DNA of 34,806 nt from the NCBI GenBank assembly GCA_017474925.1, contig JAFVGN010000013.1:1-34806 (forward strand). The letters are read 5' to 3'. Origin of the DNA: Prevotella sp. Lineage in GTDB: Bacteria; Bacteroidota; Bacteroidia; Bacteroidales; Bacteroidaceae. The stretch's first letter is position 1, and each line of letters starts with the position of its first letter. This document shows positions 1 to 34,806 of this stretch, one piece after another. Below the pieces are notes generated by a model, which made no database searches, had not been told where the DNA came from, and saw only the letters and a program-made list of their open reading frames with translations. The position numbers were made by a program, and so were the translations under genes.

Positions 1-1
1 C

Positions 2-139
2 CATTTGTTAAAGGTTATCGCTCTGCCACCGCGTAGCCTTAAAAAAGCCCATCGCGTCGTCCCGCGATACCATTTGTTAAAGGTTATCGCTCTGCCACCG
101 CGTAGCCTTAAAAAAGCCCATCGCGTCGTCCCGCGATAC
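2..139. repeat. 69-bp tandem repeat, two copies
   Basis: Positions 2-70 and 71-139 are identical 69-bp units. Each contains a 6-bp inverted repeat (ATCGCG, 6-nt loop, CGCGAT) and a second weak hairpin between GGTTATCGC and GCGTAGCC. A third, slightly diverged and circularly permuted copy lies at 2938-3002, so this is a dispersed repeat family. The copies bracket the aminotransferase and toxin-antitoxin segment. Confidence 0.9.
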
Positions 140-260
140 CAAAACCCACAAAAGGTTGTCGGTCTCTGCAACCTTTTGTTTTAGCCTCTCCCCCTTGACG
201 GGGGCAGAGGTTTGGAGAGGAGGTGGGCCCTCCTTAGGATAAGGAGGGGCGGGTGGTTGT

Positions 261-340
261 GAAAAGAACCCTTTAAGGGTGAAGGGGACTGGGGATGTTC
301 GAAAAGAACCCTTTAAGGGTGAAGGGGACGGGGGATTTCG
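261..340. repeat. 40-bp tandem repeat, two copies
   Basis: Positions 261-300 and 301-340 share the same GAAAAGAACCCTTTAAGGGT start and a G-rich end. The core ACCCTTTAAGGGT is a palindrome around a central T, so each unit can fold into a hairpin. No coding role is apparent. Confidence 0.8.
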
Positions 341-614
341 AAAAAGACAATTCCTTTTGGTTCTTTTCGAAAAGAACACATCAGTCAACCGATGGAGCAG
401 TGAGCACAAAGCAAAACTCGCTTTAACTTTGTCGAGTCGTGAGAGAGGTCGACAGTAGGTCAAGGTTATTCCATAGCATTCTTGATGCACTCCACAATAT
501 ACTTCACATCCTCATCACTAACATACGGCCCTGCCGGCAAGCACATACCTATTTTGAATATCTCTTCAGAAACTCCATTGACATACGCCACACTGTTTTC
601 GTAGGTTTCACAAG

Positions 615-649
615 TGAACCCTGAACCTTTAACCGTGAACCCTGAACCC
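615..649. repeat. 7-bp tandem array (5 units) inside the aminotransferase gene
   Basis: Five consecutive heptamers related to TGAACCC, with one TTAACCG unit in the middle. On the coding strand they encode a Gly-Ser-Gly-Phe-Thr type repeat just before the C-terminal domain's YENSVAY. Five units are 35 bp, so the insertion kept the frame together with neighbouring sequence. Confidence 0.85.
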
Positions 650-909
650 TTTCTGTACACCGGCTGCTTGTGCATAGGCTTCCATACCGGCCTTGCCTCA
701 ATCTGGGCTTTATCGAGAGCCACACGCAATGCCTCTACGTTATCATTCGGCTGGCAGTCCGTTATTGCCGACGAAGCCGCATGAATCACACCTGCTGCAC
801 CACCCACGGCACCCGTCACGATGGTCTTGTAGGCATTCTCCTGCCCCTTAATCCTCATATCCGGATCCAGCGTTATCGTACATAGCCAGTAGTTGCTGTC
901 GTAGACAGC

Positions 910-958
910 GGTTTCAGGTTTCACGTTAAAGGTTTCAGGACTTGAACCTTGAACCTTT
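910..958. repeat. 7-bp tandem array (7 units) inside the aminotransferase gene
   Basis: Seven consecutive heptamers of the GGTTTCA/AACCTTG class, 49 bp, including a CGTTAAA unit equivalent to the one in the array at 615-649 (read on the other strand). It adjoins the REP-like palindrome at 975-1024; together they add a low-complexity insert to the aminotransferase. Confidence 0.85.
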
Positions 959-974
959 GAAGTCTGCGAATGAG

Positions 975-1024
975 CGAGTGGAGAACCAAGCTCGTTTGAG
1001 TTGTCCCGAGCGTGAGCAGACTCG
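975..1024. repeat. REP-like nested palindrome, copy A
   Basis: Two nested stems: CGAGT (975-979) with ACTCG (1020-1024), and GCTCG (990-994) with CGAGC (1007-1011). A second copy with the same architecture and inner sequence lies at 31063-31108. Here it sits inside the aminotransferase reading frame and encodes the peptide core NSNEL on the minus strand, the same peptide core as the other copy. Confidence 0.8.
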
Positions 1025-1755
1025 CCTGAAAGGCAACCTTGAACCGGCTGCGAGTGCACGGTAATACCGGGAACTCCAGCCAGCAACTCTTCATACAACT
1101 TCTGAACCTTCTTATGATGAGCAATATGATCATTCACCACCGTCATTTGGCCGCGTCCGATACCCGCACAGATATTCGACATACGGTAGTTATACCCAAT
1201 CTTCTCGTGCTGGTAGTACGGATAGCTCTCGCGATACTGTGTCGCGTACATCATAATCTCGCGCCACTCGTCCTCATTCTCGGTAATCAGTGCTCCCCCC
1301 ACCCGACATCGTAATCATCTTGTTACCATTGAACGACAGCACACCATACTTGCCGAACGTACCAAGCACCTGGCCGTTAAATTTAGAGCCAAAGCCCTCA
1401 GCAGCATCCTCAATCACAGGAATCTCGTATTTGTCCGCAATCTCCATGATACGGTCAATCTTGTACGGCATACCGTAGAGAACCACAGGTACAATCGCCT
1501 TCGGGTACTTACCCGTCTTCTCCTTGCGGTCCTTGATAGCCACCTCCAACAGTTCCGGATCCATGTTCCAAGTATCCTTCTCCGAGTCAATGAACACAGG
1601 TTTAGCACCAAGGTAAGTAATAGGATGTGACGATGCACAGAACGTGAACGACTGTACACACACCTCATCACCAGGCCCCACGCCACACGCTATCAGCGCC
1701 AGATGAACGGCAGAAGTTCCAGACGACAGCGCCACCACCCGCTTACTGGCAAGGT

Positions 1756-1790
1756 CATTTCTAATTTCTAATTTCTCATTTCTCATTTGG
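1756..1790. repeat. 7-bp tandem array (5 units) inside the aminotransferase gene
   Basis: Five heptamers of the AATTTCT/CATTTCT class. On the coding strand they encode RNEKLEIRND between the N-terminal helix and the conserved VVALSSGTSA strand, where the family normally has only a short loop. The same heptamer class forms the 11-unit intergenic array at 31171-31248. Confidence 0.85.
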
Positions 1791-1987
1791 GAACAAACGA
1801 AACGCTCGAGTTCCTTCTCGAATGCGTTTACGTTTGGGCCCAACGGTACCACCCAGTTCGTATCAAACGCCTCTTTGATATACTTCTGTTCAATCCCCTC
1901 GTCCGACATATGCGCCAGACAAAGGTAAATACGTTTTCTTTCTGCCATATATTTTTTTGTGTTTACTATTATCTTAAACCAACAAAG

Positions 1988-2037
1988 GGTCATCACTCAT
2001 GCGATGACCTATGTGTCAGGAACTGATCCCTGACACA
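1988..2037. other. Two adjacent perfect hairpins between toxin and aminotransferase genes
   Basis: First hairpin: GGTCATC (1988-1994), 8-nt loop, GATGACC (2003-2009). Second: TGTGTCAGG (2012-2020), 8-nt loop, CCTGACACA (2029-2037). Neither has a clear U-tract on the minus strand, so they may be processing sites, weak terminators or a dispersed palindromic element rather than a classic terminator. Confidence 0.55.
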
Positions 2038-2114
2038 ACTGATTCAAAAACTATGATTATTTACAAGATTCCAGATACTCCTCAGGCGAAAGTACTGTCA
2101 CGCCCGACTCAGTA

Positions 2115-2504
2115 TCAGTAGGATAAGGAATCATTGAATGTTAGCAGCATTTCACAAGAAGCCTTCTTGGCCAGTTCAAACTGGCATCCGTCTTCAATAT
2201 TCTTGAACTGCATGTTTCTCACGCCACGAAGTAGCGACTCCCTGTCATGCTCAGCTACTGCGATTGTGTTAAGTATCTGCTCCATGATATCACGTAGGGC
2301 TTTCACCCTACTTTCGCCTTGCAGCCCCATCTGCTTTCGTAGCATTTTGTCCACAAGAAAGACCATTGTATAAAAGCTGCCAGCCGACATGAACAAAACA
2401 TCTCCTTCGCCACGAAGATGCTCAAAAAGTTGCTTGGCTATTGCGTATTTCTCACGAACAGCGAAATACTCCAAAATCACATTTGTGTCCAGAAGAATAT
2501 TCAT
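2115..2504 (-). CDS. PIN-domain toxin (VapC-like), C-terminus frameshifted
   Basis: Putative PIN-fold ribonuclease, the toxin of a type II toxin-antitoxin pair. Seen: start MNILLDTNVILEYF with the first acidic residue (D6) and the conserved N8, acidic residues E104/D105 in NIEDGCQFE, and LLTFND near the end carrying the fourth metal-site position. Homologous proteins end a little beyond this; here the frame stops at 2115, but removing one T around 2126-2130 lets it run on as SYPTDTESGV...SPEEYLESCK to a stop at 2061-2063, a typical PIN tail. The catalytic fold is nearly complete, so activity is uncertain. Its ATG overlaps the upstream antitoxin stop (ATGA), so the two are translationally coupled. 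Confidence 0.8.
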   Translation of the reverse strand: MNILLDTNVILEYFAVREKYAIAKQLFEHLRGEGDVLFMSAGSFYTMVFLVDKMLRKQMGLQGESRVKALRDIMEQILNTIAVAEHDRESLLRGVRNMQFKNIEDGCQFELAKKASCEMLLTFNDSLSY

Positions 2505-2809
2505 ATGCCGTATTTTTCAAGCATAGCCTCTTCCCGCAGTTCATCCCACGAGAAGTCATCACTAACCTTTCCAAATATGCCACCCATCTTGAAAAAGCCT
2601 TCAGAATCGTTCTTAAGTGCTGCCAGACGTTCCAGGAACATCTCGGATTCTATACCCTTCTTGGCTTTCGCTTCAGCCTCATCTGCATACTCCACCATAG
2701 CCTTATGCAACACAGTCTCAATCCACCTGTTCATGGCTTTTTCACCATCGAATAGTGACTTCATCCGGTTTACCACCTGGTCATCCATCTTAACATTTAA
2801 TGTACACAT
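2501..2809 (-). CDS. Antitoxin of the PIN-toxin pair
   Basis: A 102-residue protein directly upstream of, and overlapping by 4 bp, the PIN toxin gene. The first ~45 residues (LNVKMDDQVVNRMKSLF...) have the spacing of a ribbon-helix-helix DNA-binding antitoxin. The rest is charged and helical, and the end (DDFSWDELREEAMLEKYG) is the usual kind of toxin-neutralising tail. Antitoxins of this type normally repress their own operon. The assignment rests mainly on gene order and coupling; I do not recognise the exact family. Confidence 0.7.
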   Translation of the reverse strand: MCTLNVKMDDQVVNRMKSLFDGEKAMNRWIETVLHKAMVEYADEAEAKAKKGIESEMFLERLAALKNDSEGFFKMGGIFGKVSDDFSWDELREEAMLEKYGI

Positions 2810-2937
2810 GGCATTTAATCTTTATATTCGACTGCAAAAATACGATTTTTACTTGAAAACGCCAAATGTTTGCCGCTTTTTCATGCGGATATGTAATCCA
2901 CTTGCAGATTCTCTGAGCGCAGCCGTTTGAAAACATC

Positions 2938-3002
2938 ATCGCGTCGTCCCGCGATACCATTTGTTAAGGTTATCGCTCTGCCACCGCGCAGTCTTAAAAA
3001 AG
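2938..3002. repeat. Third copy of the 69-bp repeat
   Basis: Matches the tandem units at 2-139 with one missing A and a few changes (GCGCAGTC for GCGTAGCC), and begins at the ATCGCG hairpin. It therefore spans the junction of two units, as if left by a tandem array. It lies between the antitoxin promoter region and the NusG-like fragment. Confidence 0.8.
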
Positions 3003-3046
3003 GGCAATTATATAGGGTTTGACCCTAAATAACCACTTATACATAT

Positions 3047-3074
3047 AAAAGTTCAGCTTACGCTGGACTTTTTT
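3047..3074 (+). terminator. Hairpin followed by T6
   Basis: GTTCAGC (3051-3057), TTAC loop, GCTGGAC (3062-3068), then six T on the plus strand; the stem is complete with one G-U pair. On the minus strand the stem has one mismatch and is followed by TTTT, and it sits on the stop codon of the frameshifted NusG-like frame, so it may end that transcript. Confidence 0.5.
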
Positions 3075-3410
3075 CGTATCTTTGCTATAGGGTATGTCCT
3101 GACTTTCTTTTGCTGGACGGATGCGTATGCCTCTATGGCAAAAGGGATGTTCTGGGAATCGTTGAAAAAAGAGCAAGTTTCTATCTCCTTGTTTCTCTTC
3201 ACACCATAGACATACCAGGCTGTAGGGTCAAACTCCTTCTTGACAACGGGGGGGGTCCTTCTCCTGATGGAGCATCCGGTTGGTGCTCAGACTGCGCAAC
3301 CGACGATAATTTCTGGTAATCTTTTGGCACGGCTCCGCCGCATGCCCCCCGTTTTCACTTTGAGCCTCAACATGAGTTATTAACGCATTAGAGTCTTCTT
3401 GCATACTCAT
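3053..3410 (-). pseudogene. NusG/UpxY-like antiterminator fragment, frameshifted at G8
   Basis: Two frames join into one 118-residue protein if one base is removed from a run of eight identical bases at 3248-3255 (G8 on plus). Start taken at MSMQEDSN (3410); MLHQEKD at 3275 is an alternative. The second half, from DPTAWYVYGVKRNKEIE through IPFAIEAY to a basic end, matches the spacing of the N-terminal domain of NusG and its capsule-operon relatives (UpxY), which begin with WYV and have a later IEAY/CP segment; the rest of a NusG protein is missing. UpxY genes sit first in Bacteroidales polysaccharide operons behind a long leader and keep RNA polymerase elongating. That fits the structured leader upstream and the sugar aminotransferase downstream. 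Family assignment is by eye and tentative. Confidence 0.35.
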
Positions 3411-3489
3411 TATCTGACTGTTACGCCAGTGCGTCTTGAAAACAGCGAAGCTCAAAATGGAAACTCGGTCGAAGATGACCCAAGAATAC

Positions 3490-3806
3490 AAAAAGAGCGT
3501 GAACCTCACTCTGCCCGTCCAACTCTTAGGCCTGCGAAAACCTTTCTTGTAAACAGACAGAATTCATGCTCACGCCGTTGATTATATGTTCACACCCGTG
3601 AAGTGTGCGGAGGCCCAGAAAGAGCCTCACCACACACTGACGGGGCGTTATATAACCACGTCCTAAGCATCCACTCTGCAATGTCTTTGACAGGATTGTT
3701 GAAATTCGCAGTTTCAAGAGTCCAAAAACACGCGTTGTAAGACGCTGTACCAATAAAAATTGCGCCCACACCTTCACTGCCCTAATGGGCAAGTACGGCG
3801 TGATAG
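3490..3806 (-). ncRNA. Structured leader RNA with attenuator-like hairpin
   Basis: About 315 nt without a believable gene, starting just after a Bacteroidetes -7 box. The transcript would form a long branched hairpin over 3580-3657: GGTTATAT pairs with ATATAATC, CCCGT with ACGGG, GTGTG with CACAC and GAGGC with GCCTC, with an 8-nt loop. It ends in a short stem (GTGA, 3-nt loop, TCAC, flanked by AGA/TCT) followed by five U at 3490-3494, like an intrinsic terminator. Placed ahead of the NusG-like fragment it may be an attenuated 5' leader; it could equally be a free small RNA. I found none of the conserved motifs of RNase P, tmRNA or SRP RNA. Confidence 0.4.
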
Positions 3807-3812
3807 CGGGTG

Positions 3813-3820
3813 CAAAGGTA
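3813..3820 (-). promoter_or_regulatory. Bacteroidetes -7 promoter element
   Basis: TACCTTTG on the minus strand, matching TAnnTTTG; no clear TTTG is seen at -33. It would start the structured leader RNA near 3806. Confidence 0.5.
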
Positions 3821-3843
3821 CAAAATTTTTCTCACATACCTAT

Positions 3844-3893
3844 TTTATTATGAAGGAAAATACAAAAATTTATTATGAAGGAAAATACAAAAA
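3844..3893. repeat. 25-bp tandem duplication
   Basis: Two near-identical 25-bp A/T-rich units (TTTATTATGAAGGAAAATAC and five A), at 3844-3868 and 3869-3893. They lie between the two divergent -7 boxes at 3813 and 3932 and so set the spacing of the divergent promoters. Confidence 0.85.
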
Positions 3894-3931
3894 AAAAATG
3901 AATTATGCCCAATTCTTCATGATTTATTTTG

Positions 3932-3939
3932 TACCTTTG
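3932..3939 (+). promoter_or_regulatory. Bacteroidetes -7 promoter element
   Basis: TACCTTTG, 8 bp before the ATG of the outer-membrane protein gene at 3948, implying a very short or absent leader. Confidence 0.65.
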
Positions 3940-3947
3940 CAGCCAAC

Positions 3948-5681
3948 ATGAAGATTAAATCTGAAAGCATACAAAGGTTCTTGACTGTCATTTTGCTGTC
4001 TGTTTGTCATCTGGCAGCATGGGGAGATGAGCCCCTGATTGAATATAACGGCGACCACTACGTCATTAACGTAGAGGCCCTGAATCCCGACAGTGAGATG
4101 GCGCTGATAGACGTGCTATATATGTGTCCGGAACTGATGCCGGAGAATGGCAAGACCCTTGGAGAAAACTACATCCTGTGTGTGGACAACATAGACTTGT
4201 TTCTGGACAACGAGACATTCCTGGAGATGGTGAAAGCCTGCGAAGTGGAACGTATACTCGTTTATACGAATCCCTCTGTATCACAAGGTGTGGGAGGCTC
4301 TGACGGCATCATTAACGTTTACTTCAAGAAACCTGCCTCTGGCGACACGACGGGTAAAGCGGTATTAGAAGGCAGTACGTATGGCAATGGAAAGCTATAT
4401 ACCGATGCTACTACCCAACAGCATCAAATCAACATGAAAGGCTATGCCCTGGTCAACTCATACTTTGCCAAGGCAAGCACCGACGAAGGCGGCACCCTCA
4501 TCTCTCGACGTTTCGAGCAAAACGCCCATGTGAGCCTGGACTGGGACATGACTCCTGTGGACAATCTGGTCATCAAACTGTTCCAACAATTTTCAGACTG
4601 GAACGACAAGCACGAGCATGCTATTTTCACCTACGATGTACCAGAAATAGAACGTCTGCAGTCGCTTACCGCAAGCTACACCCATACGCTGAACGACCAA
4701 GAAGCGACGATACTGGCAGAAGCGGGAAGTTCCTTCAACAACGATACGAAAGCAGGTGTGTCGATGTACTATAACACGCCCTATTTCTATACAGAACTGA
4801 ACACACCATTCCTCTTGGACGGACTCTGGATGTTGGCGGGATGGGAAATCAGCTATAACAACATTTGGGTCAAGCGACTGAATCGCCAGCAGTATTTGAA
4901 GAACGACCTCTACGTGCAGTTTGACTATAACCACGGGCCATGGGTCATTACCCTTGGCAATCGCTTCACCATGCTGGACTACTGGTACAAATATAGTGAT
5001 AGTGAAGAAGACAAGCAATGGAAACACCACAGGAATGCCAACAACTTCCTTGTCAGCCTGGGCTACAAATGGGGGCGTCACTATGTTCAAGGTTCCTTCA
5101 ACCGCGACTTCTTCGTCCCTACCATAGATGACTTCTACGAGGATGTTTCCGACCAGTCGAGTCTCAACCTGCACTACCAGACCAACTTAATATGGCGCAC
5201 GGAATTGCGCTATTCCTACCAGAAACGGAACTTGGCACTGGTGGGCAGCGTCATTCACAGCTGGATGACGGATACGCCCACAGCCCATGAAAGACTGACG
5301 GGTATAAGGACTTCGGTGACGTGGCACAAAGGGGCTTTCAGACTGACAGGAGGTGTCAATTATTATCACAATCATATTGGAAGCTATGAGCAAATTCCTG
5401 CCTCCAATGACAACTATGTCATCCTTAAACTTGTTCCATCCTTGCTGTTAGGCAAAGGTCTGCGCCTTTCCTCCAAACTACTCTACCATAGCGGAGAAAA
5501 GGAGTATGGCCAACCTGCCCATCTCTATGCCTCCATCAAGGCAAACAAAGACTTGGGACGCCATTGTAACATTTATGCCGAATTCCACGATATAGCAGGT
5601 ACGCCCAAAATATCTTACCTACAAATACCCGATGGTTTTCACAACCGGGCACTCACACTCGGATTGACATACCGTTTTTGA
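3948..5681 (+). CDS. Outer-membrane beta-barrel protein, TonB-receptor-like
   Basis: A 577-residue secreted protein with an N-terminal signal peptide (hydrophobic FLTVILLSVCHLAAWG). After cleavage, residues ~40-125 resemble the plug domain of Bacteroidetes outer-membrane receptors (…ERILVYTNPSVSQGVGGSDG IINVYFKK, the usual 'EVITNPS...GGIINI' signature). The remainder is alternating aromatic beta-strands ending in the outer-membrane sorting residue F (LTYRF). It lacks the carboxypeptidase-like N-terminal domain of SusC proteins and is short for a full TonB receptor. The next receptor gene starts 23 bp downstream, so the two are likely one operon and may act together. The substrate is unknown; a metal or corrinoid would fit the neighbours. 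Confidence 0.75.
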   Translation: MKIKSESIQRFLTVILLSVCHLAAWGDEPLIEYNGDHYVINVEALNPDSEMALIDVLYMCPELMPENGKTLGENYILCVDNIDLFLDNETFLEMVKACEVERILVYTNPSVSQGVGGSDGIINVYFKKPASGDTTGKAVLEGSTYGNGKLYTDATTQQHQINMKGYALVNSYFAKASTDEGGTLISRRFEQNAHVSLDWDMTPVDNLVIKLFQQFSDWNDKHEHAIFTYDVPEIERLQSLTASYTHTLNDQEATILAEAGSSFNNDTKAGVSMYYNTPYFYTELNTPFLLDGLWMLAGWEISYNNIWVKRLNRQQYLKNDLYVQFDYNHGPWVITLGNRFTMLDYWYKYSDSEEDKQWKHHRNANNFLVSLGYKWGRHYVQGSFNRDFFVPTIDDFYEDVSDQSSLNLHYQTNLIWRTELRYSYQKRNLALVGSVIHSWMTDTPTAHERLTGIRTSVTWHKGAFRLTGGVNYYHNHIGSYEQIPASNDNYVILKLVPSLLLGKGLRLSSKLLYHSGEKEYGQPAHLYASIKANKDLGRHCNIYAEFHDIAGTPKISYLQIPDGFHNRALTLGLTYRF

Positions 5682-5704
5682 TTTTTTATTACAAATATTG
5701 ATTC

Positions 5705-7750
5705 ATGCTTAAGCCACTATTCAACCAACGCAAGGCTCTTCGCTTCCGACAGTTTACACGGAAGGGATATGCCTTGTTTGCTTGTCTGGGACGAGTGGTC
5801 ACCATTGGTGTACTGAGCGTAGCCACCCTGCAGTCGGCAACTGCCGCCCATCGTCACGTCAGCACGGACGAGGTGAGTAACGACACAACACGCGTTACGG
5901 ACAAAGAGGCGACACTCGACGATGTGGAGGTGACGGGATCACGTGCCCCACTGGCACTTGGACAAGCTGCGAGAATGGTTACTGTACTAAGCCGCGAGGA
6001 CATTCAGGCGGCGCCTGTACAAAGTATTAATGATTTGCTGAAACTGGCAGTCGGTGTCGATGTCCGGCAACGAGGTCCGTTAGGTGCCCAGACTGACATC
6101 GGCATCCGGGGCAGCACGAGTGAGCAGATAACCATCCTGCTCAACGGCATCAACATCTGCGACCCCCAGACTGGCCACAACACCTTTGACATACCTTGCG
6201 ACATCAGCGACATCGAGCGCATTGAGGTGCTGGAGGGGCCGGCAGGTCGAATCTATGGGACTTCATCGCTGGCAGGAGCCATCAACATCGTCACACAAAA
6301 ACACGCGCAACGAGAGGTGACCGATGAGAAATGGCTCGGTGAAGGAAGGCTGGAAGGGGGCTCCTATGGCTACTTACAGACTGCTGCACGCATAGCTTAT
6401 CGTCAGGCTTTTTACTCTCACATGAGCGCATCGTATACGCGATCTGACGGATATAGCCGTTCGAAAGCGGGAGCACTAAACAGTGACTACAAGGGAGGCA
6501 AGATGTTCTATCAAGGAGGCTATGAGCACGAGAAAGCCCGTCTGGACTGGCATGTAGGCCTCAGCACAAAGGGGTTTGGATCGAATACTTTCTATAGTGC
6601 CAAATTCGACGAGCAATACGAGAATACCACCAAGATCTATACTGCCCTGCAGAGCGAGACGAAGGGACGGATTCACTTCAAGCCTTCCATCTACTGGAAC
6701 CGTTCGTACGACCGCTTTGAGCTGATACGCGGAACAGAAGAGAAAGTACCCTTCAACTATCACCGCACCGATGTCTTCGGCATCAACCTGAACTGTTTTT
6801 TCGACTGGTCTGCCGGCCGTACGGCCTTAGGGACCGAGTTCCGCAACGAGGATATCGTAAGCACCAATCTGGGGGAACCGCTGGACCATCCCTTCAACGT
6901 CTACAAAACAGGCCTCAACCGCACGAACATGAGTTTCCATCTGGAACACAATGTGCTGCTCAGGCGTTTTACTTTGTCAGCAGGTCTGATAGTCGTGAAG
7001 AACACATGGAACGAGATGCCTTTCACCGTCTATCCTGGCATTGACGCCAGTTTTCGGTTGGGGGACAACTGGAAGGTATATGCATCATACAACGAGTCAC
7101 TACGCATGCCGTCATTCACAGAACTATACTACAACGTAGGCGGGCATCAAGCCGACAAGTACTTGAAACCCGAAGAGCTACGAGCCATTGAAGGCGGTGT
7201 GAAGTACCATGTGCGCTGGTTCTCGGTCAAGGCAGACATCTTCTATCACCACGCGCGCAACATGATTGACTGGGTGATGGACACCCGCCATGCTGATGCC
7301 ATCTGGCAGAGCATGAACCATACGAAGATCAATACCTTCGGACAAGAAATGAGTTTGGATTTCCAGCATTCCGCTGTTCACTTCCAGCTGGCATATTGTC
7401 ATCTGCACCAAAACAAGGACGAGCTACCCTATCTACAATCGCAATACTCGCTGGAATATCTGCGTCACAAGGTAACCGCCCAGCTACAGACGGCCCTCTT
7501 CGCACGGTTGTATCTGACCCTGGACTACCGTTGGCAAGACCGCATGGGTTCGTATACCGATACTGTGGGAAATGTACAAGACTACCGCCCCTACTCGGTC
7601 ATAGACGGTCGCCTGACCTGGGACGAGGACACCTTTTCTATATATATAGGAGGGAACAACCTGACCAACCACTCATACGTCGACTATGGCAACGTGCCCC
7701 AGCCAGGTTGCTGTTTTGTGGCAGGAGCCAGAATGCGAATCGGCCAATAG
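5705..7750 (+). CDS. TonB-dependent receptor, BtuB-like
   Basis: A 681-residue outer-membrane transporter energised by TonB. It has an atypical N-terminus (RKALRFRQFTRKGYALFACLGR) before the hydrophobic export segment. A TonB-box-like LDDVEVTGSR precedes a plug domain (DLLKLAVGVDVRQRG, GIRGSTSEQITILLNG, RIEVLEGPAGRIYGTSSLAGAINIVT), and the C-terminal 22-strand-type barrel contains LTNHSYVDYGNVPQPG. Plug spacing is that of the cobalamin/metal receptor class rather than the SusC glycan class. The preceding barrel protein is probably co-transcribed; the stop is only 14 bp from the stop of the convergent metallochaperone GTPase gene, which suggests metal or cobalamin uptake, but the ligand is inferred. 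Confidence 0.85.
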   Translation: MLKPLFNQRKALRFRQFTRKGYALFACLGRVVTIGVLSVATLQSATAAHRHVSTDEVSNDTTRVTDKEATLDDVEVTGSRAPLALGQAARMVTVLSREDIQAAPVQSINDLLKLAVGVDVRQRGPLGAQTDIGIRGSTSEQITILLNGINICDPQTGHNTFDIPCDISDIERIEVLEGPAGRIYGTSSLAGAINIVTQKHAQREVTDEKWLGEGRLEGGSYGYLQTAARIAYRQAFYSHMSASYTRSDGYSRSKAGALNSDYKGGKMFYQGGYEHEKARLDWHVGLSTKGFGSNTFYSAKFDEQYENTTKIYTALQSETKGRIHFKPSIYWNRSYDRFELIRGTEEKVPFNYHRTDVFGINLNCFFDWSAGRTALGTEFRNEDIVSTNLGEPLDHPFNVYKTGLNRTNMSFHLEHNVLLRRFTLSAGLIVVKNTWNEMPFTVYPGIDASFRLGDNWKVYASYNESLRMPSFTELYYNVGGHQADKYLKPEELRAIEGGVKYHVRWFSVKADIFYHHARNMIDWVMDTRHADAIWQSMNHTKINTFGQEMSLDFQHSAVHFQLAYCHLHQNKDELPYLQSQYSLEYLRHKVTAQLQTALFARLYLTLDYRWQDRMGSYTDTVGNVQDYRPYSVIDGRLTWDEDTFSIYIGGNNLTNHSYVDYGNVPQPGCCFVAGARMRIGQ

Positions 7751-7764
7751 GCGACAAGAACCTG

Positions 7765-8985
7765 TCAATCCAGGCAGAAGTCAAGGGCGGCTGTTATCTG
7801 ATCTTTGTCCAGATGCTGGCCGATGAATACAAGTTTCTGCATACGGTCACCATATTGCTCATCCCAGTCGCGACGCAACTGAGGGTTCTGCATCATCATC
7901 AGCTGAAGCTCGTCCTGAGGCATGGTAGCATACCACTGGCCTGCATTGCGTAACGACACCTGACGGCCAGCCTGCTCAAAGACGTAACAGATGTCTTCCT
8001 CGCCCTTGAAGTAGCAGATGCCTTTTGCACGGATGATGCTCTTGGGCCACTTTCGTGCAACGAACTCGTCGAAGAGTCCAAGATTCAAGGGACGACGGGC
8101 ATAGTACACAAAGGTACCAATGCCATACTCCTCGGCCTCACCCTCATCATGATGATGATCGTGGTGATGGTGATGATCGTGGTGCTCATGATGCTCATGG
8201 TGCTCGTGATGGTGATGTCCATCCTCGTCATCATCGTCGTCATCATCGTCGTGGTGGCCTTCCAGTTCCTGAATCCAGGCGGCAGAGGTGGCTACTTCCT
8301 CGAAATTGAACTTTTCGGTATGGATGATCTTTTCCAAATCGACATTGCCATAGTCGCATTCAATAATATCTGCCTTGGGCTGGATGGCACGGATGATGCG
8401 GTGCACCTGAGCCAACTCGTCCTTCGATATTTCGGAGGCTTTGTTCAGCAGGATGATGTTGCAGAACTCAATCTGCTGGATGACCAGATTCTCAATATCC
8501 TCCTCATCGATGTTCTGACGCAGCAAATCGTTACCGCTACCGAACTCGTCACGCATACGCAAGGCATCGACTACCGTCACGATACAGTCAAGTTGCAGAT
8601 AGCCATCCTTCACGTATTCCGGTCCGAGGGTGGGAATGTTAACAATGGTCTGTGCGATGGGAGCTGGCTCGCAAATACCGCTGGCCTCGATGACGATATA
8701 GTCAAAACGCTTCATGGACGTTATGTCACGTAACTGCTCCACCAGGTCCATTTTCAGGGTGCAACAGATACAACCGTTTTGCAGGGCTATCAGCGAGTCA
8801 TCCTTCTGACCTACCACTCCACCCTTCTCTATCAAGTCGGCATCGATGTTCACCTCACCGATGTCATTGACAATAACGGCAAATTTGATACCCTGTTGAT
8901 TCTGCAGAATACGGTTCAGCAAGGTGGTCTTGCCACTGCCCAGATAACCCGTGAGCAGCAATACGGGAATGTTCTTGATAGTCAT
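7765..8985 (-). CDS. CobW/COG0523 G3E GTPase metallochaperone with His/Asp-rich loop
   Basis: G3E-family P-loop GTPase that delivers metal (usually zinc, sometimes cobalt) to target proteins. Seen: P-loop GYLGSGKT (13-20), NDIGE (40-44), the metal-binding CICC motif (72-75), VIEASG (98-103), and NKAS (181-184) in place of the usual NKxD. A stretch of Asp then His at 243-280 is expected to bind several metal ions. The C-terminal CobW domain follows (TFVYYARRPLNLGLF, the latter part with WDEQYGDRMQKLVFIG). Length 406 is normal for the family. It is alone on its strand behind a strong promoter and convergent with the BtuB-like receptor. I saw no Zur box, so zinc control cannot be claimed. Confidence 0.9.
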   Translation of the reverse strand: MTIKNIPVLLLTGYLGSGKTTLLNRILQNQQGIKFAVIVNDIGEVNIDADLIEKGGVVGQKDDSLIALQNGCICCTLKMDLVEQLRDITSMKRFDYIVIEASGICEPAPIAQTIVNIPTLGPEYVKDGYLQLDCIVTVVDALRMRDEFGSGNDLLRQNIDEEDIENLVIQQIEFCNIILLNKASEISKDELAQVHRIIRAIQPKADIIECDYGNVDLEKIIHTEKFNFEEVATSAAWIQELEGHHDDDDDDDDEDGHHHHEHHEHHEHHDHHHHHDHHHDEGEAEEYGIGTFVYYARRPLNLGLFDEFVARKWPKSIIRAKGICYFKGEEDICYVFEQAGRQVSLRNAGQWYATMPQDELQLMMMQNPQLRRDWDEQYGDRMQKLVFIGQHLDKDQITAALDFCLD

Positions 8986-9016
8986 ATCTTCTGTTCTTCT
9001 TTTTTATTTTGGCGTG

Positions 9017-9048
9017 CAAAGTTAAACAAAATATCGGAGTTTTGCAAA
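9017..9048 (-). promoter_or_regulatory. Promoter of the CobW-family gene
   Basis: Minus strand TTTG (9045-9048), 20-nt spacer, TAACTTTG (9017-9024): a full match to the Bacteroidetes sigma-ABfr promoter, 32 bp before the GTPase ATG. Confidence 0.8.
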
Positions 9049-9093
9049 CTCAGCCTTACATTATTTAAAAAGGTACGCAAAAAAGTATTAAAA

Positions 9094-9121
9094 TATGACC
9101 TATGTACTATGTACTATGAAG
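9094..9121. repeat. 7-bp tandem array (4 units) in the pgk promoter region
   Basis: Four consecutive heptamers, TATGACC, TATGTAC twice, TATGAAG. They occupy the place where the -33 element of the pgk promoter would be expected, so they may have altered it. Confidence 0.75.
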
Positions 9122-9130
9122 TAAATTTCG

Positions 9131-9138
9131 TACCTTTG
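9131..9138 (+). promoter_or_regulatory. Bacteroidetes -7 element of pgk
   Basis: TACCTTTG about 50 bp upstream of the pgk ATG; a good -33 TTTG is not evident because the region is filled by heptamer repeats. Confidence 0.65.
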
Positions 9139-9189
9139 TAGCTGTTTAAATTTGAAAGTTTAATTATTCGAATTATTAATATTAGCATT

Positions 9190-10461
9190 ATGACAATCAA
9201 CGAAATGAATTTTGCCGGTAAGAAGGCAATTGTACGTGTAGATTTTAACGTACCTCTGGACGAGAATGGTAAAATAACTGACGACACCCGCATCCGCGGT
9301 GCTCTTCCCACCCTGAAGAAGATTCTGGCTGACGGTGGTGCTGTCATCATCATGTCGCACATGGGCAAGCCCAAAGGCAAGGTGGATATGAAGAAATCGC
9401 TGGGTCAGATTCGCGAGGCCGTTGAAAAGGCATTAGGCGTTCCCGTGGCTTTTGCTCCCGACTGCGCCAAGGCTCAGGAGCAGGCTGCTGCCCTGAAGAT
9501 GGGTGAAGCCCTGTTGCTGGAGAACCTGCGTTTCTATCCTGAGGAGGAAGGCAAGCCTGTAGGCGTTGAGAAGGGAACTCCTGAATACGACGAAGCCAAG
9601 AAGGCCATGAAAGCCAGCCAGAAGGAGTTTGCCAAGACACTGGCTTCCTATGCTGACTGCTATGTGATGGACGCCTTTGGTACTGCTCACCGTAAACACG
9701 CATCCACCGCTGTCATTGCCGACTACTTTGATGCTGACAACAAGATGCTCGGTCTGCTGATGGAAAAAGAAGTACAGGCTGTTGACAACGTGCTGTCAAA
9801 CATTAAGCGTCCGTTCGTTGCCATCATGGGAGGATCGAAGGTATCTTCTAAGATTGGTATCATTGAGAACTTGCTGGGCAAGGTTGACAAGCTCATTCTC
9901 TGCGGTGGTATGACCTATACTTTTGCCAAGGCTCATGACGGTGAAATCGGTGACTCTATCGTTGAGCTCGACAAGCTGGATGTAGCTCTGGGCGTAGAGG
10001 CTCTGGCCAAGAAGAACGGTGTTGAGCTGGTTCTGGGAACTGACTGCACAGCCACCAATGGTTTGGACTTCGATACCATGACTGTAAAGCCCGGTTCAGA
10101 AATCATCAACTGCCCCAGCGACAAGGTTCCTGCAGGTTTCGAGGGTGTGGATGCCGGTCCTGAGAGCCAGAAGGCATTCGCTGATGCTATCGAGGGTGCC
10201 AAGACTATCCTGTGGAATGGTCCTGCCGGTGTCTTCGAGTGCGACGATTTCACAGCCGGAAGCCGCGCTATTGGCGATGCTATTGCCAAGGCTACTGCCG
10301 AGGGAGCTTTCTCACTCATTGGTGGTGGTGACTCTGTGGCTTGCGTCAACAAATTTGGCCTGGCCGATCAGGTAAGCTACATCTCTACTGGTGGCGGTGC
10401 CCTGCTCGAAGCTATTGAGGGTAAGGTGCTCCCAGGTGTAGCAGCCATCAAAGGCGAATAA
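9190..10461 (+). CDS. pgk: Phosphoglycerate kinase
   Basis: Cytosolic glycolytic enzyme transferring phosphate between 1,3-bisphosphoglycerate and ADP to give 3-phosphoglycerate and ATP. Seen: the signature [16 protein letters not shown] near the N-terminus, [35 protein letters not shown], the hinge/nucleotide region [27 protein letters not shown] and the C-terminal [13 protein letters not shown] and [13 protein letters not shown]. Length 423 matches Bacteroidales enzymes. Codon use is strongly biased, as expected of a highly expressed gene. It has its own promoter; a lipoprotein gene follows 42 bp later. Confidence 0.98.
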
Positions 10462-10503
10462 TCTTTGACCCCAGTGCAAAGAACTGATTTAAAAGCAAAC
10501 GGA

Positions 10504-11376
10504 ATGAAACACATTCTTATATTATTAGCGATGGTCGCAGCTCTTACAGCTTGCGGCCATCGTGCTTCTGACGGCAACGCACAGCAGTTTGCCGTAGACA
10601 GCATCGGACTGGATCGAGAGGACTCAACAACCTGTATCAAGATCAGCGTAGACTGGCCCACGAGTGGCAACAAGGCATTGCAAGACAGCATTCGCCAGTA
10701 CATTTGTGAGGAACTGGCTGTCAAGCCATACGAGGAAGGGAAACCGGAGGCAAAGATATACGATGACGGAAAAAGCGCCATCGAGGCAACCTCCAAGGAA
10801 AACTACGAGTTTATGCAGACCAGAAAAGAGGAAGCCAACAGCGAAGGATGGGGTCAAGGCATGCAGTTCTCGCTTTATATAAACATCTTGAAGATGGACG
10901 AGAGCGACACGTACGTAACCTATTTATCGAAGAACGAAGGCTTTATGGGTGGTGCCCACGGCTATGCGCTGGCAACAGGTCAGACTTTTCGCAAGAGCGA
11001 CGGCAAGCGGATTGGCTACAGTACGGAATACAACCAAGAGACAGAAAGCTTTGAAATCAAGAACCAAACACTTTTTGCCGATACGAAGTCACCCAAGCTG
11101 GCAGCTCTCATCAAGGAAGGTGTGCGCAGCTACTTCACGGATTTCGATGAGGACGTGTCTTCCGACGAGCGTCTAAAGGACATACTCAATGGTGTGGACG
11201 ACGTGAACAACATTCCGCTTCCAAGTGACGCACCCTGCTTCACTAAAGAAGGACTTTCCTTCTGTTACCAGCAGTACGAGATAGCTCCCTACGCCGTAGG
11301 ATTGATCAGCTTCACGATACCCTATGCTGAGATTCGTCCTTTCCTGACAGCTGACGCCCAAGATTTGATAAAATAA
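10504..11376 (+). CDS. DUF3298/RsiV-like lipoprotein
   Basis: A 290-residue predicted lipoprotein. The start at 10504 (MKHILILLAMVAALTAC) is preferred over an upstream ATG at 10465 because it places the signal peptide and lipobox LTAC|G at the N-terminus. The rest matches the DUF4163-plus-DUF3298 architecture known from RsiV and many Bacteroidetes periplasmic proteins: YVTYLSKNEGFMGGAHGYALATGQTF is the characteristic 'GGAHG' segment, and the end (SFTIPYAEIRPFL) the closing strand. In RsiV this fold binds lysozyme, but no sigma-factor anchor is present here, so the role is unknown. Located behind pgk with no obvious functional tie. Confidence 0.8.
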   Translation: MKHILILLAMVAALTACGHRASDGNAQQFAVDSIGLDREDSTTCIKISVDWPTSGNKALQDSIRQYICEELAVKPYEEGKPEAKIYDDGKSAIEATSKENYEFMQTRKEEANSEGWGQGMQFSLYINILKMDESDTYVTYLSKNEGFMGGAHGYALATGQTFRKSDGKRIGYSTEYNQETESFEIKNQTLFADTKSPKLAALIKEGVRSYFTDFDEDVSSDERLKDILNGVDDVNNIPLPSDAPCFTKEGLSFCYQQYEIAPYAVGLISFTIPYAEIRPFLTADAQDLIK

Positions 11377-11394
11377 AACGATTACGTTTAATAT

Positions 11395-11422
11395 TTCATA
11401 ATTCATGATTCGTCATTCGTAA
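11395..11422. repeat. 7-bp tandem array (4 units), intergenic
   Basis: Four heptamers TTCATAA, TTCATGA, TTCGTCA, TTCGTAA between the lipoprotein gene and the next promoter, ending 8 bp before the -7 box at 11431. Confidence 0.8.
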
Positions 11423-11430
11423 TTATTTAT

Positions 11431-11438
11431 TATCTTTG
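11431..11438 (+). promoter_or_regulatory. Bacteroidetes -7 promoter element
   Basis: TATCTTTG, 29 bp before the ATG at 11468; probably drives the small protein plus the three dehydrogenase/lactonase genes downstream. Confidence 0.65.
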
Positions 11439-11467
11439 CATCGTAAAACTATTTAAAACTAAAAAAT

Positions 11468-11722
11468 ATGAGCAAGAAATTTCTAATTGGAGACCGCACG
11501 AAGGACGAGTGGATTTCTGTACTGGACACTGAGAACAAGAAACTGGAGTTTACCAACCATCTGGCATCAGCCAAGGAGTTCAAGGGTTTCGAGGACACCA
11601 AGAATGAGCTGAAGAAGTTGATAGAACAGACTGGAGGCTATTTCCAGGACCTTCAGGTTTATGTCCTGGGAGAAGACAACAAAGCTCACCGTCCGGACGA
11701 ACGCGACATGATGCCGTGGTAA
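11468..11722 (+). CDS. Small conserved-looking protein of unknown function
   Basis: An 84-residue, charged, soluble protein without signal peptide or membrane segment, starting MSKKFLIGDRTKDEW and ending in DERDMMPW. It has its own promoter and normal codon use, and its stop is 16 bp before the aldo/keto reductase start, so it is probably the first gene of that operon. I do not recognise the family. Confidence 0.7.
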   Translation: MSKKFLIGDRTKDEWISVLDTENKKLEFTNHLASAKEFKGFEDTKNELKKLIEQTGGYFQDLQVYVLGEDNKAHRPDERDMMPW

Positions 11723-11738
11723 AGTGAAGAATAGTAGC

Positions 11739-12686
11739 ATGCAATATCGAAAATTAGGAAAAACAGGATTAGAGGTGTCGGAGCTGGGCTTCGGCGCCTC
11801 TTCGTTGGGTGGTGTATTCCATTCTTTCAACGAGAACCGAGGCATTGATGCCGTGTTTGCTGCCGTCGAGGCTGGCATTAACATCATTGACGTGTCACCC
11901 TATTACGGTCACTACAAGGCAGAGACCGTGCTGGGCAAGGCCCTGAAGGACATTCCTCGCGACAAGTTCTATCTCTCTACAAAGGTGGGTCGTTACGGTA
12001 AGGACGGTGTCAACACCTGGGACTACTCTGCCCGTCGTGCCAAGGAAAGTGTCTACGAGAGCTTAGAACGTCTGCACATCGACTATATAGACATTATCAA
12101 TGTTCACGACATTGAGTTCCAAGGCCGTATGGAAGGTGGACTGCAGAAGGTAGTCGACGAGACACTACCTGCCCTACACGAACTGAAGAGCGAAGGAGTT
12201 GTCCGCCATGTGGGCATTACCGACTTGCAACTGGAGAACCTACAATGGGTCATTGAGCACTCAGAGCCGGGAATGGTGGAAAGCGTCATGAACTTCTGTC
12301 ACTACTGTCTTTGTGATGACAAGCTGATTGACTTTCTCGATTTCTTTGAAGAGCGCGGCATCGGTGTACTTTCAGCATCCCCCTTCTCGATGGGGCTGTT
12401 GACAGAACGCGGTGTACCCGACTGGCATCCGGCACCCAAGCCATTGGTGGAGGTCTGCAAGAAAGCAGCCGACTACTGCAAGACGAAAGGCTACCCCATT
12501 GAGAAGCTGGCCATGCAGTTCTCGTGCTCCAATCCCCGCATCGCCTCGACGGTATTTAGCACCACGCGTCCAGAAGCCATCAAGACCAATCTTGATTATC
12601 TGTCAGAACCGATGGACGAGCAACTGGTTCGTGAAGTGCGTGACATCATAGGTGACCAACAGCGTGTCAGCTGGGCAAATACTTAG
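11739..12686 (+). CDS. Aldo/keto reductase, L-galactose/L-fucose dehydrogenase-like
   Basis: NAD(P)-dependent oxidoreductase of the aldo/keto reductase fold, 315 residues. Start at 11739 (MQYRKLGKTGLEVSELGFG), the canonical family N-terminus, rather than an upstream GTG. Seen: the catalytic set D (NIIDVSPYYG), Y, K (LSTKVGRYG) and H (INVHDIEF), followed by VRHVGITD and a C-terminal cofactor region (STTRPEAIKTNLDYL). The sequence style (SSLGGVFHSFNENRGI, DYSARRAKESVYESLERLHIDYIDIINVHDIEF) is that of L-galactose dehydrogenases and related L-fucose/L-rhamnose oxidising enzymes. The next genes, a lactonase-type amidohydrolase and a zinc dehydrogenase, support oxidation of an L-sugar to a lactone. 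Confidence 0.8.
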   Translation: MQYRKLGKTGLEVSELGFGASSLGGVFHSFNENRGIDAVFAAVEAGINIIDVSPYYGHYKAETVLGKALKDIPRDKFYLSTKVGRYGKDGVNTWDYSARRAKESVYESLERLHIDYIDIINVHDIEFQGRMEGGLQKVVDETLPALHELKSEGVVRHVGITDLQLENLQWVIEHSEPGMVESVMNFCHYCLCDDKLIDFLDFFEERGIGVLSASPFSMGLLTERGVPDWHPAPKPLVEVCKKAADYCKTKGYPIEKLAMQFSCSNPRIASTVFSTTRPEAIKTNLDYLSEPMDEQLVREVRDIIGDQQRVSWANT

Positions 12687-12704
12687 GATATCAACAGTTG
12701 CGTT

Positions 12705-13616
12705 ATGACTACCATTATTGATGCACATGCACATCTGTGGCTGAATCAGGATACCATTGTCAATGGTTTCCCTATTTACCAACTGGAGCCTAATCGTAGC
12801 CGTTCGCTGTTCTTTGGCGAGGAGCGACAAATGCTGCCGCCTTGGATGACTGACGGCCAGAATACCGCAGAACGGTTTCTGTCGAACATGGACTATGCGC
12901 AGGTCTCTGCTGCCGTCATCACACAGGAGTTCATCGACGGTCTGCAGAACAGCTATCTCATGCAAGTGCAGCGTCGCTATCCTGAACGTTTCTTTTGTTT
13001 TGGCATGCCTGAAACACGCCAACCAGGTTTCCTTGATGAGGCAAAAAGCCTGATCCAAGAAGGCTTCCGCGGTATCAAGATTCCTGCCGCCCGATTGCCA
13101 CAGCAGTTTCTGAATGACGAGATGATGCAGATGTTCTGCCTGATGGAGCAGCATGGTATCATCCTCGGCATCGAACTGGCTGACGGTGATGCGCAGGTGT
13201 CCCAGATGGAAGAAGTCATCCAGCAATGCCCACTATTGAAGATTGCCATCGGCCACTTCGGCATGGTGACACGTCCCAACTGGATGAGCCAGATACGTCT
13301 GGCCCGCCACAAGAACGTCTACATCGAGAGCGGTGGTATCACTTGGCTCTTCAACGACGAGTTCTACCCTTTCCCATCGGCCATTCGTGCCATCCGTGAG
13401 GCTGCCGATGCCGTTGGTATGGAGAAACTGATGTGGGGTTCGGACTATCCACGCACCATCACAGCCATCACCTACCGCATGTCGTACGACTTCGTCACTA
13501 AGAGCAAGGATCTGACGGACGGTGAGAAGCGTCTATTCCTCTCAGACAACGCAAAAATGTTCTTTGGATTCGGAGACTTAATAGAATTACCGTATATTAA
13601 AAATATGAGCGAATGA
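12705..13616 (+). CDS. Amidohydrolase family 2, probable sugar lactonase
   Basis: A 303-residue metal-dependent hydrolase of the amidohydrolase-2 group, which includes L-fuconolactonase and related sugar lactonases. Seen: HxH motif IDAHAHLW (H8, H10), the lysine/strand GFRGIKIPAARLP, the metal-ligand histidine IAIGHFGM, and the terminal aspartate in LMWGSDYPR. It starts 18 bp after the aldo/keto reductase and overlaps the zinc dehydrogenase start by 4 bp (ATGA), so the three are one operon. The expected job is opening the lactone produced by the reductase to a free aldonate. Substrate identity is inference from gene order. Confidence 0.78.
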   Translation: MTTIIDAHAHLWLNQDTIVNGFPIYQLEPNRSRSLFFGEERQMLPPWMTDGQNTAERFLSNMDYAQVSAAVITQEFIDGLQNSYLMQVQRRYPERFFCFGMPETRQPGFLDEAKSLIQEGFRGIKIPAARLPQQFLNDEMMQMFCLMEQHGIILGIELADGDAQVSQMEEVIQQCPLLKIAIGHFGMVTRPNWMSQIRLARHKNVYIESGGITWLFNDEFYPFPSAIRAIREAADAVGMEKLMWGSDYPRTITAITYRMSYDFVTKSKDLTDGEKRLFLSDNAKMFFGFGDLIELPYIKNMSE

Positions 13617-14629
13617 AAGCAATACAAATTACCGAACCTTCCGTGATGAAGGTTGTAGACATGGAGAAGCCTCTGTGTGGCGCTGACGAGGTGCTGCTGA
13701 AGATTCACTATGTCGGCTTTTGCGGTAGTGACCTGAACACCTACCGCGGACTGAACCCCATGGTGAAGATGCCCGTTATTCCTGGGCATGAGATTGGTGC
13801 CGAGATAGCCGAGACAGGGGCTAACGTACCAGCCCACCTGAAGCAGGGCATGGCCGTCACCGTCAATCCCTATACCAACTGCGGACATTGTCCCTCTTGC
13901 AAAAACCGTCGCTACAACGCCTGCGAGCATAATGAGACACTCGGTGTACAGCGCAATGGCGCCATGCGCGAATATATTGCCTTACCTTGGCAGAAAGTGA
14001 TCCCCATCGGAAACATTACCGTCGAGCATGCAGCCATTATCGAACCGATGTCTGTTGGCTTCCATGCCGTCAGCCGCGCACAGGTGGTCGATACTGACAC
14101 CGTTATGGTCATCGGCTGTGGCATGGTAGGTGTAGGTGCCGTGGTGAGAGCCATCATGCGTGGCGCTAAAGTCATCGCCTGCGACATGGATGACGAGAAA
14201 CTTGCCATAGTCCGTGACTTAGGTGCAGAGTACACCATCAATTCGGCCAAGGAGAATGCCCATGAGCGTCTGCAAGAGATAACTGGCGGTACTGGTCCTG
14301 ATGTTGTCATCGAGGCCGTCGGTGCTCCTGCCACCTACCAGATGGCAGTCAACGAAGTGGCTTTTACTGGCCGCGTAGTCTGCATCGGCTATGCCAAGCA
14401 GGACGTTTCGTTCACCACGAAGCTCTTTGTACAGAAAGAACTCGATATCCGAGGCTCGCGCAATGCCCAGCCTGAGGACTTCGAGGGTGTCATCCGATAT
14501 CTGGAAAAGAACAACCCTCCATACGACATTCTCATTTCCAACGAGGTAACACCCGAACATGCTGAAGAGGCCATGCAACAATGGATGCAGGCTCCTGCCA
14601 AAGTATTCCGCATCCTAGTGAAATTCTGA
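13613..14629 (+). CDS. Zinc-dependent alcohol dehydrogenase, L-galactonate/sugar-acid oxidoreductase-like
   Basis: Medium-chain dehydrogenase, 338 residues. Seen: catalytic zinc site GFCGSDLNTYRG with the following GHEIGAE, the structural zinc cluster NCGHCPSCKNRRYNAC, the NAD-binding VIGCGMVGVGAVVRAI and the acidic residue after it (ACDMDDEKL), which favours NAD over NADP. The sequence belongs to the group that oxidises sugar acids and polyols (L-galactonate 5-dehydrogenase, threonine/sorbitol dehydrogenase relatives). As the last gene of the operon it would oxidise the aldonate formed by the lactonase. No dehydratase or aldolase is present next to it, so the later steps must be elsewhere. 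A bidirectional terminator follows. Confidence 0.8.
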   Translation: MKAIQITEPSVMKVVDMEKPLCGADEVLLKIHYVGFCGSDLNTYRGLNPMVKMPVIPGHEIGAEIAETGANVPAHLKQGMAVTVNPYTNCGHCPSCKNRRYNACEHNETLGVQRNGAMREYIALPWQKVIPIGNITVEHAAIIEPMSVGFHAVSRAQVVDTDTVMVIGCGMVGVGAVVRAIMRGAKVIACDMDDEKLAIVRDLGAEYTINSAKENAHERLQEITGGTGPDVVIEAVGAPATYQMAVNEVAFTGRVVCIGYAKQDVSFTTKLFVQKELDIRGSRNAQPEDFEGVIRYLEKNNPPYDILISNEVTPEHAEEAMQQWMQAPAKVFRILVKF

Positions 14630-14641
14630 ATCGAGTACAAC

Positions 14642-14675
14642 AAAAAAAGGAACACCGGTTGGCGTTCCTTTTTTT
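14642..14675. terminator. Bidirectional intrinsic terminator
   Basis: A7, then GGAACACC, GGTT loop, GGCGTTCC, then T7; one mismatched pair in the stem. It sits between the convergent ends of the sugar-acid operon (plus) and the EF-G-like gene (minus) and has a U-tract in both directions. Confidence 0.85.
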
Positions 14676-14712
14676 ATGGTGGAGGCATTGGCGGAAAAAC
14701 CGCCAAATACCA

Positions 14713-16872
14713 TTAATCTTCTTCCTTCATCTCTGCCTCATGCTCCTTGATGAGAGCCTGCTGGATGTCGTTCGGAACGAGCTCATAAGAGCTGAACGTG
14801 GTAGTGAACGAAGCACGGCCACCAGTCAGAGAACTAAGTGCGATGCTGTACGATGCCAACTCCTTGAGAGGAATCTTGGCAGTCAGTTTCTGATAGCCTG
14901 CTTCAGAGTCCATACCCATGATAATGGCACGACGACCCTGCAGGTCAGACATCACATCACCCATATAGTCGGCAGGAACGAGTACCTCGAGGTCATAGAT
15001 GGGCTCGAGAACCTTAGGACCAGCCTCCTTGAAGGCAGCCGAGAAGGCGTTACGTGCTGCGAGCATGAACGACAATTCGTTAGAGTCAACCGGGTGCATC
15101 TTTCCGTCGTAAACAATAACACGGACGTCACGGGCATAAGAACCAGTCAACGGTCCCTGCTCCATACGCTCCATCACACCCTTCAGAATAGCAGGCATGA
15201 AGCGCATATCGATAGCACCACCTACGACGCTGTTGATGAATACGAGCTTGCCGCCCCACTCCAGATCCTTCTCTTCCTTCGACTTGATGTTCATCTTGAA
15301 CTCCTGACCGTTGATGGTGAAGCTGGTAGGATCGGGCATACCGTCAGTATAAGGCTCCACAATCAAGTGTACCTCACCGAACTGACCAGCACCACCCGAC
15401 TGCTTCTTATGACGATAGTCAGCACGAGCCATCTTCGTGATAGTCTCACGATACGGAATCTTAGGCTCCTGGTATTCAACCTGAATCTTCTCGTTGTTCT
15501 CCATACGCCACTTCAAAGTACGCAGGTGGAACTCACCCTGACCGTGAACAATAATCTGGCGCAGTTCCTTTGACTGCTCTACTACCCATGTCGGGTCTTC
15601 CTGGCGCATCTTCTGCAAGGCTGCCATCATCTTCTCAGTTTCAGCCTCGTTGACAGCCTTGATGGCACGAGAGAACTTCGAATTAGGATACTTGATGAAG
15701 TCAAACTTGTTGTCAACATCCTTGCCATTCAGCGTATTGCCGGTTTTCACGTCTTTCAGCTTCACGGTACAACCAATGTCACCTGCTACGAGCTGATCGA
15801 CCTGAATACGGTTGGCACCGGCACAGGCATAAAGTGTACCCATACGCTCCTTAGAACCACGGTCGGCATTGGTTAAGTCATCACCGCTCTTCACGACACC
15901 ACTCATCACCTTGAAGTACTGAACTTCACCGATGTGGGGTTCAACACCTGTCTTGAAGAAATAAAGTGATGTGGGAGCAGAAGCATCGGCAGGAACATCC
16001 TTACCGGCAGCATTCTTGATGACAGGCATCTCGCTAACGAAAGGAACGACGTTGCCCAAGAACTCCATCAGACGACGGACACCCATATCGCGGCCTGCAC
16101 AGACGCAGAATACGGGGAAGATGGAACGGGTGACAAGACCCTTGCGGATACCTTCGCGCATCTCGTCCTCGGTCAGGTCCTCGCTCTCAAAGAACTTCTC
16201 CATCAACGTGTCATCACCAGCAGCGGCAGCCTCAACCAGAGCAGCTTTCATCTCCTTGGCCTTATCCAGCTGGTCGGCAGGAATGTCCTCAATGATGGGA
16301 GCACCACCCTCGGGCTTCCACGAATATTTCTTCATCAGCAGTACATCGATGACGCTATTGAAACCAGCACCTGTCTGGATAGGATATTGCACGGGCACGC
16401 AGTTGTTGCCATAGACTTCCTTCAACTGACTCATAATCTGGTCAAAGTCGCAGTTGTCACGGTCCAACTGGTTCACCAGGAAGATGACGGGCTTCTTCAG
16501 CTTCTCTGTGTTGCGGAAAGCATTCATCGTACCCACCTCAGGTCCATATTGTCCGTTGATGAGAATCACGGCCTGGTCAGTCACGTTCATGGCGGTGATA
16601 GAGCAACCAACGAAGTCGTCGCTGCCCGGGCAGTCGATGATGTTCAGCTTCTTGTTATTCCACTCCACATGAAAAACAGTAGAGAACACCGAGTAGCCGT
16701 ATTCCTGCTCTACAGGGAAATAGTCGCTCATTGTGTTCTTACCCTCTACGGTGCCGCGGCGCTTGATGATGCCAGCCTCGTAAACCATTGCTTCGGCAAG
16801 AGTAGTCTTGCCGCTACCCGCACTGCCAATGAGTGCAATGTTCTTAATCTCGTTAGTCTGATAAACTTTCAT
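14713..16872 (-). CDS. fusA2: EF-G paralog (EF-G2 type) with altered GTPase motifs
   Basis: A 719-residue ribosomal translocase of the elongation factor G family, with the G domain, domain II, and domains III-V intact (SGGAGQFGEVHLIVEP, GSYARDVRVIVYDGKMHPVDS, GRRAIIMGMDSEAG). The P-loop is GSAGSGKT (16-23). Key differences from canonical EF-G: switch I reads EYGYSV instead of ERGITI (57-62), the switch II motif is DCPGSDDF (80-87), with Ser84 in place of the catalytic His of DxPGHVDF, and the base-recognition motif is NQLD (134-137) instead of NKxD. Loss of that His fits the Bacteroides EF-G2 described as promoting translocation without GTP hydrolysis under starvation and in the gut. Monocistronic with its own promoter. 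The identification as EF-G2 is by these motifs. Confidence 0.85.
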   Translation of the reverse strand: MKVYQTNEIKNIALIGSAGSGKTTLAEAMVYEAGIIKRRGTVEGKNTMSDYFPVEQEYGYSVFSTVFHVEWNNKKLNIIDCPGSDDFVGCSITAMNVTDQAVILINGQYGPEVGTMNAFRNTEKLKKPVIFLVNQLDRDNCDFDQIMSQLKEVYGNNCVPVQYPIQTGAGFNSVIDVLLMKKYSWKPEGGAPIIEDIPADQLDKAKEMKAALVEAAAAGDDTLMEKFFESEDLTEDEMREGIRKGLVTRSIFPVFCVCAGRDMGVRRLMEFLGNVVPFVSEMPVIKNAAGKDVPADASAPTSLYFFKTGVEPHIGEVQYFKVMSGVVKSGDDLTNADRGSKERMGTLYACAGANRIQVDQLVAGDIGCTVKLKDVKTGNTLNGKDVDNKFDFIKYPNSKFSRAIKAVNEAETEKMMAALQKMRQEDPTWVVEQSKELRQIIVHGQGEFHLRTLKWRMENNEKIQVEYQEPKIPYRETITKMARADYRHKKQSGGAGQFGEVHLIVEPYTDGMPDPTSFTINGQEFKMNIKSKEEKDLEWGGKLVFINSVVGGAIDMRFMPAILKGVMERMEQGPLTGSYARDVRVIVYDGKMHPVDSNELSFMLAARNAFSAAFKEAGPKVLEPIYDLEVLVPADYMGDVMSDLQGRRAIIMGMDSEAGYQKLTAKIPLKELASYSIALSSLTGGRASFTTTFSSYELVPNDIQQALIKEHEAEMKEED

Positions 16873-16935
16873 AATTTCTTATATTTTTAGGTTTATAATT
16901 TGCCCTTTTTAGCAGCTTTTGCCGCAAAACGACGC

Positions 16936-16966
16936 TAAAGGTAGACATTTTCACACAAATAACCAA
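16936..16966 (-). promoter_or_regulatory. Promoter of the EF-G-like gene
   Basis: Minus strand TTGG (16963-16966), 19-nt spacer, TACCTTTA (16936-16943); one mismatch to TAnnTTTG. The leader to the ATG would be about 57 nt. Confidence 0.65.
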
Positions 16967-17026
16967 CGAAAGCTTTCAAATATTAAACTTTATTAGTAAT
17001 TTGGGTAAAAGTCCTTATGTCATTTC

Positions 17027-18718
17027 TCACCTTTTGCTTGCAATCATCATACGATTCTGTTTAGCAAGTGGTGCTTCTATTCTCAACCCAACCACTTGTA
17101 ACAGTATTTCCATACCATTAATACCATAAGGAAGATGACAGTACGTGCTGGCAGGAATATAGACATGGGCTCCAAACTTCAGTTTACTCAGGAACATGAA
17201 GATTTGTTGCACAAGACTCTCTATGTCGCCAAACGACTCGTAACGGCTGATATCCAAGAGTCCCTGCTCATAAGCATCGTATGCATCAGGCAACTGGCTG
17301 CCATTCAATACGACAGCACGATCAGAACTTTCGCCTGAGTCGCTGAACACCAGCGTCGTACCGCAGCAGTCTATATCTTGCAGCATTTGCTCTAATGGTT
17401 GACGGGCAACGAGGGAGGCTTCGCTGACAGGCTGTAACTCGTTGAAGAGCAGTTGCGGATATTGCATCTCCACTTGATGCAACAAGGCGCAATCGTCCAT
17501 TACCACTTGTTCGTCGTCGTGCACAAGGTAAACATATCCCCCTGCCGTTTCCAGATCGCGGGTACGGTTTAAAAGGTCTTCGCGACCAATACGTTCGAAC
17601 GAAGCATCGTAGAAGCTGCGCAACTGCCTGACTAACTGCAATACAGGAGCAGACTCTATGTTGACGTCTTTAGGAAGTATGAAAAATTTCCCGATGCCCA
17701 TTCGCAGTGGACGGTAGGGCTTACGACTGTCCTGCTCGAACTTCACAGGATCCAGATAAGCATCCAGAATGGAGTCGGTCTCATGCTGACCAAAAAGCTT
17801 GTCGACATAATGACGGTTCATAGCACCTCCCATCGGGCGGCAGTTGATTTCAATCAGCACCGGACCCTTCTCATCAACCATATATTCACCATGCACAGGT
17901 CCCCATTGGATACCAATTGCATCCAGAACGTCGTAAGCATAGTTGATGATGGACGAGTGGCCAACCTCCAGACGAGTGACAACCTGCATATAGTTATAGA
18001 CATTGCTGCCATTGACGGGCACTTTATCGTACTTCCACATGGATACGAAGCGGTGACGTCCCTTACGGGAAACAGTATTCACGATATATTCTGTGCCGAT
18101 GATGCGCTCCTGCATCAGGATGTCGCCTACGCTGTCAGCAGATGCCGAGAGGGCGAGTTCCGTACGCACAGCCTCAAGGGCTTCGTCCAACCCCTCGCAG
18201 AAGTGTAGTCCCTGAGTGCAAGCACCTCGCGCACGCTTGATAACAATGTGCGTCGTGTCCAGTTCACGGTAGAACGCCTCAGCATCGGCCTCACTACGCA
18301 CAATACGTCCACGAATGGAGCGTACACCATGCTCGGCAAGCGCCTGTTGCATCTCGTTCTTGCGCGTCATCTTGCCTATCATCGACCAAGGATTTCCAGG
18401 CAACCCCAAATCGTCGGCCAGATGCGTAGCCAACTCCACAGAGAACTCCTGTCCGGGAATCACCAGAATAGGATCATAAGCCCGTACACGTTCCAAAAGA
18501 ACGTTATAGTCTGGCGAGTCCTCAATCATAGGGATATCCTTCGGCAGGCGCTTCATCGTTAGCTCACGAGTCGCCAAAAAGGGGGCACGGTCTTCATCAG
18601 TACCAGGGAAAACATATTCACTCTCCAACACTACCGGCTGATAGCCGCGAGCCTTAACATCATCCACATAGTTGAACCCTGTAGAAGTGATGCCAACAAT
18701 CACAATACATTTCTTCAT
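17027..18718 (-). CDS. ATP-grasp carboxylate-amine ligase with long C-terminal extension
   Basis: A 563-residue ATP-grasp enzyme, a family that joins an acid to an amine using ATP. The start at 18718 (MKKCIVIVGITSTGFNYVDD) is used; an ATG nine bases upstream is also possible, but the ATG at 18748 lies upstream of the -7 box and cannot be in the transcript. Seen: N-terminal nucleotide-like fold (1-100), ATP-grasp lysine region TTHIVIKRARGACTQGLHF, and the metal-binding end LIEINCRPMGGAMNRH (E290, N292). Similar to amino-acid ligases of the BtrJ/L-amino-acid ligase kind. The last ~190 residues (from about 375), ending FGAHVYIPASTYCHLPYGINGM, are an additional domain I cannot name. Single-gene transcript; the substrates are unknown. 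Confidence 0.7.
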   Translation of the reverse strand: MKKCIVIVGITSTGFNYVDDVKARGYQPVVLESEYVFPGTDEDRAPFLATRELTMKRLPKDIPMIEDSPDYNVLLERVRAYDPILVIPGQEFSVELATHLADDLGLPGNPWSMIGKMTRKNEMQQALAEHGVRSIRGRIVRSEADAEAFYRELDTTHIVIKRARGACTQGLHFCEGLDEALEAVRTELALSASADSVGDILMQERIIGTEYIVNTVSRKGRHRFVSMWKYDKVPVNGSNVYNYMQVVTRLEVGHSSIINYAYDVLDAIGIQWGPVHGEYMVDEKGPVLIEINCRPMGGAMNRHYVDKLFGQHETDSILDAYLDPVKFEQDSRKPYRPLRMGIGKFFILPKDVNIESAPVLQLVRQLRSFYDASFERIGREDLLNRTRDLETAGGYVYLVHDDEQVVMDDCALLHQVEMQYPQLLFNELQPVSEASLVARQPLEQMLQDIDCCGTTLVFSDSGESSDRAVVLNGSQLPDAYDAYEQGLLDISRYESFGDIESLVQQIFMFLSKLKFGAHVYIPASTYCHLPYGINGMEILLQVVGLRIEAPLAKQNRMMIASKR

Positions 18719-18737
18719 ATTTTCCATTTTTTCCGCA

Positions 18738-18745
18738 CAAAGATA
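18738..18745 (-). promoter_or_regulatory. Bacteroidetes -7 element of the ATP-grasp gene
   Basis: TATCTTTG on the minus strand, 19 bp before the chosen ATG; it decides against the more upstream start codon at 18748. Confidence 0.7.
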
Positions 18746-18831
18746 CAAAAAAGTTGGAACACTTCATTTTATGATATGCTCTTTTAATCATTTATAACAT
18801 AAGGAGGCAAGAAAAAGAAAATGAGTTTTCG

Positions 18832-18839
18832 TAACTTTG
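18832..18839 (+). promoter_or_regulatory. Bacteroidetes -7 element of hemW
   Basis: TAACTTTG ending 9 bp before the hemW ATG at 18849; an in-frame TTG at 18837 lies within the box and so is not the start. Confidence 0.7.
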
Positions 18840-18848
18840 CCAACGATT

Positions 18849-19946
18849 ATGGCTGGTATTTATGTTCATATACCCTTTTGCAGAAGCCGCTGCGTCTATT
18901 GCGGTTTCTACTCCACCGTAGGACTGGAGCTCCGCCAGCGCTATACCGATGCCCTTTGCCATGAGTGGGAACTACGAAAAGACGAACTGAAAGAACCACT
19001 GGACACCATCTATCTGGGCGGTGGGACACCAAGCCAGCTGGAATGTGAGCAACTGGTCAGACTCTTCGACGTACTGCCCTCTGGTGCTACAGAAATCACC
19101 CTTGAGATGAATCCCGACGATGCAACACTCCCGTATGTCACGGAACTGTCGCAACTACCCGTCAACCGTATCAGCATGGGTGCCCAGACCTTCGATGACG
19201 AGCGTCTGCACTTCCTGCATCGTCGCCATACAGCCAGACAAGTGGCACAAGCCGTCAATACGCTCAGGGAAACAGGTTTCCAAAATATCAGTATTGACCT
19301 GATGTACGGGTTCCCAGGAGAAACGCTTAACGACTGGAAAAGCGACATAGACACAGCCATCAGCCTGAACGTAGAACACATCTCAGCCTATTGTCTCATG
19401 ATAGAAGAAGGGACACCACTCCACCAATGGTCAATGGAAAACGGGCAATGGACTATGGACGAGGAGCTGGAGCGCGAGATGTATGAGTTGCTGGTCGACA
19501 AGCTGGAAGCAGCAGGCTACGAACACTATGAGATATCAAACTTTGCCCGACCAGGTTGCCGTTCGCGCCACAACAGCAGCTATTGGCACGATGTCCCATA
19601 CATTGGACTCGGAGCAGCAGCACACTCCTACGACCGCAGGAGCCGACAATGGAATGTTGCCGACATCCACCAGTACATGGAATCCATAGAACGAGGGATC
19701 ATTCCTTGCGAGTGCGAGGTGCTGGATGACGATACCCGTTATAACGACCGCATTACCGTAGCCTTGCGCACCAGCGACGGACTCGACTTGAGCACGCTGT
19801 CGGACTACCATCGCAACTATTGCCTTCGCGAAGCCCAAAAATACCTAGCCAACGGACTGCTGCGTCAGGACGGCAGCCGGCTAGTACTAACCCGACGGGG
19901 GGTATTTGTCAGCGATATGATCATGGCTGGACTCATCCTTGTATGA
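18849..19946 (+). CDS. hemW: HemW, radical SAM heme chaperone
   Basis: A 365-residue radical SAM protein of the HemN/HemW group; HemW inserts heme into target proteins and is not a coproporphyrinogen oxidase. Start MAGIYVHIPFC is the canonical N-terminus. Seen: 4Fe-4S site C11-x3-C15-x2-C18 (CRSRCVYC; the HemW pattern CxxxCxxC, without the extra Cys typical of HemN), YLGGGTPSQL, the SAM-binding EMNPDD, RISMGAQTF, IDLMYGFPGET, and the C-terminal HemN domain with SYWHDVPYIGLGAAAHSYD. A heptamer array (19424-19458) encodes QWSMENGQWTMD in a surface loop after EEGTPL. The gene stands alone behind its own promoter. Confidence 0.93.
   Translation: MAGIYVHIPFCRSRCVYCGFYSTVGLELRQRYTDALCHEWELRKDELKEPLDTIYLGGGTPSQLECEQLVRLFDVLPSGATEITLEMNPDDATLPYVTELSQLPVNRISMGAQTFDDERLHFLHRRHTARQVAQAVNTLRETGFQNISIDLMYGFPGETLNDWKSDIDTAISLNVEHISAYCLMIEEGTPLHQWSMENGQWTMDEELEREMYELLVDKLEAAGYEHYEISNFARPGCRSRHNSSYWHDVPYIGLGAAAHSYDRRSRQWNVADIHQYMESIERGIIPCECEVLDDDTRYNDRITVALRTSDGLDLSTLSDYHRNYCLREAQKYLANGLLRQDGSRLVLTRRGVFVSDMIMAGLILV
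19424..19458. repeat. 7-bp tandem array (5 units) inside hemW
   Basis: Five consecutive heptamers ending in ATGG or ACGG (CCAATGG, TCAATGG and relatives). They encode QWSMENGQWTM in frame, at a variable surface loop between EEGTPL and the DEELEREMYELL helix, with no loss of family motifs on either side. Confidence 0.85.
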
Positions 19947-19948
19947 AC

Positions 19949-19993
19949 CCGATGACAAAAACATGAGGTATGCCCCCCGATGACAAAAACATG
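19949..19993. repeat. 17-bp direct repeat upstream of the corrinoid fusion gene
   Basis: CCGATGACAAAAACATG occurs at 19949-19965 and 19977-19993, a 28-bp period, in the 85-bp gap before the methyltransferase fusion gene. It could be an operator pair or simply another duplication. No -7 box is obvious in this gap and I see no cobalamin riboswitch core. Confidence 0.6.
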
Positions 19994-20031
19994 GGACATG
20001 CGTCATATTTTTATTAAAGTCCACATGTAAC

Positions 20032-22926
20032 ATGAATACTTGGAAACCGAACCTCGAAGAGACTAAACAACGATACATTAACTGGTGGAACCACAAGGGC
20101 ATCGTGCTAAATATGTGGGAACACTTCCAAGAAGGCGTCAAGCCCTCTGCCGACATACCGGCACCCCAACCATACAAGGACCTGAATCAACGATGGTTCG
20201 ACCCAGAGTGGAGAGCAGAATACTTAGACTGGTATGTCGCCCACTCGTGCCTGAAAGCCGACATGCTGCCAGTAGCCAACACGCAACTGGGGCCCGGTTC
20301 GCTGGCCGCCATCCTCGGTGGCGTCTTTGAAGGGGGCGAGGACACCATCTGGATTCACCCCAACCCCAACTATTCAGACGACATCACATTCGACCCGAAT
20401 CATCCGAACTATTTGTTACACAAGGAACTGCTGAAAGCCTGCAAGAAGAAAGCCCAAGGGCACTACTACGTCGGCATGCCTGACCTGATGGAAGGACTCG
20501 ACGTACTGGCTGCGCTGAAAGGCACCGACAAAGTGCTCCTCGACACGGTGATGCAGCCTGAGGTGCTGGAACACCAGATGCAACAGATAAACGACATCTA
20601 CTTCCAGGTTTTCGACGAGCTCTATGACATCATCCGCGAGGGTGACGAGATGGCCTTCTGCTACTTCTCGAGCTGGGCACCAGCCAAGATGTCAAAATTG
20701 CAGAGCGACATTTCGACCATGATCAGCACCGATGACTACCGCCGTTTCGTCCAACCGTTTATCCGCCAGCAATGCCAGAAGATTGACTATACACTCTACC
20801 ATCTGGACGGAGTGGGTGCCATGCACCATCTGGATGCGCTGCTTGAAATCGACGAGCTAAACGCCATACAATGGACACCAGGAGTGGGCGAGCCACAAGG
20901 CGGCAGTCCCAAATGGTACGACCTCTACAATAGGATATTGGCTAACGGCAAGAGCATCATGGCCTGCTGGGTGACATTGGACGAGCTACGTCCCCTGCTC
21001 GACCATATCGGTGGCGATGGTGTCCATATAGAGATGGACTTCCACAACGAGCATGAGGTAGAACAGGCGATGACCATCGTCGAGGAATACCGCCATGCCC
21101 GTAACCTGCACCCATCCCGTCTCAAGACCAATCCCGTAGTCGGTGGTTCTCCCACAGACAATGCAGACTCCGAAGTCGCCGCCATCATCGAAAGAATTGA
21201 GCAACAGACTCACACAGACACTCTGAAACAGTCTGAAACAGTCCGCTGTCGCCAGCTGCTCCATGATGACCGCCTTCTTGTCCTTGACGGAGCCATGGGT
21301 ACCATGATACAGCAATACCAACTGCGAGAAGAGGACTTTCGCGGATACCAGTTTGCCCAGCATTCCTACGATCTCAAAGGATGCAACGACATCCTGTCGC
21401 TGACATGTCCCTTTGTCATTCGCGACATCCACCAAAAATACCTACAGGCTGGTGCTGACATCATCGAGACCAATACATTCAATGCCCAACGCATATCGAT
21501 GAGCGACTACGGTTTACAGGATGATTGTCGTGACATCAACCTTGCCGCTGCCAAGATTGCCAGACAATGTGCCGATGAGTATTCCACGTCCGACAAGCCC
21601 CGCTATGTGGTGGGCAGTATAGGACCTACCAACCGAACGACCTCTGTAGCCACCAGCGGTGAGCCACTGGATAAGGCAATGCTGCAAGAAGCCTATGCAG
21701 AACAAATACAGGCTCTTGCAGACGGTGGTGTAGACGCCCTGCTGATAGAGACCATCTTTGACACCGAGAATGCCCGCGTAGCCATTGACGCAGCCAGAGC
21801 CGTTGCCCCACAGCTGCCCCTCATGCTGAGTTTCTCCGTATCGACACCTGACGGACATAACATGTTAGGACAAGACATACAGCAATTCATCAGCACGTTA
21901 GACCTCAATGGCATCATCTCGGTAGGCATTAACTGTGTGGCGGACATTCGTGGCATGTTACCGCTGGTCAGTCAACTGGCGCGATTCGGCACCAAGATAA
22001 GCCTCTACCCCAATGCGGGACTACCCGATGGGAACGGGCACTATAGCAAAACACCCGAAGACCTTGTGTCCGAGCTATGGATGCTGCTTGAGAATCACAT
22101 GCTGAACATCGTCGGTGGATGCTGCGGTACAACCGATGCACACATCGGCCTCATAGCCCGTGCCATCGAGCCCATTCCTGGGTTAAGACTATCGCCCCAC
22201 TCAGCAAAGGAAGAACAGCGGACATACGAAGCTACAAGCGTCATATCCAAGAACGACCACCAAGCTCAACAAATACAGGAAACTGCAGCATGTGCTGAGG
22301 AACGGCTGTATCATGCCATATTGGACGGCAAGAGCGAAGAGGCAGAATCGGCCACCCGCGAAGCCTTAGCCCAGCACATTGCACCACAAGACCTGATTAA
22401 CGGCCAGATGATACGGGCCATGGGCGAAGTCGGTCAGCGTTTTCAGGACGGTAAGGCCTTCGTCCCTCAGCTATTGATGGCCGGACGGGCCATGAAGGCA
22501 GCTCTCGAACTGCTGAAGCCTATGCTGGCAGGCACCACTTCCACAGCGTTGGGCAAGGTTGTCATCGGCACCGTCAAAGGTGACTTGCATGACATTGGGA
22601 AAAACCTCGTTGCATCCATGCTCGAGGGCTGCGGCTTCGAGGTCGTCAACATCGGCATCGACGTATCTGCCGACACCTTCATCCAAGCCGTCAAGGAGAA
22701 CCAGCCCGACATCCTGTGCATGTCGGCCCTGCTCACCACAACGATGGGCTATATGAAGGAAGTCATCAATGCCCTGGAGGCAGCAGGCATCCGTCAGCAG
22801 GTGAAGGTCATGGTTGGCGGAGCCCCTGTCACACAAGGATTTGCTGATGAGATTGGTGCCGACGGCTATAGCGACAATGCCAATTCGGCCGTCACCGTGG
22901 CCAAGCAACTATTGGGAAAGCTATAA
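20032..22926 (+). CDS. Three-module corrinoid methyltransferase: URO-D + homocysteine methyltransferase + B12 domain
   Basis: A 964-residue single protein with three modules. Residues ~1-365 resemble uroporphyrinogen-decarboxylase-fold corrinoid methyltransferases (the TCP2-like group), but the zinc motif position reads H257-L-D259-G instead of H-x-C. Residues ~400-720 are a MetH-type homocysteine S-methyltransferase barrel: LVLDGAMGTMIQQ, the thiol-zinc cysteines C635 (VGINC) and C697/C698 (GGCCGT). Residues ~760-964 are a corrinoid cap plus Rossmann module with the B12 lower-ligand motif D851-x-H853-x-x-G856 (GDLHDIGKN). MetH's methyl-folate domain and its reactivation domain are absent. 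Expected role: move a methyl from an unknown donor through cob(I)alamin to homocysteine, giving methionine, or to another thiol. A lipoprotein gene follows after 30 bp. The separate reactivation-like protein is convergent nearby. No signal peptide; cytoplasmic. Confidence 0.88.
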   Translation: MNTWKPNLEETKQRYINWWNHKGIVLNMWEHFQEGVKPSADIPAPQPYKDLNQRWFDPEWRAEYLDWYVAHSCLKADMLPVANTQLGPGSLAAILGGVFEGGEDTIWIHPNPNYSDDITFDPNHPNYLLHKELLKACKKKAQGHYYVGMPDLMEGLDVLAALKGTDKVLLDTVMQPEVLEHQMQQINDIYFQVFDELYDIIREGDEMAFCYFSSWAPAKMSKLQSDISTMISTDDYRRFVQPFIRQQCQKIDYTLYHLDGVGAMHHLDALLEIDELNAIQWTPGVGEPQGGSPKWYDLYNRILANGKSIMACWVTLDELRPLLDHIGGDGVHIEMDFHNEHEVEQAMTIVEEYRHARNLHPSRLKTNPVVGGSPTDNADSEVAAIIERIEQQTHTDTLKQSETVRCRQLLHDDRLLVLDGAMGTMIQQYQLREEDFRGYQFAQHSYDLKGCNDILSLTCPFVIRDIHQKYLQAGADIIETNTFNAQRISMSDYGLQDDCRDINLAAAKIARQCADEYSTSDKPRYVVGSIGPTNRTTSVATSGEPLDKAMLQEAYAEQIQALADGGVDALLIETIFDTENARVAIDAARAVAPQLPLMLSFSVSTPDGHNMLGQDIQQFISTLDLNGIISVGINCVADIRGMLPLVSQLARFGTKISLYPNAGLPDGNGHYSKTPEDLVSELWMLLENHMLNIVGGCCGTTDAHIGLIARAIEPIPGLRLSPHSAKEEQRTYEATSVISKNDHQAQQIQETAACAEERLYHAILDGKSEEAESATREALAQHIAPQDLINGQMIRAMGEVGQRFQDGKAFVPQLLMAGRAMKAALELLKPMLAGTTSTALGKVVIGTVKGDLHDIGKNLVASMLEGCGFEVVNIGIDVSADTFIQAVKENQPDILCMSALLTTTMGYMKEVINALEAAGIRQQVKVMVGGAPVTQGFADEIGADGYSDNANSAVTVAKQLLGKL

Positions 22927-22956
22927 TTTATTTATTCATTAATACATATAAGCAGT

Positions 22957-23418
22957 ATGAATAAAGTTTTAACATTAGCAAAGTTATCGATAGCCGCCGT
23001 ATTATGTATGGCTATCGTCAGTTGTGGGAACAAAAAAGCGGAAGCAGAACAGCCCGCAGAGTCGACAGAAGTCCAGGAAGAGAAGCAGGATTTCGTGGTT
23101 ATTGGTAACCCTGACCAGTTGTTGGATATCAGTAGCGGCCTACTGGAATATCTACAGTCTGCACACATCAAGGATGCGAAAGACGCAGAGGACTTCAAGC
23201 AAAAGATTGACGAAGTGAAAGCACAGATGAAGGAGGTTTCCGACTCCATCAATGCCAAAATCGCGGGGATGACACCTGAGGAGAAGGGGGAACTGGTATC
23301 CGAAGTGTCAGCCATCAGCGAAAAGATAGAGGCAAACAATCCTCCAATCATGAAGGAGATTGAACGACTGGAGAAGGAAGCAAAAGAAATCGGTATTACC
23401 CTGGATGTTGATCTCTAA
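22957..23418 (+). CDS. Small lipoprotein, helical
   Basis: A 153-residue predicted lipoprotein: signal peptide with lipobox IVSC|G at residue 23, then an acidic linker (AEAEQPAESTEVQEEKQ). The rest is almost all charged helix (KDAKDAEDFKQKIDEVKAQMKEV...EIERLEKEAKEIG), likely coiled coil. It lies 30 bp behind the corrinoid fusion gene on the same strand and probably shares its transcript, but nothing in the sequence links it to methyl transfer. Family not recognised. Confidence 0.75.
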   Translation: MNKVLTLAKLSIAAVLCMAIVSCGNKKAEAEQPAESTEVQEEKQDFVVIGNPDQLLDISSGLLEYLQSAHIKDAKDAEDFKQKIDEVKAQMKEVSDSINAKIAGMTPEEKGELVSEVSAISEKIEANNPPIMKEIERLEKEAKEIGITLDVDL

Positions 23419-23430
23419 ACTGGGAACAGA

Positions 23431-24102
23431 CTAACGCGACGGCAACGTCGAAGTCTCTCCAGCAACCTTGCGTTTATAGCATTTCTCGAAGTTACAGAGT
23501 CCGCAGGAATAGTCAAGCCTGCGGACTTTTTTGCCCAGACCGATGATGCCGCTGACAGACTTGATAGGTAACATGAGAGAAGAGTCTGTCAACACCACGC
23601 CACAAGTGTGCCCCTCGAACAACGGGAAAAGCTTTTGCTGCTGGGACACATGCCAGCCACAGTATCCTGGTGAGAAGCGGTTGGTGTGACACCATCCCAG
23701 CTTATCTATCGAATCCTGCAGATGCTGTTCCATCTGGTCTGCACATTTCTCAGCAATGACAGACCCCAAGGCATCTGCAATGAACATACGCACCATGTCA
23801 CCGTCCTGTTTCAGCCTTTGCTGATAGGCCTCATACTCCACGCCACAGGTACAGACAAAAAGGGCATACGCCTCCGCACCCTGCAACTGGCGCAGGATAA
23901 TCTTTCCCATGTCAAAGTCGGGCAAGTCGCGAACGACGATATAGCAGAACCGTGGACGGAGCCAGCACTTCACGTCGCTGATAACGGCCTGCGTCTCTCG
24001 TCGCGTCTCATCGTCAGGTTCTTCTCCGTGATAACCCATCTGGTCATAGACATCAACAAGGTCTATACGAAGCTCATCATATGTCAGCGTCTTCTGTGTC
24101 AC
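23431..24102 (-). CDS. MetH-activation-domain-like protein with C-terminal Cys cluster
   Basis: A 223-residue stand-alone relative of the methionine synthase reactivation domain, which reloads oxidised corrinoid using an electron and S-adenosylmethionine. Seen: NRFSPGYCGWHVSQQQKLFPLF, corresponding to the 'PGY' region of MetH, then GVVLTDSSLMLPIKSVSGIIGLG, the 'L-T-x-S...P..SVSG' core. The C-terminal CGLCNFEKCYKRK resembles the cysteine clusters of corrinoid reactivators in anaerobes and might hold an Fe-S cluster. Its start overlaps the stop of the upstream URO-D methyltransferase by 4 bp (ATGA), so they are one operon. Its likely client is the B12 module of the convergent fusion protein, which lacks its own activation domain. 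A plus-strand terminator is embedded in its 3' end. Confidence 0.75.
   Translation of the reverse strand: MTQKTLTYDELRIDLVDVYDQMGYHGEEPDDETRRETQAVISDVKCWLRPRFCYIVVRDLPDFDMGKIILRQLQGAEAYALFVCTCGVEYEAYQQRLKQDGDMVRMFIADALGSVIAEKCADQMEQHLQDSIDKLGWCHTNRFSPGYCGWHVSQQQKLFPLFEGHTCGVVLTDSSLMLPIKSVSGIIGLGKKVRRLDYSCGLCNFEKCYKRKVAGETSTLPSR
23498..23532 (+). terminator. Intrinsic terminator inside a convergent coding sequence
   Basis: Perfect 10-bp stem AGTCCGCAGG (23498-23507), 10-nt loop, CCTGCGGACT (23518-23527), then five more T. It points along the plus strand, 80 bp after the lipoprotein stop, yet lies within the C-terminal codons of the minus-strand activation-like gene (the part encoding the CGLC cysteines). 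Confidence 0.75.
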
Positions 24103-25106
24103 AGCCTGTTAAAATCGTTGAGCGCCTCAAAGAAGGCGCTGATGTTTGCCGCAGACGTATGGGGAGGCGTGTCGCAGCCACTTGAAAGCACAAAGTTAGG
24201 ATAGGGCCTCATCTTCTCCAACAGGTCCGTAACCGTCTGCCGCATCTGAAAAGGCATGCCGTCCTTGAATACCGACACAGGGTCGATGTTTCCCATGGCC
24301 AGGGCAGTCGGGGGAACATCCCTGATGACCTCTTCCATCCTGCACTTGTTGCCAAAGTGGTAGGCCGCAGCACCTGTCGACACCATGGCCTTGGTACAAT
24401 GGCCCGTGTTGCCACAATTATGGAGAATGACGATAAAGCTGTCATCCTGAACCCTGTCGACGATGCGCTTGACGTATTGGGACGAAAAGGTGCTACAGTC
24501 GTCGTTCGACATCAGTCCGGCAGCAGGCTCAGCCATCATCACGCCATTGGCGCCCGTCTCCTTCAGGGCCATACAGTATTTCTCGATGAAGTCAGTACAC
24601 TTTCCGAGCAGCTCGTGGGCAACCTCAGGATGTTCATAGATGAGCACCATGATATCCGACATATCATAAAGTCGCCCTGCCAAGGAGAAGGGTCCGATAC
24701 AGCCTGCAAACAGCGGGCGATCCTGTATCTCTTTTGCTGCCAACAGGTTTGCCTTCAAATAGGCAGGAATGCGTCCTGCCGACAACGAAGGGACTTGCAA
24801 CTGACGGATAGACTCCACATCGGGCAACAGGCGTCCTGAAACTGCCGGAACAGCATCGTCAGAAAAAGCGATATCCGCACCGAAAGCTTCTGCCTCGGTA
24901 GTCAAATCCATAATGGTACACGCAGCAGCACTGGGATACCGTTCCGTCAAAGCCATTACGGCCTCATAGTGTACCCTGCCGTCGCTGACGGCCCTACGCA
25001 CCGTTTGGCCGTTCATCTCGATACCAGGGTGTGTCATAATGGGCACAGCCAGTACATTCTTCTGCCTGATGACATCTGCCACCCATTGTTTCATGTTCTG
25101 TTTCAT
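24099..25106 (-). CDS. URO-D-type corrinoid:thiol methyltransferase (MtaA/CmuA-like)
   Basis: A 335-residue protein of the uroporphyrinogen-decarboxylase fold used by MtaA, MtbA and CmuA to move methyl groups between corrinoid proteins and thiols or donors. Seen: the zinc motif H229-N-C231-G (ILHNCGNT) and the third ligand C311 (LSSGCDTPP), plus PIMTHPGIEM at the N-terminus, GPFSLAGRLY, and ANGVMMAEPAAGLMS. True heme-pathway URO-D lacks this H-x-C...C zinc site, which argues for methyl transfer. First gene of an operon with the activation-like protein (4-bp overlap). It probably exchanges methyl groups with the B12 module of the fusion protein; its donor or acceptor is unknown. Confidence 0.83.
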   Translation of the reverse strand: MKQNMKQWVADVIRQKNVLAVPIMTHPGIEMNGQTVRRAVSDGRVHYEAVMALTERYPSAAACTIMDLTTEAEAFGADIAFSDDAVPAVSGRLLPDVESIRQLQVPSLSAGRIPAYLKANLLAAKEIQDRPLFAGCIGPFSLAGRLYDMSDIMVLIYEHPEVAHELLGKCTDFIEKYCMALKETGANGVMMAEPAAGLMSNDDCSTFSSQYVKRIVDRVQDDSFIVILHNCGNTGHCTKAMVSTGAAAYHFGNKCRMEEVIRDVPPTALAMGNIDPVSVFKDGMPFQMRQTVTDLLEKMRPYPNFVLSSGCDTPPHTSAANISAFFEALNDFNRL

Positions 25107-25231
25107 CGTTGTCGTTTTTGTTTAGACGCACCAAGAAGCGTTTTGTCACTAATCCGCCCGTGCCTGCCTGATGACAATTCGACTGTCTCTGCGTCTATTT
25201 TATATACAAATCTCAAGAGAAATAAGACCTG

Positions 25232-26746
25232 ATGAAGAAGCTACTAACCTTGCTTTTTTGCATGGCTGCCAGCCTGACAACGATGGCAGAGAATGATCAT
25301 ACCCCCCGTACCATTGTTGTACAACCAGGCGAAAACCTGCACGATGCCCTGCGCCAGGCCCGCGAATGGCGGCGCACCCAGGACGCCTGCTGTCAGGGAG
25401 GCATCACCATACGCATCAAGGCCGGACGATACCGCATGCAGGATCCTCTCTTCCTACGTCCTGAAGACAGCGGGACAGCAGACTCACCGATCATCATCGT
25501 TGGCGAAGAGGGTGCCGTCATCTGTGGAGATTCCCGTCAGCAGCATACGCAGGTGTGGCCTAAGGAGGGAATGGAACGCATACTTGCTTTCGATACAAAG
25601 ACACGAACGATAACCATCCCTGCATTCGATTCGCTATGGGTTCCGCCTCCACATCTGGAAATGGTCGTTCACCAACGCTGGGCCATTGCCATCCTCCGTG
25701 TTAAGGAGATGAAGCAAAAAGACGGGAAAATCGTGGTGTCCTTCATGGAACCAGAGAGCCGTCTGGAATTCGAGCATCCTTGGCCGCAGCCCGTCATCGA
25801 CGGTGAGCGAGGCAACAGCTCGTTCCAGCTGCGCACCACAGAGCAGCGCGACGGCATCGAACAACTGGTCATCGTCGATGGAGCCAACCATATTTCTTTC
25901 CAGGGCCTCACCTTTGAGCACACCTGCTGGAACCGTCCGCTACACAAGGGGCATGTCACCCTCCAGGGTGGTTTCCCCTTGATTGACGCCTACAAGCTTG
26001 CAGTTCCAGGTTTACCCTGGGACAGAGACCTCGAAAACCAAGCCTGGATAGAACGCCCCGTTAGTGCCGTCACCATCCGTAATGCCGAGAACGTCATGGT
26101 CAGCAAGTGCCGTTTCCAACACCTTGCTGCCACCGCCCTCGACCTTCAGGACAACACAAGACATTGCTCCGTCGTCAATAACCACTTCGAGGACATTGGC
26201 GGTACGGCCATCATGGCGGGGTCGTTCGCAGAGAGTCCGCGCGAGGTACACCGTCCCTACGACGACCTGGCCGGACGCTGTCAGGATATAGACATCTCTG
26301 GCAACGAGATACACGATGCTACCAACGAAGACTGGGGCACGGTAGCCATCAGCTGCGGATACGTGAGCGATACGCGCATCATGCACAACACCGTGAGTCA
26401 TGTCAACTATTCGGGCATCTGTGTCGGCTGGGGATGGACGCCTTGCCATACAGGCATGGAGCGTAACCGTATTGATAAGAATAAGGTCAGCGACTATGCC
26501 CGTCAGCTTTACGATGCAGGCGGCATCTACACGCTGTCGAACCAACCTGGTTCCACCATCAGCGACAACGACATCAGCCAGCCCTACCCTGCTCCGTACG
26601 CCACCAACAACCGCGGCTTCTGCATCTATCTCGATGCCCATACCGACGGTTTTACCATTGAGAATAATCAAACAGAGGGCCGTCTCATCCGCCGCGACGA
26701 GATTGGTGACAACCACCCAGGTCCGAGCCTTATCTTCAAACAATGA
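25232..26746 (+). CDS. Secreted right-handed beta-helix protein, putative glycoside hydrolase
   Basis: A 504-residue exported protein (signal peptide MKKLLTLLFCMAASLTTMA). Residues ~30-75 carry the opening GENLHDALRQAREWRR...GITIRIKAGRYRM typical of parallel beta-helix polysaccharide enzymes. Repeating coils follow from ~200 (ISFQGLTFEH, VTIRNAENVMVSKCRFQHL, IDISGNEIHDA, TRIMHNTVSHVNYSGICVGWGW, TISDNDIS). The layout resembles the GH141-type helices (alpha-L-fucosidases/xylanases) and relatives such as GH110/GH120, but I cannot fix the family. It overlaps the GH31 gene by 4 bp and leads a three-gene operon with that enzyme and a symporter. It would act on a glycan outside the cytoplasm. Confidence 0.75.
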   Translation: MKKLLTLLFCMAASLTTMAENDHTPRTIVVQPGENLHDALRQAREWRRTQDACCQGGITIRIKAGRYRMQDPLFLRPEDSGTADSPIIIVGEEGAVICGDSRQQHTQVWPKEGMERILAFDTKTRTITIPAFDSLWVPPPHLEMVVHQRWAIAILRVKEMKQKDGKIVVSFMEPESRLEFEHPWPQPVIDGERGNSSFQLRTTEQRDGIEQLVIVDGANHISFQGLTFEHTCWNRPLHKGHVTLQGGFPLIDAYKLAVPGLPWDRDLENQAWIERPVSAVTIRNAENVMVSKCRFQHLAATALDLQDNTRHCSVVNNHFEDIGGTAIMAGSFAESPREVHRPYDDLAGRCQDIDISGNEIHDATNEDWGTVAISCGYVSDTRIMHNTVSHVNYSGICVGWGWTPCHTGMERNRIDKNKVSDYARQLYDAGGIYTLSNQPGSTISDNDISQPYPAPYATNNRGFCIYLDAHTDGFTIENNQTEGRLIRRDEIGDNHPGPSLIFKQ

Positions 26747-29046
26747 AACAGACCAACTACCATCTTTTCGACTTCATGGACTTCGATCCGACTCTTCAGA
26801 AGGACGAAGCCCTCTGGAAAGCATACGCCCCCTCGAAGGTTGAGGAACACGACGGCGACATAGTGTTGACCATCCCCTATCAGAAGCAGCTGCACCAAGA
26901 GGACATGGCGCCTGACACCGCTGCCAGTCAGCAGAGTTACGACCTCATCGTCCGCGCTTACGAGCCCAACATCGTCCGTCTCTTTACCACCATGAACGGC
27001 GACCAGATGGCTGAGGATGACGACATGCTGCAGTTCTCTCCTGACATCAGGCGACTGCCGCTCTCGTATGACGGATGCGGCAACATCACGGCCGCCAACG
27101 GCAAGACGCTTGCCAACATCGACCTGTCTGTTCACCCTATCGACCACTGGAGCGACCTGCAACCGGCTCCCCAGCCGGCACCGTTCATCACGTTCTATCC
27201 TGACGGTGACCCTCAGAAAGGCATCGCCCTGAGCGACGACCACTTCTCGCCGCCACGCTATGATGCGTTGCCGCTGGGTTTCTGCAGCGTATGTTCCGAA
27301 CCTGTCGCTACGCCCCACAACGAGCGGGCTACCATCAGTTTCCGCTGCGAGCCTGACGAGTGTTTCGCAGGCACGGGCGAACGTTTTCGCAAAATGGACC
27401 TCAGCGGACAGACCTTCCAGCTCAAGAACCAGGACGGACAAGGTGTCAACAACCGCCGCTGCTACAAGAACATCCCGTTCTACCTGAGTAGCAGAATGTA
27501 CGGTTGCTTCTACCATACTTCCGACTACTGCAAGTTGTCGCTGGCCGACCACAGCACACGCTCCATACAGTTCCTCAACGACTACGCCACGCTGGACGTA
27601 TTCCTCATAGGAGGACAGACGCCAGAGGAGATACTACGCTCCTACCGCATGCTGACCGGTTTCCCGCCCATGCTGCCGCTCTGGTCGTTTGGCATCTGGA
27701 TGAGCCGCATGACCTACTTCTCTGCGGACGAGGTCAACGAGATATGCGACAGGTTACGCGCAGAGCACTATCCCTGCGATGTCATCCATCTGGACACAGG
27801 CTGGTTCCGCACCGACTGGCTCTGCGAATGGACGTTCAATCCAGAGCGGTTCCCCGACCCTCAGGGCTTCATCCGAAAGCTGGCAGACCAAGGCTTCAAG
27901 GTGTCACTCTGGCAGCTGCCCTACATCGCTGCCGGCGCTGAGCAGATAGGCGAGGCGAAACGCAACCACTACATCAGCCAGCCCCAGTCGGAGGAGAATA
28001 CCTCGACGGGAGGCGCCTCCAACTTCTCGGCACTCGACTATGCCGGCACCATCGACTTCACCTACGACCGCGCCACCGACTGGTATAAGAACGCCTTGCT
28101 GAAGCCCCTGCTGGAGATGGGTGCCAAATGCATCAAGACCGATTTTGGCGAGAACATCCACATGACCCACCATTACCATGCCATGCCACCCGAACGGCTG
28201 AACAATCTCTATGCCCTGCTCTACCAGCGTGCAGCCTATGAAGTGACTCAGGAAGTGACGGGCGACGGCATCGTATGGGCCCGTGCTGCGTGGGCAGGCT
28301 GCCAGCGCTATCCTCTCCATTGGGGCGGCGACTCTGAATCGTCATGGGCAGGACTTGCAGGCTCGCTGAAGGGCGGCTTGCATTTCGGACTGTCGGGCTT
28401 TGCCTTCTGGAGTCATGACGTACCTGGATTCCATTCCACCCCCAACTTCATGAATTCGCCCATCGACCCTGATGTCTATGTCCGCTGGACACAGTTTGGC
28501 GTTTTCTCCTCTCACATGCGCTATCACGGCTCCTGCAAGCGCGAACCCTGGCACTATCCAGGCATAGCCCCCATTGTCAGACGCTGGTGGAAGCTGCGTT
28601 ACAAGCTCATGCCCTACATCATCGGGCAGGCTGAGCAATGTACCCAGAGCGGCTATCCCATGATACGTGCCCTCTTGTTCCATCATCCCCACGACCGTCA
28701 GGCGTGGCACATCGACGACGAATACTACTTTGGGACGGCGTTCCTTGTCTGTCCCGTCATGAACAGCAACAATCGCCGCGACATCTACCTGCCCGCGCCC
28801 TCACCCCAGTCTGCAGCCAGCGCCACGGAAGAGGATGCCAACACGTGGGTCAACCTGTTCACGGGCGAGCGCCTGGCTGGTGGCCGATGGTACTACGATG
28901 TGGAAGTTCCTCTTGACCAGATACCTGTCTTCGTGCGCCCAGGGACACGCATACCCCTCTACCTTGACGAGGTTGACAGTACCGACCAGATGGACCTCTC
29001 GAAAGCTGTTACAATAGAAATAACCAACGATTTTAAAGGAATATAA
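26743..29046 (+). CDS. GH31 family alpha-glycosidase, probably alpha-xylosidase
   Basis: A 767-residue (alpha/beta)8-barrel hydrolase of family GH31. Seen: an N-terminal beta-sandwich, then PMLPLWSFGIWMSRMTYF, the nucleophile D467 in IKTDFGE and the acid/base D530 in WGGDSESSWAGL, with GFAFWSHDVPGF and SHMRYHG later. KTDFGE and the WGGDS form are those of YicI-like alpha-xylosidases rather than alpha-glucosidases. It has no signal peptide, so it acts in the cytoplasm on imported oligosaccharides. Start overlaps the beta-helix gene (ATGA); stop overlaps the symporter start (TAATG), so the three genes are translationally coupled. Confidence 0.88.
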   Translation: MKQTNYHLFDFMDFDPTLQKDEALWKAYAPSKVEEHDGDIVLTIPYQKQLHQEDMAPDTAASQQSYDLIVRAYEPNIVRLFTTMNGDQMAEDDDMLQFSPDIRRLPLSYDGCGNITAANGKTLANIDLSVHPIDHWSDLQPAPQPAPFITFYPDGDPQKGIALSDDHFSPPRYDALPLGFCSVCSEPVATPHNERATISFRCEPDECFAGTGERFRKMDLSGQTFQLKNQDGQGVNNRRCYKNIPFYLSSRMYGCFYHTSDYCKLSLADHSTRSIQFLNDYATLDVFLIGGQTPEEILRSYRMLTGFPPMLPLWSFGIWMSRMTYFSADEVNEICDRLRAEHYPCDVIHLDTGWFRTDWLCEWTFNPERFPDPQGFIRKLADQGFKVSLWQLPYIAAGAEQIGEAKRNHYISQPQSEENTSTGGASNFSALDYAGTIDFTYDRATDWYKNALLKPLLEMGAKCIKTDFGENIHMTHHYHAMPPERLNNLYALLYQRAAYEVTQEVTGDGIVWARAAWAGCQRYPLHWGGDSESSWAGLAGSLKGGLHFGLSGFAFWSHDVPGFHSTPNFMNSPIDPDVYVRWTQFGVFSSHMRYHGSCKREPWHYPGIAPIVRRWWKLRYKLMPYIIGQAEQCTQSGYPMIRALLFHHPHDRQAWHIDDEYYFGTAFLVCPVMNSNNRRDIYLPAPSPQSAASATEEDANTWVNLFTGERLAGGRWYYDVEVPLDQIPVFVRPGTRIPLYLDEVDSTDQMDLSKAVTIEITNDFKGI

Positions 29047-30608
29047 TGGAAAGCCACTACATGCAAGATCTGGACTGGCTCATCTTAGCCATCTACTTCG
29101 TCGTGCTCATCACCATCGGACTATGGGCAAGTTCCAAGCGCAAGAAAGGCGGTTCGCTCTTTCTGGCAGAACACTCGCTGCGCTGGCATCACATCGGCTT
29201 CTCCATGTGGGGCACCAACGTAGGTCCGTCCATGCTCATAGCCAGTGCTTCGGCAGGTTTCACCACGGGCATCGTGTCTGGCAACTATGCCTGGTACGCC
29301 TTCATCTTCATAGCACTTCTGGCCTTTGTCTTTGCTCCCCGCTATTTAGGGGCCAAGGTCTCCACGCTGCCTGAGTTCATGGGGTTGCGCTTCGGACAGT
29401 CAACGCGTAACATACTGGCTTGGTACACTATTGTCACCATCGTCATCTCATGGCTTGCCCTGACGCTGTTTGCCGGAGGCATCCTCATCCGCCAGGTGTT
29501 CGACATACCCATGTGGATGTCAGCCCTCGTCCTGCTCGTCATCTCCGCCTTCTTCACCATGCTCGGTGGTCTGAAGGCCGTGGCCTATACCAATGTCTAC
29601 CAGATGATCTTACTCATCGTCGTGTCGCTGGTCCTCGTCATCGTCGGACTGGACCGTGTGGGTGGTGTGGCAGCATTGGTCGACAAGGTGCCTGCCGACT
29701 ACTGGATCATGTTCAAGCCCAACAGCGACGAGGCCTTCCCCTGGCTTCCCATCGTCCTCGGCTATCCCGTCATGGGCGTCTGGTTCTGGTGTACCGACCA
29801 GTCGATGGTACAGCCCGTGCTGGCTGCCAAAGACCTGCGCGAGGGACAACTCGGCACCAACTTCACCGGTTGGCTGAAGATACTCGACGTGGCGCTCTAC
29901 ATCCTGCCGGGAATACTCTGCTTCGCCCTGTTCGGCGACACGCTGCAGAACCCTGACGAGGCCTACCTCACCATGGTGGAGAACCTCTTCCCCGTGGGTA
30001 TGGTCGGACTGGTCTTTGCCGTACTGACCGCCTGTCTGGTGTCCACCATCGGCTCTGCGCTGAATGCCCTCAGTACCGTATTCACGATGGACATCTACGT
30101 CAAGCGTTTCCGTCCCAACGCCTCGCAGCGCCGCATCAACTTCGTGGGGCGCCTGGTCACCGTCATCGGAGCTTCCCTTGCCATCGTACTGACCATCGCC
30201 ATCGACGCCATCAAGGGGCTCAACCTGTTCAATGTGTTCCAGTCAGTCCTTGGATTCATCGCCCCACCCATGTCTGCTGTTTTCGTGCTGGGCATCTTCT
30301 GGAAACGCTGTACCACGCGTGCCGCCAACTTTGCCCTCACCATTGGCACGGCCTTCTGCCTCATCGTCGGTGTGCTGTACCTCTGGCCACCAGAGAGCCT
30401 CAGCCTCCCCTGGCCCCACTTCATGCTGCTCTCGTTTGAGCTGTTCGTCCTCCTCGTCGTCTCGATGGTCATCATCAGTCTGACCGATAGCGACAAGACG
30501 GTGTACGACATCCCCGCCCCCATCCATGAGCCGTGGTCCAAGCTGGCCATCAGCCTCTGGACGGCTTTGGCTGTCGTCATGGTGGGACTATACATCTTCT
30601 TTAACTAA
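29046..30608 (+). CDS. Sodium:solute symporter (SSS/SGLT family)
   Basis: A 520-residue inner-membrane transporter with about 13-14 hydrophobic segments. Seen: the sugar-class signatures GTNVGPSMLIASASAGFTTGI, the inverted-repeat region GGLKAVAYTNVYQMILLIV and WFWCTDQSMVQPVLAAKDL (the SGLT 'WYWCTDQ' substrate-site motif), then GLVFAVLTACLVSTIGSALNALSTVFTMDIY carrying the sodium-site serines. Third gene of the operon with the beta-helix protein and GH31 enzyme, so it probably imports the mono- or oligosaccharide the exported enzyme releases. It converges on the M15 peptidase gene with only 12 bp between stops. Confidence 0.9.
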   Translation: MESHYMQDLDWLILAIYFVVLITIGLWASSKRKKGGSLFLAEHSLRWHHIGFSMWGTNVGPSMLIASASAGFTTGIVSGNYAWYAFIFIALLAFVFAPRYLGAKVSTLPEFMGLRFGQSTRNILAWYTIVTIVISWLALTLFAGGILIRQVFDIPMWMSALVLLVISAFFTMLGGLKAVAYTNVYQMILLIVVSLVLVIVGLDRVGGVAALVDKVPADYWIMFKPNSDEAFPWLPIVLGYPVMGVWFWCTDQSMVQPVLAAKDLREGQLGTNFTGWLKILDVALYILPGILCFALFGDTLQNPDEAYLTMVENLFPVGMVGLVFAVLTACLVSTIGSALNALSTVFTMDIYVKRFRPNASQRRINFVGRLVTVIGASLAIVLTIAIDAIKGLNLFNVFQSVLGFIAPPMSAVFVLGIFWKRCTTRAANFALTIGTAFCLIVGVLYLWPPESLSLPWPHFMLLSFELFVLLVVSMVIISLTDSDKTVYDIPAPIHEPWSKLAISLWTALAVVMVGLYIFFN

Positions 30609-30620
30609 GCCGTTGCGACT

Positions 30621-31166
30621 TTACGTCTGAACCAGCCTGACCACACGGCGGTTGCCTGAGGGACGGACGGCGAAGTGGAGCCAGTAGCCGCCCTTGGGCG
30701 AACGCTCCAGCAGCAGCTCGTCGAAGTCCTCCTGACTCTCGTCTGAGATGTCCAGCAGGATGGTGGCATAGCGCACCAGTTGCTCGATGCCTGCCACGCG
30801 GATGTCCGCCGCACAGCCCGTCAGGTGGTTCGAACCCTTGGCGCCCCCTACGGCCTTGTTCACCGCCTCCGACCTGTATCCGCTGTTGATGATGAGCGGC
30901 TCGTCCCCCTCGCCGTACATCATGTTCCAGCGTGCGCGCAGCATCTCCAGCCAACTACATAGCCGCTTCAAGTTCTCAATATGTACGTGCGAGGGGATGT
31001 TCCCGTCAGCCGTCTTCACACTCGTCTTGCACAGCTCCCCCAGCGTGAAGTGTGGCGATAAGCGAGTGCAGTCAAGCTCGTTTGAATTGCCGAGCGTAGC
31101 CACACTCGACGGAGTCAAATGCAGGGAGAGTTTTGCCTGCTTATGAATCACTACGTTACTAATCAC
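30621..31166 (-). CDS. Peptidase M15 (phage-type D-Ala-D-Ala peptidase/endolysin-like)
   Basis: Zinc peptidase of family M15, cutting peptidoglycan cross-links. Seen: the core start HFTLGELCKT, INSGYRSEAVNKAVGG, the zinc motif S-x-H114-x-x-G-x-A-x-D121 (GSNHLTGCAAD) and the third ligand H164 in YWLHFAVR. The family core begins at about residue 37 (LSPHFTLGEL). Residues upstream are encoded by a REP-like palindrome and flanked by a long heptamer array, and no in-frame ATG exists ahead of the core; the start given is GTG at 31166. The native start region may have been replaced by repeats, so the true start is uncertain. Last gene of the phage-like minus-strand module. Confidence 0.8.
   Translation of the reverse strand: MISNVVIHKQAKLSLHLTPSSVATLGNSNELDCTRLSPHFTLGELCKTSVKTADGNIPSHVHIENLKRLCSWLEMLRARWNMMYGEGDEPLIINSGYRSEAVNKAVGGAKGSNHLTGCAADIRVAGIEQLVRYATILLDISDESQEDFDELLLERSPKGGYWLHFAVRPSGNRRVVRLVQT
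31063..31108. repeat. REP-like nested palindrome, copy B
   Basis: Same architecture as the copy at 975-1024: outer stem CGAGT (31063-31067)/ACTCG (31104-31108) and inner stem GCTCG (31076-31080)/CGAGC (31091-31095). It lies in the 5' part of the M15 peptidase frame and encodes the same NSNEL core as the copy in the aminotransferase gene. Confidence 0.8.
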
Positions 31167-31170
31167 AATT

Positions 31171-31248
31171 CCTAATTTCTAATTCCTAATTTCTAATTTC
31201 TAATTCCTAATTTCTAATTTCTAATTCCTAATTTCTAATTCCTAATTT
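31171..31248. repeat. 7-bp tandem array, 11 units
   Basis: Eleven heptamers alternating CTAATTT and CTAATTC between the primase and M15 genes, directly upstream of the M15 start. The longest array in the window and the same class as the one embedded in the aminotransferase gene at 1756-1790. Confidence 0.95.
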
Positions 31249-31262
31249 AAAAATACCTAATG

Positions 31263-31314
31263 TAACTGCGTAACTGCGTAACTGCGTTGGGCAGGGGAAT
31301 GTCCTCCCCTGCCC
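31263..31314. other. 8-bp triple repeat and perfect 10-bp hairpin
   Basis: TAACTGCG occurs three times in tandem (31263-31286). Next to it GGGCAGGGGA (31289-31298), 6-nt loop, TCCCCTGCCC (31305-31314) forms a perfect GC-rich stem 11 bp after the primase stop on the minus strand. No U-tract follows, so it may be an RNA-stabilising or processing hairpin rather than a terminator. Confidence 0.6.
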
Positions 31315-31325
31315 TGCAGTCAACG

Positions 31326-33878
31326 TCATATCATGATGGTCCCAGTCTTCTTGTACCTGGCCTTGGTGGTGCCGTTCTCCACAAACTCCCCTACCTTATC
31401 TGCCAGACCGTCCTTCTGCAGCCGGAAGATCCTGGCGCGAGCCGCGTTGTTCTGGGTCATGCCGAAGCAGCACTTTACGTCGTCGATGGTGAACTCCTCC
31501 GGCAAGCGGTTGAAAGCCTCGACGGTCTTGGCCCTGCGCTGCGAGTTGGCTGCAGCATCGCGCGTCTTGTCGTCAAAATACTTCTCGGCAAGCGCCCCAA
31601 AGTAATGACGCTGGCAAGCATACTGGATGGTCACCAACAGCTCTGCCAGTCGCCAGTCCACGTCGTCCGTCTCAAACTCGCCGCACCAGTACTGGCCGTC
31701 CTGATGGATATCGGCCCAATGGCGCATCACGATGAACGGTGCCGAGAAGTTCAGCCCATGATAGGCGCAGCGTTTCAGCAGCATCTCGTCGGCCTTGCTG
31801 TTGTTCTCCTTGGCATCCATCATGCGGCGTGCCGTCCAGTCGTAGAGCTCGTCGACAATCTTCTGAACCGTCAGCTCGCCCTTCACGCGATCCAGCTTGA
31901 AAGCCCACTCCTTCAGCCTGCCGTCGCTCTCGAAGTCGATGTTCTGCTCACGCTCCATCATCTCGAAGTTCGTTGAGGGCAGCGGAATCACCGTCAGACG
32001 CGTAGCCAGACCAGAACCGAAGTTCTGCGCATTCACCTTCTTCTTCAGGGCTATAGGCGTTCCTGTATAGATATAGTTCCAGAACACGCAGAAGTTTTGG
32101 ACTACACTATCCAGATTCGAATACGCCTGGCCATCCTCCTCATTGTGAAACGCTTTCAGCTCCAGCGACATCTTGTCTATCCACGAGCCGCCCTTCTGAA
32201 CGGTCAGCGTGTTGTCGAGCTCCGTGTCGAAGGTCAGCATGTGCAGCTGCATGACAATGCCGTCCACCACCTCCACGGCATTCACCATGTCCTGGATGAA
32301 CTGGGCATTCGAGGTACGGGCAGGATGCACGCGAAACAGGGCTTTGGGCTTCTGCGGCTTCTCCTTGTTGGCGCCCTTGGTCTTCATCTCCTCCTTGTAG
32401 CGGTTGATGGCCGCAATACCATTCTTGTCCGCTGCCACCATGGGAGCCGCCAACAGCTTGAACAGACGGGTGGCGAAGCTCTTACCGCTGGCAGGGTCGC
32501 CAATGATCATCGTCGAGTTGTTCAGCCTGCGCAACTCCTCCGGACGATGGTAGAAGCGGTACGTACACCTGGTCATCAGCGTCATCATCAGGCCGCCAGC
32601 CACGAACACAGCCGCAGGGTACTGGTTCTTCTTCAAGCCACGGCAGATGTCGCGCAGCAGCGGGTAGTAGGGCATCAGCGCCTCTATCTGCTCGCCCCAG
32701 TCCCAGAGTTGACGTTCGATGTCTGAAGGCTGATGGCTGTCGTCTGATCCTTCAGGCATCAGGGTTATCTCCTGATACGTCTGGCCTGTCGCCTCCTTGA
32801 TAGCCTCCTGCATGGCCTTGCTCGGCAGTTGCGAGAGGTATTTCTTCTCCCTGTCCGCCATGCGCTGGGCGGCTGAGGAAACCGTCTGCTCCACGTTCTC
32901 GTCGCGCTCGTCGATAATCTCCTGCACCCACGGCTGCGCCTGGAGCATGGCCAGCGTCTTCTGCTTGTCGCCGTCGAACAGGATGAGCAGGTCTGAGGCC
33001 AGCTTAAGGCTTTCGTTGTGGCGGTTACTGTCGGCAGCGCAGGGCAGTTTGTCGCCATAACGGGCATCAATAATACGCTGTATATCATATCCACGCCACG
33101 TTAAGATGTCTGCGTCCGGGGACTGTTCCATCTGTGCGAACGGGGACTGTCCCATCTGTGCGTCCGGGGACTGTCCCATCTGTGCGTAGCTTGCGGAGCA
33201 CTGGGGGACTGTCCCCACAGTGCCTGTCCCCACAGTGTCCTGTCGGACTGTCCCCATAGTGTCCGTCCCCTGTGAATGTCCCTCTCGATATTGAGCATTA
33301 TACCGCTCTGCAAATTCCTTGTTCTCATACGTAAACAGTTCCTTGTCCATATACAAAATATCCGATTCCTTGCAGATGAAGCTCATGCGGCTTGCATCCT
33401 TGCAGCTTTCGTCAACCTCCACGCCAAGCAACTTGGCCATCGCGTGCTGGTTGTCGATGAGATTACCCCATTCCGTGCGCGCCTTGAAGACGATCTTCAG
33501 ACCGCGCCCAGAGGGTGTGATATAGATGAGCAAGATGCCCAGTTCACGGGCTCGCTGCTTAAAGTCGGCGGCAGCAAATTCTTCACTCTTCACTCTTAAC
33601 TCTTCACTCTCCACGTGGTCGATGTCCATCACTACCAAGCCCGTCAGGCGCGTTGCACTCTGCTTGCGCCAGGCACCAGTCCTGCCGTTCTTCGAGGTGG
33701 TCTCGTCAAACGTGGCCTGGAAGATGAAAGCCGGCAGCTTGCGCTTCAGCTGCGCCTCGCCTGTCGCGCGGTACTTGTCGATGTTCTCCGCCCACTGTGT
33801 CGCCCTGACGAGCGCAAAGAACTGCGCTTCGTCAACGGGCAATGTAGGATTTAAAAAACTCTTCTGATAGCTAAACAT
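31326..33878 (-). CDS. BT4734-like/DUF3987 primase-helicase of a mobile element
   Basis: An 850-residue replication protein of the kind carried by Bacteroidales integrative elements and often named VirE or DUF3987. N-terminal BT4734-like domain (~10-175): RLTGLVVMDIDHV with the acidic pair D85/D87 and YITPSGRGLKIVFKA, a primase-like catalytic core. A repeat-derived linker (~203-256) is Gly/Thr/Gln-Ser-Pro rich. The C-terminal helicase-like DUF3987 domain has Walker A GDPASGKS (460-467, K466) and a Walker B-like MLTFDTELD. A heptamer array adds SEELRVKSEEF right after the acidic motif (91-101). It starts 9 bp after the upstream small gene, within one minus-strand operon with the M15 peptidase. 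Confidence 0.85.
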   Translation of the reverse strand: MFSYQKSFLNPTLPVDEAQFFALVRATQWAENIDKYRATGEAQLKRKLPAFIFQATFDETTSKNGRTGAWRKQSATRLTGLVVMDIDHVESEELRVKSEEFAAADFKQRARELGILLIYITPSGRGLKIVFKARTEWGNLIDNQHAMAKLLGVEVDESCKDASRMSFICKESDILYMDKELFTYENKEFAERYNAQYREGHSQGTDTMGTVRQDTVGTGTVGTVPQCSASYAQMGQSPDAQMGQSPFAQMEQSPDADILTWRGYDIQRIIDARYGDKLPCAADSNRHNESLKLASDLLILFDGDKQKTLAMLQAQPWVQEIIDERDENVEQTVSSAAQRMADREKKYLSQLPSKAMQEAIKEATGQTYQEITLMPEGSDDSHQPSDIERQLWDWGEQIEALMPYYPLLRDICRGLKKNQYPAAVFVAGGLMMTLMTRCTYRFYHRPEELRRLNNSTMIIGDPASGKSFATRLFKLLAAPMVAADKNGIAAINRYKEEMKTKGANKEKPQKPKALFRVHPARTSNAQFIQDMVNAVEVVDGIVMQLHMLTFDTELDNTLTVQKGGSWIDKMSLELKAFHNEEDGQAYSNLDSVVQNFCVFWNYIYTGTPIALKKKVNAQNFGSGLATRLTVIPLPSTNFEMMEREQNIDFESDGRLKEWAFKLDRVKGELTVQKIVDELYDWTARRMMDAKENNSKADEMLLKRCAYHGLNFSAPFIVMRHWADIHQDGQYWCGEFETDDVDWRLAELLVTIQYACQRHYFGALAEKYFDDKTRDAAANSQRRAKTVEAFNRLPEEFTIDDVKCCFGMTQNNAARARIFRLQKDGLADKVGEFVENGTTKARYKKTGTIMI
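33118..33264. repeat. 24-bp minisatellite and GGGGACTGTCCCC palindromes inside the primase gene
   Basis: Three 24-bp units (33118-33141, 33142-33165, 33166-33189) each encode eight residues (QMGQSPDA type). Beyond them to 33264 come several copies of a GGGACTGTCCCC/ACAGTG element, one a perfect palindrome at 33204-33216, encoding TVGTGTVGTV. All units preserve the frame and form the linker between the two enzymatic domains. Confidence 0.85.
33576..33610. repeat. 7-bp tandem array (5 units) inside the primase gene
   Basis: Heptamers of the TCACTCT/TAACTCT class; on the coding strand they encode EELRVKSEE immediately after the catalytic-type MDIDHV motif, in frame. Confidence 0.85.
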
Positions 33879-33887
33879 ACAATGATT

Positions 33888-34205
33888 TTAAATGTTATCC
33901 AAAATCTCCTCTACCTCCAGCGCCTCCATGGCGGTATCCATACCGCGGTGCATCACCACGTCCACCATGCGGCGTCCCAACTCCTTCCTCACCGAGTTGT
34001 AGAACTTGATGCGCCTGGGGCTTTCCTTCAGCCACCCGTTCTCCAACTGGCACACCACGCGTTCGTGGCGGTCGCGAGGCTGATGCTGATAAGCCTTAAA
34101 GGTTACCTTACCTGTCCACTCGTCACGACGAAGTGAACCCTTGATGCACTTGTCTTTTACAAGGCGTGTCAATACCTCTTCTGGTATCTCTACGTATTTT
34201 CGCAT
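33888..34205 (-). CDS. Hypothetical protein of the mobile-element module
   Basis: A 105-residue basic, soluble protein (MRKYVEIPEEVLTRLVKDKCIKG...) ending in an acidic tail (EALEVEEILDNI). No signal peptide or recognisable motif. It lies between another small gene (28 bp upstream) and the primase-helicase (9 bp downstream) on the same strand, so it is probably co-transcribed. Small basic proteins at this position could bind DNA, but nothing here proves it. Confidence 0.6.
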   Translation of the reverse strand: MRKYVEIPEEVLTRLVKDKCIKGSLRRDEWTGKVTFKAYQHQPRDRHERVVCQLENGWLKESPRRIKFYNSVRKELGRRMVDVVMHRGMDTAMEALEVEEILDNI

Positions 34206-34233
34206 AATCTTGTCGATGTTGTTATTGTAGGTT

Positions 34234-34560
34234 TTAAGTTTCGCTGCGTAAGTTCAGCATTTGGCAGAACTTCCGATAGTGCTGGTTTGCCACCGCACTC
34301 TTAAAGGTCATTTTCCTGCCCGTGATGGCAAAGACGAGGAGCGCATACGCCATTGCCGCACGGTCCAGGGGGTGATAGTATTCGAGCATCTTCCCTACGC
34401 GCTCCCTGTTATCCTGACTCAACCAAAGCTCCAACAGCTTCACCATCATCTTGGTCGCCAAAGTGGTTTCCCAGGAACCCACCGATTCCTCACCGTTGGT
34501 CTTCTCAATCCAAGGAGCAAGGCACTCCAACACCTTGCTCAGTTCACAGTTCTGATCCAT
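34234..34560 (-). CDS. Hypothetical protein of the mobile-element module
   Basis: A 108-residue, mainly helical protein (ATKMMVKLLELWLSQDNRERVGKMLEYYHPLDRAAMAYALLVFAITGRKM), with one moderately hydrophobic helix and no signal peptide. Begins 12 bp after the stop of the antirepressor-like gene and is followed by the other small gene, forming a tight operon. Family not recognised. Confidence 0.55.
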   Translation of the reverse strand: MDQNCELSKVLECLAPWIEKTNGEESVGSWETTLATKMMVKLLELWLSQDNRERVGKMLEYYHPLDRAAMAYALLVFAITGRKMTFKSAVANQHYRKFCQMLNLRSET

Positions 34561-34572
34561 CCACCCGCGTTT

Positions 34573-34806
34573 TCACTTGATCAGCCCCATGATGAAGTCG
34601 CGTCCCCGCTGCGTCCATACCAGCCGCGATACCGTACGGCGCCGTCCGTTCCTGCCGTGCACTATGACGCTGCGGGTCTGCGTCAGTCCCTGGTGCATGA
34701 ACTTCTGCGTCGGCATCCACTGGCCCTTCGACCACTCGATGATGCCCTTGTCGCAGAGGAACGAGTTCAGGTCGCGTCCCTCCAGTCCGAACGGCTTGCC
34801 GATCTC
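34573..34806 (-). CDS. KilAC-like phage antirepressor, C-terminal fragment (cut by window edge)
   Basis: The last 77 residues of a protein whose start is outside the window. The pattern GLEGRDLNSFLCDKGIIEWSKGQWMPTQKFMHQGLTQTRSV...RLVWTQRGRDFIMGLIK matches the C-terminal ANT/KilAC domain found in phage antirepressors: a winged-helix-like segment, a GQW-x-PTQK turn, then a W-T-x-x-GR-x-FI end. Such proteins counter phage repressors or bind DNA. It points to phage origin for the module running leftwards to the M15 peptidase. Confidence 0.65.
   Translation of the reverse strand, partial: EIGKPFGLEGRDLNSFLCDKGIIEWSKGQWMPTQKFMHQGLTQTRSVIVHGRNGRRRTVSRLVWTQRGRDFIMGLIK

Follow-up and report, generated by a model that had tools for sequence, protein, structure and literature searches.

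A three-module corrinoid protein of rumen and gut Bacteroidales that probably demethylates a rare methylated plant sugar for methionine

The stretch of Prevotella DNA analysed here (34,806 nucleotides, hereafter the window) encodes a protein in which a MetH-type homocysteine barrel and a corrinoid module share one chain with an N-terminal module unlike that of MetH, raising the question of which methyl donor such a chain serves. A sequence-only reading had noted this single 964-residue frame. It runs from ATG to stop with no internal stop codon, and its parts are as follows.

20032..22926, forward strand: fusion protein, 964 aa (N-module, homocysteine barrel, corrinoid module)
20032..21099, forward strand: N-module, residues 1-356, UroD-like fold, predicted methyl-donor (MT1) domain (AlphaFold2 and Foldseek, conservation, stand-alone copies in other families)
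20800..20802 and 20806..20808, forward strand: codons of H257 and D259 of the N-module
21100..21264, forward strand: variable linker 1, residues 357-411 (length and sequence vary among species)
21265..22179, forward strand: MetH-type homocysteine barrel, residues 412-716, zinc cysteines C635, C697 and C698 (PF02574, conservation, tree)
22180..22290, forward strand: variable linker 2, residues 717-753 (between-species comparison, dN)
22291..22917, forward strand: corrinoid module, residues 754-962, D851-x-H853-x-x-G856 (PF02607 and PF02310)

The Pfam search of the fusion protein bears out the barrel and the B12 module that had been read from the letters, with matches to S-methyl_trans (PF02574) at residues 416-711 (E 1.5e-84), B12-binding_2 (PF02607) at residues 756-829 (E 9.9e-24) and B12-binding (PF02310) at residues 841-954 (E 1e-29). 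The three zinc cysteines and the D-x-H853-x-x-G motif, which reads D851-L-H853-D-I-G856, lie where that reading had put them, and in our 92-row alignment they are kept in every row with a letter at the position (C635 in 80/80, C697 and C698 each in 79/79, and D851, H853 and G856 in 84/84). Among NCBIfam models, the B12 module scores highest with those of the corrinoid proteins MtgC (NF047996, 223.3 bits, cut-off 370) and MtbC (TIGR02370, 202 bits, cut-off 215.3), under both cut-offs, and the fusion does not pass the MetH model TIGR02082 (497.2 bits, cut-off 1010.85). No PF00809 pterin-binding (folate) barrel is found on the chain by Pfam, consistent with the earlier proposal that the methyl-folate barrel is replaced, here by the UroD-like module at the N-terminus; PF01717, the MetE-type catalytic domain, is found neither on the fusion protein nor in its own genome (64% complete). 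The chain stops after the B12 domain and, as claimed, carries no activation domain in the Pfam search, but the domain is not lost, a separate PF02965 protein being encoded about 0.5 kb downstream.

Both an assembly join and a chance frame can be ruled out as the origin of this arrangement. Our locus survey, which kept 80 loci, mostly from Prevotella, out of 313 relatives, finds all three modules in one frame in 75, and this recurrence of the same frame argues against a join; three further loci have the N-module and B12 module without the barrel, and the remaining two run off a contig end. The modules also show low dN and the linkers high dN (medians of 0.81 for linker 1 and 0.07 for the N-module), a comparison in which dS is near saturation and which rests on those pairs, out of 79, with computable dS (39 for the N-module, 38 for the barrel, 59 for the B12 module, 27 and 26 for the linkers). 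Fused loci outside the protein's own family number two (L139 and L140); other Bacteroidales encode the modules in genes of their own, and the P. vulgatus homologue (locus L104) is a two-module protein (donor and corrinoid). This series from separate genes through two modules to three hints at the steps by which the proposed enzyme was built up. The loci are not independent, because many occupy one chromosomal site with HemW (25/80) and EF-G (22/80) as neighbors; two of them, L072 and L079, stem from a single assembly, and the locus survey overlaps with the genome survey described below, as at least six of its contigs have the same length as contigs in the latter.

The N-module is the part that departs from MetH. 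It had been assigned to the URO-D fold, a claim that holds at the level of the modelled fold but not in the Pfam URO-D search. Before residue 416, no Pfam family matches the full fusion protein; residues 1-365 alone give a single Pfam match, attributable to chance (E 0.089, searched up to E 10), and the N-module has no match among Pfam, NCBIfam or PDB sequences. PF01208 (URO-D) does not match it above cut-off, and although four distant relatives give weak sub-cut-off matches (E 0.0019-0.052), as does the fused L125 (E 0.067), L130 gives none. In an AlphaFold2 model of modest confidence (33-row alignment, mean pLDDT 66.7, pTM 0.74), by contrast, the 18 best PDB matches by Foldseek are all UroD-family proteins (E 1.1e-5 to 2.3e-3, 14 of them at E ≤0.001; TM 0.37-0.55), including the M. 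mazei methyltransferase 4ay8 (E 2.1e-5, TM 0.53/0.55). The model thus assigns the N-module a UroD fold, and we predict that it is a methyl-donor domain passing a methyl group to the corrinoid. An H257-x-D259 pair is invariant (92/92 rows), and position 312 is Cys in 84 of the 92 rows, Ser in five and Asn in three. The H-x-C ... C zinc site is the motif of MtaA-type enzymes, and the N-module, with H257-x-D259, does not have it. Sequence-level proof of homology to the UroD family was sought without success: hhalign of the N-module (11 rows) against the MtaA-like family described below was negative, and after distant relatives had been added to the alignment (15 rows) it reached a probability of only 34, although it aligned H-L-D of the N-module with H-N-C of that family. 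Stand-alone N-module genes occur in other families, within sugar clusters.

Downstream of the fusion lie five genes whose families recur across the 80 loci.

23431..24102, reverse strand: stand-alone B12 reactivation-domain protein, 223 aa (PF02965 Met_synt_B12, E 1.5e-13; family in 48/80 loci)
24099..25106, reverse strand: MtaA/CmuA-like UroD-family protein, 335 aa, with H229-x-C231 and C311 (PF01208, E 2.7e-56; family in 45/80 loci)
25232..26746, forward strand: GH141 with a signal-peptide-like N-terminus (match to BT1002, 5mqp, E 2.3e-94; family in 47/80 loci)
26743..29046, forward strand: GH31 with no evident signal peptide (profile matches; family in 45/80 loci)
29046..30608, forward strand: sodium:solute symporter, SSF (PF00474, E 1.2e-56; TIGR00813 above cut-off; family in 40/80 loci)

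The GH141, GH31 and symporter neighbors had not been used in the sequence-only reading. No cobalamin riboswitch is matched by Rfam at gathering score within the window. Genes for an aldo-keto reductase, an amidohydrolase and a zinc dehydrogenase lie at 11724-14629 and might form a fucose pathway of the fusion system; none of them passes an NCBIfam cut-off, and their families are near the fusion in 9, 11 and 11 of the 80 loci, respectively.

The MtaA/CmuA-like gene overlaps the reactivation-domain gene by 4 bases, and its presence raises the reading that its product is the real O-demethylase and the N-module an accessory domain, which we consider very unlikely. The family accompanies all three two-module loci of the 80-locus survey as well as the 45 loci listed above, and it retains the H-x-C plus a further Cys (H229-x-C231 and C311 are invariant in 19 rows). 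However, no match to it is found in L141, L142, L146 and L147 (stretches of 13.8-19 kb), where the N-module stands with GH31 and SSF, and an H-x-C zinc site of this kind is typical of thiol methyltransferases, which also counts against this reading.

For the window GH141, BT1002 (5mqp) is the sole PDB match at E 0.001, and an Asp is aligned at both of the BT1002 catalytic places, D523 and D564 (5mqp chain numbering about +5), which passages of PMC10154630 name as catalytic. According to parts of PMC7939467, PMC10154630 and PMC12282258, BT1002 frees 2-O-methyl-xylose-alpha-1,3-fucose from rhamnogalacturonan II (RG-II), and we predict the same disaccharide as the product of the window enzyme. 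GH31 is predicted to be a cytoplasmic alpha-xylosidase and the SSF symporter an importer. The nearest solved relative of GH31 is 5f7c, labelled alpha-glucosidase (1151 bits; the P. vulgatus copy reaches 1588 bits against it). The structure 5f7c is of a B. thetaiotaomicron protein. Because this species reportedly accumulates the disaccharide (PMC7939467), whose linkage is the one in RG-II that it is reported to leave, the window GH31 may not cleave it.

Across the survey, the fusion often adjoins genes for digesting methylated plant sugar. Fifty loci are flanked by 5 kb or more in both directions. Of these, GH141 or GH31 is present in 36, and at least one of GH141, GH31, GH127, GH78 and a BT_1020-like protein in 41, leaving 14 with neither GH141 nor GH31 and 8 with none of these five kinds of protein. 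Of the hydrolases counted, GH31 and GH141 accompany the fusion most often, and the pattern extends to versions lacking the fused barrel: the 12 such neighborhoods inspected (L040, L041, L104, L108, L111 and L141-L147) contain SSF in 12, GH31 in 11, GH141 in 10, the activation protein in 8 and the MtaA-like protein in 7. The only one without GH31, L041, starts at a contig end. L141 has a gene for a distinct 294-aa PF02574 protein alongside those for the activation protein, GH31, SSF and the N-module, which, like the zinc cysteines retained in the fused barrel, speaks for homocysteine as the acceptor. The two fused loci from another family differ: L140 has GH141, GH31 and SSF all near and L139 only SSF. 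Linkage to glycoside hydrolases and the symporter thus recurs in several families.

This linkage bears directly on the donor. The betaines, methylamines and methoxy compounds suggested earlier gain no support, and the neighborhood points instead to an O-methyl sugar of RG-II. That the donor is a small non-sugar compound (a methoxyaromatic, methyl thiol or quaternary amine), with the linkage reflecting shared regulation, is improbable in our estimate: the methyltransferases of the UroD superfamily comprise, among others, demethylases of the O, S and halogen types (parts of PMC10418091 and PMC13222342), and the B12 module is closest to the MtgC model, but the hydrolase and symporter linkage in several families, together with the N-module's lack of Pfam, NCBIfam or PDB sequence matches, argues against it. 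Somewhat less unlikely is that the same machine acts on 2-O-methyl-L-fucose of RG-II chain B or on another sugar such as 4-O-methyl-glucuronate, with GH141 and GH31 merely marking the pectin region. Both 2-O-methyl sugars occur in RG-II according to portions of PMC12168206 and PMC12282258, fucose isomerase (FucI) is near the fusion in 6/80 loci (accompanied in L120 by an MFS permease and a mutarotase of the rhaM family), and neither GH141 nor GH31 occurs in the examined flanks of the four loci that encode a BT_1020-like protein; the rank of GH31 and GH141 as top partners, with or without the fused barrel, speaks against this reading.

We therefore favor, at a probability of roughly 0.6, a reading in which one corrinoid chain, the fusion, is both O-demethylase and methionine synthase and acts on a methylated pectin sugar; homocysteine would receive its methyl group from 2-O-methyl-xylose. 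The sequence itself establishes the modules with their conserved residues, the fusion and the linkage of the genes. We infer the donor sugar from gene context, and which step follows which, what GH31 and the symporter do, and that methionine is the product are likewise inferred. In this proposed route, secreted GH141 would free 2-O-methyl-D-xylose-alpha-1,3-L-fucose from side chain A of RG-II, the SSF symporter would take up the disaccharide and cytoplasmic GH31 would cleave it. With 2-O-methyl-xylose (or the disaccharide) as donor, the UroD-like N-module would then methylate Co(I) on the B12 module of the same chain, the xylose left behind would enter central metabolism, and the homocysteine barrel would form methionine from methylcobalamin, while the adjoining activation-domain protein would rescue oxidised Co(II). 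Against the proposal stand the well-flanked loci with neither GH141 nor GH31, and also the chemistry, as cleaving an alkyl methyl ether is more difficult than cleaving an aryl one.

Genome content indicates how such methionine synthesis might be used. A second homocysteine barrel (PF02574), mostly in a MetH-sized frame, is present in 12 of the 16 fusion genomes, and the fusion is therefore usually an additional enzyme; MTHFR is present in 13 of the 16. In three fusion genomes of 99% completeness each (G004, G636 and G651), the searches found the fusion and one DHPS-sized pterin-binding protein, but neither a second PF02574 nor any PF01717 or PF02219, the flavin-dependent MTHFR family to which that search was confined. 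With no MetH, MetE or MetF found there, these genomes may depend on the fusion alone for methionine synthesis, the alternative being auxotrophy, and these genomes support the earlier suggestion that methionine synthesis by the fusion is probably folate-independent. Retention of MetA was dropped as a sign of prototrophy: the control genome G010, in which no MetH, MetE or fusion was found, keeps MetA at 73% identity (2,179,054 of 2,521,238 bases examined), and MetA in the three fusion-only genomes accordingly proves little. A methionine synthase variant that still uses methyl-tetrahydrofolate, with the UroD-like module as its folate barrel, is scarcely credible to us: the UroD superfamily as listed in part of PMC10418091 includes MetE, and MTHFR is common among the fusion genomes, but the three genomes without PF02219, the mostly MetH-sized second barrels and the stand-alone N-modules in sugar clusters stand against it. 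More tentatively, and at somewhat less than even odds, we suggest that an oxygen-free B12 sugar-ether demethylase helps finish RG-II breakdown, passing the methyl group to methionine and serving as sole methionine synthase in some Prevotella. If so, these would be candidate genes, in rumen Prevotella and human gut Phocaeicola vulgatus, for the one RG-II linkage reportedly left by B. thetaiotaomicron, and the fusion would be a methionine synthase supplied by diet rather than folate.

Compared with known systems, the fusion resembles MetH (TIGR02082) in its three-zinc-Cys homocysteine barrel, its cap and B12 domain with D-x-H-x-x-G and a Met_synt_B12 domain, here in a neighboring gene, and differs in having a UroD-like N-terminal module instead of the pterin barrel and activation on a separate protein. 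The UroD-superfamily corrinoid systems (the O-demethylases MtvB, OdmB, VdmB and MtoB; CdmB; CmuA) likewise comprise a donor protein, corrinoid protein, second methyltransferase and activating enzyme, as described in parts of PMC13222342 and PMC10418091. In the fusion, however, the homocysteine acceptor barrel is in the same chain, the N-module has H-x-D in place of the H-x-C of the MtaA-like family, and the activator is of Met_synt_B12 rather than Ram/RACE type; CmuA, with donor module and corrinoid only, is like the Phocaeicola version. In MtgBCDE of Ruegeria pomeroyi, a corrinoid protein also couples demethylation, of glycine betaine, to a separate homocysteine subunit, but MtgB is a pfam06253 protein and so of a different family, the system cannot do without its folate subunit MtgD, and the separate subunits come from marine aerobes (passages of PMC12478193). 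The MesA-MesD core methionine synthases also use no methyl-folate, the methyl group of MesA-C probably coming from a corrinoid protein (parts of PMC7857596); they are related to the MetE catalytic domain, whereas the fusion has a MetH-type barrel with its own donor and corrinoid modules. Finally, the route we found in print by which a polysaccharide sugar loses a methyl ether is oxidative and yields formaldehyde, a cytochrome P450 acting on 6-O-methyl-D-galactose (parts of PMC10033563), whereas the fusion system would remove a sugar methyl ether anaerobically, independently of oxygen, and save the methyl group.

The fusion is a single uninterrupted frame of 964 residues, and Pfam recognizes within it the homocysteine barrel and the corrinoid (B12) module that the sequence-only reading had placed there.

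Features of the fusion protein
Window 20032-22926, + strand: fusion ORF, 964 residues, no stop inside
Fusion residues 416-711: S-methyl_trans, Pfam match
Fusion residues 756-829: B12-binding_2, Pfam match
Fusion residues 841-954: B12-binding, Pfam match

With the full protein as query, Pfam gave no match upstream of residue 416, and residues 1-365 alone gave one chance match (E 0.089). In a PDB sequence search (up to E 1), methionine synthases were matched by the barrel and corrinoid proteins (e.g., 1y80, 7xcn) by the corrinoid part, and no entry had its best stretch in the N-module. The top NCBIfam models were metH for the barrel and MtgC, TIGR02370 and MtbC for the corrinoid part, all scoring below cut-off.

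A scan of genome contigs with the N-module returned 313 relatives, and our locus counts describe the best 80 of these. Three modules share one frame in 75 of the 80, which rules out the assembly join of separate genes that had been named as a possible source of the fusion; two more run off a contig edge within the chain, and three (P. vulgatus ATCC 8482, P. sartorii and Bacteroides sp. UBA7335) carry the N-module and B12 module without the barrel, in about 600 residues. Surveyed within the genus, the fusion was found in 8 of 35 other genomes searched. The N-module HMM matched 18/399 genomes in the family, 12/295 in the order and 1/295 in the class (own genome counted each time); by frame length the 18 family matches comprise seven of three-module, seven of two-module and four of single-module size, module content being confirmed directly for only part of them. 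The full fusion also occurs in two genomes of another family of the order (G824, G923), and the N-module is a single gene in two from other families (G054, G041). In a 40-row tree with rows picked for spread, 20 fused barrels group together in a single clade that excludes 19 MetH barrels (support 95/99). The linkers differ in length and sequence among species, and relative to the window dN has a median of 0.07 for the N-module, 0.23 for the barrel, 0.09 for the B12 module and, in the linkers, 0.81 and 1.46, among pairs with computable dS, which at about 1.7-2.0 is near saturation. The fusion is real and conserved, and many Prevotella-group genomes from rumen and gut carry it. In two loci (L033, L038), linker 1 contains short, species-specific tandem peptide repeats, where DNA repeats seem to expand; in another, a 1077-residue antisense ORF (L079:9986-13219, - strand) spans the entire fusion gene, probably by chance of codon usage.

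The N-module had been read as a URO-D domain; the fold is likely, as judged from structure prediction, and by Pfam the module falls outside the URO-D family. The AlphaFold2 model (33 aligned sequences; mean pLDDT 66.7, pTM 0.74) had UroD-family proteins as its 18 best Foldseek PDB matches (E 1.1e-5 to 2.3e-3, TM 0.37-0.55), among them 4ay8, the M. mazei methylcobalamin:coenzyme M methyltransferase. The HMM also reached five distant relatives in other Bacteroidales genomes (G881, E 5e-44; G761, 2e-11; G920, 4e-5; G821, 4e-4; G041, 6e-4), four of which score weakly with Pfam URO-D (E 0.0019-0.052, below cut-off), G881 giving no such score. Comparing the N-module profile with that of the MtaA-like neighbour family gave a negative result initially and a weak one with a wider alignment. 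His257 and Asp259 are invariant in 92/92 aligned sequences and Cys312 is present in 84/92; at the position of H257-x-D259, three of the five distant relatives scanned (G920, G821, G041) have H-x-C. Such a Cys-to-Asp change would suit oxygen-bound methyl groups.

Genes following the fusion in the window
23431-24102, convergent to the fusion: stand-alone reactivation domain (activation protein)
24099-25106, convergent to the fusion: MtaA-like UroD protein
25232-26746: GH141
26743-29046: GH31
29046-30608: SSF symporter

The ends of the GH141, GH31 and SSF genes overlap or touch. The available flanks of the 80 nearest loci contain the activation protein in 48, GH141 in 47, the MtaA-like protein and GH31 in 45 each and SSF in 40, and less frequently GH78 (13), GH127 (10), FucI (6) and BT_1020-like proteins (4). 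For the 50 loci flanked on each side by 5 kb or more, GH141 or GH31 occurs in 36, any of GH141, GH31, GH127, GH78 or BT_1020-like in 41, and none of these or FucI in eight, one of which (L049) has a distant GH31-like frame. Some of the 80 loci occupy the same chromosomal site, as marked by HemW (a neighbour in 25) and EF-G (in 22), and the loci are therefore not all independent. Better evidence for the gene linkage comes from 12 inspected neighbourhoods of further genera and families that have no fused barrel (L040, L041, L104, L108, L111, L141-L147), with SSF in 12/12, GH31 in 11/12, GH141 in 10/12, the activation protein in 8/12 and the MtaA-like protein in 7/12; L041, whose stretch begins at a contig end, has SSF alone, and neither GH141 nor the activation protein occurs in the stretch of L143. 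Two fused loci of another family have GH141, GH31 and SSF (L140) or only SSF (L139). In P. sartorii (L111:7750-13407), GH31 and SSF are each split over two frames, through sequencing error or decay.

GH127, GH78 and BT_1020-like proteins have roles in rhamnogalacturonan II (RG-II) degradation in B. thetaiotaomicron, and their presence near the fusion in some loci is consistent with RG-II breakdown. The single PDB match of the window GH141 at E 0.001 is BT1002 (5mqp; E 2.3e-94), with both catalytic aspartates kept. According to PMC10154630, BT1002 frees 2-O-methyl-D-xylose-alpha-1,3-L-fucose from RG-II chain A, and another GH141 member is a xylanase. PMC7939467 and PMC12282258 state that B. thetaiotaomicron cuts every RG-II linkage but one; the former gives 21 of 22, the exception being the linkage within that same disaccharide, which accumulates, and describes BT1001 as an alpha-rhamnosidase. 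A crude hydrophobicity count indicates a signal peptide on GH141 and none evident on GH31, whose top NCBIfam model is the alpha-xylosidase PRK10658 (443.5 bits, cut-off 606) and whose closest solved relative, 5f7c, is labelled alpha-glucosidase. One of the six loci with fucose isomerase (L120) also has an MFS permease and a mutarotase. On chemical grounds, an O-2 methyl would block xylose isomerization, and demethylation would therefore be needed before use. Gene context points to an RG-II O-methyl sugar as the most probable methyl donor, with 2-O-methyl-xylose the leading candidate. In two further Bacteroidales families, the gene directly beside the single-gene N-module encodes a GFO/IDH/MocA-type oxidoreductase (L141:9130-10179, L142:7110-8174); demethylation may be accompanied by oxidation or reduction of the sugar. 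At window 11724-14629, an aldo-keto reductase, an amidohydrolase and a zinc alcohol dehydrogenase lie in series and resemble an oxidative fucose pathway; of the 80 loci, 9, 11 and 11, respectively, have these families in the vicinity of the fusion.

On the acceptor side, the zinc cysteines are kept in every aligned fused barrel. Where the modules are separate, in L141, a stand-alone PF02574 protein (294 residues, 35% identical) shares the strand with the activation protein, GH31, N-module and SSF, and has in the barrel tree a very long branch that lies outside the clade of fused barrels, with an uncertain placement. The recurrence of a homocysteine methyltransferase in this setting, apparently along a different path, favours homocysteine as the methyl acceptor. 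The MtaA-like protein accompanies the two-module version in 3/3 loci and may serve there as second methyltransferase, or a barrel may be supplied from elsewhere. A PNP_UDP_1 phosphorylase-superfamily protein convergent with the fusion (L121:13217-13900) may be an SAH/MTA nucleosidase acting in homocysteine recycling.

Of sixteen three-module genomes (nine same-genus, own included, five more, and two from the wider order survey), 12 encode a second homocysteine barrel, 2 a MetE-type domain, 13 MTHFR and all 16 MetA. Three of them, each 99% complete (G004, G636, G651), have no second barrel, PF01717 or PF02219, and one DHPS-sized pterin-binding protein each, a gene content consistent with the fusion making methionine independently of folate. 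Methionine auxotrophy is also possible for these three, because G010 retains MetA despite no MetH, MetE or fusion being found. None of these was found either in four more same-genus genomes (G016, with a barrel fragment of 55 residues, G017, G026, G029); all five are >90% complete, and auxotrophy or an unknown methionine synthase would apply. In the own genome, which is 64% complete, MTHFR and MetA are present and no barrel besides the fusion's was found.

Elsewhere in the window (3948-7750), a 577-residue protein that matches nothing in Pfam or NCBIfam at E 0.001 is followed by a TonB-dependent receptor whose top NCBIfam model is a B12 receptor (117.5 bits, cut-off 599.7), and B12 uptake is a possible role of the pair. 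An 850-residue protein (31326-33878, - strand) is BT4734-like in its N-terminal domain, matches PrimPol weakly and is possibly part of a mobile element.

The fusion was set beside published systems (PMC12478193, PMC10418091, PMC13222342, PMC7857596, PMC10033563, PMC8630106); among the open-access matches listed, titles and abstract openings mention no such fusion and no corrinoid demethylation of a sugar. Judged by the defining features of MetH, the fusion is not a MetH; it likely operates in the manner of a corrinoid methyltransferase system whose acceptor is homocysteine.
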